Origin: Arthrobacter sp. SDTb3-6
Lineage (GTDB): Bacteria > Actinomycetota > Actinomycetes > Actinomycetales > Micrococcaceae
Reading direction: 5' to 3'
DNA: 64,000 bases
NCBI RefSeq assembly: GCF_013376095.1
Contig: NZ_JAAMFN010000004.1
Span: forward strand, 62,001 to 126,000
Part shown: positions 1 through 64,000 of the stretch, piece after piece
How the letters are laid out: each line of letters opens with the position of its first letter
Position numbering within the stretch: the stretch's first letter is position 1
Made by a program: the position numbers and the translations under genes
Notes under the pieces: model-generated
Told to the model about the DNA's origin: nothing
The model's database searches: none
The model's input: the letters and a program-made list of their open reading frames with translations, nothing else

Positions 1-31
1 AGCCGGGCCAAACTACGTGCGGAGAAAAGCT

Positions 32-211
32 ATGGGAATCGGAGACATGGCGAAGGATTTCTTGAACAGCAGTGAGGGCCAGAACATGGAGAACGACGCT
101 CTGAACTAGGCCAGCGAAGACGCCAACAACTTGACCGGAGGGCAGTTCCAGGACCAGATCAACCAGGGCCGCGACGCCTTGAGCGGCCAGCTGGGCCGCC
201 AGCAGTACTGA
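32..211 (+). pseudogene. Broken small MT0933-like antitoxin-family protein
   Basis: A 59-codon frame opens with ATG after a GGAGA ribosome site and runs to TGA at 209-211, but TAG at 107-109 (codon 26) interrupts it. The part after the stop, with NLTGGQFQDQINQGRDAL, resembles the TGGKY-x-DQV stretch of short helical proteins annotated as MT0933-like antitoxins in actinobacteria. Reading resumes in the same frame after the TAG, so one nonsense mutation would explain the damage. Family assignment is from memory of the motif and is tentative. A strong terminator hairpin follows at 298-339. Confidence 0.5.
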
Positions 212-297
212 CATGAGCCGCGTTCCCTGCGGAACCGGCAAAACGCTGACGTTTTGTCCGAACCGGACTTCAGAGCAAGGTTCTACAGCGGCTTGCT

Positions 298-339
298 TGA
301 CTGGCGGGACCCCGTGGACGCACGGGGTCCCGCCAGTCA
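298..339 (+). terminator. Strong hairpin terminator after the broken small gene
   Basis: Perfect 19-bp inverted repeat: arms 298-316 and 321-339 around a GACG tetraloop, followed by TTTG. The arms are GC-rich (GGCGGGACCCCGTG). It would terminate transcription leaving the small pseudogene. A minor hairpin lies just upstream (AAAACG/CGTTTT, 241-256). Confidence 0.7.
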
Positions 340-1117
340 TTTGCGGCACAGCCGGTTGACCGGCCTGGCTGTAATCCACCCATCCGCTTTCGGTTCCGGA
401 AAGATTCCCGGATTCGGGGGTGGATTCGTTTTGGTGCATCACCGCTGCTGGTCCCTTTCCGCAGCGGGGCGGCACTGTCCGCTCCCCGATTGTGGGGCGG
501 CCCGACGCCGGACGACGTGGACCGGGCGGTCGGGGAAATTCATGCTCAGAGGCCCAAGCCGGACGGAGCATCGTTGCTCCGGATGCAACCAGTCGCGCAT
601 GAGGGACGCCGTGCGATTGATGGTGCTCGAGTCCAGGAACAGCAACTACTATCCCAACGGGGACCGGGACGACAATCGTGTGTTAAGGAGGCTCACCGGC
701 CGCAACGCCATCGACCCCTCAACGCGGGTTCACCACTCCTCGCCGGGAAAGGAACCCGTCCCGTGGGCAGCGGATCTGTCCGTTAAAAGGAGCAACCCCC
801 ATCTGCCGCAGCCAAGTCCGGGGGTCCAACCGGTCATCGGCCATGTTTCCGATCGTAATCGGGCGGGGAACCAGTTGTTGCTTCAGGTTCGGGTTTAGTA
901 TTTGGATGTGGCGGAAAGCGAGCAGTTGGCGCGCATACGCGCCGTCGCGGCCCGCACCGGCCGGACGGTGGAACAGGAAATCGTGCTCGCGGTTGGCACA
1001 GGTGTCCCGAAACGGCTCATTGGCGCCGCCAACGCCTAGCCTCGACAGGCCACCGCCCCCGAACAGGGCAAGGACACCCAGGCACAAACAACTAGACCGC
1101 CACCAGGGCTGCTGACA
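340..1117. other. Decayed intergenic region without a recognisable intact gene
   Basis: No frame here gives a protein I recognise. A 46-codon stretch just after a TAG at 896-898, running to TAG at 1037-1039 (possible TTG start at 902), reads like a real helical peptide (VAARTGRTVEQEIVLAVG) but has no clear start or family. The region lies beside recombinase remnants and is probably eroded mobile or accessory DNA. Confidence 0.5.
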
Positions 1118-1393
1118 CTACTGGGGTCTGGGCGCCTCGCCGGCGCGTTTAATGGCATGGTAGGGGGTTGAACGGCTGGAAAGAAAAAGTTCGGCAATTT
1201 CACCTGTCGTGTATGTTCCCGCCGGGTGCACAGAAACCAAGTGTGCTTCCTATGCCTTCGAGAGCTTGGGCTGCTTTCCGTTCGATTTGCCCTTTGCAGT
1301 GGCGACAGCCATGCCTTCGCGGGTTCGTGCCCGGATCATGTCCGCCTCAAATTCTGCAACCACGGCAAGACCATTGAAGAGGAATCCAGCCAT
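1118..1393 (-). pseudogene. Serine recombinase (resolvase) remnant, copy A
   Basis: Read on the minus strand, the frame encodes the end of the resolvase catalytic domain and the following helix-turn-helix: residues like FLFNGLAVVAEFEADMIR, RTREGMAVATAKGK and KQPKLSKA, then, after an in-frame TAG at 1250-1252, EAHLVSVHPAGTYTTGEIAELF and the Hin-like DNA-binding helix. The frame finally stops at 1118-1120. The N-terminal half with the catalytic serine is missing, so the gene is dead. The TAG stands where relatives have Gln, consistent with a CAG to TAG transition. Copy B at 1430-1845 is a diverged relative in the opposite orientation. Confidence 0.75.
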
Positions 1394-1429
1394 GGTTTTG
1401 GGTGTGGCGTTTAGCCCCCGCGGTGTCGC

Positions 1430-1845
1430 CGGGGATGACTTTGACCGGCCATGATCTCGCCGCCAGTGCGGACAGGGCGCGGCCCGGACGTGGGCAAGCG
1501 CCGGCGGCCCGCCGGGCCGGGGCATCCTGGTCATGACCAAGCCTGGCTGCCTGGCCCGGTCGTTGCGCGATGCAGAGGGAATTGCCGACGAGCTCGTCCG
1601 CCGCGAGGCCAATCCCACCATCGGTGGCCCTTGCCCACGCCCCCACCGATCCCGTGCGCAGTCTGCTCTTCAATGTTCTTCCCATGACTGCAGAATTTAC
1701 GGCGGGGCTGATCCGGGATCGAACCCGAGAAGGCCTGGCCGTCGACACGGCAAAGGGCAAGCTTCGCGGAAAGCATCTCCAGCCATTAAAGGCACAGGAA
1801 TCAAACTTGGTTTCTGTGCAGCGGCCGGGAACGCATCCACGCTGA
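1430..1845 (+). pseudogene. Serine recombinase (resolvase) remnant, copy B
   Basis: Pieces of a Tn3-type resolvase occur in order but in shifting frames: an ADRARPG segment (about 1460-1490), then MTKPGCLARSLRDAEGIADE (from 1533), then APTDPVRSLLFNVLPMTAEF, RDRTREGLAVDTAKGKLRGK and AQESNLVSV up to about 1845. At least two frameshifts are needed to join them, and the catalytic N-terminus and most of the helix-turn-helix are gone. It is inverted relative to copy A. The last 100 nt still share blocks such as CTTGGTTTCTGTGCA with the reverse complement of copy A, so both derive from one element family. Confidence 0.7.
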
Positions 1846-2098
1846 CAGCGGCGCAGGGACCATGTACGCCAGCGGGCTCCCGCAGGCGGCTGCCCTGGAC
1901 GCGGTCACCCGGCAGGGCCGGCAGACTTACCTGCGCCGGCCGGACGGCATCTGCCTCGACCGGCTGACGCGTGACTGCGACGACGCCTAGGCCATCACCG
2001 CAGGGACGGATGGGTTCCCGGCCGAACCGGCCGGGCCGTACATCCGCCTCAACGACGCCGGTGCCAGGTCCGTCCGGCGGTGTCCGTGGTTTTTGCGG
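1846..2098. other. Short coding-like remnant, no intact gene
   Basis: ATG at 1862 opens a 42-codon frame ending in TAG at 1988-1990; the same frame continues sensibly beyond the stop (AITAGTDGFPAEPAGPYI). It could be the tail of a decayed gene from the same mobile region. I do not recognise the protein and see no good ribosome site. Confidence 0.35.
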
Positions 2099-2299
2099 TT
2101 ACAGGCTCCAGCCGGTGTGCGAGTGGGCGTCGTCGGACGCGCTGACGGTGAACTGGTTCGGGCCGCTCAGCGTTACCCGGACGTGCTCCCTCGGGGCGTT
2201 CGCCCGGGAGGAAACGTGGCTGATGGCCGATTCAAGTGTGTGCTCGATCGTGGAGTGGTCCCAGATCTTGAGGGTCATGGAGTGCGATTCAAAGCTCAT
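2099..2299 (-). CDS. Small conserved-looking hypothetical protein
   Basis: A 66-residue protein beginning MSFESHSMTLKIWDHSTIEH. The start at 2299 is supported by an AAAGGAAG ribosome site about 8 nt upstream; a second Met at codon 8 is possible. It is hydrophilic, has no membrane segment and no Cys, and contains a central APREHVRVTLSGPNQFTV strand-like stretch. It is transcribed away from ligA, so the roughly 220 bp between them holds divergent promoters. I do not recognise a family. Codon use is like that of the neighbouring real genes. Confidence 0.6.
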   Translation of the reverse strand: MSFESHSMTLKIWDHSTIEHTLESAISHVSSRANAPREHVRVTLSGPNQFTVSASDDAHSHTGWSL

Positions 2300-2432
2300 G
2301 CGCCGTTGCTTCCTTTGATTGTCTTCCTGCGGCCTCGTCGTTGTGGCAGCACCCTCCACGTTACGGGACGGCACGCCCCAGGCAGGCAGCGCTGTGATGG
2401 ACTCCACAGTGCCGGATGGTCCCGGGACGTAA

Positions 2433-5668
<3,236 letters not shown>

Positions 5669-5720
5669 CCCCGGCGGCCGGGCCTGTCGAGACCAGGAAT
5701 TCGGCAGGCTCAATCACCGG
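5669..5720 (+). repeat. Dispersed intergenic repeat element
   Basis: The 26 nt at 5669-5694 (core GCCTGTCGAGACC) match 24 of 26 bases at 11778-11803 inside gatA. The second part, TTCGGCAGGCTCAATCACCG at 5700-5719, looks like a diverged inverted partner (GGCAGGCTC versus GCCTGTC). I believe similar TCGACAGGCTC elements are common between genes in this bacterial family, but that is recollection. Confidence 0.55.
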
Positions 5721-5758
5721 ACCCACAGACTGAACCAACTGCAGAAAGGATGAACGGG

Positions 5759-6190
5759 ATGGAAACCGACGGGGTGGTGCTCTCGCGCGCGGTGGCCGAT
5801 GCCGGGCGCTCGCTGGCGTTTTATCGCAACGGCCTGGGCATGAAGGAGGCCAAGCTCATGTTCGGCATTGCGTGCCTCGAACTGCCGGGGCTGACCTTGT
5901 TCCTGGCCGGGCCGGACGACTTTGCCCGCAACACCGGGCTTACCGCCCGGGCCGGCGTGTCCGCAACAGCAGGTGGGCGCAGCGACGGCGTCCTCAGCTG
6001 CGCCATCCGGTCCACGGAAGAGGTTGACCGGCTGCTGAAGACGGCCCAGGCGGCAGGCGGGACGGCGTCGGAACCCCGCGTGATGGACCACGCCAGTGGG
6101 CGCAAGCAATACATCGGCACCGTCACGGATCCGGACGGATACGTGTGGCAGCTGGTGTGCAACATCAAGGACCCGGGGGAGGGGGCCTGA
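5759..6190 (+). CDS. VOC-family (glyoxalase/bleomycin-resistance fold) protein
   Basis: A 143-residue single-domain protein of the vicinal oxygen chelate fold. It begins VVLSRAVADAGRSLAFYRNG and ends GTVTDPDGYVWQLVCNI, the paired beta-alpha-beta modules typical of glyoxalase I, extradiol dioxygenase and resistance proteins. The metal ligands are not all evident, so the function is open: lyase, isomerase or binding protein. Of two in-frame ATGs, 5759 is preferred because the AGAAAGGA site at 5743-5750 is correctly spaced from it and would sit on top of the one at 5750. Confidence 0.8.
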   Translation: METDGVVLSRAVADAGRSLAFYRNGLGMKEAKLMFGIACLELPGLTLFLAGPDDFARNTGLTARAGVSATAGGRSDGVLSCAIRSTEEVDRLLKTAQAAGGTASEPRVMDHASGRKQYIGTVTDPDGYVWQLVCNIKDPGEGA

Positions 6191-6231
6191 GCGGCGCCTG
6201 GCCACGGCCGCCCGGTGGGGAGCGGCGGGAA

Positions 6232-7776
6232 TTACCCGAGCAACGGCCGGACGGATGCGTACCCGTCCTCGACCACCGACGAGGGCGTGTCAAACACCTT
6301 GGTCCGGCGCCCGGCGTCGTATGCGGCCCAGCCGGGATCGCCGGAGATCACGAAGGACACGGCGGCCGCATGGGCCTCGTCGGCCAAGGCCTGCGGGGGA
6401 GTCCTGCCGGCCAGGGCATCGATCCGCTCCGCGTCGAGGCAGTCGAAGAAGAACGGTACGTCCAGGCAGTGCACCGCCCGCCCGAACGCCGGCGAGCGCC
6501 ACGAAAAGCGGTACAGCCAGGTCCGGGCCGGGGCAACGGTCTCCCCTGAACCGGCCCCGGTCCGTGCCTCCGCGACCGCCAGCGCGGTGCTGCGGAAGAC
6601 TGCGTCGCTGATGTACCGGCCGAGCACTGCGGTGGAACCGAGCCGGGCCACGTCCGTGTTGGCGGACAGGTAGTCGCTGCGCCGTCCCCGGGCCAGTCCG
6701 GCCTGGCCCAGCAGCAGCCGGGACGGGACAAAGCGCAGCTTGGACTGCATGCCCGCCACGGCCATGGCAAATTCGTCGTCGGCGGTGCCCAGCAGCAGTG
6801 GCTTGTCCGCCCCCGTGCCTGCACGCAGGGAGTCGGGCGCGGGCGCGGTGATGAGGCCGCCGTCGACCATGGGGCCCAGCGACAGGCCGCCGTCGATCAC
6901 GCGCCGCAGCATGGAAAACTTTCCGCCGCCGGTTTCCAGGGCCTTGGGCTGGAGTTCCAGGAGGCGTTCCTCCGGCACCGAGGCGAACCCCTCCAGGGTC
7001 GGTTCAACGCCGGCCAGTTCGGCCAGCCGCCCGGCGAGCGCCTGCGCCTTGTCCCGGGGCACGTCGCCGAGCGCCCCGGACAGGCAACAGGCCTGGGCGA
7101 AAAGCGGCTGTGCCTTGGGCATGCCCAGGAGCGTGAGGACCGCGCCGCCGCCGGCCGACTGCCCGGCGAGGGTCACCCGGCCCGGATCGCCGCCAAAGGA
7201 GGCGATGTTGTGCTGCACCCATTCCAGGGCCAGCAGCCAGTCCAGCACGGCCCGGTTGTCCGGGGCGCCCTCCACCAGGCCGAATCCGTCGAAGCCGAGC
7301 CGGTAGGACACATTGACGGTGACCACGCCGTCGCGGTTGAACGCGGCGCCGTCATACCAGGGGCTGGCGGGGGAGCCGGCCGTGAAGCCGCCGCCGTGGA
7401 GGTACACCATGACCGGCAGGGCCGCGGCCACGCCCGGCGCGGGGGTGAAGACGTCCAGGTTCAGCGTGGATTCCCCCGGAACGGACGGTTCCGGGATGAG
7501 CGTGGGTTCCGGCGGCCCCGGGCGCTGCGGCGTGGGACCGTGTTCGACGGCGTCGCGCACCCGGTCCCAGGGGGCGTGCGGCACCGGTGCGGCGAAGCGC
7601 AGGCTGCCCACGGGGGCTTTGGCGAAGGGGATGCCCAGGAACGCCGCGGACTGGCTGAACGCGCCCTGCCCGTGCGCTGTTTCCGGGCAGGGCCGCCACA
7701 CGCCGCGCACCAACCCGGCGGTGGTGTTCGCAACGGGCGGCGTGCTGGGGTCAATCAGTGCATGCTGGGCGGCCAT
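6232..7776 (-). CDS. Carboxylesterase type B family hydrolase
   Basis: A 514-residue alpha/beta hydrolase of the carboxylesterase/para-nitrobenzyl-esterase family. Seen: GIPFAKAPVGSLRF near the N-terminus, YLHGGGFTAGS (oxyanion hole HGGG) and the nucleophile elbow GQSAGGGAVLTLL with Ser207. Length matches the family. There is no obvious signal peptide, so it is probably cytoplasmic and hydrolyses ester substrates of unknown identity. The ATG is preceded by TAGCAT at 6 nt, consistent with a leaderless message. It is divergent from the CoA-transferase gene. Confidence 0.92.
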   Translation of the reverse strand: MAAQHALIDPSTPPVANTTAGLVRGVWRPCPETAHGQGAFSQSAAFLGIPFAKAPVGSLRFAAPVPHAPWDRVRDAVEHGPTPQRPGPPEPTLIPEPSVPGESTLNLDVFTPAPGVAAALPVMVYLHGGGFTAGSPASPWYDGAAFNRDGVVTVNVSYRLGFDGFGLVEGAPDNRAVLDWLLALEWVQHNIASFGGDPGRVTLAGQSAGGGAVLTLLGMPKAQPLFAQACCLSGALGDVPRDKAQALAGRLAELAGVEPTLEGFASVPEERLLELQPKALETGGGKFSMLRRVIDGGLSLGPMVDGGLITAPAPDSLRAGTGADKPLLLGTADDEFAMAVAGMQSKLRFVPSRLLLGQAGLARGRRSDYLSANTDVARLGSTAVLGRYISDAVFRSTALAVAEARTGAGSGETVAPARTWLYRFSWRSPAFGRAVHCLDVPFFFDCLDAERIDALAGRTPPQALADEAHAAAVSFVISGDPGWAAYDAGRRTKVFDTPSSVVEDGYASVRPLLG

Positions 7777-7782
7777 GCCTCC

Positions 7783-7788
7783 ATGCTA
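7783..7788 (-). promoter_or_regulatory. Putative -10 of the leaderless carboxylesterase gene
   Basis: On the minus strand, TAGCAT then GGAGGC then ATG (7776). The GGAGG in the 6-nt gap is too close to the start to act as a ribosome site, whereas the hexamer fits a -10 box placing transcription at the start codon. Confidence 0.4.
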
Positions 7789-7866
7789 CGGAACGTGGAC
7801 GCCCCGTGCCCGCGCCCGGCGCCCGCGCCCCGTGCCCGGGCCCGGCGCGGGACCGGCACGCGGGAG

Positions 7867-7872
7867 TAACCT
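7867..7872 (+). promoter_or_regulatory. Putative -10 of the leaderless CoA-transferase gene
   Basis: TAACCT, then 6 nt (GATGGC), then ATG at 7879. No Shine-Dalgarno sequence precedes the start. Confidence 0.4.
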
Positions 7873-7878
7873 GATGGC

Positions 7879-9294
7879 ATGAACCTTAGGGTCGACGGTG
7901 CGAACTTCGCCGCCCCGGACCAGGTGGGGCTGACGGGGGACGGGGCGTTGCCGTCCGCGTTCGATGTCACCGGGCTGGCGGTGGCCGCCATGGCGGCCGC
8001 CGGAACGGCCGTGGCGGCGCTGTCGGGCCGGCTCGGCCGTGCCGCCCCGCAGGTGTCCGTCGACCGGGCCCTGGCATCGGCCTGGTTCGGGCTGTCCTTC
8101 ACGCCCACGGGATGGGAACTGCCGCCCGTGTGGGACGCGATCGCCGGCATCTACCCCTGCGCCGACGGCTGGATCCGCCTCCACACCAACGCCCCGCACC
8201 ACCGTGCCGTCGCGCTCGCCGTCCTGGGCCTGTCCGCCGGTGCAACACGCGAAACCGTGGCGCCGGCCGTGGCGCCCCTGACCGGGGACGAGCTGGAAGC
8301 GGCCATCGTTGCCGCGGACGGATGCGCCGCCGTCATGCGCACCCGCGACGGGTGGCTCGCCCACCCCCAAGGCGCCGCCGTCGCCGCCGAGCCGCTGGTG
8401 CACTGGGGCCAGGAGCGCCGAGTCCCGCCCTTTGGCAGGCACGACGCCGGCACCCGCCGCCGCGGTCCCGCCACCACTGCTCCCACCACTGCGCCGCGCA
8501 CCATGGAGCCCACCGCCGCCCGCCCGCTCGCCGGGGTGCGTGTCCTGGACCTGACCCGGGTCATCGCCGGCCCGGTTGCCACCCGGTTCCTGGCGCTGTA
8601 CGGAGCCGAGGTGCTGCGGATCGACCCGCCGGACTGGAATGAACCCGGCCTGGAACCGGAGATGACGCTGGGCAAGCACTGTGCCCGGCTCGACATCAAG
8701 ACGCCGGACGGGCTGGCGCGCCTGGAGGAACTGCTTGCCGGCGCCGACATCTTCATCCACGGCTACCGGCCCGACGCCCTGGACCGGCTGGGCCTCTCCG
8801 ACGCCACACTGGCCGAACGCCACCCGGCACTGGTCAACGTGGCCCTCGACGCCTACGGCTGGTCCGGCCCGTGGGCGCAGCGGCGCGGCTTTGACTCCCT
8901 GGTGCAGATGAGCTGCGGGATCACGCACGCCGGCATGGAACACTTTGGCCGCGGAGGACCGTTCCCGCTGCCCGTCCAGGCGCTCGACCACGCCACCGGC
9001 TACCTCACGGCCGCCGCGGCCATCGACGCGTGGCGCCAGCGGCTGGACGGCACGGTGCGCACTGCACGGCTGTCGCTGGCCCGGACCGCCGTGGAACTGA
9101 TGCGCACCGGACCAAGCCGGGTGTCCGGCGAACTGCCGGCGCCGGAAACGCTAGTGGCCGGGCCGGAGGTGACGGCCTGGGGTCCCGGACGGCGGCTGGC
9201 GTCGGCCGTGGAGGTGGACGGCGTCCCGGCCTGGACCGCCGTGGAACCCCGCGGCTACGGGTCCGCCAGGGCTGCCTGGCCCGCCGGCGGCTGA
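7879..9294 (+). CDS. CoA-transferase family III (CaiB/BaiF) protein
   Basis: A 471-residue protein of the formyl-CoA/carnitine CoA-transferase family, which moves CoA between organic acids through a catalytic Asp. It appears built of two related parts. The first 200 residues look like an internal or C-terminal CaiB segment (PVWDAIAGIYPCADGWIRLH). After a Thr/Pro linker (TTAPTTAPRT) a standard N-terminal domain begins: GVRVLDLTRVIAGPVATRFL, LYGAEVLRIDPP, then the Rossmann-like HGYRPDALDRLGLS. Acyl substrate is unknown and no pathway gene is adjacent. Confidence 0.85.
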   Translation: MNLRVDGANFAAPDQVGLTGDGALPSAFDVTGLAVAAMAAAGTAVAALSGRLGRAAPQVSVDRALASAWFGLSFTPTGWELPPVWDAIAGIYPCADGWIRLHTNAPHHRAVALAVLGLSAGATRETVAPAVAPLTGDELEAAIVAADGCAAVMRTRDGWLAHPQGAAVAAEPLVHWGQERRVPPFGRHDAGTRRRGPATTAPTTAPRTMEPTAARPLAGVRVLDLTRVIAGPVATRFLALYGAEVLRIDPPDWNEPGLEPEMTLGKHCARLDIKTPDGLARLEELLAGADIFIHGYRPDALDRLGLSDATLAERHPALVNVALDAYGWSGPWAQRRGFDSLVQMSCGITHAGMEHFGRGGPFPLPVQALDHATGYLTAAAAIDAWRQRLDGTVRTARLSLARTAVELMRTGPSRVSGELPAPETLVAGPEVTAWGPGRRLASAVEVDGVPAWTAVEPRGYGSARAAWPAGG

Positions 9295-9387
9295 GCCCGG
9301 CCCGCCGCATTTCCCGCGCGGCACCCGCATAGGGGAAACTGGGGAAGGCGGGCACCGCCGTCGTACCCCACCAGGAGAACCCCACGC

Positions 9388-9885
9388 ATGAACCTCACCG
9401 TCCGCCCCGCAACATCCGATGACTTTGGCGCCGTCGCCCGGATCACGGCCGATGCCTACCTGGGGGCCGGCTACTTTGACAGCGCCGAGTACCCGTACAT
9501 GCAAAAGATCATGCGGGTGGCGGAGCGGGCGGCCGTGGCCCCGGTGATCGTGGCAGAACGCGACGGGGTGGTGGTGGGCTCCGCGACGCTGGCCGTGCAC
9601 GGGGACGAATGGGCGGACATTGCGCGGCCCGACGAGCTCGAATTCCGGCTGCTCGTGGTGGACCCGAAGGTCCAGCGCAGCGGGGCCGGGGCCGCCATGG
9701 TGCGGTACATCCTGGACCGGGCCCGCGCCGCGGACGGCATCCGGGCCGTGAGCCTCACCACGGGCGACGACTGGCACGGCGCCCACGCCCTCTACCGCAA
9801 GCTGGGGTTCGTCCGCGCGCCGGAGCGCGACTGGCCCATCCCGGAGAACGGCAAGATGCTGCGCGTCTACCGCCAGGAAGTGTAG
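9388..9885 (+). CDS. GNAT family N-acetyltransferase
   Basis: A 165-residue single-domain acetyltransferase. The N-terminus LTVRPATSDDFGAVARIT starts the fold, and the acetyl-CoA pyrophosphate loop is seen as VDPKVQRSGAGAAMVRYIL (R-S-G-A-G-A). The C-terminal HALYRKLGFVRAPERD is the usual tyrosine-containing strand and helix. The start is supported by AGGAG upstream. Substrate unknown. It lies upstream of gatC on the same strand with about 75 bp between, so it is probably separate from gatCAB. Confidence 0.9.
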   Translation: MNLTVRPATSDDFGAVARITADAYLGAGYFDSAEYPYMQKIMRVAERAAVAPVIVAERDGVVVGSATLAVHGDEWADIARPDELEFRLLVVDPKVQRSGAGAAMVRYILDRARAADGIRAVSLTTGDDWHGAHALYRKLGFVRAPERDWPIPENGKMLRVYRQEV

Positions 9886-9916
9886 ACGGCACGGAATTAT
9901 CCCCCGCCGCGGGAGA

Positions 9917-9922
9917 CTAAGC
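9917..9922 (+). promoter_or_regulatory. Candidate -10 element for the gatCAB operon
   Basis: TAAGCT at 9917-9922 lies about 40 nt before the gatC start and is followed by GGTGGGGACAACTTTTTTC, a T-rich stretch unusual in this GC-rich sequence, and then by the GGGGAGA ribosome site. No clear -35 is seen. Confidence 0.35.
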
Positions 9923-9961
9923 TGGTGGGGACAACTTTTTTCTTTTTTGCAGGGGAGATCC

Positions 9962-10258
9962 ATGGCTGCGATCAACCGTGGGCAGGTGGCGCATCTGGCG
10001 CAACTGGCCCACATCGAGATGAGCGACGACGAACTGGACCGCATGGCCAAGGAACTGGCCGTGATTGTGGATTCCGTCAAAAGCGTCAGCGAGGCTGCCG
10101 GGGCCGACGTCCCGGCCACATCCCACCCGATCCCGCTGACCAACGTCATGCGCGAGGACGTGGTGGGCCATGTGCTCACCGCCGAGGAGGCACTGTCCGG
10201 TGCCCCGGATTCCGCGGACGGCCGCTTCAAGGTGCCCGCCATTTTGGAGGAGAGCTAA
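9962..10258 (+). CDS. gatC: Asp/Glu-tRNA amidotransferase subunit C
   Basis: Small subunit (98 residues) of the GatCAB amidotransferase that converts misacylated Glu-tRNA(Gln) and Asp-tRNA(Asn) to the correct amides. Typical GatC features: VAHLAQLAHIEMSDDELDRM at the N-terminus and the conserved LRxD-like end replaced by REDVVGH...LSGAPDSADGRFKVPAIL. ATG 9962 follows GGGGAGA at a good distance, making the upstream TTG at 9947 unlikely. It is first in gatC-gatA-gatB, with 3 nt to gatA. Confidence 0.95.
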   Translation: MAAINRGQVAHLAQLAHIEMSDDELDRMAKELAVIVDSVKSVSEAAGADVPATSHPIPLTNVMREDVVGHVLTAEEALSGAPDSADGRFKVPAILEES

Positions 10259-10261
10259 GCC

Positions 10262-11845
10262 ATGACTGTCCATGAACTGATCCGCTCCAGCGCCGCCGAC
10301 ATGGCCGCCAAGCTGGCCGCCGGCGACATCACCTCCGTCGAACTGGTCCAGGCACACCTGGACCGCATTGCCGCCGTGGACGGCGGCGAGCGCGGCGTCA
10401 ACGCGTTCCTGCACGTCAACGCCGAAGAGGCCCTCGCCGTTGCGGCCGACGTCGACGCCCGCCGCGCCGCCGGGGAGGAGCTCCACGAGCTCGCCGGCGT
10501 CCCGATCGCCGTCAAGGACCTCATCGTCACTAAGGGCCAGCCCACCACGGCCGGCTCGAAGATCCTCGAAGGCTGGATGAGCCCGTACGACGCCACCGTC
10601 GTGAAGAAGCTGCGCGCCGCCCGCATGCCCATCCTCGGCAAGACGAACCTTGACGAATTCGCCATGGGCTCCTCCACCGAGCACTCCGCCTACGGCCCCA
10701 CCCGCAACCCGTGGGACCTGGACCGGATCCCCGGCGGTTCCGGCGGCGGGTCCGCGGCTGCCGTTGCTGCCTTTGAGGCCCCGCTGGCCCTGGGCACCGA
10801 CACCGGCGGGTCCATCCGCCAGCCCGGCGCCGTCACCGGCACCGTGGGAGTCAAGCCCACCTACGGTGCGGTCTCCCGCTACGGCGCCATTGCCATGGCG
10901 TCCTCGCTGGACCAGATCGGCCCGGTCTCCCGCACCGTCCTGGACTCGGCCCTGCTGCAGGAGGTCATCGGCGGGCACGACCCCCAGGACTCCACCTCGC
11001 TGACCGATCCCTCCACCGGCCTGGCCGACGCCGCCCGCCTGGGCAACGTTGCCGGCATGAAGATCGGCATCATCAAGGAACTGCACGGCGAGGGCTACCA
11101 GGCCGGCGTCGAAAACCGCTTCAACGAGTCGCTGGAGCTGCTGCGCGGCGCCGGCGCCGAAATCGTTGAGGTCTCCTGCCCCAACTTTGGCTACGCACTG
11201 GGCGCCTACTACCTGATCATGCCGAGTGAGGCCTCCTCCAACCTGGCCAAGTTCGACGGCGTGCGCTTCGGCATGCGCGCCCTGCCGGCCGAGGGCCCGC
11301 TCACCATTGAACGCGTCATGGCCGCCACCCGTGCGGCCGGCTTCGGCGACGAGGTCAAGCGCCGCATCATCCTGGGCACCTACGCCCTTTCGGCCGGCTA
11401 CTACGACGCCTACTACGGCTCCGCCCAGAAGGTCCGAACCCTGATCCAGCGCGACTTTGCCGCCGCGTTTGAACAGGTCGACGTGCTGATTTCCCCGACA
11501 GCGCCCACCACGGCGTTCAAGCTGGGCGAGAAGCTCAACGACCCCCTGGCCATGTACCTCAACGATGTCGCCACCATCCCGGCCAACATGGCCGGCGTGC
11601 CCGGGCTGACCCTGCCCGGCGGCCTGGCGGACGAGGACGGCCTGCCCGTGGGCATCCAGCTGCTGGCCCCGGCCCGCGAGGACGCCCGCCTGTACCGCGT
11701 GGGCGCCGTGCTTGAATCCCTGCTCGAGGCACAGTGGGGCGGCCCGATCCTGGACCGCGCCCCCTCGCTGGCCGAGACCCCGGCGGTCGAGCCTGTCGAG
11801 ACCCAAGGGACCGCCGCAACCGCCGCAGCCAAGGAGGCCAACTAA
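10262..11845 (+). CDS. gatA: Asp/Glu-tRNA amidotransferase subunit A
   Basis: Amidase-signature subunit (527 residues) that releases ammonia from glutamine. The Ser-cisSer-Lys triad is in place: Lys85 in AVKDLIV, Ser160 in the GSGGGS loop and Ser184 in [14 protein letters not shown], with the family spacing (+75, +99). The ribosome site is GGAGGAGAG. The last 25 residues form an Ala/Thr-rich tail ([19 protein letters not shown]) whose DNA at 11778-11803 matches the intergenic repeat at 5669-5694, so the tail appears to be partly derived from that element. The stop overlaps gatB as TAATG. Confidence 0.97.
11778..11803 (+). repeat. Dispersed 26-nt element inside the gatA 3' end
   Basis: Matches 24 of 26 bases of 5669-5694, including the unbroken core GCCTGTCGAGACC. 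Here it is translated as part of the PAVEPVET tail of GatA, beyond the conserved amidase fold. Confidence 0.6.
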
Positions 11846-13353
11846 TGAGCACCGAGACCCTGGTGGGCTTCGAGGAAGCCATGGAAAAGTACGACCCCGT
11901 CCTGGGCTTCGAGGTGCACGTTGAGCTGAACACGAAGACCAAGATGTTCTCCTCCGCACCCAACGTCTTTGGCGACGAGCCCAACACCAACGTCAACGAG
12001 GTGTGCCTGGGCCTGCCCGGCGTGCTGCCCGTGGTGAACAGGAAGGCCGTGGAGTCCTCGATCCTGATCGGCCTGGCGCTGAACTGCAAGATCGCCGAGC
12101 ACTGCACCTTTGCCCGCAAGCAGTACTTCTACCCGGACACCCCCAAGAACTTCCAGACCTCCCAGTACGAGGACCCGATCTGCTACGACGGCTGGCTGGA
12201 CATTGAGCTGGAGGACGGCACCGTGTTCCGGGTGGAGATCGAGCGCGCGCACATGGAGGAGGACGCCGGCAAGCTCACCCACATGGGCGGGGCCACCGGC
12301 CGCATCCAGGGCGCCGACTACTCCCTGGTCGACTACAACCGCTCCGGCGTGCCGCTGGTGGAAATCGTCACCAAGCCCATCGAAGGGGCCGGCTCCCGCG
12401 CCCCCGAACTGGCCAAGGCGTATGTTGCAGCCGTCCGGGAAATCGTGAAGAACCTGGGCGTATCCGACGCGCGCATGGAACGCGGCAACGTCCGCTGCGA
12501 CGCCAACGTCTCCCTGCGCCCGCACGGTGCGGAAAAGTTCGGCACGCGCACCGAGACGAAGAACGTGAACTCGCTGCGCGCCGTCGAAAACGCCGTGAAG
12601 TTCGAGATCCAGCGCCACGCCGCCGTGCTCGATTCCGGCGTGGAGATCACGCAGGAAACGCGCCACTGGCACGAGGACACCAAGTCCACAACCTCGGGGC
12701 GCCCCAAGTCCGACGCCGACGACTACCGATACTTCCCGGAACCGGACCTGGTGCCCATCGTCACCACAGCCGAGTGGGTCGAGGAACTGCGCTCCCGCCT
12801 GCCCGAGCCGCCCGCCGAGCGCCGCAAGCGCCTGCAGGCCGACTGGGGCTACACGGACCTGGAATTCCGCGACGTGGTCAACGCCGGACTCATGGACGAG
12901 ATTGAGGAAACCGTCACGGCCGGCGCCACCGCCGCCGCAGCCCGCAAGTGGTGGATGGGCGAGATCGCGCGCCGGGCCAAGCTGGCCGACGTCGACCCCG
13001 CCGCGCTGGGCGTCAGCCCCGCCGTCGTGGTGGAGATCGAGAAGCTCATCGCCTCGGGCGCCATCAATGACAAGCTGGCCCGCAAGGTGCTCGACGGCGT
13101 CCTTGAAGGCGAAGGCACGCCCGCCGAGGTCGTGGCCAAGCGTGGCCTGGCCGTGGTGTCCGACGACGGCGCCCTCCAGAAGGCGATCGACGAGGCCCTC
13201 GCCGCACAGCCCGACGTGGCGGAGAAGATCCGCGGCGGCAAGGTCCAGGCAGTCGGTGCGATCGTTGGCGGCGTCATGAAGGTCACCCGCGGGCAGGCCG
13301 ACGCGGCCCGCGTGCGCGAGCTGATCCTGGCGACGCTCGGCGTCGAAGGGTAG
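11845..13353 (+). CDS. gatB: Asp/Glu-tRNA amidotransferase subunit B
   Basis: tRNA-binding and kinase-like subunit (502 residues) of GatCAB. Recognisable: [40 protein letters not shown], the [20 protein letters not shown] region, and the C-terminal YqeY-like tail ([20 protein letters not shown]) that holds tRNA. The start ATG overlaps the gatA stop (TAATG) with AAGGAGG about 8 nt upstream. Presence of the full amidotransferase means that Gln- and/or Asn-tRNA are made by transamidation in this organism. A strong hairpin terminator follows. Confidence 0.97.
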
Positions 13354-13383
13354 CCTGCGCGGAACGCCGCAGCCGCGCCCGCC

Positions 13384-13423
13384 CCCCATTTTTGCGCCCC
13401 GTCCACGGGGCGCAAAAATGGGG
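13384..13423 (+). terminator. Terminator of the gatCAB operon
   Basis: Perfect inverted repeat of 19 bp, arms 13384-13402 and 13405-13423, with only 2 nt between. The arms include TTTTTGCGCCCC and its complement, so each strand carries an internal T or A run; it may work in both directions. Confidence 0.7.
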
Positions 13424-13458
13424 AACGGGCGCGGTTTTCGTTGTGGCAGGATGAGGGC

Positions 13459-14253
13459 ATGACCTTTGGCTGGGAAATCCGTGCCCGCGTGCAGTTCGAG
13501 GGCGACGCCCACGTCATGGAGGACGCCTGCGGCTTCAAGGGACCCAACGCGTGGATCATTGACGGGGCCACGCCGCTGCTCGAACAGCTCGGCCTGCCCG
13601 CTGCGTCGGATCCCCAATGGCTGGCGCAGACGTTGTCCATGAACCTCGCCGGGCCGTGCCACGACCCGGGCCGCACCGGAGTCCGGGCCCGGCTCGCCTC
13701 CGCGCTGGCCGCCGTCGATGCCGCCGCCACGCCCCTGGTCGGCGCCGAACGCGTCCGATTCCCGTCCGCAGCCGTCTCCCTGGCCCAGCTGAATGCCGAC
13801 GGCGTGGAGGTGGCCGGCCTGGCCGACTGCACGGTCGTCGTGCGCACAGCGGGCGGCGAAACCCGCCAGGTGCACGCCGAACCCGCCGATTCCCGCATTG
13901 GGCCCGAGGAATCCCGCCGCGCCGTGGACGCTGGGGAACGCCGCAGGCTCCTGGAACGCGACCGTGAACTGCGCAACACGCCCGGCCGCCTCTGGGTGGC
14001 CCGGCGCGAGCCCGAGGCGGCAGACCATGCCCACGTGGTCCAGCTGGAGCGGCCCGAGATCATGGTGATGGCAACCGACGGGGCCTGGCGCGCCGTTGAC
14101 CTCGGCCTGGTCAGCGGGCCGGAAGAATTCCTGGAACGCACCCAAACGACACTCGGCGCCCTCGGCCTCATGCATGAACTGCGCACCCGGCAGGCCGACA
14201 TCGGGGAAGTGGCCGACGACGCCACCGTCCTGGCACTGGCCCCCTGCCCATGA
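13459..14253 (+). CDS. PP2C-like phosphatase family protein
   Basis: A 264-residue protein with the layout of PP2C metal-dependent phosphatases: MEDACGF then WIIDGATPL (metal-binding Asp-Gly), FPSAAVSLAQ, GLADCTVVV, MVMATDGAWRAVD and, at the end, DDATVLALAP. This is a compact single-domain version seen in actinobacteria; substrate may be a phosphoprotein but is unknown. ATG 13459 is preferred to the TTG 18 nt upstream. Its end overlaps the next kinase-like gene by ATGA, suggesting a functional pair. Confidence 0.75.
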   Translation: MTFGWEIRARVQFEGDAHVMEDACGFKGPNAWIIDGATPLLEQLGLPAASDPQWLAQTLSMNLAGPCHDPGRTGVRARLASALAAVDAAATPLVGAERVRFPSAAVSLAQLNADGVEVAGLADCTVVVRTAGGETRQVHAEPADSRIGPEESRRAVDAGERRRLLERDRELRNTPGRLWVARREPEAADHAHVVQLERPEIMVMATDGAWRAVDLGLVSGPEEFLERTQTTLGALGLMHELRTRQADIGEVADDATVLALAPCP

Positions 14254-15194
14254 CCGGGCGCATCGGCTGGGCCGGGCTGCCTGCACAGGTCCGTGCCGGC
14301 ATCGAGGGGATCCTGGGCGACGCAGTCGTGGCGGCCGCATCGCAGCCCGGCGGCTTCTCGCCCGGCTCGGCGGACCGGGTGCGGCTCGCGTCCGGGCGCA
14401 CGGCGTTTGTGAAGGCGGTCAGCGCCGACGTCAACACCACCTCGGCGGCCCTGCACCGCCGCGAAGCGGGCATTGCCGCCGCACTCCCGGACGGCCTGCC
14501 CGTGCCGGCGTTCCTCGGCTCGTACGACGACGGCACCTGGGTGGCGCTGGCCTTCACCGACGTGGACGGCCGGCACCCCGCGGAGCCGTGGGTGGACGCC
14601 GAACTGCAGCATGTTCTGGACACGCTGGACCGCATGGGACGCGTCAGCCTGCAGGGAAGCCCGGCCCTGCCGCGCTGTGAGGATTCGCTCCGGGGTGCCT
14701 TCCAGGGGTGGGAAAAACTGCGGAAGCGCCCGCTGGACGGGCTCGATCCGTGGGCGTCGGACAGCCTCGACACATTGGCGGGGTTGGCGCAGCGCGGACT
14801 GGCCGCCGTCGCCGGCACGTCCCTGGTCCACGGGGACCTGCGCACCGACAACATCCTGTTGACGGGGGACGGCGCGGTGCTGGTCGACTGGCCGTGGGCC
14901 TGCACCGGTGCCCCCTGGGTCGATGCGCTGGGTGTGCTGGTCAACGTCACGTCCCTCGACCCGGCGGCCAACCCCGAACTGCCGCTGGTGCACCATCCCG
15001 TCTTCGCCGGCGTTCCGGCAGGGGACGTGGACGGCGTCCTGGCGGGCTATGCCGGCTACTTCATGGACATGTCCCGCCGCCCCGAGCCGCCGGGGATTCC
15101 AGCGCTGCGTGCCTTTCAGCGGAAGCAGGCCGAAGCCCTCATCGCCTGGCTGCGGCAGCGCCTGCCCCACACTGACGCGCTAACGGGCACCTGA
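14250..15194 (+). CDS. Aminoglycoside phosphotransferase-family kinase
   Basis: A 314-residue kinase-fold protein of the APH/choline-kinase superfamily. The catalytic loop is HGDLRTDNILL (His-Gly-Asp with metal-binding Asn) followed by VDWPWACTG (metal-binding Asp of the DFG equivalent). Such proteins phosphorylate small hydroxylated molecules; the family name does not imply drug resistance. It overlaps the PP2C-like gene by 4 nt, so kinase and phosphatase are probably made together. The stop lies inside a hairpin shared with convergent pepC. Confidence 0.8.
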   Translation: MTGRIGWAGLPAQVRAGIEGILGDAVVAAASQPGGFSPGSADRVRLASGRTAFVKAVSADVNTTSAALHRREAGIAAALPDGLPVPAFLGSYDDGTWVALAFTDVDGRHPAEPWVDAELQHVLDTLDRMGRVSLQGSPALPRCEDSLRGAFQGWEKLRKRPLDGLDPWASDSLDTLAGLAQRGLAAVAGTSLVHGDLRTDNILLTGDGAVLVDWPWACTGAPWVDALGVLVNVTSLDPAANPELPLVHHPVFAGVPAGDVDGVLAGYAGYFMDMSRRPEPPGIPALRAFQRKQAEALIAWLRQRLPHTDALTGT

Positions 15195-15229
15195 CCGGGG
15201 TGTTTCTGCGGCACAGTCAAGTGCCCGTT
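15182..15229. terminator. Hairpin between convergent kinase and pepC genes
   Basis: AACGGGCAC at 15182-15190 pairs with GTGCCCGTT at 15221-15229, extended imperfectly by CTGAC/GTCAA; the left arm contains the stop of the upstream gene. Position between converging genes suggests a bidirectional terminator, though no long T-run follows. Confidence 0.45.
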
Positions 15230-15250
15230 CGCGACGGGTTGCCAGGGAGC

Positions 15251-16600
15251 CTAGGCCAGCGCGCCCATGGGGTCCCAGGCCTGCAGCACGATGGGCTCGG
15301 CTGCCAAGGCATGGCGCAGCTCGGGGGAGAGGCGCTTCTTGTTGACCACGACCTCGAAGACGTACTCGTCAAACCAGTTGTCGGCCATGGTGAAGAATCC
15401 CTGGTCGCCGTTTTCCTCGCCCCAGCTGTTCTCCACCCGCCAGCGCCGCGTGTCGCCGTCGAGCACGTCCACGCCCGTCAGCAGCATGGCGTGCGTCATG
15501 GCCGATTCGCCAAAGCGGACCCGGGCCTCCTTGTCCATGTCCAGCTCGGCGCCGTAGAGGCCTGCATAGTCATAGAGGCGGGCGTCCCAGATGCCGTCCT
15601 TGCGGACCATCTGCGGTCCCACGTCGCAGCCAAACCAGACCGGCTGCCCGTCCAGGATGGCCTCCTTGGCCAGCCGCTTGGCCAGGGCGATGTCCACGTT
15701 GAGGTAAAGCACCGGCGCGGCACCGACCACATTGCCCAGGTGCTCGACCGTCAGGGTGCTGCCCTTGGGGTGCTCGGAGCGGGGGTCGTCCACGAGGCAG
15801 ACGTAGTCATGGAGGTCGAGGGTGGTGTACTTGGCCAGGAATTCCTGCGGGGTCAGCACGCCCTCGCGGTGGAAGGCCTTCTTGTCGTCCGTGTACTCCC
15901 ACTCGAACTGCGTCGGGGGCGTGCCCAGGTGCAGGGTGAGGATCCGGTGCACCTCCGTGATGATCCGTTCGCGGGCCGCTTCCTCCCCGGCCGCGTCGCC
16001 GGCGTGGCGCAGCGTGCGCATTTCCTGCGCACCGCGGCGCAACAGCGAGCGGAGCACGGAATTCATCCGGCTGGTGTTCGAGGACGACTCGGTCTCCGGC
16101 ATGGCCGACTTTGGCACGGCCCCGTACTTCGTGAAGATGTTCACGGCCATGTCCCACTGCCCGCCGTCGCCCATCACGGTCTGCAGCAGGTAGGCCACCA
16201 GTCGGTCGTCCCCGGGCCGTTCGGCCGTTTCCAGGACGGACTGCAGGAAGTAGTTGGCCCGTTCCAGCTTGTCGAAGTACATGGCGTAGTTCTGCGAGAA
16301 CTCGAACTCCTTGACGTCCAGCACCTGCTTGGCGCCGGCGCGCAGCAGGTTCAGCGCCGCGAACAGCCAGCAGCGGCCGGACTTCTTCTGGTTTGTGGCC
16401 TTCCAGTCGTCGATGCGGTTCGAGACGGTGGTGGACAGGGACGTGGCCAGTTGGTGGTCAACGGCAATTTCGTCCACGCTGACCCGCGAGATGGCGTTTT
16501 GTGTGCGCTTGAGGACGGGATCGGCGGCAAAGGATTTATGCAGCTCCGCAAGCTGCCCCATGGTCAGGGCCGCGGCGGTTGTGTCTGTGATGGTGGTCAT
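15251..16600 (-). CDS. pepC: C1-family aminopeptidase C (bleomycin hydrolase type)
   Basis: Cytosolic cysteine aminopeptidase, 449 residues, usually a hexamer that trims peptides. The papain-like triad is visible: Cys77 in SGRCWLFAALN, His in AMTHAMLLTGVD and Asn in RVENSWGEENG. The N-terminal KSFAADPVLKRTQNAISR and the long helical insert (YLLQTVMGDGGQWDM) match the family, as does the length. ATG 16600 (MTTITDTT) is chosen because the longer version starting at 16636 adds a non-conserved basic stretch. It converges with the kinase-like gene. Confidence 0.93.
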   Translation of the reverse strand: MTTITDTTAAALTMGQLAELHKSFAADPVLKRTQNAISRVSVDEIAVDHQLATSLSTTVSNRIDDWKATNQKKSGRCWLFAALNLLRAGAKQVLDVKEFEFSQNYAMYFDKLERANYFLQSVLETAERPGDDRLVAYLLQTVMGDGGQWDMAVNIFTKYGAVPKSAMPETESSSNTSRMNSVLRSLLRRGAQEMRTLRHAGDAAGEEAARERIITEVHRILTLHLGTPPTQFEWEYTDDKKAFHREGVLTPQEFLAKYTTLDLHDYVCLVDDPRSEHPKGSTLTVEHLGNVVGAAPVLYLNVDIALAKRLAKEAILDGQPVWFGCDVGPQMVRKDGIWDARLYDYAGLYGAELDMDKEARVRFGESAMTHAMLLTGVDVLDGDTRRWRVENSWGEENGDQGFFTMADNWFDEYVFEVVVNKKRLSPELRHALAAEPIVLQAWDPMGALA

Positions 16601-16673
16601 GTATTCCGTTCTATCCCGATTCATGGACAGCGGCAAACTTTTGTCCGCGGCGCACCGGAACGGCCGGGAACGC

Positions 16674-17612
16674 TCAGCGGACCATGCCGGCCATGACCTC
16701 CTGCAGTGCCTCCGCCACCACCTGCACGGAGCTGCGCTTCAGGTTTTCCGGCCGGACCAGCAGGTCGATCCGCCGCCGGGTGCTGATCCCCGTCAGCGGG
16801 CGCAGCGTCACGCCGGGGTTCAGGGCCGGGCTGGCCGTGTAGCGCGGCAGCAGCCCGATCACGTCCCCCGTGGAGACGAGCGCGGCGGCGGTCGAATAGT
16901 CGTTGATGCGGTGCACCACGTTCACAGGCCGGCTGGCCACGGCACCGATGGCCGTGAGCACGTCCGCGGGGGAGTAGCCGCTGCGGCTGGCCACCCACGC
17001 ACAGTCCACCACGTCCTCCGGTGACAGTTCCGCCTTGGCGGCCAGGGGATGGTCCACGGCCAGGGCGATGTCGAGGGGCTCGTGCGCCAGCGGGATGACA
17101 CGCACCCGGGACTCCGGCCAAGCCGGGCTGTGGTCCATCCGGTGGGCCAGCACGAGGTCGTACCTGGCCGTCAGCGCCGGGAAGTCGTGCTGGGCCACGT
17201 CTTCGTCGCTCAGCTTGACCCGCGGCACCCCGGCCCGGGCCGGGGAGGCCGGCACCCCGGCCCTCATCCCCGCGAGCCGGCGCACCAGCGGCGCAAAAAG
17301 GGCCTGCCCGGCGCTGTGGAAGCCGCTGATGGAGACGGTCCCGCTGGCATCGTGCTGGTACTCGCCGATGGCCGCCCGTGCCGTGGCCATGGCGTTGATG
17401 ACCTCGGCGCCGGCGTCGGCGAGGACCTGCCCGGCGTCCGTCAGGACCAGGTTCCGGCCCTCCTTGCGCGTGAGCGGCGTGTCCACCTGGCGCTGGAGCA
17501 GGGAAATTTGCTGGCTGACCGCCGACGGCGTGACGGACATGGTCTCCGCGACCGCCTTGACGCTTCCGAGCTCGCCAAGTTCGCGCAACATCTGCAGTTG
17601 GTGTAGTTCCAC
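16674..17612 (-). CDS. LysR-family transcriptional regulator
   Basis: A 312-residue regulator with an N-terminal winged helix-turn-helix (VKAVAETMSVTPSAVSQQISLLQRQ, residues 18-42) and a periplasmic-binding-like effector domain that ends DLLVRPENLKRSSVQVV. It is transcribed divergently from tdh-kbl, the usual layout for a LysR protein controlling the neighbouring operon, so threonine, glycine or 2-amino-3-ketobutyrate are plausible effectors. The GTG start lies 8 nt after GATAAT, consistent with a short or absent leader. Confidence 0.9.
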   Translation of the reverse strand: MELHQLQMLRELGELGSVKAVAETMSVTPSAVSQQISLLQRQVDTPLTRKEGRNLVLTDAGQVLADAGAEVINAMATARAAIGEYQHDASGTVSISGFHSAGQALFAPLVRRLAGMRAGVPASPARAGVPRVKLSDEDVAQHDFPALTARYDLVLAHRMDHSPAWPESRVRVIPLAHEPLDIALAVDHPLAAKAELSPEDVVDCAWVASRSGYSPADVLTAIGAVASRPVNVVHRINDYSTAAALVSTGDVIGLLPRYTASPALNPGVTLRPLTGISTRRRIDLLVRPENLKRSSVQVVAEALQEVMAGMVR

Positions 17613-17737
17613 GCCGCCACATTATCATTTAGCAATTTCTAAATCGATGATGGAGCAAAATTCGATTGTGCTAAATGGTCTGGCGGGTTGTAATGGAGCC
17701 AGGGAAACCCCTGAACACGCCAGCAGAAAGCGGTCCG

Positions 17738-18787
17738 ATGAAAGCACTCTACAAGTCCGGCGCGCACCCCGGGTTTGAACTCGTCGAGCGCCCGGAACCG
17801 GAAACCGGCGCCCGGGACGTGAAGGTCAAGGTGGCAGCCACGGGCCTGTGCGGCACCGACCTGCACATCCAGGCCTGGGACGCCTGGGCGGCGGAAACCA
17901 TCAACGCCCCGCTCATCCCCGGCCACGAGTTTTACGGCGAGGTGGTGGACATCGGCGACGAAGTGGAAACCGTGAAGGTCGGGGACAAGGTCTCCGGCGA
18001 AGGCCACGTGGTCTGCGGCATGTGCCGCAACTGCCGCGCCGGCCGCCGGCACCTGTGCATCAACACCGTCTCCGTGGGCGTTCAGCGCGACGGCGCCTTT
18101 GCCGAGTACGTGGTGATCCCCGAATCCAACGTCTGGGTGCACCACGATCCCTCCATCACCCCGGAACTTGGCGCCATTTTCGACCCCCTCGGCAACGCCG
18201 TCCACACCGCGCTCAGCTACGGGCTGGTCGGGGAGGACGTGCTCATCACCGGCGCCGGGCCCATCGGCCTGATGGCCGTGGCCGTGGCCCGCCACGCCGG
18301 CGCCCGCAAGATCGCCATCACCGACATCTCCGAAGCGCGCCTGGCCATGGCCGCCGGCATGGGCGCCGACCTCGCCGTCAACGTCGCCACCACCCGCCTG
18401 CGCGACGCCCAGCGCGAGCTCGGCCTGCGCGAGGGCTTCGACGTCGGCCTGGAAATGTCCGGCCACCGCACGGCCCTGCCGGAAATGATTGACAACATGA
18501 ACCACGGCGGCCGCATCGCCATGCTCGGGCTGGCCAGCGAACCCATCGACATCAACTGGGGCAAGGTGGTCACGCACATGCTCACGCTCAAGGGCATCTA
18601 CGGCCGCGAAATGTTCGAGACCTGGTACGCCATGAGTGCCATGCTCTCCTCCAACCCCGTGCTGCGCGCCGCCGTCGCCTCCGTGGTGACCGACCGCCTG
18701 CCCGCCACCGAATGGGAACAGGCATTTGCGATCGCAAAGTCCGGCCGGGGTGGCAAAGTGGTCCTTGACTGGTCCGTTTTTTCCTAA
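17738..18787 (+). CDS. tdh: L-threonine 3-dehydrogenase
   Basis: Zinc-dependent medium-chain dehydrogenase that oxidises threonine to 2-amino-3-ketobutyrate with NAD+. Catalytic zinc ligands Cys38 (GLCGTDLHI), His63 and Glu64 (GHEF) sit at the family numbers; the structural zinc loop is [15 protein letters not shown]; the nucleotide-binding stretch is [20 protein letters not shown]. 349 residues, close to the usual 341-349. ATG 17738 (MKALYKSG) is the family start, preceded by AGAAAG. kbl follows after 84 bp. Confidence 0.95.
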
Positions 18788-18871
18788 GCCACGTACCGCC
18801 CAAGTACGTACGACGCCGGACCCCGGGTTCCGCCGTCGTCCTCCCCACCGCGCCACCCCAAGGAGAAGCCG

Positions 18872-20080
18872 ATGTACACCTCCATGAAGGCCCAGCTCGC
18901 CGCCGAGCTGGATGAAATCCGTTCCGCCGGAACGTTCAAGACCGAACGCCGGATCACCTCGCCCCAGTCCAGCCACGTCCAGGCCGGTCCGCTCGACGGC
19001 GCCACCGCCCCCGTGCTGAACTTTTGCGCCAACAACTACCTGGGCCTGGCCGACCACCCCGAAGTCATCGCCGCGGCCAAGTCCGCCATGGACAGCCACG
19101 GCTTCGGCATGGCCAGCGTCCGCTTCATCTGCGGCACCCAGGACCTGCACCTGGAGCTCGAGGCTGCCGTCTCCAGGTTCCTCGGCACGGAGGACACCAT
19201 CCTGTTCTCCTCCTGCTTCGACGCGAACGGCGGCGTCTTTGAATCGCTGTTCGGGGCGGAGGACGCCATCATCTCCGACGCCCTGAACCACGCCTCCATC
19301 ATTGACGGCATCCGCCTTTCCAAGGCCGCCCGCTTCCGCTACGCCAACCAGGACATGGCCGACCTCGAGGCCCAGCTGCAGGCCGCCGCGCAGCTGAACG
19401 ACGGCGCCGGGGCCCGGCGCACCATCGTGGTCACCGACGGCGTGTTTTCCATGGACGGCTTCCTGGCCCCGCTGCGCGCCATCTGCGACCTCGCAGACAA
19501 GTACGGCGCCCTGGTCATGGTGGACGACTCCCACGCGGTGGGCTTCATGGGCCCCACGGGTGCCGGCACGCCGGAGCACGCCGGTGTCTCGGACCGCGTG
19601 GACATCTACACCGGCACCTTCGGCAAGGCGCTGGGCGGCGCATCCGGCGGCTACGTCTCCGGCCGCGGTGAGATCGTGGCCATGCTGCGCCAAAAGGCCC
19701 GGCCGTACCTGTTCTCCAACTCGCTGGCCCCGGCCATCGTGGCCGCGACGCTCAAGGCGCTGGAGCTCGTGGCCGGCTCCGCCGCGCTGCGCAGCCGCCT
19801 GTTTGACAACGCCGCCCAGTTCCGCCGCCGCATGGCCGAGGAGGGCTTTGAGCTGCTCCCCGGCGAGCACGCCATTGTCCCGGTCATGTTCGGCGACGCC
19901 GTGGCGGCCGCCCGCACGGCCGACTCCATGCTGCAACACGGCGTCTACGTCACGGCCTTCAGCTTCCCCGTGGTGCCCCGCGGCGCCGCCCGAATCCGCG
20001 TACAGCTCTCCGCGGCCCACAGCGCGGAAGACGTCGAGGCCTGCGTTGCGGCGTTCGTCGCGGCCCGGGCCGCAGCCTGA
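18872..20080 (+). CDS. kbl: Glycine C-acetyltransferase (2-amino-3-ketobutyrate CoA ligase)
   Basis: PLP enzyme (402 residues) of the alpha-oxoamine synthase family that cleaves 2-amino-3-ketobutyrate with CoA to glycine and acetyl-CoA, completing the Tdh pathway. Diagnostic stretches: [35 protein letters not shown], the PLP pocket [16 protein letters not shown] and the Schiff-base lysine Lys252 in [19 protein letters not shown] lies upstream. Its neighbour tdh channels an unstable intermediate to it, so both are expected in one transcript. Confidence 0.96.
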
Positions 20081-20134
20081 CCCCGCCCCCGCCCGGATTT
20101 TTACGCCGGGGGCGTACTGTGCCACGATTGCGGC

Positions 20135-21223
20135 ATGGACTGTGACGTACTCATTGTTGGCGGCGGAATCGCCGGGCTGTCCCTGGCCTGGCGGCTGGCC
20201 CCTTCCCGGGCCGTGGTGCTGGTGGAAGCGGAGGAGTCGCTCGGGTACCACAGCTCGTCCCGTTCGGCCCGGCAGATGCAGCCCAGCTACGGGCCGGCAC
20301 CCATCCAGGAATTGACGCGGCGCAGCATTGCCATGGTGGGGCGCATCTCGGAGCGGCTGCCGGCGCCGATCCTCATGCCGAGGCCGCTGCTCACGCTCGG
20401 CACGGCGGAGCAGGTGGCCCAACTCGTGGCGCAGGACCCGGCGCTGGCGGCGCTGACCCATGCCGAGACCATGGACCGCAGCCCGGACCTGCGCCCCGAA
20501 ACCTTCGAGGCCGCCACCGTGGACGGCACCGCGATGGAGGTAGACGTGCCGGCGCTGCTGGAGTTTTACCGCAGCCAGGCGATGGGTGCCGGAGCCATCC
20601 TGCTGACGGGTTCCCGTGTCTCCGGCGTCGAATCATCCGCCGGGCGCTTCCAGGTGTCCGCCGGCGCGCACACCATCACCGCCACCATTGCGGTGGACGC
20701 GGCCGGCGCCTGGGCGGATGCCGTGGCCGCCCGGTTTGGTGCCCGACCCCGGGGACTGCAACCGCACCGGCGCAGCGTGGCCATCGTCTCGACGGAACAC
20801 CCGGTGGCCCCCCTCGGACCCATGGTGCAGCCGGCCGACGGCTCGTATTACTACCGGCCCGACGGCGGCAACCTCCTCATTTCGCCGTGCGAATCGGTGC
20901 CGGCAGAGCCCGGCGACGCGCAGGTGGCGGAGCACGACATCACCGAACTCATCGGGCGCATTGGCGGGGTCACCACGGCGGGGATCACCGGCGTCGTACA
21001 GGCCTGGACGGGCCTGCGCACCCAGCCGGCAGACGGCCTGCCCGTGGTTGGGTTCGACGCCGTCGTGCCCAACTTCTTCTGGCTGGCCGGGCAGGGCGGT
21101 TACGGCATCCAGACCTCGGCGGCACTTGCCACGCTGGCGGCCGCGCTGGTCACGGGCACCTTGCCGGACGACGACGGCTGCCTGGCCGGGGCACTCAGCC
21201 CCCAGCGCGCCGGTCTCGGGTAG
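20135..21223 (+). CDS. DauA-like FAD-dependent amino-acid dehydrogenase/oxidase
   Basis: A 362-residue flavoprotein of the D-amino-acid oxidase (DAO) superfamily. FAD-binding CDVLIVGGGIAGLSLAWRLA is at the N-terminus. GYHSSSRSARQMQPSYG strongly recalls the same position in D-arginine dehydrogenase DauA, and GQGGYGIQTSAALA is the C-terminal flavin motif. Likely substrates are D-amino acids or glycine-type amines; its place after tdh-kbl suggests a link to amino-acid catabolism, but a 54-bp gap leaves cotranscription uncertain. Confidence 0.8.
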   Translation: MDCDVLIVGGGIAGLSLAWRLAPSRAVVLVEAEESLGYHSSSRSARQMQPSYGPAPIQELTRRSIAMVGRISERLPAPILMPRPLLTLGTAEQVAQLVAQDPALAALTHAETMDRSPDLRPETFEAATVDGTAMEVDVPALLEFYRSQAMGAGAILLTGSRVSGVESSAGRFQVSAGAHTITATIAVDAAGAWADAVAARFGARPRGLQPHRRSVAIVSTEHPVAPLGPMVQPADGSYYYRPDGGNLLISPCESVPAEPGDAQVAEHDITELIGRIGGVTTAGITGVVQAWTGLRTQPADGLPVVGFDAVVPNFFWLAGQGGYGIQTSAALATLAAALVTGTLPDDDGCLAGALSPQRAGLG

Positions 21224-21242
21224 CCGGGCGCCGTCCGGACAA

Positions 21243-21271
21243 TTTACGTGCGTGCGGCTGGGTGGGATAAT
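21243..21271 (+). promoter_or_regulatory. Sigma70-type promoter of the His-rich protein gene
   Basis: TTTACG (-35, 21243-21248), 17-nt spacer, GATAAT (-10, 21266-21271). It lies about 70 nt upstream of the ATG at 21342, which has an AAAGGAG ribosome site. This is one of the best canonical promoters in the window. Confidence 0.5.
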
Positions 21272-21341
21272 GGCCGTGTTCCCTTCGGACTTGTCGATGC
21301 GGTCCCTTTTGGGGACGATGCTCACTCGAAAGGAGTCGGCA

Positions 21342-21959
21342 ATGGTTGAAGGACCCGGCCAAAAGGACCGGTATCATCAGGATCCCGTCTCGGAACGCCA
21401 TCGCAACGATGCCCCCACCGGACACAAGCACGATATAGGCGGCGAACGCGGCGTCGGGCGCGAATTCGGCGACGGCGGTGTTGAAGTCGCACACGGTGTC
21501 ACCTCCATATTGAAGGACCTGGGCCACGCCGGCGCCGACATCGGCCTGGCTGTCGCCCACGGCGTCACCGGCAGCCTCAGCGATGCGGGCCACGCCGTGG
21601 AAAACGTAGGGCGCGCCTTCGAAACCGAAGAGACCCTTGCCCGCCACGACGCCCACCACAACGAACGCGTGGACCGGAAGTACGGCGAGAAGATCGCCCG
21701 CGACGAGTACCGCGACGAACGCACCGCCGAGCGCGCGCAGCACCACGTCGAGCACAAGGAGGCCGGCCGTGCACGCCACGTGGAGCACCTCAAGGACAAG
21801 GGCAAGGAGCCATACAAGATTGAAAACGCGCAAAAGGAAGCCGAACACGACAACGCGCACCTCGAGGCCAAGGAAGCGCACAAGGTAGGCAAGGAGCACC
21901 TGAAGGAATCGCGCAAGGAAGCCAAGGCGCGGGTCAACAGGTTGCGGAAGCAGCGGTAA
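21342..21959 (+). CDS. Highly charged, His-rich helical protein of unknown function
   Basis: A 205-residue protein I cannot assign to a family. Two stretches near the middle repeat the pattern AHGVTxxLxDxGHA (about residues 49-84). After residue 90 the protein is almost entirely charged and probably one long helix (TEETLARHDAHHNERVD, RDEYRDERTAERAQHHVEH, LKESRKEAKARVNRLRKQR). His is unusually frequent; there is no Cys, signal peptide or membrane segment. The composition recalls desiccation or stress (LEA-like) proteins or a nucleic-acid- or metal-binding protein, but this is inference. AAAGGAG and a canonical promoter support the start. Confidence 0.7.
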   Translation: MVEGPGQKDRYHQDPVSERHRNDAPTGHKHDIGGERGVGREFGDGGVEVAHGVTSILKDLGHAGADIGLAVAHGVTGSLSDAGHAVENVGRAFETEETLARHDAHHNERVDRKYGEKIARDEYRDERTAERAQHHVEHKEAGRARHVEHLKDKGKEPYKIENAQKEAEHDNAHLEAKEAHKVGKEHLKESRKEAKARVNRLRKQR

Positions 21960-22112
21960 CTGACGACCACCCCCGACACCTGACGCCCGATCCGCCGGTC
22001 GCGGTTGGCTTTGCGCGGACTCGGGCGTCGGGCTTTGCCCGGCCGGCTTGGCCGGGCTGATATTGGCTGGGTGGCTTGCTGGCTTGCTGACTTGCTGGCT
22101 TGGCGCGGCTGG

Positions 22113-22751
22113 CTAGCTGGCGGCGCCGGAGGCCAGCACGCCGACGCCGAGGGCGGCGATGATCCCGCTGCTGGCACGTTCCAGGGTGCTGTTGACCTTG
22201 GGCCGGCGCAGCCACGTCATGGCCTTGTAGGCAAGCACCGCCACCACGGCCAGGTACGCAAAGGCGATGACCGCCTCCACGGCACCCAGGACCATGGCAG
22301 TGGCCAGGGTGTTGCCACCGCGCGGGATGAACTGCGGCACCACGGCCAAGTAGAACAGGCCCACCTTGGGGTTGAGCAGCGTGGACAGTGCGCCGGCGCC
22401 AAAACCGGCCAGGCGGCTGTACGGCAGCGGCGCCTGCGCGCCTTCCTTTATTCCGGCACGGGCGGCCCTGCGGGCTTTCAGGAACGACGACACCCCGAGG
22501 TAGACAAGGTAGATGCCGCCGGCGATCTTGACCCACCGGAACACTTCGGCGGACTGCTCGAGGACGGCCGCAAGGCCCACGCCCACCAGGCCCGCCCACA
22601 CGATGGCGGCCGACGCCGAACCGGCTGCTGCGGCCACTCCGGCGCTTGCGCGGTTCAAGGCGATGCGCAGCACCAGAAAGGTGTCCGGGCCCGGGGTCAG
22701 CGACAGCAGGAGGCACAGGCCGGCGAACGCCAGCAGGGAAAGCAGGGTCAT
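22113..22751 (-). CDS. LysE/RhtB-family amino-acid exporter
   Basis: A 212-residue inner-membrane exporter with about six membrane segments. Family signature near the N-terminus: LTPGPDTFLVLRIALNRASAGVAAAAGSA, and mid-protein LNPKVGLFYLAVVPQFI. Members export amino acids or homoserine lactones; substrate here is unknown. The start ATG follows GACAAT at 7 nt (leaderless style). It is a tandem paralog of the gene at 23006-23644, of identical length and very similar sequence, separated by a repeat-containing 254-bp spacer. Confidence 0.9.
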   Translation of the reverse strand: MTLLSLLAFAGLCLLLSLTPGPDTFLVLRIALNRASAGVAAAAGSASAAIVWAGLVGVGLAAVLEQSAEVFRWVKIAGGIYLVYLGVSSFLKARRAARAGIKEGAQAPLPYSRLAGFGAGALSTLLNPKVGLFYLAVVPQFIPRGGNTLATAMVLGAVEAVIAFAYLAVVAVLAYKAMTWLRRPKVNSTLERASSGIIAALGVGVLASGAAS

Positions 22752-22801
22752 GGAGTCAATTGTCCGGCACAGGGAGGGCTGCGGGCAACGGACGTCCGGC
22801 G

Positions 22802-22934
22802 TGCCGTCCTTTATGCGCCGGACCGGGCGTGGGTTTGGCGCGAGCCGGAAGTTGCCGTCCTTTATGCGCCGGACCGGGCGTGGGTTTGGCGCCAGTGGAC
22901 AAGCTGCGCCAAACCCGGCCCGGGTCCGGCGCAT
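22802..22934. repeat. Array of one unit in direct and inverted orientation
   Basis: Two identical 40-nt direct copies at 22802-22841 and 22853-22892 (starting TGCCGTCCTTTATGCGCCGG) are followed by an inverted, slightly diverged 29-nt copy at 22906-22934. The second copy and the inverted one form a hairpin of about 29 bp with a 13-nt loop. It lies between the two exporter genes and encodes nothing recognisable. It may terminate transcription from the upstream paralog or be a mobile palindromic element. Confidence 0.8.
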
Positions 22935-23005
22935 GGTGTAAGCGGTGCCAGGAACCCGAGGCGGGCAATGCAGCGGGCAAAATTAGCAGAACGCGAAATC
23001 AGCAG

Positions 23006-23644
23006 TCAGCTGGAGGCGCCGGAGGCCATGACGCCCACGCCCAGCACCGCCAGGATGCCGCTGCTGGTGCGCTCAATAACGGTGTTGACCTTGGGCCTGC
23101 GCAGCCACTGCACCACCTTGAAGGCAACGACGGCAATCGCGGCCAGGTAGAGGAAGCCGATGGCGGCCAGTGTCAGGCCCAGGACCATGGCCATGCCCAG
23201 CGTGTTGCCGCCGTGGGGGATGAACTGGGGCACCACCGCCAGGTAGAACAGGCCCACCTTGGGGTTGAGCAGTGTTGAGAGCAGCCCCGATCCGTAGGCT
23301 GCACGGCAGCTGTAGCGCAGCGGCGGCCGGCCCTCAACGGCCACGCCTTCCCGGGCAGCCCTGCGCGCCTTCAGGAACGAGGAGACGCCCAAATACAGCA
23401 GGTACAGCCCGCCGGCGATCTTGAGCCACCGGAACACCTCGGCCGACTGCTCCACAATGGCCGCCAGGCCCAAACCGACCAGCGCGGCCCAGAGCAGCGC
23501 GCCGGTGGCGGAACCTGCCGCCGCGGCGATGCCGGCCCGGGCGCGGGACATGGCGATCCGCAGCACCAGGAACGTATCCGGGCCCGGGATGAGGGCAAGC
23601 ATGAGGCACAGCCCGGCAAAGCCGAGGAGGGAAATCACTGTCAT
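23006..23644 (-). CDS. LysE/RhtB-family amino-acid exporter, paralog
   Basis: A 212-residue exporter closely matching the gene at 22113-22751 throughout, including IPGPDTFLVLRIAMSRARAG and LNPKVGLFYLAVVPQFIPHGGNT. About six membrane helices are expected. The tandem arrangement indicates a local duplication followed by divergence, possibly to widen substrate range. Its ATG lies 6 nt after GACAAT, matching the leaderless pattern; both paralogs kept this promoter region. Substrate unknown. Confidence 0.9.
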   Translation of the reverse strand: MTVISLLGFAGLCLMLALIPGPDTFLVLRIAMSRARAGIAAAAGSATGALLWAALVGLGLAAIVEQSAEVFRWLKIAGGLYLLYLGVSSFLKARRAAREGVAVEGRPPLRYSCRAAYGSGLLSTLLNPKVGLFYLAVVPQFIPHGGNTLGMAMVLGLTLAAIGFLYLAAIAVVAFKVVQWLRRPKVNTVIERTSSGILAVLGVGVMASGASS

Positions 23645-23650
23645 GCCTCA

Positions 23651-23656
23651 ATTGTC
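23651..23656 (-). promoter_or_regulatory. Putative -10 of the leaderless LysE-family gene
   Basis: Minus-strand GACAAT, 6 nt, ATG at 23644. The other paralog has the same GACAATTGA context before its start at 22751, showing that the promoter was duplicated with the gene. Confidence 0.4.
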
Positions 23657-23765
23657 CGGCATGCCGGCTGCCGAACTTGCGCGCCGGCCCCGGCAGCAGG
23701 CACTTGCCGTCTGGCATCCCAGACGCAACCGCAGCCGGTCCGCGAAAGGCGGCAGGACGGCGTCG

Positions 23766-23771
23766 TACGCT
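23766..23771 (+). promoter_or_regulatory. Putative -10 of leaderless hutI
   Basis: TACGCT, 6 nt (GGGGGA), ATG at 23778. The G-run is too close to the start for a normal ribosome site, so the leaderless reading is preferred. Confidence 0.4.
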
Positions 23772-23777
23772 GGGGGA

Positions 23778-24983
23778 ATGAGCGAACTGATCACCAACAT
23801 CGGCGAATTGATGACGCAGGACCACGAACAGGGGACGCGGCACAATGCGGCGGTGGTGCTGGAGGGGGAGCGGATCGCCTGGATTGGCGACGCCGTCCAC
23901 GCGCCTGCCGCGGACACCGCCACCGACGCGCAGGGCCGGGCCGTGCTGCCGGGCTGGGTCGATTCACACTCGCACCTGGTCTTCGCGGGTGACCGGACGG
24001 CCGAGTTTGAGGCGCGCATGGCCGGGGAGGGCTACAGCGCCGGCGGCATTGCCGTCTCCGTGGACGCCACCCGCGCCACGGCGGACTACGACCTCACCCG
24101 CCTGGCGCTGGGCCGGGTGGCCGAGGCCGTCTCGCAGGGCACCACCTACCTGGAGACAAAGACCGGCTACGGGCTGGACGTGGAGCACGAGGCCCGCAGC
24201 GCCCGGATCGCCGCCAGCATTGCCGACGAGGCGACCTACCTCGGTGCCCACCTAGTGCCGGCCGGCGCCGACGCGGACGAGTACACGGACCTGGTCTGCG
24301 GGGAGATGCTGCGCGCCGTGCGGCCGTTCGTGACGTGGGCCGACGTCTTTTGCGAGACGGGCGCGTTCACGCCGGAGCAGTCGCGCCGGGTGCTCGCGGC
24401 CTGCCGCGACGCCGGGCTGGGGCTGCGCGTGCACGGCAACCAGCTGGGCCCGGGTGCCGGCGCCGCGCTCGCCGTGGAATTCGGCGCCGCCAGCGTGGAC
24501 CACGTGAACTTCCTGACGGACGACGACGTCGACCTCCTTTCGCAGTCGTGGTCCGGCTGGGCGGGTGGCGCGGGGGAGCGGGGCACCGTGGCCACCGTGC
24601 TGCCGGCGTGCGACCTGTCCACGCGGCAGCCACTGGCCCCGGCCCGGCGGCTGCTGGACGCCGGCGTGCAGCTGGCCATCGCCTCCAACTGCAACCCCGG
24701 CACCTCCTACACGTCCTCGGTGGCGTTTTGCGTGACCACCGCCGTGTTGCAGATGGGCCTTTCCGTGCACGAGGCCGTGCGCGCCGCCACCTGGGGCGGA
24801 GCCCTGGCACTCCACCGGGAAACCGGCATCGACGGGGACGGCCGCCGCGCGGTGGGGTCCATCGCCGTCGGGCACCGGGCGGACCTGCACATGCTCAAGG
24901 CGCCGTCGGCCACACACCTGGCCTACCGCCCCGGCATACCGCTAACGCACGCGGTATGGCGCGCCGGCGCCCGGGCAGTCTAG
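23778..24983 (+). CDS. hutI: Imidazolonepropionase
   Basis: Amidohydrolase of 401 residues that opens imidazolone-5-propionate to N-formimino-glutamate in histidine degradation. Metal-binding DSHSHLVFAGDR, substrate-binding TYLETKTGYGLDVEHE, and the later VDHVNFLTDDD and ASNCNPGTSYTSS all fit HutI; usual length about 405. No other hut gene is in the window, so the rest of the pathway is elsewhere or lies outside. The start agrees with the -10 spacing. A long hairpin at 25015-25072 separates it from convergent GH101. Confidence 0.93.
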   Translation: MSELITNIGELMTQDHEQGTRHNAAVVLEGERIAWIGDAVHAPAADTATDAQGRAVLPGWVDSHSHLVFAGDRTAEFEARMAGEGYSAGGIAVSVDATRATADYDLTRLALGRVAEAVSQGTTYLETKTGYGLDVEHEARSARIAASIADEATYLGAHLVPAGADADEYTDLVCGEMLRAVRPFVTWADVFCETGAFTPEQSRRVLAACRDAGLGLRVHGNQLGPGAGAALAVEFGAASVDHVNFLTDDDVDLLSQSWSGWAGGAGERGTVATVLPACDLSTRQPLAPARRLLDAGVQLAIASNCNPGTSYTSSVAFCVTTAVLQMGLSVHEAVRAATWGGALALHRETGIDGDGRRAVGSIAVGHRADLHMLKAPSATHLAYRPGIPLTHAVWRAGARAV

Positions 24984-25014
24984 CGCGGAAAGCCCCGGCC
25001 GCATCAAAAAGTGA

Positions 25015-25072
25015 CCCGCACTAGATGCCGAAAATCCCACGAATCCGTGGGATTTCCGACATCTACTGCGGG
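25015..25072. terminator. Long hairpin between convergent hutI and GH101 genes
   Basis: Arms of about 27-28 nt with three mismatches: CCCGCACTAGATGCCG at 25015 pairs with the complement ending at 25072, and the inner parts are AATCCCACG and CCGTGGGATT. Position between two converging stops suggests a bidirectional terminator; the length is also like the other palindromic elements in this window. Confidence 0.6.
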
Positions 25073-25089
25073 TAAGTTGTGTAGCCGGG

Positions 25090-28000
25090 CTACGGCGTGC
25101 AGGCCGTATCAGCCGGGCGCGCGGCCGGGTCGAAACCCGCGGCCGCGGTCCCGCCGCTGCCAAACACCCGCATCTCGGCGGCCGACGCGAACTGCAGCCC
25201 ATTGAGGGCGCTGTTGGCCTGGAACTTCACGAACCGGGCCTTGACGGCCGGGAACGTGATGTTCTGCATGCCCGCCGCGTCCACCAGGTCACCGGTGGCG
25301 ACTTGCGTCCAGGTGGTGCCGTCCTCCGAGGTGAAGATGGTGTAGCCCTTCACCTTGCCGTTCTGGCCGCCGGACTGGCGGTCCTGGTAGCCGAAGCCGC
25401 TGACGGTGTATTCACCGTGGAGGTCCAGCTGCACCCAGTGCGGGTAGTCCGTGATGGTCGGATCCCATTCCGTGTGCCAGATGGTGCTGGCATCGCCGTC
25501 CAGGACGTTGGCGACGGGTCCCGCGCCGGGCCCTGTGGTCATGTTCTCGGAGTCCGCGCTCGCCGTCATGGACGATGGCGGCACCATGGCCTTGCTGCCG
25601 ACCGCGAGGTTCGAATCAGAGTCCACCGTCTTGGTGGCGCAGTCGTTGAAATACGTCGCGGCCGGGTGGATCACCGCGCTGGTCCCGGCGGCGCCCGCCG
25701 GGGCCGTGATGATCCACGTCGTCTTGGCCGTGGCGCCCGGCTTGACGGTGCCCGCCAGGTTGCCGTCCTTGACTGCCACCTGTGCGGTCCAGCCGGCGGG
25801 CAGGATGCCCAGCGACATGGCCACATTGGTGGCGTCCGTGGCCTCGTTGTTGGTGAACGTGGTCACGTAACTGTTGGTGGTGCCCGGGTTCAGGTCCGCG
25901 TTGGCCGGACCGGCCACGGCGGCGCAGGACGCCCCGACGCTGACAGCGCCAAGGTCAGTGACGGTGAAGTCATCGAGCACAAAGTCGGCACCTTTGGCAG
26001 CCCCGGTCTTCCGGAGGCCCACCCAGTCGTCCCCGCAGCCGGCCGTGAAGGTCCGTGAGTATGTTGCCGTGTCCAGGGCCGGGGCCATGGCCTCGTCCTT
26101 GAGGTCCTTCGACGTCACGGTGCCACCGGCTGTTCCTCCCGAAAGAGTGTCCGCACCGGTCACCCACTGCCATTGGCCGGCCACGTTCGTCTGGTACTTG
26201 AAGGACACCTTGTAGGAGTGGCCGGCCGTGAACGGCACCGTGGCGGGCACCGTCCGGTACACCAGGCCGGTGTTCTCCTCATGCGCCTTCAGCGAATGGT
26301 TCCCGTCCAGCACGTCGTCCACTGCCTGGCCGTTGAGGGAGCCTGCGTTGTACGGGCTGGCCGTGTTCTTCCACGCCTTTTGCGAGTAAGGGGCGTGGAG
26401 GTCGCTGATACTGGTGCGCGGATCGGTGGATCCGCCGGCGTCGCCCTTCACGAACGGACCCCAGCCGGGCTGGTTTCCTTCGAAGTTGGCGCTGGCGACG
26501 AGCTTTCCGGGGCTGCCCGCGGGCACGGCCACCGGCGTCGTGGTGTCCTCCATGATCCGCACGTCGTCCAGTGTCACCGCTGCGGCACCGGCCACTGCGC
26601 TGATGGACACATCCACTTTTTGGTTGACGGGGGCGGTGAACTGCACCGATGCCCGCTGTGAGTAGGTGCCCTGCTTGGCGTCGGACGCCATCTGGTTCTT
26701 GTCCGGGGTGATGTCGAAGGTGTTGGCCGCGTTGAGGCCCGTGCCTGTGACGCCGAGGGTGACGGCCCGGCGGCTGCCCGCGGCAATCTCCACATTGGCG
26801 CTGAGCGTGTACGACTTGCCCTTCTCCAGCTTCTTCACGCTTTGGCCGATGGACGACGCCGAGGTCCCCAGGACCGCTACGTTGTCACCGATGGAGGTAC
26901 GTGCGACGGCGGCGCCGCCGGTGGGGTTCCAGGCGTCGAGGTTGCCGGCGTTGAAGCCGGGGTCCACGAGCATGGAGCCGTCGCCATAGTTGGCGCTCTT
27001 GTTTACGGGCTGGTCGCCATTGGGTGCCAGCACGTAGGCCACTGCCTTGTCGCCGGTCAGGGTGACGGTGCCGTTGTTGTTGATGACGTCGGAGACCTTG
27101 GTGCGCCCTTGGTCCGTGAGCTTGTACAGCGTGAAGTTGCGCTTGTTGGCGAACTGGCTGGTCAGCGTAAACGTGGTGGTGCCGCCGGTTGCCGAGTAGA
27201 AGTACATCTTGTCGGCGTCGGTGGGGGAGGTGGTCTTGGAGTTGTTTGCCGCGTCCTGCCAGGGCAGCAGGTACGTGCCGCCGTTCAGGACCACGGCGTT
27301 GCCCATCGTGATCCGGCGCTGGCCATTGACCATCTGGACGGCCACCCCGCCCGTCAGCGTTGCCGACTTGCCAAAGTCCCAGTTGGTCACGTCAAAGTGC
27401 TGGAGGAACTTGGTGGGCAGGTTGTTGACCCAGATGTTGTTGTAGAACGCGTTGAAGTCGTCCTGGCCAGTCCAGCCCTCAAACTCCTTCAGCTGGGTGC
27501 CTCCCAGCAGCGGGTCCGTGTTCCAGACGTCGCGCTGGGAGTTGGAGATGAAGCGGACAATGTTGGAGTTGATGCCCTTGTTCGTGGCGCCACCATAGTT
27601 CTTGTCATTGGCCCAGTGCGACCAGATCGAGTTGCCCTCGAACTTGTACGCCCACTCGGAGGCCACCTCGAAGCCCATCTTGTGCAGCTGGGTGGCGAGC
27701 TGGTCGGCCAGCCATCCACTGGAGTAGTAGGCGTCGATGTAGATCGTTTTGATGCCGGGGGCTTCCTTGCGGAGTTCGGCGAATCGGTCCAGGATGGCGC
27801 CGGTGCCCAAGTCCTTGCGCTGGTCAATGTGGTACGACTGGTTCAGCCAGTCCCAGCCGTTGACCTGGCCGGAGATCATGCCGTCGCTGAAGCTCTTGGC
27901 CTGCGGGTACGCCTCGGTGACGTTGACGTGGACGGCAAGGTCGGCATTGAACGCCGCTCCCTTCGATGCCAGGGTATTCAGGTCCGCCAGGCCGCCGGCC

Positions 28001-29697
28001 CGGGTGTTGTAGTCTCCGCCGTAGTCCGGATGGCCGGAGTCGTGGCCTTCATTGGCGTAGCCCTTTTCCAGGACCCACTGGCCCAGGTCGTCCGTGGACT
28101 GGGAGATCCGCTTGACGTTGTCGAGCGTCTTCAGGAACGGGTTGGTGGCTTGCGAGGCGAAGTTGAACGGGATGTGCTGGACCACACGCTCGGGCACGCG
28201 GTCGGCGCCCAGGGGCGCCGTCATGGCGGTCCGGTACGCCGTGGCGCCGTCTTCCCAGGTGACCTTGCCGTCGCCATTGGCGTCGGCGGAGAGGACCACG
28301 GTGGTTTTGGGCAGGGTGTAGAACTGCACGCGGGGATCAGTGGCCCCGGCGGCTGCGTAGGTGTAGTTGCCCACGGACAGTTCTGCGCGCTTGGCGCCGT
28401 TGCCGGCGTCGACAATCCGCGACTGCAGCCGGGTGTTCCAGTTGTTGTTGTTGTCCTGGGCCGAGTCGTCCGTGGCGTTGGTCATGAGTCCGGCGGAGAG
28501 CTGGGAGTTGCTGACAAAGCCGTAGGGGGTTCCGACGTCGGCCGGGTCCACCTTGCTGCCGCCCGTGACGGACAGGAACTGGTCCGCCGTGGTGGTGGAA
28601 TCGGTGGAGATCTTGGTCCGGGCCAGCTGGGCAGCCGGATCGCTGGAGTCAACGGACACCAGGGACTGGTTGGGGATGGCCAGCTGGTCAAGGGTTGCGG
28701 CGGCGCTGCCGGAAATCTTCGTGACGGCGAACTCCACCGTGTTTTTGGCGGTGGCCGTCAGCGAGGATTCGATGGTGAGGTTCGGGAAGTCCGCGAACGT
28801 GGACGAGTAGGTGGCTGTTGCGCCACTGGCCGACATGGTGGTGGTGGCCGCGTGGTTCTTGCCGTTCAGCGTGAATTCCGAGAGTTTGTCCGCCTGGCCG
28901 GCCAGCGACTTGCCGTCCAGCGAATAGGAGATGACTTGCGGGAATTCCTTGCCTACCTTTACTTCCAGGCCGGCGCCGTTGCTGATCGTTACCGGGGTTG
29001 CCGGATCCGCCGGGGGCGCGGGCGGGACGGGCACCGGGGTGGTGTCGCCGGTGGCGCGCACGCGCAGTTCCGAGGCGGAGACGTTGTTGCTGCCGTTGAT
29101 GGTGCTGTCGGCCTCAAACTTCACGTAGCGGGCCTTGACCGGGCTGTCGAAGAGGATGGTCTGCACCTGGGTGTTCGACGTCGGCTGGGCCAGGCTGCCC
29201 GATGCCACGGGTGCGCCCCAGTCGCCGGCCGGATCCGTGGCCACGGAGCGGTTGTCGGTGGCGAAGACCTTGTAGTCCTTCACGGGGCCGTTGGCCTGGT
29301 TCTTGACGGAGTAGTCCAGCCCGGTCAGGGTGAAGGATCCGCCCACGTCCCAGGAGATCCAGTGGGGGAGGGGGTCGGCCACGCCGACGCCGTCGACCAC
29401 CTTGTAGGCGACAGTCCACTGCGAGGCATAATCGTTGTCGAAGGCGCCGGCCGCCGTGCCGTCCAGGGCGGGCGGGGCCGGGTAGGCGGGCGACTGGGAG
29501 TCGGCCCCGATGAGCGTGTACTGCGACGGGGTGACGGGCGTGCCGGTCGGGTCCGGGGCGGCCTGGGCGGCGGACCCCATGCCGACGCTCAGGGTGGCTG
29601 CCAGCGTCAGCGCGGCCGCGGCGGCCGTGGCGCGGTGCAATCTCGGGCGCAGTTGTGGCGGAGGTGCCGCCAGGGTGCAAGGTTGGGGGGATTTCAC
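25090..29697 (-). CDS. Secreted GH101 endo-alpha-N-acetylgalactosaminidase
   Basis: A 1535-residue enzyme that releases the Gal-GalNAc disaccharide from Ser/Thr-linked O-glycans. GTG 29697 follows AAAGGA; a signal peptide (arginine-rich, then Ala-rich helix) ends near AAQA at residue 46. Domains: F5/8 type C-like (about 55-200); GH101 core (about 230-950) with the nucleophile Asp655 in TIYIDAYYSSGW, acid/base Glu681 in ASEWAYKFEG, and GGATNKGINSNIVRFISNSQ; galactose-binding-like domains (DPGFNAGNLDAWNP; ANFEGNQPGWGPF); an NEW3-type beta domain (SLGILPAGWTAQV); and a C-terminal F5/8 type C domain. No LPxTG anchor, so probably released. The loop between the catalytic residues is shorter than in the pneumococcal enzyme as I recall it. 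Confidence 0.93.
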   Translation of the reverse strand: MKSPQPCTLAAPPPQLRPRLHRATAAAAALTLAATLSVGMGSAAQAAPDPTGTPVTPSQYTLIGADSQSPAYPAPPALDGTAAGAFDNDYASQWTVAYKVVDGVGVADPLPHWISWDVGGSFTLTGLDYSVKNQANGPVKDYKVFATDNRSVATDPAGDWGAPVASGSLAQPTSNTQVQTILFDSPVKARYVKFEADSTINGSNNVSASELRVRATGDTTPVPVPPAPPADPATPVTISNGAGLEVKVGKEFPQVISYSLDGKSLAGQADKLSEFTLNGKNHAATTTMSASGATATYSSTFADFPNLTIESSLTATAKNTVEFAVTKISGSAAATLDQLAIPNQSLVSVDSSDPAAQLARTKISTDSTTTADQFLSVTGGSKVDPADVGTPYGFVSNSQLSAGLMTNATDDSAQDNNNNWNTRLQSRIVDAGNGAKRAELSVGNYTYAAAGATDPRVQFYTLPKTTVVLSADANGDGKVTWEDGATAYRTAMTAPLGADRVPERVVQHIPFNFASQATNPFLKTLDNVKRISQSTDDLGQWVLEKGYANEGHDSGHPDYGGDYNTRAGGLADLNTLASKGAAFNADLAVHVNVTEAYPQAKSFSDGMISGQVNGWDWLNQSYHIDQRKDLGTGAILDRFAELRKEAPGIKTIYIDAYYSSGWLADQLATQLHKMGFEVASEWAYKFEGNSIWSHWANDKNYGGATNKGINSNIVRFISNSQRDVWNTDPLLGGTQLKEFEGWTGQDDFNAFYNNIWVNNLPTKFLQHFDVTNWDFGKSATLTGGVAVQMVNGQRRITMGNAVVLNGGTYLLPWQDAANNSKTTSPTDADKMYFYSATGGTTTFTLTSQFANKRNFTLYKLTDQGRTKVSDVINNNGTVTLTGDKAVAYVLAPNGDQPVNKSANYGDGSMLVDPGFNAGNLDAWNPTGGAAVARTSIGDNVAVLGTSASSIGQSVKKLEKGKSYTLSANVEIAAGSRRAVTLGVTGTGLNAANTFDITPDKNQMASDAKQGTYSQRASVQFTAPVNQKVDVSISAVAGAAAVTLDDVRIMEDTTTPVAVPAGSPGKLVASANFEGNQPGWGPFVKGDAGGSTDPRTSISDLHAPYSQKAWKNTASPYNAGSLNGQAVDDVLDGNHSLKAHEENTGLVYRTVPATVPFTAGHSYKVSFKYQTNVAGQWQWVTGADTLSGGTAGGTVTSKDLKDEAMAPALDTATYSRTFTAGCGDDWVGLRKTGAAKGADFVLDDFTVTDLGAVSVGASCAAVAGPANADLNPGTTNSYVTTFTNNEATDATNVAMSLGILPAGWTAQVAVKDGNLAGTVKPGATAKTTWIITAPAGAAGTSAVIHPAATYFNDCATKTVDSDSNLAVGSKAMVPPSSMTASADSENMTTGPGAGPVANVLDGDASTIWHTEWDPTITDYPHWVQLDLHGEYTVSGFGYQDRQSGGQNGKVKGYTIFTSEDGTTWTQVATGDLVDAAGMQNITFPAVKARFVKFQANSALNGLQFASAAEMRVFGSGGTAAAGFDPAARPADTACTP

Positions 29698-30067
29698 GAA
29701 TTCAAGTCCTTTGCGGGAAGGGAAATGCGTCAAGTGTGCCGGGGAATGCCCGGCGTACGGGCCGGCGACTGGCGGGACCAGGTGTGGCGGGATCGCCGGC
29801 GCCCGAACCGTTGTTATGGATAACAAGAGAAGTGTTCCACGCGAGTGACCTGGATTACAAGGGCCGGTTCCACGAGGTCCGCCGGGTGACCCCAGGGATC
29901 GGTCGGGTCCCCCGCGAAGGGTCGGCATGATTGATTGGCGTTAAGTTGATTATTTTCACCTGCTTTAAATCATTAACAATCATTGCGTGCTAGGCTTGGT
30001 CTATAGAATGAAACCGCCGGCGCGGCCCCGCTGCTGCCGGACCCCCACCTCAAGGAGTATGCACACA
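29698..30067. promoter_or_regulatory. Divergent control region of the GH101 and amino-sugar genes
   Basis: 370 bp without a gene. It contains an operator-like palindrome (29811-29826) and an AT-rich island (29926-29990) rich in TGATT/AATCA, including AATCATT twice 10 bp apart (29968-29974, 29978-29984). TATAGA at 30002-30007 may be a -10 for the operon. The AT content contrasts sharply with the surroundings. The DeoR regulator at 33901-34692 is the obvious candidate to bind here. Confidence 0.5.
29811..29826. promoter_or_regulatory. Operator-like palindrome TTGTTAT-GG-ATAACAA
   Basis: Perfect 7-bp arms with a 2-bp centre, 114 bp upstream of the GH101 start. The size and symmetry fit a dimeric repressor site. 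Which protein binds is not shown by the sequence; the DeoR regulator of the neighbouring operon is likely. Confidence 0.5.
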
Positions 30068-30985
30068 ATGAGCGAGACCGCCGTTACGGACCTGGGCCCC
30101 TTCATGGAAGCAGAGCTGACCAGCCAGCCTGTGGTGTGGGCCCGGGCCATCGCCCAGGCCCGGGAGGAAAGCCTGCTGCCGGCCGATGGCCAGCGCGTGG
30201 CCGTGATTGGCTGCGGCACCTCCTGGTTCATGGCCCAGAGCTATGCCGCCGCACGGGAATCCGCCGGCAGGGGCGTCACCGACGCCTTCGCTGCGTCGGA
30301 GGCGTTCCTCGGCGCGGACCGCGGCTACGACGCCGTCATCGCCATCACCCGCTCCGGCACCACCACCGAGGTGCTCGAAGTCCTGATCGGGCTCAAGGGC
30401 ACCGTGCGCACCGTTGCCGTGGTGGGCGATACCTCCTCGCCGATCATGGGGCTGGCGGATGCCGTCGTCGAACTTCCCTACGCGGACGAGAAGTCCGTGG
30501 TGCAGACCCGCTTCGCCACGACGGCCCTGGCCTACCTGCTCACCAGCGTGGGCGTGGACCTGTCGGCCGCCGTCGAGGACGCCAAGGCGGCAGTCACGGC
30601 GCCCGTGGGGCCGGAGCTCATCGACGCCGAACAGTTCACCTTCCTGGGCACCGGCTGGACCGTGGGCCTGGCGCACGAGGCCGGCCTGAAAATGCGCGAG
30701 GCCGTCCAGGGCTGGACCGAGTCGTACCCCGCCAAGGAATACCGCCACGGCCCCATCTCCATCGCCGCGCCCAACCGCGTGACCTGGATGTTCGGCCGGC
30801 AGCCCGAGGGCCTGGATGCGGACATGGACAAGACCGGCGCACGCTACATCAACAATGACGTGCACCCGCTCGCCGAACTGGCCCGCGTCCACCGTGTCAC
30901 CCTGGAGCGCGCCCGTGCCCGCGGCATGAACCCGGACCTGCCGCGCAACCTGACCCGCTCCGTCATTCTGGACGAGACCGCCTAG
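30068..30985 (+). CDS. SIS-domain sugar-phosphate isomerase/deaminase, AgaS-like
   Basis: A 305-residue protein with two sugar-isomerase (SIS) domains: VAVIGCGTSWFMAQSYAA and AITRSGTTTEVLEVL in the first, FLGTGWTVGLAHEAGLKMRE and YPAKEYRHGPISI in the second. This is the GlmS C-terminal/AgaS architecture. In this operon it is most simply a galactosamine-6-phosphate deaminase/isomerase giving tagatose-6-phosphate. It is shorter than classical AgaS (about 380). ATG 30068 is preferred because AAGGAG is 10 nt before it and would touch the ATG at 30059. First gene of the operon. Confidence 0.85.
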   Translation: MSETAVTDLGPFMEAELTSQPVVWARAIAQAREESLLPADGQRVAVIGCGTSWFMAQSYAAARESAGRGVTDAFAASEAFLGADRGYDAVIAITRSGTTTEVLEVLIGLKGTVRTVAVVGDTSSPIMGLADAVVELPYADEKSVVQTRFATTALAYLLTSVGVDLSAAVEDAKAAVTAPVGPELIDAEQFTFLGTGWTVGLAHEAGLKMREAVQGWTESYPAKEYRHGPISIAAPNRVTWMFGRQPEGLDADMDKTGARYINNDVHPLAELARVHRVTLERARARGMNPDLPRNLTRSVILDETA

Positions 30986-31018
30986 GGCCGTCCGGCCGCC
31001 ACGAAAGCAAGCAACCTG

Positions 31019-32011
31019 ATGAGCATCCCCTCCGCAGGCCCGGCAGCGGCCCGCCTCACCGCAGTCCCGGTCGGGGCCAGCCCCGTGGCGGGCCAGGCCG
31101 TGCTGGCCTTTGACGTGGGCGGGACGGACATGAAAGTGGGGCTGGTGCGCGGCGAGCTGACCGCCGCCTCCCACGCCGTGACGGACCTGCAGCGCCACCC
31201 CACGCCGCTGGACGGCGAACGCCCGGGGGAAACGGTCTGCGCCCGCATCGCGGAACTTGCGCACGACTACCAGACGCGGCACCGGGACACGGTGATCGCG
31301 GCCGTGGGCGTGACGGTGCCCGGAATTGTGGACGAGGCCAACGGGATCGGCGTCTATTCGGCCAACCTGGGCTGGCGCGGTTTCCCCTTCACCCGGACCC
31401 TCACCGGGGCGCTGGGCCTGCCGGTGGCATTCGGCCATGACGTCTCCATGGCAGGGGAGGCCGAATTCAGGATCGGCGCGGCCGTTGGCGAGTCCGACGT
31501 CCTGGTGCTGGTGATCGGCACCGGAATTGCCGGCGCTGTGCTGTGCGACGGGCGCCGCGTGACGGGTGGCGGCTATGCCGGCGAAATCGGCCATGCCATG
31601 GTCCCGTCGCCCGACGGCGGCCTCGCCATCCTGGAGTCGCTTGGCTCCGCCGGGGCCATTGCCCGGCGCTACGCCCAGTCCGGCGGCCGCCCCGTGGACG
31701 GCGCGCGCGACGTCCTGGCCCGTGCCGGGGCCGGCGACGCCACCGCCCGGCAGGTGTGGGACGACGCCGTCAACGCTCTCGCGTTCAGCGTGGCCCAGTG
31801 CGTGTCCATCCTGGGCACCGAAACGGTGGTGCTGGGTGGCGGGCTGTCCATGGCCGGCCCGGCCCTGTTCGAACCGCTGGCGGCCCGCATCGACGCGCTG
31901 CTTTCCTTCCACCGCCGCCCCCGCCTTGTCCACGCAGTCCTGGGCGAAAACGCCGGACTCATCGGTTCCGCCCTCAAGGCCCGGAGCCTGGCCGCCGGGG
32001 TGTCCCGGTGA
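31019..32011 (+). CDS. ROK-family sugar kinase, probable amino-sugar kinase
   Basis: A 330-residue ROK kinase. The phosphate loop FDVGGTDMKVGLV, GVTVPGIVDEANGIGV, the catalytic Asp141 in GHDVSMAGEAEF and IGTGIAGAVLCDGR are seen. The usual CxCGxxGC zinc motif after GGYAGEIGHAMV is absent: the sequence there is SPDGGLAILESLGSAGAI. In this context it would phosphorylate GalNAc or galactosamine at C6, though glucose or fructose are possible for the family. The stop overlaps the next start (GTGA). Confidence 0.85.
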   Translation: MSIPSAGPAAARLTAVPVGASPVAGQAVLAFDVGGTDMKVGLVRGELTAASHAVTDLQRHPTPLDGERPGETVCARIAELAHDYQTRHRDTVIAAVGVTVPGIVDEANGIGVYSANLGWRGFPFTRTLTGALGLPVAFGHDVSMAGEAEFRIGAAVGESDVLVLVIGTGIAGAVLCDGRRVTGGGYAGEIGHAMVPSPDGGLAILESLGSAGAIARRYAQSGGRPVDGARDVLARAGAGDATARQVWDDAVNALAFSVAQCVSILGTETVVLGGGLSMAGPALFEPLAARIDALLSFHRRPRLVHAVLGENAGLIGSALKARSLAAGVSR

Positions 32012-33015
32012 GCGCGGGCAAGCTGGTCCTGACCGTCACGCCCAACCCCGCGGTGGACGTCACCTACATGGTCGACGGCGTGGATCCGGGCTCCTCCCAC
32101 CGCGTCCCCACGCCGCTGTACCGGGCCGGCGGCAAGGGCCTGAACGTCTCCCGCGTGGCCCTCCAGCAGGGCTTTCCCACCCTGGCGGTCACGACGGCGG
32201 GCGGGGCGTCCGGCGCGCAGCTCGCCGACGACCTCGCGGGATCGGGCATACCGTACCGACTGGTGCCCGTGGCCTCCGCGACCCGGCGCACCATTGCGCT
32301 CGTGGACACGGTGTCCGGGCTGACCAGCATCTTCAACGAAGCCGGCCCCGCGCTCAGCCGTGCCGAATGGCAGGCTCTGACTGCCGCCGTCGTCGACGGG
32401 TTGGACGGCGGCCAAGTGCACGGCGGCCAGACAGACGGTGGCTGGGCCGACGATGCGCCGCGCCCCGGCGTGCTGGTGGGCTCCGGCTCGCTGCCGGAGA
32501 ACGCCCCGGCCGACTTCTACCCCGGGCTGGTGGCACTGGCCCACAACGCCGGCGTCCCGGCGATCATCGACACCTCCGGCGCCGGGATCCTGTCCGCGGC
32601 CAAGGCCGGGGCGGACCTGCTCAAGCCCAACCATCACGAGCTCATGGACGCCATGGGCGAGACGGACCTTGTTGCCGCGGCCGGCAAGCTCATGGGCCTG
32701 GGCGCGCGGCGCGTCCTGGTCAGCGTGGGGGAGGAGGGCATGCTCGCCTTCGAGACCGGGCGCCCCGGCCACCTCCAGGCGAAGCTGCCCGCACCGCTGG
32801 CCGGCAACCCGACGGGCGCCGGGGACGCAGCGGTGGCCGCGACGGCCGTCGCACTTGCCAGCGGGACCACGGACCTGCGGGAGATCCTGCGCCTTGCCGC
32901 GTCCTGGGGCGCAGCCGCGGTGCTCATGCCGGGGGCAGGGGAAATTTCCCCGCGCCACGCCGAGCTCGCCGCACAACTCATCATCACCGACCACCTGGAG
33001 GAACCGTGCCCTTGA
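32008..33015 (+). CDS. PfkB-type hexose-phosphate kinase (probable tagatose-6-phosphate kinase)
   Basis: A 335-residue 1-phosphofructokinase/LacC-family kinase. It opens LVLTVTPNPAVDVTYMVDG, has GGKGLNVSRVAL (sugar-phosphate binding) and ends with the catalytic NPTGAGDAAVAA, Asp273 acting as base. With an upstream SIS isomerase and a downstream aldolase, tagatose-6-phosphate to tagatose-1,6-bisphosphate is the natural reaction; fructose-1-phosphate is the alternative. GTG 32008 overlaps the previous stop. A short Gly/Gln-rich loop (DGGQVHGGQTDGG) is an unusual insertion. Confidence 0.87.
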   Translation: MSAGKLVLTVTPNPAVDVTYMVDGVDPGSSHRVPTPLYRAGGKGLNVSRVALQQGFPTLAVTTAGGASGAQLADDLAGSGIPYRLVPVASATRRTIALVDTVSGLTSIFNEAGPALSRAEWQALTAAVVDGLDGGQVHGGQTDGGWADDAPRPGVLVGSGSLPENAPADFYPGLVALAHNAGVPAIIDTSGAGILSAAKAGADLLKPNHHELMDAMGETDLVAAAGKLMGLGARRVLVSVGEEGMLAFETGRPGHLQAKLPAPLAGNPTGAGDAAVAATAVALASGTTDLREILRLAASWGAAAVLMPGAGEISPRHAELAAQLIITDHLEEPCP

Positions 33016-33869
33016 CCGCCACCCGCACCATCATGGACCGTGCGGCGCAGGAAGGCACCGGCCAGGGCGCCTTCAACGTCATCCACCTGGAGACGCTCGA
33101 AGGCCTCATCGCAGGCGCCGAGGCGGCCCGGCGCCCCGTCATCCTGCAGATTTCCGAGAACTGCGCGAAGTTCCACGGCGGGCTGGAGCCCGTGGCGGCC
33201 GCCTCACTGGCCGCGGCCCGCAAGGCGTCCGTGCCCGTGGCCGTCCACCTTGACCACGCCGAGGACGAGGCCCTCGCTTGCGAGGCCGTCGACCTGGGCT
33301 TCGGCTCCGTCATGTACGACGGCGCGCACCTCGAGTACGCGAAGAATGTCGAAGTGACCGCCCGCGTGGCGGCCTACGCCCACGGGCGGGGCGTCTATGT
33401 GGAGGCGGAACTTGGCAAGGTGGGCGGCAAGGACGGTGCGCACGCGCCGGGCGTGCTGACCGACCCCGCTGAGGCCGCCGCGTTTGTGGCCGCCACCGGC
33501 GTCGACGCCCTGGCCGTCGCCGTGGGCTCCTCCCACGCGATGACCGAGCGCTCGGCCGCCTTGAACCTGGACCGGATCACCGCCCTCAAGGCCGCCCTGG
33601 ACGTGCCGCTGGTGCTGCACGGCTCCTCCGGCGTTTCGGATGGGACCATTGTGGCCGCCATCGCGGCCGGCATGACCAAGATCAACGTCTCCACGCACCT
33701 CAACGGCTTTTTCACCCGGGCCGTGCGCAGCTACCTCGATGCCAACCCGGCCGTGGTGGATTCGCGCAAGTACCTGGGAGCCGGGCGCGCCGCACTGGTT
33801 CCGGAGGTAGCACGGCTGCTAGCGTTGTTTGCAGGCGCAGGGGCTGCGCCCAACCGGGGGCTGCCCTGA
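33006..33869 (+). CDS. Class II aldolase, probable tagatose-1,6-bisphosphate aldolase
   Basis: A 287-residue zinc aldolase of the fructose/tagatose-bisphosphate family that gives DHAP plus glyceraldehyde-3-phosphate. Catalytic Asp83 and zinc ligands His84 (VHLDHAED), His177 (VGSSHAMT) and His205 (VLHGSSGVSD) match the GatY/KbaY pattern, and GKVGGKDG is the lid loop. The GTG at 33006 follows GGAGG closely; TTG 33012 is an alternative. It overlaps the kinase stop by 10 nt. It would complete the amino-sugar route begun by the SIS protein. Confidence 0.88.
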   Translation: MPLTATRTIMDRAAQEGTGQGAFNVIHLETLEGLIAGAEAARRPVILQISENCAKFHGGLEPVAAASLAAARKASVPVAVHLDHAEDEALACEAVDLGFGSVMYDGAHLEYAKNVEVTARVAAYAHGRGVYVEAELGKVGGKDGAHAPGVLTDPAEAAAFVAATGVDALAVAVGSSHAMTERSAALNLDRITALKAALDVPLVLHGSSGVSDGTIVAAIAAGMTKINVSTHLNGFFTRAVRSYLDANPAVVDSRKYLGAGRAALVPEVARLLALFAGAGAAPNRGLP

Positions 33870-33900
33870 TGGCGGACCCTTCTTCCCTCGGGAGCATCCA

Positions 33901-34692
33901 ATGAACCGCACTGAACGGCTGGCAGCCATTCTCGACATCCTGGCGGCCGACGGGCAGGTGGAGGTTGAGGGGATTGTGGAGAAGCTCGGCGTCTCCCCGG
34001 CCACGGCCCGGCGCGACCTGGACTCCCTGGCCAACGAGCGCCTGCTGACCCGCACGCGCGGCGGGGCCACCTCCGGCTCCGTCTCCTACGACCTGCCCGG
34101 CCGGTACAACCGCGACGACCACGCGGCGCAAAAGCACCAGATTGCCCTGGCCGCCAGTGCGCTGATCCCCAAGGGCGCCGTCATTGGCCTGTGCGGGGGG
34201 ACCACCAGCACCGCGTTGGCGCAGGTCCTGTCCACGCGCGAAGACCTCATGGAGCCCTCGAACCGGCCCTCCCTGACAATTGTCACCAACGCCATCAACA
34301 TCGCGGCCCAGCTGGCCATCCGGCCCAACCTGAAAATCATGGTCACCGGCGGCATCGTCAACGCCCGCTCCTACGAGCTGGTGGGCCCGTATGCCGATTC
34401 CATCCTCCAAAAGGTGGCCCTGGACCTGGCCTTCATCGGCGTCAACGGCATTGACCCCGTCACGGGCCCCACCATCAACGACGAGGGCGAGGCGTCCGTG
34501 AACTCGCGCATGGCCCGCCGGGCCTCGGAGGCGTACATGCTGGCCGACTCCTCCAAGATCGGCAAACGCGCCTTCGCCACCATGGACGACCACCGCCTCC
34601 ACAAGCTCATCACCGATTCCGGCATCACCGCGGAGCAGCTGGCAGCCTTCAAGGAAGCCGGCACGGACGTCATCGTCGCCCCCGAAGCGTAG
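33901..34692 (+). CDS. DeoR-family repressor of the amino-sugar operon
   Basis: A 263-residue DeoR/GlpR regulator. The N-terminal helix-turn-helix is MNRTERLAAILDILAADG then VEKLGVSPATARRDLDSLAN, and the C-terminal sugar-phosphate sensor domain shows GLCGGTTSTALAQVL, MVTGGIVNARSYELVGPYAD and ADSSKIGKRAFATM. The effector should be a phosphorylated sugar of the pathway. It is the last gene of the operon and a likely autoregulator acting at the 29698-30067 region. Start at ATG 33901 with GGGAG upstream; 31 bp follow the aldolase stop. Confidence 0.9.
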   Translation: MNRTERLAAILDILAADGQVEVEGIVEKLGVSPATARRDLDSLANERLLTRTRGGATSGSVSYDLPGRYNRDDHAAQKHQIALAASALIPKGAVIGLCGGTTSTALAQVLSTREDLMEPSNRPSLTIVTNAINIAAQLAIRPNLKIMVTGGIVNARSYELVGPYADSILQKVALDLAFIGVNGIDPVTGPTINDEGEASVNSRMARRASEAYMLADSSKIGKRAFATMDDHRLHKLITDSGITAEQLAAFKEAGTDVIVAPEA

Positions 34693-34746
34693 CGCGCCCG
34701 CCCTCGACATTCGCCGCCTTTGGGAACCGGCCTCGGGAACCGGCCG

Positions 34747-35421
34747 CTAAAACCTCAGCGGAGCGTCCATGACCGTGGTGCCCGGGTGCGCCGGCGTCCA
34801 CTGGTCAAAGGGCACGTCGAGACTATAGCGGCCGTTGCTTTCGACCAGCGTGCGCACGTCGGCGTTGCCCGGGTTGTTCAGCGACTCAAAATACTCCACG
34901 GACCAGTGGAACCAGCGCATGCAAAACAGGCGCATGGTCAGTCCGTGGGTCACCAGCAGGGTGTTGGGCGCAAAGTCCGGCTCCGACCAGCGCCGGTGCA
35001 GCGTCTCCAGGAACGACGACACCCGGTCATAGACGTCGGAGCCGGATTCGCCCTCCCGGAAGCGGTAGAAGAAATGCCCGTAGGCGTTGCGGAGCTCCTT
35101 TTGGTCAGCGATCTCGGCCGGATTTTGAAAGTTGGCCCAGTCCTGTTCGCGCAGCCGCGGCTCCTCCATGGTGCGGTCCACCAGCTCGCCCAGTTCCAGC
35201 GCCTCCAGCGTCTGGTAGGCACGGAGGTAGGGCGAGACATAGACGGCGACCTTCTGCCCGTCCAATTGCCGGCGGATCCGCTCCCCGGCCTTCCGTGCCT
35301 GCTCCACGCCCACCTCGGTCAACGGAATCCGATAGTCCGGGATCCGGTTGTAAATGCTTTGGTCCTGGTTGGCCGCGGACTGGCCGTGGCGGACCATGAT
35401 GATCTGGCGTGGGGCACTCAT
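34747..35421 (-). CDS. Histidine phosphatase family protein
   Basis: A 224-residue phosphoglycerate-mutase-like phosphatase. The phospho-acceptor motif is IIMVRHGQSAANQD (Arg-His-Gly) near residue 11, and the second catalytic His is in LLVTHGLTMRLFCMRWF. EQDWANFQNP is typical of a broad-specificity actinobacterial subgroup. Substrate unknown. ATG 35421 lies 7 nt after TAGGCT, so the message may be leaderless. It converges with the DeoR gene; the 54-bp spacer has GGGAACCGGCC twice. Confidence 0.88.
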   Translation of the reverse strand: MSAPRQIIMVRHGQSAANQDQSIYNRIPDYRIPLTEVGVEQARKAGERIRRQLDGQKVAVYVSPYLRAYQTLEALELGELVDRTMEEPRLREQDWANFQNPAEIADQKELRNAYGHFFYRFREGESGSDVYDRVSSFLETLHRRWSEPDFAPNTLLVTHGLTMRLFCMRWFHWSVEYFESLNNPGNADVRTLVESNGRYSLDVPFDQWTPAHPGTTVMDAPLRF

Positions 35422-35480
35422 GTCAAAGAGCCTAGGCCAGCCTGCGCCGCAAAGTAGGCATGTCCGGCATGATTTAGTAC

Positions 35481-36320
35481 ATGAGTGACATGGTTCCCCG
35501 TAACAATGGCCCGTTCGACGGCGGCCCGTACGACGGCGGCCCGCCCGCCTTGGGCGGCGGGGCCACGGCGGTGCAGTGGAACTGGGGCACCAGGTCGCGG
35601 CGGCGGCTGGTGTTCGAGGTCCTGCTGGTGCTGGGGCTCTCGCTGGGGCAATCAGGCGTGTACGCCGTCGTACAGTTGCTGGACAAGATGTCCCGGGCAC
35701 CCCTTGCGCAGGGGACGTCCACGCTGAACGCGGTACGCAGCAACCGGGAGTTCTTCGACCTGACGTACCAGCTGCTGGACATCTTCTTTGCCGTGGTGCC
35801 CGTCTTCCTGGTCCTTTACCTGATGGCCGAACCCGGAAAGTCCGTGTTCCGCCGGATCGGCCTGGATTTCCGGCGCCCCGTCCGCGACGGGCTCGGGGCG
35901 CTCGGGCTCCTGGTTGTCATTGGCGTGCCGTCGCTGGGCCTGTACGCGGCCGGGCGGGCGCTGGGCATCACCACGGAAATCATCCCGAGCGCCCTGCACC
36001 AGTACTGGTGGACCATTCCGGTGCTGGTGCTCTCCGCCATCCACAACGGCCTGCTGGAGGAAGTGGTCATGGTGGGCTGGCTGCTGGACCGGTTGGGGCG
36101 GATGGGGATGTCGTCCATCGCCGCCATCCTGCTCAGCTCGCTGATCCGCGGCAGCTACCACCTGTACCAGGGGTTCGGGCCGTTCTTCGGCAACTTTGTC
36201 ATGGGCCTGCTCTTTTGCTGGCTCTACAAGAGGTACGGGCGTGTGATGCCGCTGGTCGTGGCGCATTCACTCGTGGACATTGCCGCCTTCACCATGGGCC
36301 CCGCCCTCGGCTTCGGGTAG
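35481..36320 (+). CDS. CPBP-family intramembrane protein
   Basis: A 279-residue polytopic membrane protein of the CPBP (Abi/CAAX protease-like) family. After a hydrophilic Gly-rich N-terminus come about seven or eight membrane segments. The family motif is LLEEVVMVGWLLDRLG, with Glu193-Glu194 present, but the Arg of the usual EExxxR is Val, and Arg appears later. Conserved His residues are in SYHLYQGFGPF and VVAHSLVDIAAF. It may be a membrane protease or only a scaffold. Divergent from the phosphatase gene. Confidence 0.85.
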   Translation: MSDMVPRNNGPFDGGPYDGGPPALGGGATAVQWNWGTRSRRRLVFEVLLVLGLSLGQSGVYAVVQLLDKMSRAPLAQGTSTLNAVRSNREFFDLTYQLLDIFFAVVPVFLVLYLMAEPGKSVFRRIGLDFRRPVRDGLGALGLLVVIGVPSLGLYAAGRALGITTEIIPSALHQYWWTIPVLVLSAIHNGLLEEVVMVGWLLDRLGRMGMSSIAAILLSSLIRGSYHLYQGFGPFFGNFVMGLLFCWLYKRYGRVMPLVVAHSLVDIAAFTMGPALGFG

Positions 36321-36401
36321 CTGCGGAGGGACGGCTTCCGGGCGGCCCGTCATGCGCCCGAAAGCGGCGCGGAGTCCGCATTGGACCCCGTTGACCGAAC
36401 T

Positions 36402-36536
36402 GGCGGTTTCGATGGTGCAGCAAAAGCGGCCTGGGCGGGTGCCAGCCCGCTTTTGCTGCACCGCCGAATTTCCGATCAGCCACCAACCCGCTTTTGCTGC
36501 ACCGCCGGTTTCGATGGTGCAGCAAAAGCGGCCTGG
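36402..36536. repeat. Two tandem hairpins from one 16-nt unit
   Basis: GGTGCAGCAAAAGCGG occurs at 36414-36429 and 36516-36531, and its exact complement at 36447-36462 and 36488-36503, giving order forward-reverse-reverse-forward and two 16-bp hairpins. Flanks (CGGTTTCGAT and CCTGG) are also repeated beside the two forward copies. The region lies between convergent genes and encodes nothing recognisable. It may be a palindromic interspersed element and may also stop transcription. Confidence 0.8.
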
Positions 36537-36549
36537 TTCCCGGGCAAGG

Positions 36550-36585
36550 AAGCGGCACCCGACCCTGCAGGGACGGGTGCCGCTT
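36550..36585 (-). terminator. Hairpin downstream of the VOC gene
   Basis: Perfect 12-bp stem: AAGCGGCACCCG at 36550-36561 and its complement at 36574-36585, with an inner CCCTGCAGGG palindrome in the loop. It begins 16 nt after the stop of the minus-strand VOC gene (36601). No T-run follows on either strand. Confidence 0.45.
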
Positions 36586-36600
36586 GATTTGCACTGAAAG

Positions 36601-37239
36601 CTAGATGGTGACCTGGCCCTTGGCCGTCTCGAACGTCACGGACATGATGCCGGGCGTGCCGCGCGGGGCGATCCACTCCACCGTCACATCCTCCAGCGGC
36701 TTCTCCACCGGCTCGCCGAGCCATTCGGTCAGGCGCTCGGCACTGCCGGCGATGGTCAGCGAGGCCAGCCGGACGGTGGATGGGCGGGCCAGGGACGGGT
36801 GAAGGGCGGGATCGCCCTCCCACTTGAGCATGTAGGGCACCTGGGGGTCGGCGATGAGGCCCTTGATGCCGATCTGCTGCCAGACCAGCTCGCGGCCGTC
36901 GGGGAACTTGCGGTTGCCGGGGACGGCGCTGCGGCCCAGGCGTTCCTCGAACGGGGAGAGGTCGTCCACGGCCACGCACCAGCCCATCCAGCCGCCGCCG
37001 GCCTGCGAACGGGCGCGGACGGCCTGGCCAAAGGGCGCCTTGTCCGAAGCGGGGTGGTCCAGGACCTCAACCACTTCGAGGTAATGGTGGTCGGTGAGCG
37101 GAATGATCATATTGCGGGTGCCGAAGCGGGGGTGCACCCCGCCGCGCACTGCTTCGACCCCCAGTGCGGTCGCGATCCGCTCCGTGGTGGCAGCCAATCC
37201 ATCTGATTCACAGGCGTAAGAAACGTGGTCCATTCGCAT
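36601..37239 (-). CDS. Glyoxalase-like (VOC) domain protein
   Basis: A 212-residue protein beginning MRMDHVSYACESDGLAATTE with IIPLTDHHYLEVVEVLDHP in the first module and WEGDPALHPS and DVTVEWIAPRGTPGIMSV in the second. This is the larger two-module glyoxalase-like family common in actinobacteria. The His and Glu of DHHYLEVVE could bind metal. No substrate is evident. The ATG follows CAAGAT at 6 nt (leaderless style). The neighbour on the divergent side is tex. Confidence 0.82.
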   Translation of the reverse strand: MRMDHVSYACESDGLAATTERIATALGVEAVRGGVHPRFGTRNMIIPLTDHHYLEVVEVLDHPASDKAPFGQAVRARSQAGGGWMGWCVAVDDLSPFEERLGRSAVPGNRKFPDGRELVWQQIGIKGLIADPQVPYMLKWEGDPALHPSLARPSTVRLASLTIAGSAERLTEWLGEPVEKPLEDVTVEWIAPRGTPGIMSVTFETAKGQVTI

Positions 37240-37245
37240 GCGTTC

Positions 37246-37251
37246 ATCTTG
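37246..37251 (-). promoter_or_regulatory. Putative -10 of the leaderless VOC gene
   Basis: Minus-strand CAAGAT, 6 nt (GAACGC), ATG at 37239; identical hexamer and spacing to the ligA start. Confidence 0.4.
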
Positions 37252-37341
37252 GCACTTTGTGATCGGCCTCTCGACTTAGCGTTACCTAACTCACATGGGA
37301 TGTCTGACGGCCGGGGCGGGCGAAGGGGCCCAAACGTGGGG

Positions 37342-37347
37342 CAGAAT
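37342..37347 (+). promoter_or_regulatory. Putative -10 of leaderless tex
   Basis: CAGAAT, 6 nt (TGAACC), GTG at 37354. The segment GAACCGTGACC is shared with the ligA start, where the hexamer is CAAGAT. Confidence 0.4.
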
Positions 37348-37353
37348 TGAACC

Positions 37354-39822
37354 GTGACCGATACTTCAGCACCAGCCTCCCCCGCCCAACCCGGCTCCGC
37401 TTCCCCCGGCCAACCCGGCTCCGCTTCCCCCGCCCAACCCTCCCTGAGGAGGCCCGGGGCCGCAGCCGTGGAGGCCCGGATTGCCGCCGCCATCGCCGCG
37501 GAGCTGGGCGTCCGCCCGGCCCAGGTGCGTGCCGCGGTGGGACTGATGGACGACGGCGCCAGCGTCCCGTTCATTGCCCGGTACCGGAAGGAAGCGACAG
37601 GGACGCTGGATGACGCCCAGTTGCGCGAGCTGGAGGAGCGCCTGCGCTACCTGCGGGAGCTGGAGGCACGCCGGAAGACCGTGCTGGAGTCCGTCCACGC
37701 CCTCGGCAAGCTGACGGAACAGCTGCGCGCCGCGATCGAGGCCGCCGCGACCAAGTCCGACCTCGAGGACCTGTACCTGCCCTACAAGTCCACGCGCAAG
37801 ACCAAGGCCGACGCCGCCCGGGAGGCGGGCCTGGAACCGCTGCTTGACTCGCTCCTGAAGAATCCTGCGCAGGCCCCCGCCGTCGTGGCAGACGCGTACC
37901 TCAACCCGGACCATGCCGTGGCAAGCGCCGACGACGCGCTGGCCGGCGCCCGCGCCATCCTGATCGAACGCGCGGGCCAGGATGCGGCCCTGGTGGGGGA
38001 GCTGCGCGAGCGGCTGTGGAAGACCGGCCGGCTGCGCTCCAGCGTGAAGGCCGGCAAGGATGCCGCCGGGGAGAAGTTCAAGGACTACTTTGACTTTGCC
38101 CAGCCGCCGCACACGCTGCCCAGCCACCGGGTCCTGGCGCTGTTGCGCGGGGAAAAGGAGGGCGTCCTGTCCCTGGACCTGGCGGAGGCGGACACGCGCG
38201 ACGCCGACGCCCAGGCCCAGGCACGCGCCAGGTACGAAAGCGCCGTGGCGCACTCCCTCGGCATCACCGGGTCCGGCCGGGCCGCCGACACCTGGCTCAT
38301 GACGGGCGCCCGTCTGGCCTGGCGCACCCGCATCCTCACCCGCCTCTCCGTGGACCTGCGCGTGCGGCTGTTCCAGGCCGCCGAGGAGGAATCCGTGCGC
38401 GTGTTTGCCGCCAACCTGCGCGACGTCCTGCTCGCCGCGCCGGCCGGCAACCGTGCCACGCTGGGCCTGGACCCGGGCCTGCGCACCGGCACGAAGGTGG
38501 CCGTGGTGGACGGCACCGGCAAGGTCACCGCGACGGACACCATCTACCCGCACGCCCCGGCCAAGCGCTGGAACGAGGCCCTCGCAACGCTCGTGGCGCT
38601 GGCTGAAACACACCAGGTGGAGCTCATCGCCATCGGCAACGGCACGGCCAGCCGCGAGACCGACAAGCTGGCCGCCGAGCTGCTCGCCGAACTCAAGCGC
38701 CGCAACCCGGGCCGCGTGGTCGCCAAGCTGGTGGTCTCCGAGGCGGGCGCCTCCGTCTACTCGGCCTCCGCCCTGGCCGGGGCCGAGCTGCCCGGCATGG
38801 ACGTCTCACTTCGCGGCGCCGTCTCCATTGCCCGCCGCCTGCAGGACCCGCTCGCGGAACTGGTCAAGATCGACCCGAAGTCCATCGGCGTGGGCCAGTA
38901 CCAGCACGACCTCACCCCGGCCAAGCTGGAACGCTCGCTGGACGCCGTCGTCGAGGACTGCGTGAATGCCGTGGGCGTGGACCTCAACACCGCCTCGCCC
39001 GCGCTCCTGGCGAGGGTGGCCGGCGTCGGGACCCTGCTGAGTGAAAACATTGTGGCGCACCGGAACGAAAACGGCCCGTTCACCAAGCGCCGCGAACTGC
39101 TCAAGGTGGCCCGGCTGGGCCCCAAAGCGTACGAACAGTGCGCCGGCTTCCTGCGCATCACCGGGGGAGCGGAGCCGCTGGACGCCTCCAGCGTGCACCC
39201 CGAAGCGTACGGGGTGGCGCGGAAAATCCTGGCTGCCGTGGGTGCGGACAAGGCGGAAATCTCCGGCGGCGTGGCTGCCGTGGCAACAGTCGACCCGCAG
39301 GCCTTTGTGGACGGCGCGTTCGGCCTGCCCACCGTAAAGGACATCGTGGCCGAGCTGCAGAAGCCCGGACGCGACCCCCGCCCCCGCTTTGAAACAGCCA
39401 CCTTCACCGAGGGCATCGAAAAGATCACCGACCTTTACCCCGGCATGATCCTGGAGGGCACCGTCTCCAACGTGGCGGCCTTCGGCGCGTTCGTGGACAT
39501 CGGCGTGCACCAGGACGGGCTGGTCCACGTTTCGGCCATGAGCAATTCCTTCGTCTCCGACCCCCACACCGTAGTCAAGTCCGGACAGGTGGTGCGCGTG
39601 AAGGTGCTCGAGGTGGAGCCGGAGCGCAAGCGCATCTCGCTGACCCTGCGGCTGGATGACGAGGCGAAGGCCGCAGGACCCCGCCAGGCCCGGCCGGCGG
39701 AGGGTTCCCGCCAGGCCAAGGGGTCCGGCCAGGCCCGGCCGGCGGCCAAGGGGTCCGGCCAGGCCCGGCCGGCGGCGACCGCCATGGCCGAGGCCCTGCG
39801 CCGTGCGGGATTGGGGAAGTGA
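37354..39822 (+). CDS. tex: Tex-family RNA-binding transcription accessory protein
   Basis: An 822-residue nucleic-acid-binding protein. Order: Tex N-terminal helical domain (VPFIARYRKEATGTLDDAQL), YqgF/RNase H-like domain (LGLDPGLRTGTKVAVVDGTG), helix-hairpin-helix region (VGVDLNTASPALLARVAGVG), and a C-terminal S1 domain (ILEGTVSNVAAFGAFVDIGV, LVHVSAMS). Both ends are extended by low-complexity repeats: PGSASPGQ/PGSASPAQ near residue 10-25, and a C-terminal AKGSGQARPA repeated exactly at DNA level (39715-39744, 39745-39774). Tex is linked to transcription accuracy and rRNA or stress gene expression. GTG start fits the -10 spacing. Confidence 0.95.
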   Translation: MTDTSAPASPAQPGSASPGQPGSASPAQPSLRRPGAAAVEARIAAAIAAELGVRPAQVRAAVGLMDDGASVPFIARYRKEATGTLDDAQLRELEERLRYLRELEARRKTVLESVHALGKLTEQLRAAIEAAATKSDLEDLYLPYKSTRKTKADAAREAGLEPLLDSLLKNPAQAPAVVADAYLNPDHAVASADDALAGARAILIERAGQDAALVGELRERLWKTGRLRSSVKAGKDAAGEKFKDYFDFAQPPHTLPSHRVLALLRGEKEGVLSLDLAEADTRDADAQAQARARYESAVAHSLGITGSGRAADTWLMTGARLAWRTRILTRLSVDLRVRLFQAAEEESVRVFAANLRDVLLAAPAGNRATLGLDPGLRTGTKVAVVDGTGKVTATDTIYPHAPAKRWNEALATLVALAETHQVELIAIGNGTASRETDKLAAELLAELKRRNPGRVVAKLVVSEAGASVYSASALAGAELPGMDVSLRGAVSIARRLQDPLAELVKIDPKSIGVGQYQHDLTPAKLERSLDAVVEDCVNAVGVDLNTASPALLARVAGVGTLLSENIVAHRNENGPFTKRRELLKVARLGPKAYEQCAGFLRITGGAEPLDASSVHPEAYGVARKILAAVGADKAEISGGVAAVATVDPQAFVDGAFGLPTVKDIVAELQKPGRDPRPRFETATFTEGIEKITDLYPGMILEGTVSNVAAFGAFVDIGVHQDGLVHVSAMSNSFVSDPHTVVKSGQVVRVKVLEVEPERKRISLTLRLDDEAKAAGPRQARPAEGSRQAKGSGQARPAAKGSGQARPAATAMAEALRRAGLGK
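39715..39774 (+). repeat. Exact 30-bp tandem duplication in tex
   Basis: Two perfect copies of 30 bp, each encoding AKGSGQARPA in the flexible tail after the S1 domain; a diverged partial copy precedes them. Multiple of three, so the frame is kept. Length variation between strains would be expected. Confidence 0.85.
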
Positions 39823-39909
39823 CCACCCCGCGGCGCTTCACATGTTCGGCACCGTGCAGGTTTGGCGCGAAAAGTCCAGCACATCTTCGCGCAGGGGTCA
39901 TATAACCGT

Positions 39910-39915
39910 CATAAT
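39910..39915 (+). promoter_or_regulatory. Candidate -10 upstream of the SAM riboswitch
   Basis: CATAAT, about 40 nt before the riboswitch core; TTCGCG at 39886-39891 is a weak -35 at 18 nt. The stretch around it (TATAACCGTCATAATG) is AT-rich compared with the rest. Confidence 0.4.
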
Positions 39916-39952
39916 GTTGCAGCTTTGCGGGCCGGTCTCGCACACTGGTAGC

Positions 39953-40060
39953 AGGTCATGAGTGCCTGCGACAAGCCCCGGCTCGCAGGCCGGCAACCCT
40001 CCTTTCCGCGGCGGGGTGCCCCGGGTGAAGACCAGGCGTTGGGCCAGCCGGCCCCAACGC
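39953..40060 (+). ncRNA. SAM-IV-type S-adenosylmethionine riboswitch
   Basis: The sequence has the conserved SAM-IV core: GGTCATGAGTGCC, stem GCCTGCGA/TCGCAGGC (39964-39971, 39983-39990) enclosing AAGCCCCGG, then CCGGCAACCCTCC, the GGCGGGGTGCCCCGGGTGAA block and closing GACC (40030-40033) pairing with GGTC. A further hairpin GCGTTGGG/CCCCAACGC follows (40036-40060). The downstream imperfect hairpin at 40087-40119 could serve as terminator or to hide the ribosome site. It sits before metY-metX, the expected target: high SAM should lower expression. Confidence 0.9.
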
Positions 40061-40086
40061 AAGCGCGGGCCGCAACTTCCAAGCCC

Positions 40087-40119
40087 GGCCCCCGTCGGTC
40101 CCTCGGACCAGGCGGGGCC
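40087..40119 (+). terminator. Possible expression-platform hairpin of the SAM riboswitch
   Basis: GGCCCCCGTCGGTCC pairs imperfectly with GGACCAGGCGGGGCC around a CTC loop. It lies between the aptamer and the AAGGAG ribosome site of metY. No strong T-run follows, so the mechanism (termination or translational) is uncertain. Confidence 0.35.
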
Positions 40120-40155
40120 ATACTTGGACGGCCTCTAGTGTGTAAGGAGCTCACC

Positions 40156-41472
40156 ATGAGCAACGCATGGTCCTTTGAAACCCGTCAGATCCATGCCGGC
40201 CAGGAGCCGGACGCCGCCACCGGCGCCCGGGCGCTGCCGATCTACCAGACGACGTCGTTCGTGTTCCCTTCCACGGAGAGCGCTGCTGCCCGCTTTGCGC
40301 TTTCCGAGCTGGAGCCCATTTACACGCGCATCGGCAACCCCACCTCCGACGCCGTGGAACAGCGCGTCGCCAACCTGGAGGGCGGCGTCGGCGCCCTGCT
40401 GCTCGCCTCCGGCCAGGCCGCCACGACGTTTGCCATCCTGAACCTCGCCCAGGCCGGCGACCACATCGTCTCCAGCCCCAGCGTCTACGGCGGCACCTTC
40501 AACCTGCTGGCCCACACGCTGAAGAAGCTTGGCATCGAGGTCACCTTCGTCTCCGACCCGGACAACCTGGACGAATGGCGCTCCTCCGTCCGGCCCAACA
40601 CGAAGGCGTTCTTTGGCGAGACGGTCTCCAACCCGCGCCAGGACGTGCTCGACCTGGAAAACATCAGCGCCATCGCGCACGACGCCGGTGTGCCGCTCAT
40701 CGTGGACAACACCCTGGCCACCCCGTACCTGATCCGCCCCCTGGAATGGGGTGCGGACATCGTGATCCACTCCGCCACCAAGTACCTGGGCGGCCACGGC
40801 AACGCCATCGGCGGTGTGATTGTCGACGGCGGCAAGTTCGACTTTGCCGCCAGCCCGGAGAAGTTCCCCGGTTTCAACACCCCCGACGAAAGCTACAACG
40901 GCCTGGTGTATGCCCGTGACCTCGGCGTGGGCAGCGCCCTGGGGGCGAACCTGGCCTACATCCTCAAGGCCCGCGTGCAGCTGCTGCGCGACCTCGGCTC
41001 CGCCATTTCCCCCTTCAACGCCTTCCTCATCGCACAGGGCATCGAGACGCTGAGCCTGCGCGTGGAACGCCACGTCAGCAATGCCGTGAAGGTGGCCGAA
41101 TGGCTCGAGGCCAACGAAAACGTCGAGGCGGTTGCCTACGCCGGCATCCCCTCCAGCCCCTGGTTTGAGCGCGGCCGCAAGTACAGCCCCAAGGGCACCG
41201 GCGCCATCGTCTCCTTTGACATCAAGGGCGGGCTGGACGCCGGCCGCCGCTTCGTGGACGGCCTGGAGCTCCACTCCCACGTCGCGAACCTCGGCGACGT
41301 GCGCTCCCTGGTGATCCACCCGGCGTCGACCACCCATGCACAGCTGAGCGAGGAGCAGCGGCTCGCCGCCGGCGTCCGCCCCGGACTGGTCCGCCTGTCC
41401 GTCGGGCTGGAAGGCGTTGAGGACATCATCGCCGATCTCGAGGCCGGATTCCGCGCAGCCAAAACTGCGTGA
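40156..41472 (+). CDS. metY: O-acetylhomoserine sulfhydrylase
   Basis: PLP enzyme (438 residues) that makes homocysteine from O-acetylhomoserine and sulfide. It begins SFETRQIHAGQEPDAATGAR and has YTRIGNPTSDAVEQRVANLE, VDNTLATPYLIRPLEWGADI and the Schiff-base lysine Lys209 in HSATKYLGGHGN; the inserted region IVDGGKFDFAASPEKFPGF separates it from cystathionine synthases and marks the MetY group. TAAGGAG precedes ATG 40156; the upstream in-frame ATG at 39958 lies in the riboswitch. metX overlaps its end. Confidence 0.94.
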   Translation: MSNAWSFETRQIHAGQEPDAATGARALPIYQTTSFVFPSTESAAARFALSELEPIYTRIGNPTSDAVEQRVANLEGGVGALLLASGQAATTFAILNLAQAGDHIVSSPSVYGGTFNLLAHTLKKLGIEVTFVSDPDNLDEWRSSVRPNTKAFFGETVSNPRQDVLDLENISAIAHDAGVPLIVDNTLATPYLIRPLEWGADIVIHSATKYLGGHGNAIGGVIVDGGKFDFAASPEKFPGFNTPDESYNGLVYARDLGVGSALGANLAYILKARVQLLRDLGSAISPFNAFLIAQGIETLSLRVERHVSNAVKVAEWLEANENVEAVAYAGIPSSPWFERGRKYSPKGTGAIVSFDIKGGLDAGRRFVDGLELHSHVANLGDVRSLVIHPASTTHAQLSEEQRLAAGVRPGLVRLSVGLEGVEDIIADLEAGFRAAKTA

Positions 41473-42683
41473 GTGCCATGGAAAGGACGGCTGCGGAGGA
41501 CAGCGTGTTTAGCCCGGACACCGACCCCGGAACGCCCGGCCCCGGAGGCAGCCCCTGGTCTGCCGCCGTCGGGCAGGGCGGCGGCGTGCTGCGCAGCGTG
41601 AACATCGGCAACCTGCCGCTGGAGGCCGGGGGCGAACTGCCTGCCGTCACGGTGGCCTACGAATGCTGGGGCACGCTGGACGCGTCCGGCAGCAACGCCG
41701 TCCTCATCCAGCACGCCCTCACCGGCAGCACGCACGTCAGCCGCGGCGACTCCGAGGAGGACGGCTGGTGGGAGGGCCTGGTCGGTCCCGGCGCCGTGGT
41801 CGACACCAACAAGTATTTTGTGGTGGCGGCAAACATGCTCGGCGGCTGCTACGGCACCACGGGCCCGTCCAGCATTGCCGACGACGGCGCGCCCTACGGC
41901 TCACGCTTCCCGTTCGTCACGATCCGCGACTCGGTCCACGCCGAGGCGCGCCTGGCCGATGCCCTGGGCGTCACCGCCTGGCACGCCGTGATCGGTGGAT
42001 CCATGGGCGGCGCCCGCGCCCTTGAATGGGCCGTGACGTTCCCCGAGCGGGTTCAGCGCTGTGCCGTCGTGGCGGCGTGCGCGGCCAGCACGGCCGAACA
42101 GATCGCCTTTGCCCAAGCGCAGGTGCTGGCCATCCGGCAGGACCCGAACTTTGCCGGCGGGGACTACTACGACGGCGCGGCGCCCGTCCTGGGTCTCGGG
42201 CTGGCCCGGCGGATTGCCCACATTACGTACAGGTCGGAGCAGGAGATGGGTGCCCGCTTTGGGCGCTCCGTGCAGCCCGGCGAGGACCCGCTGGGGCACG
42301 CCCGGCTGCGGCCTGCCGCCGGGGGTTCCGTGGAGGGGCGGTACCAGGTGGAAAGCTACCTGGACCACCAGGCGCGCAAGCTGGTCACCCGCTTCGACGC
42401 CAACAGCTATGTGGCGATCACCGAGGCGCTCATGAGCCACGACGTCACGCGCGGCCGCGGCACGCTGGGCGAGGCCCTGGCCCGCACCGAGGGCGTGGAG
42501 TTCCTGGTGGCAGCGGTCAGCAGCGACCGGCTGTACTTCCCGGCGCAGTCGGCGGAACTGGCTGCCGCCCTTCCCGGCGAGGTCCGGGTGCGCCACATCG
42601 ACTCCGCCATCGGCCACGACGGCTTCCTGACCGAGGTGGGCGCCGTCGGCGAACTGCTCCGGGAGTCCTTCTTCGCGGAGTAG
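41469..42683 (+). CDS. metX: Homoserine O-acetyltransferase
   Basis: Alpha/beta-hydrolase-fold enzyme (404 residues) that acetylates homoserine with acetyl-CoA, supplying MetY. The nucleophile is Ser178 in GGSMGGARALEW, and the catalytic His is in IDSAIGHDGFLTEV; QHALTGSTHV and NMLGGCYGTTGPSS are MetX hallmarks (acetyl rather than succinyl use is usual for this group). GTG 41469 overlaps the metY stop (GTGA); ATG 41478 is an alternative. Both genes share the SAM riboswitch. Confidence 0.95.
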   Translation: MSAMERTAAEDSVFSPDTDPGTPGPGGSPWSAAVGQGGGVLRSVNIGNLPLEAGGELPAVTVAYECWGTLDASGSNAVLIQHALTGSTHVSRGDSEEDGWWEGLVGPGAVVDTNKYFVVAANMLGGCYGTTGPSSIADDGAPYGSRFPFVTIRDSVHAEARLADALGVTAWHAVIGGSMGGARALEWAVTFPERVQRCAVVAACAASTAEQIAFAQAQVLAIRQDPNFAGGDYYDGAAPVLGLGLARRIAHITYRSEQEMGARFGRSVQPGEDPLGHARLRPAAGGSVEGRYQVESYLDHQARKLVTRFDANSYVAITEALMSHDVTRGRGTLGEALARTEGVEFLVAAVSSDRLYFPAQSAELAAALPGEVRVRHIDSAIGHDGFLTEVGAVGELLRESFFAE

Positions 42684-42742
42684 TCCGGCGGGGCCGCCGG
42701 GCCTGGCTCCGGGCGGTTCCCGGGCCGGGACGCGGCCGGCGC

Positions 42743-43159
42743 CTAGAAGTTTTTGAAGATCGCTTCGCGGTGGGCTGCGTACTGTTCGGCCGTGACCTGG
42801 CCGGCGCGGCGGGCGGCATCGAGGGCATCCAGCTGCCGCTTGAGCTCGGCCTCGGCCCTCATGCGCTCGTTGGCGAAGCCCATCGACTGTTGCCCCTGGG
42901 CGTTGTCGTAGGCCTTCATCGGGACGCCGTTGAGCAGCGTTCCGCCATGTGGGATCGGCGGATCCTGCCGGACGGTCCGGGACTGGATTCCGCGGGGCGG
43001 GGCATTGCGGGTGCGCTTGCGGCGGGAGGACGCCCGGACGAAGCTCGCCACCAGGGCCACGCCAAAAAACACCAGGATCAACCACGGCGGGACTGCGCCG
43101 GATCCGGATGACGAGGCAGCCATGGTCCCGGCTGCCGAAGGGTCGAGCATAGTCAGCAC
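42743..43159 (-). CDS. Membrane protein with C-terminal SHOCT domain
   Basis: A 138-residue protein with one N-terminal membrane segment (PPWLILVFFGVALVASFVRA), a basic linker (SSRRKRTRN) and a C-terminal short helical SHOCT-type domain (LKRQLDALDAARRAGQVTAE, EAIFKNF), a module thought to aid oligomerisation. Function unknown. GTG 43159 is preceded by AGAGG at a suitable distance. It converges with metX and lies next to the divergently unrelated GDSL gene. Confidence 0.78.
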   Translation of the reverse strand: MLTMLDPSAAGTMAASSSGSGAVPPWLILVFFGVALVASFVRASSRRKRTRNAPPRGIQSRTVRQDPPIPHGGTLLNGVPMKAYDNAQGQQSMGFANERMRAEAELKRQLDALDAARRAGQVTAEQYAAHREAIFKNF

Positions 43160-43255
43160 AACACACCTCTTCCACGCTCAGGGACGCAGACAACTGCGTC
43201 TCCTTCCATGGTAGTCCGGAATGGTGCACCCCGGCCCGGGCGGGCCGGCAGGTGG

Positions 43256-44113
43256 CTAGTGCGAAAGCGGCAAACCCGTTCCCAGTCCCGGCCCAAACAC
43301 CGGGCCGGCCGTTGGGCGCTTGGCGGACATTCCGTCGCCGGAGGAGCGGTGCCGCAGCCGGCGCAGCACCCAGGGGAACAGGAACTCGCGCGCCCACACC
43401 AGGTCCTCGGCCCGGGCGGCCTGCCACTTCTGCACAGGCAGGGGCTTCGGCAGCATCGGGAGCAGTTCGTGCGGGACGTTCAGCGTGTCCAGGACCATGA
43501 TGGCGATGTTGTGGTGGCCCAGGGGGGAAAAGTGCAGCCGGTCCGGGGACCACATTTGCGGGTCCCTCAGCTGGCGCATGGACCACATGTCCGCCACGAC
43601 GGCGTCGTGCCGCAGTGCGATGGTGCGGAGGTTTTCGTTGTACACGGCCACGCGGCCCCGCACCATGCCGAGCACGGGCGTGTCGCGGATGTCCGGTCCG
43701 TTGAACAACAGGACGGTGGCCCCGGCTGCGGACATCCTGCCCACGGCTGCATCCAGGCGTTCGGCCAGGTGGTCGGGGTCGGAACCGGGCCGGATGAGGT
43801 CGTTGCCACCTGCGGAAATGCTGATCAGGTCCGGCTTGAGCGCCAGGGCCGGTTCCAGCTGCCCGTCAATGATCTGCTGCAGGAGCCGGCCCCGAATGGC
43901 CAGGTTGGCATATTTGAAGTCGTCGCGGCCGCGGCTCAGGTCCTCGGCCACCCGGTCCGCCCAGCCGCGGTGCCCGCCGGGGCTGTTGGGCTCGGGGTCG
44001 CCGATCCCCTCGGTAAAGGAGTCGCCGATGGCAATGTAGCGGTTCCACGGGTGGCGGGGCGGCGCCACGGTGCCCGGCTGCCGGGATTCTTCTGCGTCGG
44101 AAAATTCACTCAC
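43256..44113 (-). CDS. SGNH/GDSL-family hydrolase
   Basis: A 285-residue serine esterase or lipase of the SGNH fold. Block I is IAIGDSFTEGIGDPEP with nucleophile Ser32, block II/III show GRLLQQI and SAGGNDLI, and block V is SPDRLHFSPLGHH with the catalytic Asp-x-x-His. No signal peptide is evident. Substrate unknown; family members deacylate lipids or glycans. The GTG start lies 6 nt after CAGTAT. It is divergent from the alpha/beta hydrolase gene. Confidence 0.88.
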   Translation of the reverse strand: MSEFSDAEESRQPGTVAPPRHPWNRYIAIGDSFTEGIGDPEPNSPGGHRGWADRVAEDLSRGRDDFKYANLAIRGRLLQQIIDGQLEPALALKPDLISISAGGNDLIRPGSDPDHLAERLDAAVGRMSAAGATVLLFNGPDIRDTPVLGMVRGRVAVYNENLRTIALRHDAVVADMWSMRQLRDPQMWSPDRLHFSPLGHHNIAIMVLDTLNVPHELLPMLPKPLPVQKWQAARAEDLVWAREFLFPWVLRRLRHRSSGDGMSAKRPTAGPVFGPGLGTGLPLSH

Positions 44114-44119
44114 GGTTCC

Positions 44120-44125
44120 ATACTG
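44120..44125 (-). promoter_or_regulatory. Putative -10 of the leaderless GDSL gene
   Basis: Minus-strand CAGTAT, 6 nt (GGAACC), GTG at 44113; the GGAACCGTG context is the same as at ligA. Confidence 0.4.
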
Positions 44126-44200
44126 CCCTCGGGGCCCCTCCCGGCGCCACCGGTCCGCCCGGTTGGCCCCCTGCAACAGCGCCATGGAAAGATGGGGCGC

Positions 44201-44836
44201 ATGAGTGAATCCCCCCAAGTGCTGTGGTCCCGTCCCGAAAATGAGCGGGCCGGCACGCCCCTGCTGGTCATGTTCCACGGCTACGGTGCCGACGAAGCCG
44301 ACCTCTTCGGGCTGGCGGCGCAGCTGCCTGCCGAGTTCACGGTCGCCTCCGTCCAGGGGCCGCTGCAGGCCGGCCCGGGCCGGGCCTGGTTCCCGCTCCG
44401 GACGGACCTTTCCTACTCGCTGGACTCGGTCACGGAAACGGCGGCAGGCGTCGAGGCGTGGCTGGACACCATCCGCGGCGCGCACAGCTCGGTGACCCTC
44501 TTCGGGTTTTCCCAGGGCATGTGCGTGGCCACCACGCTGCTGCGGCACCGGCCCGCAGACTACGTGGCCGTCGTCGGGCTTTCAGGATTTGTGGTGGAGG
44601 CGGACGGGGACCCCTGGTTCGATGACCAGGCCACGGCCGCCGCGAAGCCGGAGATCTTCTGGGGCCGCGACCAGGCCGACCCCGTCATACCCGCCGCCGC
44701 CGTGGAGTACACCAACACCTGGCTGCGCGCCCACACCGAGCTCACCAAGGTGCTGTACACGGGCATTTGGCACGGCATCAACGCCCAGGAAATAGCGCAC
44801 GTGGGCGAGTTCCTGCGGTACAAGGTGCTGAACTAG
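44201..44836 (+). CDS. Alpha/beta hydrolase (phospholipase/carboxylesterase type)
   Basis: A 211-residue hydrolase of the YpfH/lysophospholipase-like family. It shows LLVMFHGYGADEADLFGLA (oxyanion region), the nucleophile Ser104 in LFGFSQGMCVATTLL, Asp in WGRDQADPVIP and catalytic His in GIWHGINAQEI. Cytoplasmic by lack of a signal peptide. It probably cleaves short esters. AAAGAT lies 7 nt before the ATG, so a leaderless transcript is possible. Confidence 0.88.
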   Translation: MSESPQVLWSRPENERAGTPLLVMFHGYGADEADLFGLAAQLPAEFTVASVQGPLQAGPGRAWFPLRTDLSYSLDSVTETAAGVEAWLDTIRGAHSSVTLFGFSQGMCVATTLLRHRPADYVAVVGLSGFVVEADGDPWFDDQATAAAKPEIFWGRDQADPVIPAAAVEYTNTWLRAHTELTKVLYTGIWHGINAQEIAHVGEFLRYKVLN

Positions 44837-44839
44837 GCC

Positions 44840-45070
44840 CTACCTGGGCGTGCTGATCCGCACCGTTTCGCCGCCCACGGTGACGGTGTCGCCGTCGTGC
44901 AGCTGGCGGCCGCGGCGCTCGTCGATTTCACCGTTCACCTTGACCATGCCGTTCTTGATGAGGTCCGCGGCCTCCACACCGTCCTCCACCAGGCTGGCGA
45001 GCTTGAGCAGCTGCCCCAGGCGGATCATGTCGTCGCGGATGGGAATGTCGATGATCTCGTGTGAACTCAT
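44840..45070 (-). CDS. S4-domain RNA-binding protein (YbcJ-like)
   Basis: A 76-residue protein consisting of one S4 domain: IRLGQLLKLASLVEDGVEAA, then KNGMVKVNGEIDERRGRQLHDGDTV. Small free-standing S4 proteins of this type bind structured RNA, often ribosomal; the exact role is not known. Start at ATG 45070, 6 nt after CACAAT, in the leaderless style. It converges with the alpha/beta hydrolase gene, only 3 nt separating the stops. Confidence 0.9.
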   Translation of the reverse strand: MSSHEIIDIPIRDDMIRLGQLLKLASLVEDGVEAADLIKNGMVKVNGEIDERRGRQLHDGDTVTVGGETVRISTPR

Positions 45071-45076
45071 GGGTCA

Positions 45077-45082
45077 ATTGTG
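45077..45082 (-). promoter_or_regulatory. Putative -10 of the leaderless S4-domain gene
   Basis: Minus-strand CACAAT, 6 nt (TGACCC), ATG at 45070. No ribosome site is present. Confidence 0.4.
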
Positions 45083-45155
45083 CCGCATGGGGCGCGACGC
45101 CGGCGCCGGCCGGTTATAACGTGGTGGGAGACACGCCAGCCATCCAGGAGCCCCC

Positions 45156-46208
45156 ATGAATGCCAGTCAGATCATTGTCAGCGGCTACACCCGGGAGCCC
45201 TACGGCGGGGGCCCCGGCGTCGGGCGCTTTTCGCTGGAACCGGACGGCACGGTGGGGCGGCAGCTGGCCGTCGGAGGCGCGGTGAATCCGTCGTTCATCG
45301 CGCCCGGTGGCGGGGCCCTGCTGGCCGTGGAGGAGCTGCCCCAGGGCCGGATCGCCGCACTCGACCCCGAAACGCTTGAACTGCGCGGCCGCGTGGCCTC
45401 CGGCGGCGCGGACCCCTGCCACCTCGCGCTCATCGGCCCCGACGTCTGGGCAGCCAACTACTCCTCCGGCACGGCATCCGTGACACCCCTGGCCGCCGTT
45501 TTGGGAAGCACGACGCCGGAACCCCCGGAGCTGTTGTCCCACCCGGGCACCGGTCCCGTCGCGGACCGGCAGGGCGGGTCGCACGCACACCAGGTGACAG
45601 CCACCCCCTGGGGCACGGTGCTGGTATCCGACCTTGGCGCCGACCGGGTGGATGAGTACTCGGCCGCGTCCCGCGTCCGGCTGGGGTCCGCGGAATTGCC
45701 GCCGGGCACCGGGCCGCGGCACGTGGCCATCGCGGGGGAGTTCCTGCTGGTGGCCGGGGAACTTGACGGGCACCTGCATGTGCTGCGGCGCGCCGACGTG
45801 GATCCGGGCGGGGCCGATCCGCACGACGGCGCCGGCCGGTTCTGGAAGTGGCTGCTCCGGGTGCCGCTGTCCGCCGGGGCGGACGGCGGCACCGCGGGGT
45901 CGGCCCCCTCCCACATCCAGCTGTCCGGTGACGGCACCAGGCTCTACGCCGCCGTCCGGGGGGCGGACACCGTGGTGGTGCTGGACGTTTCCGGCCTGGA
46001 CGCAGGCAGGCCTCCGGCCGTCCTGCGCCGGGTCCCGTGCGGCGGCCGCTGGCCGCGGCACTTTGCCCTGGGAAACAACCGGCTGTACGTGGCCAACCAG
46101 CGCTCCAACACCGTGGCCGTCTTTGCCCTTGACGGCGACGGCCTGCCCGGCGCCGAACCGGTGCAGACGGTCGGGTTCGGCAGCCCCACCTGCATCGTGC
46201 TGGCCTGA
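45156..46208 (+). CDS. Lactonase family (beta-propeller) protein
   Basis: A 350-residue protein of the seven-bladed propeller family that includes 6-phosphogluconolactonase of the Pgl type. Repeated blade motifs are visible: VNPSFIAPGGGALLAVEE, DPCHLALIGPDVWAANYSSG, GPRHVAIAGEFLLVAGELDG, APSHIQLSGDGTRLYAAVRG and WPRHFALGNNRLYVANQRSN. GGSHAHQVTATPWG is the typical metal-site strand. It could hydrolyse 6-phosphogluconolactone or another lactone. AGGAG precedes the ATG. Confidence 0.85.
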   Translation: MNASQIIVSGYTREPYGGGPGVGRFSLEPDGTVGRQLAVGGAVNPSFIAPGGGALLAVEELPQGRIAALDPETLELRGRVASGGADPCHLALIGPDVWAANYSSGTASVTPLAAVLGSTTPEPPELLSHPGTGPVADRQGGSHAHQVTATPWGTVLVSDLGADRVDEYSAASRVRLGSAELPPGTGPRHVAIAGEFLLVAGELDGHLHVLRRADVDPGGADPHDGAGRFWKWLLRVPLSAGADGGTAGSAPSHIQLSGDGTRLYAAVRGADTVVVLDVSGLDAGRPPAVLRRVPCGGRWPRHFALGNNRLYVANQRSNTVAVFALDGDGLPGAEPVQTVGFGSPTCIVLA

Positions 46209-46243
46209 GCGGCACCCCGGCGGAACGACGGCGTCTGCCCGAG

Positions 46244-46291
46244 GGGCATAACCCAGGGCGGGTTGTGCCCGGAGTGCACCATGGGCACAAC
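46244..46291. repeat. Short inverted-repeat array upstream of glyS
   Basis: GGGCATAACCC at 46244-46254 pairs, with one mismatch, with GGGTTGTGCCC at 46260-46270; GGGCACAACT recurs at 46282-46291 in the first orientation. This gives unit, inverted unit, unit. It could form a terminator-like hairpin after the lactonase gene. Confidence 0.5.
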
Positions 46292-46402
46292 TGGCGGCGG
46301 GTTCGTCCCCAGGGGCGCAATTCCGCCCCGCGCACCCCCGGACGGTAGGCTTGTCCCCGGACGGACCGCACCCAGCGGCCTCGTAATTAATAGGAGTAGC
46401 AA

Positions 46403-47788
46403 GTGGCGCCCCAATCCAAGCTTGACCAGGTCATTTCCCTCGCGAAACGTCGCGGCTTTGTGTTCCAGGCCGGTGAAATTTACGGCGGTTCGCGTTCGGC
46501 CTGGGACTACGGCCCCCTCGGCGTTGAGCTGAAGGAAAACATCAAGCGCGAATGGTGGCAGTCCTTTGTGCGCGGCCGTGAGGACATGGTGGGCCTGGAC
46601 TCGTCCATCATCCTGCCCAAGGCCGTCTGGGAAGCGTCCGGACACGTGGCCACGTTCACGGACCCGCTGGTCGAGTGCACGCAGTGCCACAAGCGCCACC
46701 GCCAGGACCACCTCATTGAGGCCTTTGTGGCCAAGAAGAAGCGCCAGCCCGAAAACGGCATGGAAGAGATCGTGTGCCCGGACTGCGGCACCAAGGGCCA
46801 GTGGACGGAGCCGCAGCTGTTCTCCGGCCTGGTCAAGACGTTCCTGGGTCCGGTGGATGCCGCCGCCGGCCTGTATTACCTGCGCCCCGAAACTGCCCAG
46901 GGCATTTTCGTGAACTTCAACAACGTGCTCACCACCAGCCGCAAGAAGCCCCCGTTCGGCATCGGCCAGATCGGCAAGGCGTTCCGCAACGAGATCACGC
47001 CCGGCAACTTCATCTTCCGCACGCGCGAATTCGAGCAGATGGAGATTGAGTTCTTCACCGCGCCGGAAGATGCCGACAAGTGGTTTAAGGAATGGGTCGA
47101 CCTGTGCTGGGCCTGGTTCCTGGACCTGGGCATGAACCCGGAAAACATGCGCCAGTTCGACGTCCCCGAGGACGAACGTGCGCACTACTCCGCCGGCACC
47201 ATCGACTTTGAATACAAGTTCGGCTTCCAGGGCTCGGAGTGGGGGGAGCTCATGGGCGTTGCCAACCGCACCGACTACGACCTCGGCTCCCACACCAAGG
47301 GCTCCGGCACCGAGCTGAGCTACTTCAACCAGGCCACGGGGGAGCGCTACACGCCGTTCGTGATCGAGCCGTCCTTCGGCCTGACACGCTCCATGATGGC
47401 GTTCCTTGTCGACGCCTATGTCGAGGACGAGGCCCCCAATGCCAAGGGCGGCGTGGACAAGCGCACCGTGCTGAAGCTGGACCCGCGCCTGGCCCCCGTC
47501 AAGGCCGCCGTGCTGCCGCTGTCGCGCAACGAGGACCTGTCCCCGAAGGCCAAGGAGCTGGCCAACAAACTGCGCAAGCACTGGAACATCGACTTTGACG
47601 ACGCCGGCGCCATCGGCCGCCGCTACCGCCGCCAGGACGAGATCGGCACGCCGTTCTGCATCACCGTCGACTTCGACACCCTCGAGGACAACGCCGTGAC
47701 CATCCGCGAACGCGACACCATGAGCCAGGACCGCGTCTCCCTGGACAAGGTGCAGGCCTACCTGGCCGCGCGCCTGCTGGGTGCGTAG
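46403..47788 (+). CDS. glyS: Glycyl-tRNA synthetase (alpha2 type)
   Basis: Class II synthetase of 461 residues charging tRNA-Gly. Present: [20 protein letters not shown] at the N-terminus, motif 2 region [42 protein letters not shown], motif 3 [14 protein letters not shown], and an anticodon-binding domain ([20 protein letters not shown]). This is the single-chain bacterial/eukaryotic type. GTG 46403 has TAGGAG upstream. The next gene begins 2 nt after its stop. Confidence 0.97.
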
Positions 47789-47790
47789 GC

Positions 47791-48783
47791 GTGGCTGAAC
47801 TTTCCTTCCGGCCGTGGCGTGACGGCGACGACCTCACCCTGCGTGAAATCTGGGGCGACGCCGACTCCGCCGCGGCCGGCCAGTTCCGCGCCGCACTGGC
47901 GCCGGGACAGGATGCCAACCCGTGGCGGCGCACCATCGTCGCCGAGGACCAGGGCATCCCGGTGGCGGCCGCCGTCGTGTATTCCACCACGCTGCACCCG
48001 GCCCGCCTCTGGGCCTACGTGGAGGTGGCCCGCGACCACCGCCGCACCGGCGTGGGCGCCACGCTGCTGACCATGCTCCGCAGCGAGGCGTCGGCTGCGG
48101 TTGCCGCCGGCCTGGCCGGCACGACGGCGTTGCGCACCAAGATTGCCCCCGGCACCCCGGGCGCGGCGTTTGCCGAAGCGATGGGCCTGGCCGTGCTGCA
48201 GCGCAACCGGGTGGTGGAGGTGGCGCCGGGCGCATTGAAGCTCCCCGTTTTCGGCGAGGGCACCGATGCCGAGGCCGCCGCCCGCGTGCAGGACCTGGCC
48301 ACGGGGTCCGTGGAACTGACGGACGTGGTGGGGCGGTACTACGAAGCGGTCAACCAGTGGGACCCCACCGGGCCCCTGGCGCCGGGCGCCGTGCAGCGGA
48401 TGTTCCTGGACGACCTCACCGGCGCCCACGGGGCCCTGGTGCTGCGGGCCGAGCCTTCCAGCGCCTTCGGTGCCTTCGTCCAGCCAAGCCGGAAAGGCCG
48501 CATCGAGGCGTTCGCCGTCAGCTACTCGCAGGGCCCCGGTGCGCCGGACGCCCCGGCCGCGGCAGCCCCGGCGTCGGAAGTCTTCCTGGGCGTGGAGCCG
48601 AAGCTGGAGCGGGACGCGGCCGTGCAGGCCGTGTACGACCTCCTGGCGCTGATCACCCACCAGTACCCCGTGCAGCTGGAACTGGACGACTCCATGGAGG
48701 CCGTGGCCGCCGTCGTCAATCCCATGATCGAGGTCGGGGCGGCCAAGGTCCGCGGTACGGAAACGCTGGTCGTCGGCGAATAA
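47791..48783 (+). CDS. GNAT family N-acetyltransferase, two-part
   Basis: A 330-residue protein. The N-terminal 150 residues form a GNAT domain with the CoA loop VARDHRRTGVGATLLTML. The C-terminal half (FGAFVQPSRKGRIEAFAVSY, KLERDAAVQAVYDLLALITH, VQLELDDSMEAVAAVVNPMI) looks like a second, degenerate GNAT-like or unrelated domain. Substrate unknown. GTG start 2 nt after glyS suggests coupled expression. The product could be another acyltransferase. Confidence 0.8.
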   Translation: MAELSFRPWRDGDDLTLREIWGDADSAAAGQFRAALAPGQDANPWRRTIVAEDQGIPVAAAVVYSTTLHPARLWAYVEVARDHRRTGVGATLLTMLRSEASAAVAAGLAGTTALRTKIAPGTPGAAFAEAMGLAVLQRNRVVEVAPGALKLPVFGEGTDAEAAARVQDLATGSVELTDVVGRYYEAVNQWDPTGPLAPGAVQRMFLDDLTGAHGALVLRAEPSSAFGAFVQPSRKGRIEAFAVSYSQGPGAPDAPAAAAPASEVFLGVEPKLERDAAVQAVYDLLALITHQYPVQLELDDSMEAVAAVVNPMIEVGAAKVRGTETLVVGE

Positions 48784-48795
48784 TCGGGCCGCACC

Positions 48796-48885
48796 GGGCC
48801 GGCATTTTTCCGGCGACTATCCGACACCACGGCCGCGGGCGGCCTTAGTTGTCTCCTTGACGTCGCCTACAAAAAATGCCGGCCC
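48796..48885. other. 90-nt tiered hairpin between acetyltransferase and YibE/F genes
   Basis: Outer stem of 14 bp, GGGCCGGCATTTTT (48796-48809) with its exact complement (48872-48885); after a small internal loop, GGCGAC/GTCGCC (48812-48817, 48862-48867); an apical GGCCGC/GCGGCC stem (48831-48844). Both outer arms carry a T/A run. It begins 13 nt after the upstream stop and ends 36 nt before the YibE/F start. It could be a terminator, a structured 5' leader or a small inverted-repeat element. Confidence 0.65.
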
Positions 48886-48921
48886 GGCCCGCCGGACCAA
48901 CCGAAGGACTGATTTCTGCCC

Positions 48922-50160
48922 ATGGGCCATTCCCATTCGCACCCTGACGATTCCTCCTTGAGCCGGGCCGGGCTGCGTCGGCGCTCTGATGCCCGGCGCC
49001 GTGCCGTGGTGCTGTTGAGCTGGATCCTGGTGCCGCTGGCCGTGGCGACGGTGGCGGCCATGGTGCTGCTGTGGCCCGGCGGGGGAGGGGAGGCGCCGTC
49101 GGCCGGCAGCCCCTATGCGGCGGCGCAGGGTGCCTCCTTTGTGGAGGGCACCGTGCAGCGGACCGCCACGGAAAAGTGCCCCGGGACTGCCCAGCAGTCG
49201 CAAAGCTGCTTCATCGCCCACACGTCTGCCCGGGGCGGCGCGGAAGTGCCCGTCGTCGTCACGCCGGACATTGTGCAGGCGCGCGGCGTCAACGCGGGCG
49301 ACACCATCCGCTACCTGAAGCTGCCCAACGTGGCCCCGGGCGTGGAGGCGGCCGGGCCCCAGTACATGTTCATGGACTTTGTCCGCACGGTGCCGATAGG
49401 CCTGCTGGCGGTCCTCTACGCCGTGGTGGTTGTCGCAGTGGCCAGGTGGCGCGGGCTGCGTGCCATGGTCGGGCTCGGCGGTGCGTTCGCCGTACTGGCC
49501 TGGTTTGTGCTGCCCGCACTCGTGGAGGGCAAACCGCCGCTGGCCGTGGCGCTGGTGGGCTCGTCCGCCATCATGTTCGGCGTGCTGTACTTTGCCCATG
49601 GTTTTTCGGCCAGAACCTCCACCGCCCTGCTCGGCACGCTCTTCGGGCTTGGCGCGACGGCGGCGCTGGCCGGCTGGGCCGTGGACGCCGCCGCCCTGAC
49701 CGGAACGGCCGGCGACAACGCCTACCAGCTGTTGAACCTCACGAAGGGGATGTCGCTGTCCGGGATGATCCTGTGCGGGTTGATCATTTCCGGCCTGGGC
49801 GTGCTCAACGACGTCACCATCACGCAGTCCTCCGCGGTGTGGGAGCTGTACGAGCTGGCCCCGGACACCCCGGCCCGGTCGCTTTTCACGTCAGCGATGC
49901 GCATTGGCCGTGACCACATCGCCTCCACCGTCTACACCATCGCCTTCGCCTACGCAGGCAGCGCCCTTCCCGTGCTCATCCTCGTTTCGTTGTACGACCG
50001 CCCGTTGCTGGACGCCCTGACCAGCTCCGAGCTTGCGGAGGAAGTGGTGCGGATCCTGGTCGGCTCCATTGGCCTGGTCCTGGCCATTCCGGTCACGACG
50101 GCGGTCGCGGTCGCCGTGGTGAAGGCCACGGGCCGCCGCAACGCCCTCCAGCCAGCCTGA
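48922..50160 (+). CDS. YibE/F-family membrane protein
   Basis: A 412-residue membrane protein. After a His-rich cytoplasmic start (MGHSHSHPDDSS) comes one membrane helix (VVLLSWILVPLAVATVAAMV), an extracellular domain of about 90 residues (EGTVQRTATEKCPG, one Cys pair at CPG and SCFIAH), then about seven helices with the YibE/F core (VLNDVTITQSSAVWELYELA, AMRIGRDHIASTVYTIAFAY). The role of the family is not established; transport has been suggested. The last codons belong to a 24-nt tandem repeat that contains the stop. Confidence 0.87.
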   Translation: MGHSHSHPDDSSLSRAGLRRRSDARRRAVVLLSWILVPLAVATVAAMVLLWPGGGGEAPSAGSPYAAAQGASFVEGTVQRTATEKCPGTAQQSQSCFIAHTSARGGAEVPVVVTPDIVQARGVNAGDTIRYLKLPNVAPGVEAAGPQYMFMDFVRTVPIGLLAVLYAVVVVAVARWRGLRAMVGLGGAFAVLAWFVLPALVEGKPPLAVALVGSSAIMFGVLYFAHGFSARTSTALLGTLFGLGATAALAGWAVDAAALTGTAGDNAYQLLNLTKGMSLSGMILCGLIISGLGVLNDVTITQSSAVWELYELAPDTPARSLFTSAMRIGRDHIASTVYTIAFAYAGSALPVLILVSLYDRPLLDALTSSELAEEVVRILVGSIGLVLAIPVTTAVAVAVVKATGRRNALQPA

Positions 50161-50188
50161 CTCGACGCCCTCCAGCCCGCCTGACTCG
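50141..50188 (+). repeat. 24-nt tandem duplication spanning the YibE/F stop
   Basis: ACGCCCTCCAGCCAGCCTGA followed by CTCG (50141-50164) is repeated at 50165-50188 with one mismatch. The first copy holds the final codons and TGA, so the second is a silent duplicate of the gene end. Confidence 0.8.
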
Positions 50189-50447
50189 ACGCTCGGTTGC
50201 AACCGGGGCGTTTTTCGCCAACGCTCCGGCACGCCGTTGCGGGAGCGTTGGCCGATAGTGCCCCGGTTGCAACCGGGCGTGTGGAAAAACAGCCCCGATT
50301 GCAACCGGGCGTCTGTAGGTGCCTGCCCGCTGACTGGGCATTTGCACCGCATTGGCTGTGAAACACCCGAAACGGCGCCTTTCGGCCCCCGGGGCGTGGG
50401 AACATCAATAGCGGGTCCGGCGCCGTGTCGGCCGTAAGGAGACTTGC
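50161..50447. repeat. Gene-free spacer with a palindromic unit array
   Basis: CGGTTGCAACCG-type palindromes occur three times: 50194-50205, CCCGGTTGCAACCGGG at 50262-50277, and CCCGATTGCAACCGGG at 50294-50309. GCAACCGGGGC (50199-50209) also pairs with 50260-50270 around an inner 10-bp stem CCAACGCTCC/GGAGCGTTGG (50218-50227, 50242-50251), making a tiered hairpin of about 72 nt. No gene is seen. The last 100 nt should hold the promoter of the next gene. Confidence 0.75.
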
Positions 50448-51131
50448 TTGGAATCCAAGGCAACCGGGAAGCAAACCGCCGCCGCCCGCCAGAAGGCGCG
50501 CCGCCGCCGCCTCGTGGCGTGGTCCGGCAGCGCAGTGGCGGCCGTGGCCGTCGTTGTTGCTGCAGGGGTGGTGATCAGCACCAACTCCGCGGGCAACGCC
50601 GCCGCATCCGGCCAGGCCCCCCAGGGAACCGTCTCCGCCTCACACGGTTCCACCCAGACACCGCCGTGGGCTGCTCCGGCCGACGCGTCGGCCCGGGCCA
50701 AGGCCGCCGGGCTGACCATGCTGACGGCCGAGGGCACGGCCGAACACATCCACACCCACCTGGGCATCACGGCCGACGGCAGGTCCATCATGGTGCCCGG
50801 CGACATCGGGATCGACCTCGGTGCCCAGATGATCTCGCCCCTCCACACCCACGACTCCACCGGAATCATCCACGTCGAATCGCCCGTCGTGAAGCCCTTC
50901 AACCTCGGCGAGGTCTTCACCGAATGGGACGTGGCGCTCACGGCAAACCGCGTCGGCTCCTATTCCACCTCCGGCGGCTATACCATCACCACCTTCGTCA
51001 ACGGCAAGAAGCAGGCAGGCAACCCCGCCGCCATCCAGCTCGCCAACCACGAGGACGTCGACATCGTCATCACCAGCGGCACCGGGACGGCCAAGGCGCC
51101 TGCGCCGTTTGCCTGGCCGGCCGGCTACTGA
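50448..51131 (+). CDS. Membrane-anchored or secreted protein with HIHTH and LHTHD motifs
   Basis: A 227-residue protein with a basic N-terminus (RQKARRRRLVAWSG), one membrane helix (AVAAVAVVVAAGVVIST), an Ala/Ser/Pro linker and an extracellular domain with two His clusters: EHIHTHLGITADGRSIMVPG and SPLHTHDSTGIIHVESPVV, then FNLGEVFTEWDVAL and TTFVNGKKQAGNPAAIQLAN. I recall this arrangement from uncharacterised actinobacterial proteins; metal (copper or zinc) binding by the His clusters is inference. TTG start with GTAAGGAG about 7 nt before it. No partner is adjacent. Confidence 0.72.
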   Translation: MESKATGKQTAAARQKARRRRLVAWSGSAVAAVAVVVAAGVVISTNSAGNAAASGQAPQGTVSASHGSTQTPPWAAPADASARAKAAGLTMLTAEGTAEHIHTHLGITADGRSIMVPGDIGIDLGAQMISPLHTHDSTGIIHVESPVVKPFNLGEVFTEWDVALTANRVGSYSTSGGYTITTFVNGKKQAGNPAAIQLANHEDVDIVITSGTGTAKAPAPFAWPAGY

Positions 51132-52312
51132 CGGGCCCGGCCCACCGGCTGCATGGTGAAGCGCCGCGCCACGGCGTTGCGCAGCCAGGTGCTGTGCAGC
51201 ACCCGGGCCAGCGTTGCGTTGCGCACTTCCAGGCACGACGCCGGCAGGGGCCGTCCCAGCGCCATGTTTAGTCCCGCCTGCCAGGAGGCACGCCGGGCGG
51301 CGGACATCCGCGTCTTCTCGAACCTTTCGAGCAGCAACCCGGTGGGCCGGCCGCGCAGCGCAGAGCCGATGACCGGCGCCAGCGCCGCGGCGTCCAGCCA
51401 GCCCAGGTTCATGCCCTGCCCGCCAATCGGGCTCACCTGGTGCGCCGCGTCGCCCACCAGCACCGCCCGGCCCTGCACCATCCGCACGGCCATCCTGGAC
51501 CGCACGCCAAAGGCGCTCAGCATGCTGTTGGCGGCGGCGTCCACTGACGTGCCGGTGCGCCGGCGGATCAAGGCCGCCAGCTCCCGCGCCGAGGCGCCCT
51601 CCAACAGCGAATCCGTGTGCACCACCCAGCGGCGCAACCCGTCCGGAAGCGGAAAGGATTCCACGATCCCGCCCGGCTCCAGGTACAGCACGGCCGTGGC
51701 CCCGTCGCTGCCGGTGTCGGGGAAGTCGCCCATCAGGTACGTGTCGGGGTACTCGCGTCCCGTGGTGGCGATGCCGAGCTCCCGGCGGATGGTGGAGTGC
51801 CCGCCGTCGGCCCCCACCACCAGCCTCGCCCGGCAGGTGGCCCCGTCCGGGTCCCCGGCTGCGGGGGAGGCTGCCAGCTCGACGTGCGTGCCGGCGTCGT
51901 GCATGGACTGCACGTGCACGCCGCGCAGCAGGGCGCCCGGGGCGAGTTCGCGCAGCCGGGCCTCCAGGATGGCCTCGGTGCGCGCCTGCTGGAGCGTCAG
52001 GATGTGCGGCGAGGCGGGTGAGGCGTCGGCGAAGGAGAGCCCCTGGACCAGCCGGCCGCGGCTGCGGGCAACGCCGTCCCGGATGTGGACGCCTTCGGCA
52101 TCCAGCGCCGCCCCCACGCCCGCCTGCGCCAGGGCGGCCAGGGCCGGCGGGTGGATGCCGATGGCGCGCGAATGCGGGCTTGACCCGGCGCGCTGCTCCA
52201 GGATCCGGAAGGACAGTCCCTGCCGGGCCAGCAGGATGCCAAGGAACATCCCCACCGGCCCGCCGCCCACAATGGCCACGTCGAGCAGCTCGGGTCCTGG
52301 AATTTCAGCCAC
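51125..52312 (-). CDS. FAD-dependent aromatic monooxygenase
   Basis: A 395-residue group A flavoprotein hydroxylase. Seen: LDVAIVGGGPVGMFLGILLA (FAD Rossmann), LVVGADGGHSTIRRELG (DG motif) and GRAVLVGDAAHQVSPIGGQGMNLGWLD (GD motif). It is the last gene of a three-gene operon after a type III polyketide synthase and a methyltransferase, overlapping the latter by 8 nt. It would hydroxylate the aromatic ring made by the synthase. The order matches the phenolic-lipid srsA-srsB-srsC idea known from Streptomyces. Confidence 0.87.
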   Translation of the reverse strand: MAEIPGPELLDVAIVGGGPVGMFLGILLARQGLSFRILEQRAGSSPHSRAIGIHPPALAALAQAGVGAALDAEGVHIRDGVARSRGRLVQGLSFADASPASPHILTLQQARTEAILEARLRELAPGALLRGVHVQSMHDAGTHVELAASPAAGDPDGATCRARLVVGADGGHSTIRRELGIATTGREYPDTYLMGDFPDTGSDGATAVLYLEPGGIVESFPLPDGLRRWVVHTDSLLEGASARELAALIRRRTGTSVDAAANSMLSAFGVRSRMAVRMVQGRAVLVGDAAHQVSPIGGQGMNLGWLDAAALAPVIGSALRGRPTGLLLERFEKTRMSAARRASWQAGLNMALGRPLPASCLEVRNATLARVLHSTWLRNAVARRFTMQPVGRARQ

Positions 52313-53009
52313 GGGCAGCCCCGGGCGTGAACTGCAGCACCAGGCGGAACGGCCTTTCGCGCCGGACGGTCCAGCCCGGGGGGACCACGGCGCGCAGTTC
52401 CGCCGGCGTGTAGCTGCGCCGGATGGAGGTCAGGCCGTCGCAGCGGATGAAGGAGCCCGGAAAGAAGGGCAGCGTGCCGGCCGCGAACAAGGCATAGGCT
52501 GCCGGGCTTCTGGCAATGTCGCCGTGGATGACGGCGCGTGTGGCGAGCCGTTCGGAATCGGACAGCAGGCCCTGCAGCTCGGCCGGGGCCAGGTGGTGGA
52601 GCATGTGGTTGGAGATGACCAGGTCGAAGAACGCGCCCTCGCGGACAAGGTCCGAGCTGTAGGCGCGGCGGAACGCCAGCCGGGGGCGCCCGGGCCGTGC
52701 CGTGGCGAAGTCGAGGGCGCGCTGGTCGGGGTCGATCGCGGTGATGTCCAGCAGGAAGGAGTCGTGCTCCGCCCACCGGGCCAGCCGGCGGGCAATGTCC
52801 CCGCCGCCGCAGCCGACGTCCAGCAGCGTGGTGGCCGTGGTGGGGGAGAGCAGGGGCCGGATCCGGTCGCGGTACACGGCCCGCGACCCCGAAACCACGG
52901 CATTGACCCGTGGAAATTGGGCGTAGGTGCGTGCGAGCCGGACGGGGTCGCAATCCGGCCGGTCCATTTCCTCGCGTGCGTCCGTGGCGCGTTCCTGCAA
53001 GAACGGCAT
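52305..53009 (-). CDS. Class I SAM-dependent methyltransferase
   Basis: A 234-residue methyltransferase with SAM motif I LLDVGCGGGDIARRLA, acidic loop DITAIDPDQRALDFA and motif IV FFDLVISNHMLHHLAPAELQ. ATG 53009 begins 4 nt after the synthase stop; a GTG at 53060 would overlap it by 47 nt and is less likely. The operon position points to O- or C-methylation of a polyketide product. It is of the soluble class I type, unlike the isoprenylcysteine-methyltransferase-like enzyme I recall for SrsB. Confidence 0.83.
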   Translation of the reverse strand: MPFLQERATDAREEMDRPDCDPVRLARTYAQFPRVNAVVSGSRAVYRDRIRPLLSPTTATTLLDVGCGGGDIARRLARWAEHDSFLLDITAIDPDQRALDFATARPGRPRLAFRRAYSSDLVREGAFFDLVISNHMLHHLAPAELQGLLSDSERLATRAVIHGDIARSPAAYALFAAGTLPFFPGSFIRCDGLTSIRRSYTPAELRAVVPPGWTVRRERPFRLVLQFTPGAARG

Positions 53010-53013
53010 GGAC

Positions 53014-54210
53014 TCAGACCCGGGCAGCGTTGTCCAGGACGGCGCTGTGCGCGGCGGCACCCTCCATGGTGCGGCCCGACCCCGGGGAGACCTTGGTGAA
53101 CAGGCCCGTTTCCACCGTCAGGCCCGGACCAAACGCCATGGCGCAGATGCTTTCGGAAGGCTCCGCCGCGGGCTGGTCCAGAATGTGCTTGAGGACGAAC
53201 ATCACGGTGGCGCTGCTCATGTTGCCGTAGTTGCGCAGCGTCTCCCGGGCCGGCACCAGCTGGTCCTCGGAGAGCCCGAGCTTGGCCTCCACCTTGTCCA
53301 GGATGCTGCGCCCGCCGGGGTGGATGGCCCAGTGCCGGATGTCCCGGTACGGCTGCCCGGCCAGGGCCGGCTCGTGCGCCAGCAGCGGCTCGAGGGCGCC
53401 CACAATGTGGTCGTCGATGATGCGCGGCACGTAGCTGTCCAGCACCATTTCAAAGCCCTGGTCGCCAATGTTCCACGCCATCGAATCCTCGCCCACCGGC
53501 GTCAGCACGGTTTCAAAGTGGTCCAGCACCATCCCCGGCTGCGTGTCCGGCAGGTCCCGGGCCGTGACCACCGCGGCGGCGGCACCGTCGGCAAACAGGG
53601 AGGAGCCCATGATGGTGTCCGGGTTGTTGGAGGTGCGCACATGCAACGAGCACAGCTCGGCGGAAACCACCAGCACCACGGCGTCGGGATCGGCTTCGCA
53701 AAAGGCCTTGGCCGCCCGCAGCGCGGGGAACGCGGCATAGCAGCCCATGAAGCCGAGGTGGTAGCGCTGGACCGACGCCGGCATGCCCAGCGCCCGGACA
53801 ATCTTGTAGTCCGGCCCGGGGTTGAAGAAGCCCGTGCAGGAGACCGTGACGACGTGCGTCACATCGGCCGCGGACACGCCGTCGCACGCGTCCAGCGCCC
53901 TCGTCGCGGCCTCAATGAACAAGGCAGTGGCCTCCACCGTGAAGAGGTCGTTGCGCTCCTTGGTGCTGGGCGTGAGCAAAAGTCCGGTGTCGACATCGAA
54001 AAACACCGGGGTCTCGCTGCGGAAGGAGGTGGACATTTCCGCCACGGCCGTATGGCGGGTGTCGATCGCGGCGGAGTCGAAGCAGGTGCGGACCAGCCGT
54101 TGGCCCAGGCGCGTCAGCCCGGGCTGGGCCGCAAACACGTCGCGGGCCTCGGGCTGGACCAGGATCGTTGGGGGGACTGCCGTTTCCAGGGACCTCAGCG
54201 TGACCGTCAT
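53014..54210 (-). CDS. Type III polyketide synthase
   Basis: A 398-residue chalcone-synthase-like enzyme that extends an acyl-CoA starter with malonyl-CoA and cyclises the chain. The catalytic triad is Cys125 (TVSCTGFFNPGPDY), His297 (WAIHPGGRSILDKVE) and Asn330 (NYGNMSSATVMFVL). The GFMGCYAAFPALRAAKAF and SAELCSLHV stretches match bacterial alkylresorcinol/alkylpyrone synthases. First gene of an operon with a methyltransferase and a flavin hydroxylase, so a modified phenolic lipid or pyrone is expected. GTG/ATG choice is clear: ATG at 54210. Confidence 0.92.
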   Translation of the reverse strand: MTVTLRSLETAVPPTILVQPEARDVFAAQPGLTRLGQRLVRTCFDSAAIDTRHTAVAEMSTSFRSETPVFFDVDTGLLLTPSTKERNDLFTVEATALFIEAATRALDACDGVSAADVTHVVTVSCTGFFNPGPDYKIVRALGMPASVQRYHLGFMGCYAAFPALRAAKAFCEADPDAVVLVVSAELCSLHVRTSNNPDTIMGSSLFADGAAAAVVTARDLPDTQPGMVLDHFETVLTPVGEDSMAWNIGDQGFEMVLDSYVPRIIDDHIVGALEPLLAHEPALAGQPYRDIRHWAIHPGGRSILDKVEAKLGLSEDQLVPARETLRNYGNMSSATVMFVLKHILDQPAAEPSESICAMAFGPGLTVETGLFTKVSPGSGRTMEGAAAHSAVLDNAARV

Positions 54211-54413
54211 AGTCCATTCTTAGGCGCCGCCGGTGAAGAACACAATGGCGGCGGCGCCCGCGCGCGGCGCCCGGCGTGCAGCTTTGGCGGGTTGGATCCC
54301 GCCGAGTGTACGGTCCGGGCGGGCCCGGTGCCGGCGGGACCGCCACAGCTGTACAGTGGATGCCCCCAGGGCAGCCGGGCGCTTAATTTGGACGCATTTG
54401 AGAGAATTGTCGG

Positions 54414-55595
54414 GTGACTGTTACAGACATCCCCGCCAGCGACACCAAACTGGACCTTCCGCCGCTCAAACTGGGCAATATCACCGTGGACACGCCGGTG
54501 GTGCTCGCCCCCATGGCCGGCATCACCAACACCGCGTTCCGGCGCCTGTGCCGCGAGCACGGCGGCGGCGTCTTTGTCTCCGAAATGGTCACCTCCCGCG
54601 CACTCGTGGAGCGCACCCCGGAGTCCATGCGCCTGATCAGCCACGACGACGACGAGAAGATCCGCTCCGTGCAGCTGTACGGCGTGGACCCCGAAACGGT
54701 GGGCAAGGCCGTGCGCATGCTGGTCGAGGAGGACCACGCGGACCACATCGACCTGAACTTCGGCTGCCCGGTCGCCAAGGTCACGCGCCGCGGCGGGGGA
54801 GCGGCCCTGCCCTGGAAGCTGGACCTGTTTACGGCGATCGTCCAGACCGCCGTGCGCGAAGCGTCCAAGGGCGGGCTGCCGCTGACCATCAAGATGCGCA
54901 AGGGCATTGACGATGACCACCTCACCTACCTGGAGGCCGGCCGCATCGCGCGCGACGCCGGCGTGGCCGCCGTGGCGCTGCACGGGCGCACGGCCAGCCA
55001 GTTCTACTCCGGCCAGGCGGACTGGGAGGCCATCGCCCGGCTCCGCGAGGCACTGCCGGACGTGCCCGTCCTGGGCAACGGGGACATCTGGAGCGCGGAG
55101 GACGCCATCGCCATGGTGCGCCAAACCGGCGTCGACGGCGTGGTGGTGGGCCGCGGCTGCCAGGGCCGCCCGTGGCTGTTCGGCGACCTGAAGGCCGCCT
55201 TCGAGGGCAGCGACAAACGGCACAGGCCGGGACTGGCCGAGGTGGCGGCCGCCGTCTACCGGCACGCCGAACTGCTCGTGGACACCTTCGACGACGAAAA
55301 CAAGGCCCTGCGCGACATCCGCAAGCACATGGCCTGGTACTTCAAGGGCTACGTGGTGGGCGGGGACCTGCGCGCCCAGCTTGCCGCCGTCCCCACCCTT
55401 GAGGTCCTGCGGGGGCTTCTGGACCAGCTGGATGCGGACAGCCCGTATCCGGGCGCCGACGCCGAGGGACCCCGCGGGCGGGCCGGCAGCCCCAAGCGCA
55501 CCGCCCTGCCGGACGGCTGGCTGAAGGACCGCACGCTCAGCGGCCTGCAAAGGACGGACATCGCCGGCGCGGAGCTGGACGTCTCCGGCGGGTAG
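54414..55595 (+). CDS. dusB: tRNA-dihydrouridine synthase DusB
   Basis: FMN enzyme (393 residues) that reduces uridine in the tRNA D-loop. The TIM-barrel start VVLAPMAGITNTAFRRLCRE, the catalytic Cys118 in DLNFGCPVAKVTRRGGG, LTIKMRKGIDDDHLTYLEAG, ALHGRTASQFYSGQADW and GNGDIWSAEDAIAMV are all standard. The C-terminal helical tRNA-binding part follows (IRKHMAWYFKGY). It is divergent from the polyketide synthase operon; GTG start at 54414. Confidence 0.95.
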   Translation: MTVTDIPASDTKLDLPPLKLGNITVDTPVVLAPMAGITNTAFRRLCREHGGGVFVSEMVTSRALVERTPESMRLISHDDDEKIRSVQLYGVDPETVGKAVRMLVEEDHADHIDLNFGCPVAKVTRRGGGAALPWKLDLFTAIVQTAVREASKGGLPLTIKMRKGIDDDHLTYLEAGRIARDAGVAAVALHGRTASQFYSGQADWEAIARLREALPDVPVLGNGDIWSAEDAIAMVRQTGVDGVVVGRGCQGRPWLFGDLKAAFEGSDKRHRPGLAEVAAAVYRHAELLVDTFDDENKALRDIRKHMAWYFKGYVVGGDLRAQLAAVPTLEVLRGLLDQLDADSPYPGADAEGPRGRAGSPKRTALPDGWLKDRTLSGLQRTDIAGAELDVSGG

Positions 55596-55628
55596 CGCAA
55601 CGCGGCCGTGCCGTGGGATCATGCAGCC

Positions 55629-55928
55629 ATGACCACAGCGGATAACGCCAGCGGGCCCGGGCAGCAACTGTGCTGGTGCTGCGGGCGGACCTTCCCGGAG
55701 TCGGGGATCATCCGGCTCGGCAGCAGGCCCGAGGCCGGGGTGTGCCTGAACTGCACCATTTCGCTGCGGCAGCGGGCCCGGGAACGGCAGGCCGCGGACC
55801 AGGGTGTCCTGGCACGGTGGCGGGTCCAGGCCGTCCGCAGCGGCCGGCAGGCGGTCATGCAGCGCAATTGGCACCGTCTCCCGGCTGTCGGGCCGGCGCT
55901 GCGCTGGATCAACCGTCACCTGCCCTGA
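55629..55928 (+). CDS. Small zinc-ribbon-like hypothetical protein
   Basis: A 99-residue protein with CWCCGRTFPESGIIRLGSRP and VCLNCTISLRQRARE, two CxxC knuckles 28 residues apart that should bind one zinc. The rest is a basic, Trp-containing helix (RWRVQAVRSGRQAVMQRNWH). No family recognised. It may bind nucleic acid or protein. ATG 55629 is preferred over an in-frame ATG-less extension; GATCAT lies 6 nt before it. It sits between dusB and dgt on the same strand. Confidence 0.65.
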   Translation: MTTADNASGPGQQLCWCCGRTFPESGIIRLGSRPEAGVCLNCTISLRQRARERQAADQGVLARWRVQAVRSGRQAVMQRNWHRLPAVGPALRWINRHLP

Positions 55929-55966
55929 GCCACCCTGGCCGTCCCCGGACCGGGGCGCGATGGCCC

Positions 55967-55972
55967 TAAACT
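55967..55972 (+). promoter_or_regulatory. Putative -10 of leaderless dgt
   Basis: TAAACT, 7 nt (AAGGGAT), ATG at 55980. AAGGG is too near the start for normal pairing with 16S rRNA. Confidence 0.45.
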
Positions 55973-55979
55973 AAGGGAT

Positions 55980-57254
55980 ATGTCTACCGCCGCGCAGCCA
56001 GAGTATTCGCCCACGGACGTGGAGCGCTGGGTCCAGGAAGCCCACAAGAACAGCTTCCGCACCGTTTTCGAACGGGACCGCGCCCGGGTCCTGCACTCCT
56101 CGGCACTGCGCCGGCTCGGGGCCAAGACCCAGGTGGTGGCCCCGGACACCGACGACTTTGTCCGCACCCGCCTCACGCACAGCCTCGAGGTGGCACAGAT
56201 CGGCCGCGAGCTGGGCCGCACGCTCGGCTGCGACCCCGACGTCGTCGACACCGCCTGCCTCGCCCACGACCTTGGCCACCCGCCGTTCGGCCACAACGGC
56301 GAGTCCGTCCTCAACGACCTCTCCCACGACATTGGCGGCTTCGAGGGCAACGCCCAGACGCTGCGCCTGCTGACCCGCCTGGAGTCCAAGGTGATCAGGC
56401 CCGACGGCGGTTCGGCCGGGCTGAACCTGACCCGCGCCTCCCTGGACGCCTCCTCCAAGTACCCCTGGCTGGCGGCCGACGCGCCGCTCGTGGGCGGGCG
56501 CCGGACCAGCAAGTTCGGCGCCTACGCCGACGACCTGCCCGTGTTTGAATGGCTGCGCCGCGCCGCCCCGGCCGGCAAGACCTGCATCGAGGCGCAGGTG
56601 ATGGACCTGGCCGACGACATCTCTTACTCCGTCCACGACGTGGAGGACGCCATTGTTGCCGGCCACGTGCAGCTGAAGTGGCTGGCCAACCAGGACCAGC
56701 GTAACCGCGTCCTGGGCTACACGCAGCAGTGGTACCTGCCCGGCGTGGACACGGCGGAGATCGACGCGGCCCTGTCCCGGCTGGAGGCCGCCGACGTCTG
56801 GGTGCGCCACGCGGACGGCAGCCGGGCGTCGATGGCGGCGCTGAAGGACATGACCAGCCAGCTGATCGGCCGCTTCTGCCAGAGCGCCGTCGCCGCCACC
56901 CAGGCCATCTACGGGACGGGACGGCTCACGCGGTACGCGGCCGACGTCGTCGTGCCCCAGGAAACGGCCGTGGAGATCGCGGTCATGAAGGGCCTGGCCA
57001 CCACCTTCGTCATGACCACCGACCACCGCCAGCCCATCTACCAGCGCCAGCAGGACATCCTCAGCGAGCTCGTGGCCGTGCTCAGCGCCACGGGGGACGC
57101 GCACCTGGAGACCATGTTCGCCGCGGACTGGCGGGAGGCGGACGACGACGGCGCCCGGCTCCGGGTGGTCATCGACCAGATCGCCTCACTGACCGATGTC
57201 TCGGCCCTGGCCCTCCACGAGCGCCTCGTGGGGATGGAGCGCACGCTCCTCTAG
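55980..57254 (+). CDS. dgt: Deoxyguanosinetriphosphate triphosphohydrolase
   Basis: HD-domain enzyme (424 residues) that converts dGTP (or other dNTPs) to nucleoside and triphosphate. Metal ligands: TRLTHSLEVAQIGRELG, then LAHDLGHPPFGHNGESVL (His-Asp) and MDLADDISYSVHDVEDA (distal Asp). RVLHSSALRRLGAKTQVV at the N-terminus is typical of the Dgt group that lies next to dnaG in actinobacteria, as here. It balances nucleotide pools for DNA synthesis. Confidence 0.94.
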   Translation: MSTAAQPEYSPTDVERWVQEAHKNSFRTVFERDRARVLHSSALRRLGAKTQVVAPDTDDFVRTRLTHSLEVAQIGRELGRTLGCDPDVVDTACLAHDLGHPPFGHNGESVLNDLSHDIGGFEGNAQTLRLLTRLESKVIRPDGGSAGLNLTRASLDASSKYPWLAADAPLVGGRRTSKFGAYADDLPVFEWLRRAAPAGKTCIEAQVMDLADDISYSVHDVEDAIVAGHVQLKWLANQDQRNRVLGYTQQWYLPGVDTAEIDAALSRLEAADVWVRHADGSRASMAALKDMTSQLIGRFCQSAVAATQAIYGTGRLTRYAADVVVPQETAVEIAVMKGLATTFVMTTDHRQPIYQRQQDILSELVAVLSATGDAHLETMFAADWREADDDGARLRVVIDQIASLTDVSALALHERLVGMERTLL

Positions 57255-57270
57255 GCGCACGGCCGGAGGG

Positions 57271-58047
57271 TCAGCGGGATTCCCAGCGGAACCAGCGGAT
57301 GCCGATGCCGGCGCACACCACGGTCCAGGCCACGCAGGCCAGCAGGGCCCAGCCGTCCTGGGCGCTCCAGCCGGCCCGGTTGAGGATGTCGGCGAACAAG
57401 GTCATGAGGGCGCCCACGGGTGTCCACTCCGCGATGGACTTGAGGGTGTCGCCCAGCAGCCCGGTGCCACCCACAAGGCCCAGCAGGATCAGGACAATGA
57501 AGATCACCCGGCTGACGGCCAGGACGGCGGCGGAGGATTTCACCAGCCCCACCACTGCCTGCCCGATGGACAGGAACGTCACGCCGCCCAGGAGTGCAGC
57601 GCCCAGGACCAGCAGGACCTGTCCCGCGTCCAGGGCCAGCCCGTGCAGGATGACGCCGACCACCACCACAATGATGGACCCGACAAGGTTGGCGGCCACC
57701 TGGACGCCCATGCGGCTGCCCATGATGGCCCAGGTGGGGACGGGCGCTGCATGCAGGCGTTGCAGGACGCCGGTGTCGCGGTCGCCGGCGATGGCCAGCG
57801 TGAAGCCGAGCATGCTGGAGGTGAGCAGCCCGATGACCAGGGCCAGGCCGATGGTGAGGGTGGTCCCGCCCAGCCGGTGCTGGGACTTGCCAAAGGTGGT
57901 GGCAACCAGGATGACCACGGGAAGCAGGATGCTCAAGGTGGCCGAAATTTTGCTGCGCATCAGCACGGTGGCGTCTGCGCGCAGCAGGGCGCGCAGGGCC
58001 AGGTTGAGCGGCGGGCGGACGGTGCCGGTGTCAGTCACGGATTTCAC
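57271..58047 (-). CDS. ABC-2 type exporter permease
   Basis: A 258-residue membrane protein with about six helices (ISATLSILLPVVILVATTFG, LVIGLLTSSMLGFTLAIAGD, VIFIVLILLGLVGGTGLLGD). RDTGVLQRLHAAPVPTWAIM and the QAVVGLVKSSAAV segment are typical of the daunorubicin/linearmycin-type export permeases. It overlaps the ATPase gene by 17 nt and forms a two-component exporter with it. GTG 58047 or GTG 58038 are both possible starts; GGGAA fits the second. Substrate unknown. Confidence 0.87.
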   Translation of the reverse strand: MKSVTDTGTVRPPLNLALRALLRADATVLMRSKISATLSILLPVVILVATTFGKSQHRLGGTTLTIGLALVIGLLTSSMLGFTLAIAGDRDTGVLQRLHAAPVPTWAIMGSRMGVQVAANLVGSIIVVVVGVILHGLALDAGQVLLVLGAALLGGVTFLSIGQAVVGLVKSSAAVLAVSRVIFIVLILLGLVGGTGLLGDTLKSIAEWTPVGALMTLFADILNRAGWSAQDGWALLACVAWTVVCAGIGIRWFRWESR

Positions 58048-58819
58048 TTCCCGTCAGTCCAATGAAAACGTCTTCAAGGGTCACTTCCCCGTGGGCCGCC
58101 TGGACCACGCGGGGATCGAACTTGTATTCCTCGATGAGCCCGGCAGGGGTGGCGAGCGCCACGAGCGCGCCGTGGTCGATGATCGCCACCCGGTCGCAGA
58201 CGGCCTGTGCCTCCTCCATGGAATGGGTGGTGAGCAGGATGCTGCGGCCCTCGCCGCGCAACGCCTCGATGCGGTTCCACAACTGCCGGCGCGACTGCGG
58301 GTCCAGCCCGGCCGTGGGCTCGTCCAGCAGGAGCAGGCGCGGCTCGTGGACGGACGCGATGAAGAGGGCCAGGCGTTGCTGCTGGCCGCCGGAGAGCTGC
58401 TTGAACCGCCGCCCCAGTTCCCCGCCAAGCCCGATCTGCTCGAGGGCGGTGCGCAGCTGGTCCCGGTCGAGCCGCGCACCGTAGAGACCCGCAAAGAGCC
58501 TGACGATTTGTTCAATGCCCAGCTCGGCCTGAAAGCTGGAGGTTTGCAGCTGCACGCCCAGGCGGGCCTTCGCCTCGAGCGGGTGCTCCGAGACGTCGAG
58601 GCCGTCCACCAGCAGAAACCCCGAGCGTGGCCGTAGCAGGCCCTCGATGGCGCTCAGGGTGCTGGTCTTCCCCGCGCCGTTGGGGCCCAGCAGGCCGAAG
58701 ATCTCGCCCGGGCGGATGTCAAAACTGATACCGGCGACGGCGGTGCGGGCACCGTAGGCGACCTCCAATTGGTCCACCTGCAGGACGGGAAGCGTGGCAG
58801 GTACATCCCCCTCGGACAT
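58031..58819 (-). CDS. ABC exporter ATP-binding protein
   Basis: A 262-residue ATPase: Walker A LLGPNGAGKTSTLS, signature LSGGQQQRLALF, Walker B LLLLDEPTAGLDPQSR, switch His in ILLTTHSMEEAQ. The C-terminal GLIEEYKFDPRVVQAAHGEV is the usual drug-exporter extension. ATG 58819 is preferred to the longer frame because AAAGGA lies 9 nt before it. Paired with the permease at 57271-58047. Similar pairs export drugs, antibiotics or lipids. Confidence 0.93.
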   Translation of the reverse strand: MSEGDVPATLPVLQVDQLEVAYGARTAVAGISFDIRPGEIFGLLGPNGAGKTSTLSAIEGLLRPRSGFLLVDGLDVSEHPLEAKARLGVQLQTSSFQAELGIEQIVRLFAGLYGARLDRDQLRTALEQIGLGGELGRRFKQLSGGQQQRLALFIASVHEPRLLLLDEPTAGLDPQSRRQLWNRIEALRGEGRSILLTTHSMEEAQAVCDRVAIIDHGALVALATPAGLIEEYKFDPRVVQAAHGEVTLEDVFIGLTGSEIRD

Positions 58820-58937
58820 GCCGCACATCCTTTCCACGCTGCGGGGCCGGGCGCCTGCGCATTAGTGCCAACGCTAAGAGCGGATGCTGGGGATCTCCTG
58901 TGGATTCGGCGTTCGTTTTCTGTGGCCGCCGGGGTCG

Positions 58938-59318
58938 TCAGTCCGTCCTGATGGGGGCGGCCCAGCCGGGGCGTGGAACCAGGCAAAAGGGGTGCCCGGC
59001 GGGGTCGGCGAACACCGTGGAGCCGGGGCCGCCCAGCTGCGATGCGCCCAGGGCGAGGACGCGCGGGCGGGCGGCAGCGACGTCGTCGACCATCACGTCC
59101 AGGTGCATTTGCTGCGGGTGGGCGGGGTCCGGCCAGCGGGGCGGCACATGGCCGGGGGCGAGCTGGAAGGCGAGTCCGGAGCTGTGGCTGTTCCCGGCGA
59201 CGACCACAAAGCCCGGTGAACGGTACGTGACGGGCTGTCCGAGCAGCGCAGCATAAAAACCGGCCAGCGCGTCGGGGTCGGGGCAGTCGATGACAAGGTG
59301 GTGCAGGCGCCCGATCAT
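58938..59318 (-). CDS. VOC-family glyoxalase-like protein
   Basis: A 126-residue VOC protein starting MIGRLHHLVIDCPDPDALAG with FYAALLGQPV and a second module with HLDVMVDDVAAARPRVLALG and STVFADPAGHPFCLV. Metal ligands His (RLHHLV), His (MHLDV) and Asp/His near the end are plausible. Small resistance- or lyase-like proteins of this type are common; substrate unknown. ATG 59318 is chosen over an upstream in-frame start because homologous VOC proteins begin just before the first strand. Confidence 0.85.
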   Translation of the reverse strand: MIGRLHHLVIDCPDPDALAGFYAALLGQPVTYRSPGFVVVAGNSHSSGLAFQLAPGHVPPRWPDPAHPQQMHLDVMVDDVAAARPRVLALGASQLGGPGSTVFADPAGHPFCLVPRPGWAAPIRTD

Positions 59319-59380
59319 GGGGCCGAGGCTACCACTGCCGCGGCGGCACCACCACAGGCCTGTCACCACAGGCGCTGCGG

Positions 59381-59764
59381 TTACATGCCGGCGGAGTAGC
59401 TGCCCAGGGCTGCGGTGAAATTGGCCAGCTGTTCGGGGCTGGCGAAGGAGAACACCATGCCGACGACGGCGGCCATCACGGCTGCCAGGCCCACGGTGGC
59501 GGCGCAGACGGCGGCGATGAGCTTGGCGTCGTCGTCAAGGCGGCCGGGCATGTGCAGCTCCGGGTCGATCAGGTTGGGGGCGCTGTCAAAGGTTCCGTCG
59601 GACAGCCGTGCCACCACCCGGGCGTTGGCGCGGTCCAGGCGCATCGAGGAAATGGCGCTGCCGTGGCGGGCCAGCAGGATGTCCGAACCGACGCTGCGGC
59701 GCACGGACGCAAACATGCCCTGGTGGCTGGCGTGACGGACGTTGCTGCGCACGGACTGAAACAC
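59381..59764 (-). CDS. Hypothetical protein with one C-terminal membrane helix
   Basis: A 127-residue protein. The N-terminal 70 residues are basic and soluble (SVRRSVGSDILLARHGSAIS, RLDRANARVVARL) and the C-terminal part has one membrane helix (LIAAVCAATVGLAAVMAAVV). GTG 59764 has AAGGGAG about 8 nt upstream. I do not recognise the family. It may be a small membrane-tethered protein and is divergent from dnaG. Confidence 0.65.
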   Translation of the reverse strand: MFQSVRSNVRHASHQGMFASVRRSVGSDILLARHGSAISSMRLDRANARVVARLSDGTFDSAPNLIDPELHMPGRLDDDAKLIAAVCAATVGLAAVMAAVVGMVFSFASPEQLANFTAALGSYSAGM

Positions 59765-59978
59765 TGTGGAGGCTCCCTTGGAAATGGTGTGGGGTGGTTT
59801 TCCCGGCCGGCGGCCCGGAAGTCCACGCCATTGGGGGGTAGTTAAATTCTATCGGCGCCAAGGGGCGTCCAGGCCTGAAACGGCGGTGATTCCAGCCACC
59901 AGGGTGTGCGTTTCCGGTCACTGGCGGGCGATCCCCACAGCGGCCGGCTGCCCGGGGCCGGGGGCGGACAAACTCACG

Positions 59979-59984
59979 TAAACT
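59979..59984 (+). promoter_or_regulatory. Putative -10 of leaderless dnaG
   Basis: TAAACT, 6 nt (GGCCGG), GTG at 59991; same hexamer as dgt. No ribosome site. Confidence 0.45.
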
Positions 59985-59990
59985 GGCCGG

Positions 59991-62024
59991 GTGGCTGGGT
60001 TGATCAAGCGGGAAGACATAGATGAGGTGCGCACGCGCACCGACCTGAAGGAAGTCGTCGACGCCTACGTCACCCTGAAGTCGGCCGGCATCGGCTCCTT
60101 CAAGGGCCTGTGCCCGTTCCATGACGAGCGCAGCCCCTCCTTCCACGTGCGCCCGCAGATGGGGTACTTCCACTGCTTCGGCTGCCAGGAGAGCGGCGAC
60201 GTCATCTCCTTCATCCAAAAAATGGACCACATCCCCTTTTCGGAAGCCGTGGAAAAGCTGGCCGGGCGTATCGGCTACGAACTCCATTACGAGGACGGCG
60301 GCACCGGCCCGCGTCGCGAGGAGGTGGGGCGCAGGCAGCGGCTCCTGGACGCCCACAAGATTGCCGGGGAGTTCTTCCGGGCACAGCTTCTCACGCCCGC
60401 GGCGGCCGCGGGACGGGCGTTCCTGGCCGAGCGCGGCTTTGAACGCAGCGCTGCGGACCGGTTTGGCGTCGGCTTCGCCCCGCAGGGCTGGGACTCCCTG
60501 TTGAAGCACCTTTCGGGAAAGGGATTCACCCAGGAGGAACTGAAGCTCACCGGCATGTTCTCCGAGGGCCAGCGGGGCATTTACGACCGCTTCCGCGGCC
60601 GCCTCATCTGGCCCATCCGGGACATTGCCGGGGACACGGTGGGCTTCGGCGCCCGCAAGCTGTTCGACGACGACCAGGGCCCCAAGTACCTGAACACCCC
60701 TGAAACCACCCTGTACAAGAAATCGCAGGTCCTCTACGGGATCGACCTGGCCAAGAAGAACATTGCCTCAAAGCGCCAGCTGGTGGTCGTGGAAGGCTAC
60801 ACGGACGTCATGGCCTGCCACCTGGCCGGGGTGGACACGGCGGTGGCCACCTGCGGCACCGCCTTCGGCGCCGACCACATCAAGGTGGCCCGCCGCCTGC
60901 TCTCCGACGACGGCACGGGCGGGGAGGTGGTGTTCACCTTCGACGGCGACGCCGCCGGGCAGAAGGCCGCCTTGAAGGCCTTCGACGAGGACCAGCGCTT
61001 CATCGCCCAGACGTACGTGGCCGTGGAACCCACCGGGGCCGACCCCTGCGAGCTGCGCCAGCGCCGCGGCGACGAGGCCGTCCACTCCCTGATCCGCTCC
61101 CGCCGCCCCTTGTTTGAATTCGCCATCCGCTCCACCCTGGCCAAGTTTGACCTCAGCACGGTGGAGGGGCGCGTCAGCGGGCTGCGGGCCTCCGCGCCGG
61201 TGGTGGCGGGAATCCGCGACGGCTCCACCCGGATCGGCTACAGCCAGGAACTGGCCGGCTGGCTGGGCATCGCCGACCCCAACGAAGTCCTGCGTGCCGT
61301 CAAGGGCGCCGAGAAGCGCGCCCATGCCGGCGCTGCCCGGCCCGGCGCACCTGGCAGCCCGCGGCCGGTTGCCGGGCAGGCGCCCGCCCCACGTGCCCCG
61401 TACGACGCCGGCCCCGCCGCCTCCCAGCGCCAGGCCGGGAACGGCGCCCCCTCCCGCGGGGCACACGCCCAGGGGCAGCATGCGCACGGCGGGCAGCCTG
61501 CCGCTGGCCGGACCGGCGTCGCACCGGCCCAGGAGCCGGCCCAACCGAGGTTCCCCCGTCCGGACCCGCGCGACCCCCAGGCCCGCATGGAGCGGGAGGC
61601 GCTGGAGGTGGTGCTCCAGCACCCGGGGCTGCTGACGGCAGGCAATTGGCAGCATTTTGCCGCCACGGAATTCCAGGTTTCCGCATACCAGGCCATCCAT
61701 GCCGGGATTGCCGCTGCGGGGGAATCGCTGGCAGCCTCGTCCCAGTGGCTGGAAGCCGTGCGGGCCAACGTGCCGGGGGAGCTGGGGAACCTCGTTGCCG
61801 AGCTGGCCATGAGCCCGCTGCCCACGAAGGCTGACGAGTCCCTGGAACGGTATTGCCGCGCGATGCTGCGCCGGCTTTTCGAAGGGCAGATCACCAAGCT
61901 GAAGCAGGAGCGGCTCGGCGCCCTGCAGCGCATGGATCCGGCCGTGGATCCGGAGGGGTACCAGCTGCTCCAGCGCGAGCTCATGGAGCTGGAAATGGCA
62001 CGCCGGGCCCTGCGCGGCGATTGA
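59991..62024 (+). CDS. dnaG: DNA primase
   Basis: Makes RNA primers for replication; 677 residues. The CHC2 zinc finger uses Cys41, His44, Cys62 and Cys65 (LCPFHDERSPSFHVRPQMGY). The TOPRIM core has VVVEGYTDVMACHLAGVDTA and FTFDGDAAGQKAALKA. A Gly/Ala/Pro/Gln-rich linker (about residues 445-530) leads to the C-terminal DnaB-helicase-binding helices (LEVVLQHPGLLTAGNWQHFA, KADESLERYCRAMLRRLFEG). The linker is longer than usual and rich in AHGQ-type sequence. Start GTG fits the -10 spacing. dgt lies upstream beyond four minus-strand genes. Confidence 0.96.
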   Translation: MAGLIKREDIDEVRTRTDLKEVVDAYVTLKSAGIGSFKGLCPFHDERSPSFHVRPQMGYFHCFGCQESGDVISFIQKMDHIPFSEAVEKLAGRIGYELHYEDGGTGPRREEVGRRQRLLDAHKIAGEFFRAQLLTPAAAAGRAFLAERGFERSAADRFGVGFAPQGWDSLLKHLSGKGFTQEELKLTGMFSEGQRGIYDRFRGRLIWPIRDIAGDTVGFGARKLFDDDQGPKYLNTPETTLYKKSQVLYGIDLAKKNIASKRQLVVVEGYTDVMACHLAGVDTAVATCGTAFGADHIKVARRLLSDDGTGGEVVFTFDGDAAGQKAALKAFDEDQRFIAQTYVAVEPTGADPCELRQRRGDEAVHSLIRSRRPLFEFAIRSTLAKFDLSTVEGRVSGLRASAPVVAGIRDGSTRIGYSQELAGWLGIADPNEVLRAVKGAEKRAHAGAARPGAPGSPRPVAGQAPAPRAPYDAGPAASQRQAGNGAPSRGAHAQGQHAHGGQPAAGRTGVAPAQEPAQPRFPRPDPRDPQARMEREALEVVLQHPGLLTAGNWQHFAATEFQVSAYQAIHAGIAAAGESLAASSQWLEAVRANVPGELGNLVAELAMSPLPTKADESLERYCRAMLRRLFEGQITKLKQERLGALQRMDPAVDPEGYQLLQRELMELEMARRALRGD

Positions 62025-62090
62025 CCCGGCCGGCGCGGGCGCGCCGATTTCGCAACGGCGCCGGCCTTTGTTATTGTTGTTCCTGCGCGA

Positions 62091-62166
62091 TCCTCTGTAG
62101 CTCAATTGGCAGAGCATTCGACTGTTAATCGAAGGGTTACTGGTTCAAGTCCAGTCAGAGGAGCCA
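62091..62166 (+). tRNA. tRNA-Asn (anticodon GTT), copy 1
   Basis: Cloverleaf: acceptor TCCTCTG/CAGAGGA, D-arm GCTC...GAGC, anticodon stem TTCGA/TCGAA with loop CTGTTAA, and T-arm ACTGG TTCAAGT CCAGT. Discriminator G at 62163 with CCA encoded (62164-62166). Confidence 0.95.
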
Positions 62167-62275
62167 ATCCCATTCAGGGATTTCCGGAAGCCAAACCGGA
62201 CACACGCGCAGCAGGCAAAAAACAAGGGGTGCATTTCATTTATGCAATGTGCCGATTGGGATATTCCTGCTTCAT

Positions 62276-62348
62276 TCCTCCGTAGCTCAATTGGCAGAGC
62301 ATTCGACTGTTAATCGAAGGGTTACTGGTTCAAGTCCAGTCGGAGGAG
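62276..62348 (+). tRNA. tRNA-Asn (anticodon GTT), copy 2
   Basis: Identical to copy 1 except for the acceptor pair next to the base: TCCTCCG/CGGAGGA instead of TCCTCTG/CAGAGGA, a compensatory change keeping the stem. No CCA is encoded (G then CAAGG), so it must be added after transcription. Confidence 0.95.
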
Positions 62349-62359
62349 CAAGGCAAAAG

Positions 62360-62404
62360 ATTGGCCCCACACCCCTTGAGGGTGCGGGGCCAATTTTATT
62401 TTTG
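62360..62404 (+). terminator. Rho-independent terminator after the tRNA-Asn pair
   Basis: ATTGGCCCCACACCC pairs with GGGTGCGGGGCCAAT (one mismatch) around CTTGA, followed by TTTATTTTTG. The T-rich tail makes it a classic terminator. Confidence 0.85.
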
Positions 62405-62413
62405 CCCGGCCCA

Positions 62414-62459
62414 ACAGTGCCTGGCCTTACAGTGCCTGGCCTTACAGCGGCTGGGCCTT
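62414..62459. repeat. Tandem 15-mer at the end of the MFS gene
   Basis: ACAGTGCCTGGCCTT at 62414-62428 and 62429-62443, and a diverged third copy (62444-62459) that reaches the stop of the minus-strand MFS gene. Function unknown. Confidence 0.6.
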
Positions 62460-63678
62460 AAAGGGCCGGGACCGTGCGCGGCCGGACAATGATCCACAGG
62501 GCGGCCATGGCCAGCAGGATCGCGCTGCCCATGATGACGGCCATGGGCGTTGCGGTGCGCACGCCCACCAGGCCCACCACGGGGGTGATCAACCCCGCGA
62601 AACCGAAGGTGACCGCTCCCAGCAGGGAGGCCGCTGTTCCCGCCTGGCGGCCGTTGCGGGCCAGGCCCAGCACCTGCACGGATGGAAACATGAAGCCGGT
62701 GGCCGCAATGAAGAACCAGAGCGGCACGATCACACCCCACAGGCCAAGGTGCAGCTGGTCAAACACCACCATGGCGGCGGCTGCCACCACCTGGGCCACG
62801 GTGGCCCAGGCAATGACCCACTGCGGGCCGGCGCGGCGCATGAGCCGCGCCGCAGTCTGCACGCCGGCCACCACGCCCAGCGAGTTGGCCGCAAAGAGGA
62901 AGCCGTACTGCTGCGGGGAAAACCCGTAGCTGGCCTGGAACAGGAACGTCGACGCCGAGAGGTAGGTGAACAGGGCGGCGAAATTCAGCCCGCCCACGAA
63001 CAGGGTGCCCACAAAGATCCGGTCGCTGAACACGGTCTTGTAGCGGTCGGTGACACGGACGCCGTCGGACCTGCGCAGGTCACGCGGCCGGGTCTCAACG
63101 ATGAAGACGAAGGCGGCCACCACCACCAGGGCGCCGTAGCCGGCCAGGAACCAGAAGATGCCGGGCCAGTCCATGATGCCCAGCAGCTGGGAACCGATGA
63201 CAGGGGCAAAAATGGGCGCCATGCCGTTGACCAGCGACATGTAGGAGAGCATCCGGACCAGGCGGTAGCCGCCGAACAGGTCGCGGATCATGGCCATGGC
63301 CACCACGCCGCCGCCTGCCGCGCCGATGCCCTGCAGGGCGCGGAAGACCCCCAGCATGGTGATGTCGGTGGACAGGGCCGCGCCGACCGAAGCGGCAACG
63401 TGCAAGGCCGTGGCCAGGATCAGCGGCATCCGTCGGCCGAACTTGTCGCTGAAGGGGCCCACGATCAGCTGGCCGGCGGCAAAGCCGATGGTGGTGGCCG
63501 TCAGTGTCAGCTGCACGGCTGCGGCACTGACGTTGAGTTCGCGGCCGATCCCGGGGAAGGCCGGCAGGTACAGGTCAATCGTGAACGGGCCCAGGGCGGT
63601 GAGCAGGCCCAGCACCAGGACGTAGATGAGTTTTTGCCGGCGGGACAGGCTGTCGCCGGGGTGGGTAATCGGGGTCAA
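62458..63678 (-). CDS. Bcr/CflA-type MFS drug exporter
   Basis: A major facilitator exporter of about 406 residues and 12 membrane helices. Seen: LGLLTALGPFTIDLYLPAFP (first helix, family DxYLPA), GPFSDKFGRRMPLILATALH (motif A) and GAAGGGVVAMAMIRDLFGGY (Bcr/CflA motif). It probably exports small drugs such as bicyclomycin or chloramphenicol, but the substrate is not shown by sequence. TTG 63678 is preferred (AAGGA 10 nt upstream, just before the first helix); ATG 63738 would add 20 residues without a ribosome site. Confidence 0.88.
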   Translation of the reverse strand: MTPITHPGDSLSRRQKLIYVLVLGLLTALGPFTIDLYLPAFPGIGRELNVSAAAVQLTLTATTIGFAAGQLIVGPFSDKFGRRMPLILATALHVAASVGAALSTDITMLGVFRALQGIGAAGGGVVAMAMIRDLFGGYRLVRMLSYMSLVNGMAPIFAPVIGSQLLGIMDWPGIFWFLAGYGALVVVAAFVFIVETRPRDLRRSDGVRVTDRYKTVFSDRIFVGTLFVGGLNFAALFTYLSASTFLFQASYGFSPQQYGFLFAANSLGVVAGVQTAARLMRRAGPQWVIAWATVAQVVAAAAMVVFDQLHLGLWGVIVPLWFFIAATGFMFPSVQVLGLARNGRQAGTAASLLGAVTFGFAGLITPVVGLVGVRTATPMAVIMGSAILLAMAALWIIVRPRTVPAL

Positions 63679-64000
63679 GAACGAAGGATCCTTGCTGGCT
63701 GGAAGAAACGCGGGAAAGGAGGTGCGGGAGCCTGCCATGGCAATATCGCAAAAAAGACGACTGCCTGCCCATGCTATGCGCAAATTGTGCAGGGCCGGAA
63801 TGAAGTGTGGAACAAATGTCCCCATGTCACAAAAGGCCACGACACGCTGGGGGCAACACCGTTGCTGGGGCAGCTATTCCCCGAAGGGTGGAATCTTTGC
63901 CGCCCATGGATGGTAATTTTGTGTTTACGGCAGCGCCGCATCACATGGGCGCAACAAGATTCCGCCGTCCGTGCGAACGGGCGCGGAAGTAAATATTGGA
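63679..64000. other. Promoter-side spacer to the right edge
   Basis: No gene is recognised. The stretch is relatively AT-rich around 63740-63800 and 63910-64000. It should hold the promoter of the MFS gene, and the window may end just before a further gene transcribed rightward. Confidence 0.5.

Follow-up and report, generated by a model that had tools for sequence, protein, structure and literature searches.

The window analysed here, a 64,000-nucleotide stretch of DNA from Arthrobacter sp. SDTb3-6, holds between positions 25,090 and 34,692 one large gene on the minus strand and, divergent from it, a five-gene operon on the plus strand. The large gene (25090..29697) opens at a GTG at 29697 and encodes a multidomain protein of 1535 aa which, judging from Pfam, phmmer and an active-site alignment, is a GH101 endo-alpha-N-acetylgalactosaminidase, predicted to be secreted and to have a core-1-type active site. 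An alternative ATG start at 29928 would give a longer frame of 1612 aa; if the GTG is used, the N-terminus is a signal-peptide-like stretch, as seen by eye. A first-pass annotation had described a 1535-residue secreted GH101 with several binding domains and had proposed a profile check on 25090-29697; this returned PF12905 over its whole length (profile positions 1-272 of 272, 418.4 bits, cut-off 25), and the description stands. The solved GH101 structure 2zxq matches with an E of 2.6e-146 (phmmer).

Further Pfam domains in the protein are PF18080, PF17451, PF17974, PF21466, CBM4_9 and NPCBM_assoc, together with two F5/8C (CBM32-like) stretches, one towards each end, giving the order signal peptide (by eye), CBM32-like, GH101 core, galactose-binding-like domains, NEW3, CBM32-like. 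No LPXTG motif was seen by eye at the C-terminus, and the enzyme is apparently freely secreted. The equivalents of D682, D789, E822, W748 and W750, presumably in EngBF numbering, which agrees with the residue spacing in 2zxq, are identical in 62 of 62 actinobacterial rows of the alignment; the catalytic Asp and Glu and the lid Trp pair are thus kept in the GH101 of the window. SpGH101 of Streptococcus pneumoniae and EngBF of Bifidobacterium longum share with it the family, the core domains and these five residues. Identity to EngBF is 37% over the core, EngBF has two segments, of 7 and 10 residues, that the 10 actinobacterial rows compared lack, and, unlike both known enzymes, the window GH101 carries CBM32-like domains at both ends and appears by eye to be freely secreted.

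The operon and steps encoded elsewhere

The operon (30068-34692, all genes on the plus strand) encodes a SIS-domain phosphosugar isomerase/deaminase (30068..30985; PF01380, 45.3 bits), a ROK sugar kinase (31019..32011; PF00480, 132.7 bits), a PfkB-type kinase (32008..33015; PF00294, 122.9 bits), a class II ketose-bisphosphate aldolase (33012..33869; PF01116, 281.1 bits) and a DeoR-family regulator (33901..34692; PF00455 and PF08220). The SIS protein is GlmD/NagB-II-like in a PDB sequence search, matching 2cb0 with an E of 7.3e-19 and the putative tagatose-6-P isomerase 3i0z with only 1.3e-4. Neither its PDB nor its NCBIfam matches reveal a close likeness to the AgaS type (defined by cd05010 in PMC5583593); by profile name the glucosamine-6-P deaminases (GlmD, NagB-II) are nearer, the best NCBIfam name being glucosamine-6-P deaminase, with a score below cut-off. 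E218 and R226-H227-G228-P229 are unvarying in 12 aligned orthologues. A NagS-like GlcNAc-6-P dehydratase was ruled out, the profile and PDB matches being GlmS/GlmD-like; NagS is described in PMC12680351 as MurQ-related and as not binding GalNAc-6-P.

The ROK protein has ROK glucokinase as its best NCBIfam name, also below cut-off, and its closest solved structures are glucokinases, a beta-glucoside kinase, fructokinases and ManNAc/GlcNAc kinases. The PfkB protein passes the TIGR03168 hexose kinase subfamily model (223.2 bits, cut-off 216.4) and falls under the cut-offs for 1-phosphofructokinase and LacC; the aldolase passes TIGR00167, ketose-bisphosphate aldolase (218.7 bits, cut-off 215.6), yet its best name, class II FBP aldolase, is again under cut-off. 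Tagatose and fructose types are indistinguishable by the NCBIfam profiles of these two enzymes. Fructose- or glucosamine-type matches, which the first-pass annotation had named as telling against its reading, are therefore what the best names give, but the SIS, ROK and FBP-aldolase models lie below their cut-offs and only the two broad subfamily models are passed among the operon enzymes. For the DeoR protein, the best of 13 families listed is AgaR (NF040755), at 152.5 bits against a curated cut-off of 260.

From these families and their context we infer a substrate of galacto-configuration. The SIS protein would convert galactosamine-6-P to tagatose-6-P: were its product fructose-6-P, a dedicated ketose-phosphate kinase and aldolase would be needless, and nagB lies separately in the genome. 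The ROK protein would then be a GalNAc/GalN 6-kinase, the PfkB protein a tagatose-6-P kinase and the aldolase a tagatose-1,6-bisphosphate aldolase.

A whole-genome search for NagA, NagB, GH35, GH42 and GH112 gave no match on the window's contig (C79), nor did two ABC solute-binding-protein queries, in line with the earlier remark that the window has no GalNAc-6-P deacetylase, no enzyme to split Gal-beta-1,3-GalNAc and no transporter. The accompanying suggestion that the locus is completed elsewhere is borne out in part. Another contig (C52) of the genome carries a nagA-like gene at 70347 (203.3 bits, curated cut-off 225.65) and a full nagB at 81377, and there are two GH35 genes, on contigs C85 and C66, but GH112 is absent and the two binding-protein queries found no close relative, the best being 29% identical over most of the length. 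The GH35 on C66 (PF01301, 354.6 bits) is close to solved BgaC-type enzymes, its best PDB match being 4mad (E 3.9e-139), which we take to be B. circulans BgaC. It lies side by side with a LacI gene, and both are relatives of the GH35 (49-58% identity) and LacI found in the fetched GH101 flanks of 21 of 40 named loci; Streptomyces, Leifsonia and Microbacterium have relatives of the pair close to GH101. GH42, considered as the disaccharide splitter, gave one partial match in this genome (positions 10-80 of 376; 24.5 bits, cut-off 21). A GH112 route was rejected for this genome, PF09508 occurring in a single one of 245 family genomes and not in this one, as was a Gfo/Idh protein on C85 considered as a GH109 alpha-GalNAcase, no alpha-N-acetylgalactosaminidase label occurring among the best 60 of its 87 PDB matches. 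The genome thus offers a candidate for every enzymatic step of the GalNAc (aga) pathway, with NagA under cut-off and the specificities predicted.

Shared promoter region and linkage in relatives

The promoter region common to GH101 and the operon (29698..30067), whose divergent layout is also seen in relatives, contains a 36-bp candidate operator, TGATTATTTTCACCTGCTTTAAATCATTAACAATCA, at 29947..29982 (plus strand), roughly 250 bp away from the start of GH101 and presumably bound by the DeoR protein. A pattern search with TGAY-N18-RTCA-N6-RTCA gave 63 matches in 2.62 Mb, where equal base frequencies would lead one to expect 2.5; the reversed pattern had none. Of 74 SIS loci, 51 have it in the 420 bp before the gene, or 48 of 71 when three loci that are second copies of a genome already counted are set aside; the other 23 of the 74 have no perfect match within that distance. 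With a slightly stricter pattern, the whole of the window's own genome has two matches (29947-29982 and one on contig C80) against one for the reversed control. In Arthrobacter sp. AZCC_0090 the operator precedes both a lone GH101, on a contig of 403,291 bases, and, on a second contig of 583,545 bases, a complete five-gene operon. This speaks for a single regulon, although among operon-less GH101 loci only 1 of 42 (L169) has it within about 700 bp.

The first-pass annotation treated GH101 as a gut speciality, odd in a soil-type actinobacterium, and the open-licence literature, among the matches listed, does place it mainly with gut commensals and pathogens. That view is not sustained here: when 245 genomes of the window's family were searched for GH101 and SIS, GH101 was found in 30, in 8 of 32 genera. 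Nor is it rare more widely in Actinomycetota, the hosts of the 40 named GH101 loci including Streptomyces, Streptosporangium, Leifsonia and Microbacterium. All 30 GH101 genomes of the family also have the SIS gene, against 44 of the 215 others (Fisher p 1.7e-18, phylogeny ignored), and the operon adjoins GH101 at 22 of the 33 GH101 places in these genomes. The pairing is beyond chance, and the divergent arrangement with an operon leading from an amino-sugar phosphate to trioses, as first annotated, is upheld by the families and by this recurrence. Of 25 genomes tested from among the 40 loci of the named scan, 23 hold SIS, with Streptomyces and the majority of the tested Microbacterium among them; without five that appear to be in the family draw already, the figure is 18 of 20. 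Gene orders were taken from tblastn matches, since gene calls in the fetched loci are mechanical and include shadow ORFs; the other neighbour families (clusters 7, 30 and 36) come from clustering, with a profile scan for some members, and the labels of an aldolase cluster that had wrongly absorbed ROK were left unused.

Two distant GH101 types, about 40% identical, hold the equivalent spot beside the operon, and Arthrobacter sp. HY1533 has both in tandem. For the GH101 tree, six of 69 rows were removed as duplicates, their genomes having come in along two different paths; L062 and L198 (segment too short) and L200-L203 (not entered) are absent from the tree, which carries a long-branch warning for EngBF, L047 and others. 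On it, operon association is clustered (3 changes against a shuffled mean of 18.8).

A predicted core-1 regulon and its alternatives

Since the pairing and the shared DNA switch recur in relatives, the locus looks like one working system made from known parts, and we put at about 0.75 the probability that it is one regulon for the use of core-1 (Gal-beta1,3-GalNAc) O-glycans. Families, active-site conservation, linkage, co-occurrence, the motif and its place before one lone GH101 were computed; on them we build predicted catalytic steps, sugar configuration, effector and DeoR binding. The secreted GH101 would hold glycans via its CBM32-like domains and free Gal-beta1,3-GalNAc from Ser/Thr of glycoproteins; the disaccharide would be split by a GH35 beta-galactosidase encoded elsewhere, and the GalNAc taken up by a transporter, phosphorylated to GalNAc-6-P by the ROK kinase and deacetylated by a NagA-family protein, also encoded elsewhere. 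The SIS protein would deaminate and isomerise GalN-6-P to tagatose-6-P, the PfkB kinase would make tagatose-1,6-bisphosphate, and the aldolase would yield DHAP and glyceraldehyde-3-P, with the DeoR protein repressing GH101 and operon through the intervening operator until an amino-sugar phosphate is present. In relatives the five genes are accompanied by an ABC transporter: in 27 of the 49 operon loci the fetched stretch includes its binding protein, and all 34 genomes that encode this protein also hold SIS.

Another possibility, which we consider unlikely, is that the operon serves free galactosamine, another amino sugar or a galacto-sugar, perhaps from fungal galactosaminogalactan or bacterial walls, with GH101 as one of several optional feeders. 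The operon must have other uses, as GH101 is missing from 44 of the 74 SIS genomes of the family survey; it has no deacetylase here, and in L132 it adjoins a sulfatase and GH20. A NagA-family gene does lie near it in 7 of 49 relatives' loci, a weak counterpoint because in 3 of the 7 a nagB-cluster gene stands beside NagA, which may then belong to GlcNAc use; the AZCC_0090 GH101, with its identical operator motif, also speaks against this alternative. A glucosamine/fructose-type pathway, with SIS as a NagB-II-like GlcN-6-P deaminase and the position of GH101 functionless, is very improbable: the best NCBIfam and PDB names are of that type and nagB-cluster genes are neighbours of the operon at 6 of the 49 loci from relatives, but a full nagB lies elsewhere in the genome, a dedicated PfkB kinase and aldolase would double glycolysis, and the conserved linkage, 30/30 co-occurrence and shared operator would go unexplained. 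That GH101 is there merely because the site tolerates insertions, such as the methyltransferase and oxidoreductase genes that separate GH101 from the operon in L033, we hardly credit, given the different GH101 lineages at the spot, the clustering of operon association on the tree and the operator at a GH101 remote from the operon.

The core-1 regulon would share the common logic of the aga/gam pathway of E. coli, Shewanella and streptococci: a 6-phosphate, deacetylation, a SIS deaminase-isomerase, a tagatose-6-P kinase and a class II aldolase. It differs in having a SIS with no close AgaS likeness, no deacetylase in the operon, an operator motif of its own and, where streptococci have a PTS, a ROK kinase; the Shewanella GalNAc pathway also has a kinase. 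A DeoR-type AgaR is described for E. coli in PMC4694137. For S. pneumoniae, PMC5018945 presents the operon bgaC-gadVWEF-agaS-galM, with GH35 BgaC coupled to the AgaS deaminase, PTS uptake, a GntR-type AgaR and a 20-bp operator; GH101 is not among the seven genes listed there.

It is rather probable that this is a distinct Actinomycetota core-1 regulon, in which a non-AgaS SIS acts as GalN-6-P deaminase/isomerase, DeoR reads the tripartite motif, and the divergent promoter acquired GH101 enzymes of different lineages on more than one occasion. Among the matches listed from the open-licence literature, none describes an Arthrobacter GH101 locus or this SIS-ROK-PfkB-aldolase-DeoR operon. If the reading is right, mucin-type or similar O-glycoproteins would be regular food outside guts for soil-type actinobacteria, the SIS proteins, which profiles now name glucosamine-type, would add a new family to the candidates for GalN-6-P deaminase, and the short operator would be a handle for finding further regulon members. 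Release of Gal-beta1,3-GalNAc by GH101, predicted here, is in common with the bifidobacterial GNB/LNB pathway. That pathway uses GH112 and an ABC transporter; the window's genome lacks GH112, as do 244 of the 245 genomes searched. In one relative (genome G158, locus L047), GH101, ABC genes and GH112 stand in a row.

GH101 and its association with the operon

The 1535-residue protein encoded at 25090-29697 (minus strand) covers the whole GH101 catalytic profile, and a profile search also found the GH101-specific flanking domains, CBM4_9, NEW3 and two F5/8C-type stretches. All 14 solved GH101 sequences align to it with E values of 3.3e-133 or lower. Among 63 aligned GH101 domains, 62 of them actinobacterial, the equivalents of D682, D789 and E822 and of the W748/W750 pair of Bifidobacterium longum EngBF (in what we take to be EngBF numbering, with which the spacing in the 2zxq sequence agrees) are identical in all 62 actinobacterial rows; two EngBF stretches are absent from the 10 such rows inspected. 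The first-pass identification of this gene as GH101 is thus borne out.

Divergent from it, on the plus strand (30068-34692), lie genes for SIS, ROK, PfkB, class II aldolase and DeoR proteins in this order, each with a Pfam match. The pairing suggested there is recurrent among 245 genomes taken from the same family. GH101 is present in 30 and the SIS gene in 74, including 30/30 genomes with GH101 as against 44/215 without it (Fisher p 1.7e-18, kinship ignored); these 44 indicate that the operon has further inputs as well. The operon adjoins GH101 at 22 of 33 places (the window and 32 others that were fetched), with all five genes present at 20 of the 32. The 22 include one place, L033, where four operon genes lie at the edge of the stretch and a 4.7-kb insert precedes GH101; a named copy of that place (L167) has the fifth gene. 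At four of the 33 the operon is 25-38 kb away, and at seven none lies within the fetched stretch. SIS was likewise found in 23 of 25 genomes picked from 40 GH101 loci of named genomes, though five of the 25 look already included in the family draw. One of the linked places, L062 (genome G144; 8907-10525 and 14439-15279), appears to be decaying: its GH101 is broken, with two stops within one match, and its aldolase match is in two pieces. No description of a GH101 locus in Arthrobacter was found in the accessible portions of the open-licence literature (including PMC11861894, PMC11992087 and PMC6265309); subscription papers could hold one.

A candidate operator and two GH101 types

The element RTCA-N6-RTCA, scanned on both strands, occurs in 59 of 70 mutually related regions upstream of SIS, vs 3.0 +/- 1.7 in shuffles. 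The longer pattern TGAY-N18-RTCA-N6-RTCA is matched 63 times in 2.62 Mb, where equal base frequencies would give 2.5 and the reversed pattern gave none; it lies at most 420 bp upstream in 51 of 74 SIS loci (48 of 71 minus three duplicate copies), the other 23 having no match within that distance. Four matches lie elsewhere: before a truncated SIS gene (L147), before a GH101 gene (L169) and in other places (L047, L097). A slightly stricter pattern gave two matches in the 4.31-Mb genome to which the window belongs, one between GH101 and the operon (29947-29982, contig C79) and one on contig C80; the reversed control gave one. The motif is probably bound by the operon's DeoR protein, which would repress both the GH101 and the operon transcripts.

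The L169 case is from Arthrobacter sp. AZCC_0090, where the operator falls within the 269-bp gap ahead of GH101. The contig there has 403,291 bases, and GH101 lies behind a gene that by eye resembles a GntR regulator; a complete SIS-ROK-PfkB-aldolase-DeoR operon with its own operator is on another contig (583,545 bases). The other 41 of the 42 operon-less GH101 loci (two being second copies) have no operator closer than about 700 bp to the match or gene start.

The GH101 beside the operon is not always of one type. It is 87-91% identical to the window's at L031-L034 and only 39-43% identical at L043, L054, L055, L058, L060 and L061, where, within one genus, the operon proteins are 65-91% identical to those of the window. 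Arthrobacter sp. HY1533 (L166) carries both types in tandem, with the operon on one side and a further gene, presumably hutI, on the other. On the GH101 tree the position beside the operon requires three changes, at least two of them forced by well-supported branches (shuffled mean 18.8), and no operon was found in the fetched flanks of the nearest relatives of the window type (Streptomyces, Leifsonia and Arthrobacter sp. AZCC_0090). Three changes would also suffice for a single gain with two losses; the simplest reading is that GH101 was recruited to this spot more than once. In two Arthrobacter relatives that also carry GH101 at the operon, a second GH101 type lies near GH42 and a beta-helix protein (L056, 4786-13420; L057, 1018-18434), accompanied in L057 by a GH20 of 1524 aa that bears three F5/8C stretches.

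Sugar specificity and the remaining steps

In the pathway proposed here, secreted GH101 would liberate Gal-beta1,3-GalNAc, to be cleaved by GH35; GalNAc would be imported, phosphorylated by ROK and deacetylated by NagA; SIS would deaminate and isomerise the product, PfkB would phosphorylate the result and the aldolase would cleave it. This logic is that of the aga/gam loci, of which AgaS is the signature enzyme, as far as the accessible portions of three reports describe them (PMC4694137, PMC5018945, PMC5583593). The window SIS protein is distant from the solved AgaS-type protein 3i0z, and would be a non-orthologous replacement of AgaS if it catalyses the same reaction.

The nearest NCBIfam names are glucosamine-6-P deaminase (SIS), ROK glucokinase, hexose kinase of the 1-PFK subfamily (PfkB), class II FBP aldolase and AgaR (DeoR); only the 1-PFK hexose kinase and broad ketose-bisphosphate aldolase models score above cut-off. 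The first-pass assignment of the operon to galactosamine is thereby weakened, since the names for SIS, PfkB and the aldolase are glucosamine- and fructose-type, though most of the models fall below cut-off. Against these names, a galacto substrate is suggested by the GH101 itself, by the dedicated ketose-phosphate kinase and aldolase, neither of which fructose-6-P would require, and by the location of nagB away from the operon (C52:81377, above cut-off). The ROK kinase (31019-32011) seems by eye to lack, at about residues 195-215, the cysteine zinc motif typical of this kinase family.

The suggestion that the locus is completed elsewhere is supported by candidates for two steps. For NagA, the single good match in the genome (C52:70347) scores 203.3 bits against a cut-off of 225.65, besides two traces on C1; two genes encode GH35, on C85 and C66. 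The C66 gene, whose best solved relative is 4mad (which we take to be a beta-1,3-galactosidase), is divergent from a LacI gene whose product is 67% identical to a LacI near GH101 in L050; GH35 (49-58% identity) and LacI occur together within the fetched flanks of 21 of the 40 named GH101 loci. A single NagA could serve both sugars, since that of S. coelicolor is reported to accept GalNAc-6-P, with an efficiency roughly one tenth of that on GlcNAc-6-P (PMC12680351). Near the operon in relatives, NagA-cluster genes occur at 7 of 49 loci and nagB-cluster genes at 6, with both at three (one member of each cluster was profile-scanned); the neighbourhood is therefore one of amino-sugar metabolism, which alone decides neither gluco nor galacto. 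On C85 (L157, C85:1-19900; cluster at 956-11061), the neighbours of GH35 code for a sulfatase, a pair of ABC permeases, a Gfo/Idh oxidoreductase and a lipoprotein-like protein that matches no Pfam family; permeases apart, the best relatives of the cluster's genes among the fetched loci are in SIS-operon stretches (L042, L103, L106, L132), a hint that sulfated GalNAc glycans may be involved.

Uptake

The real gap in the proposed route is uptake. In relatives an ABC transporter often lies within the five-gene operon or divergent from SIS, the position held in the window by GH101. Its binding protein is found at 27 of 49 operon loci from relatives and in 34 of the 245 genomes, each of which has SIS; the 16 genomes of the window's own genus are all without it. 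Searching the window's genome with operon-linked and GH112-linked binding proteins gave best matches 29% identical. The only GH112 among the 245 genomes searched is in G158 (L047, 7946-19901), in a row that also contains GH101, a binding protein, an ABC permease and a probable second one. In a cluster on contig C112 of the window's genome (L163, 9113-14523), with functions partly judged by eye, genes for a putative binding protein and for two permeases precede those for a class-II-aldolase-like protein and a 408-aa protein; a DeoR-like gene is divergent from the cluster.
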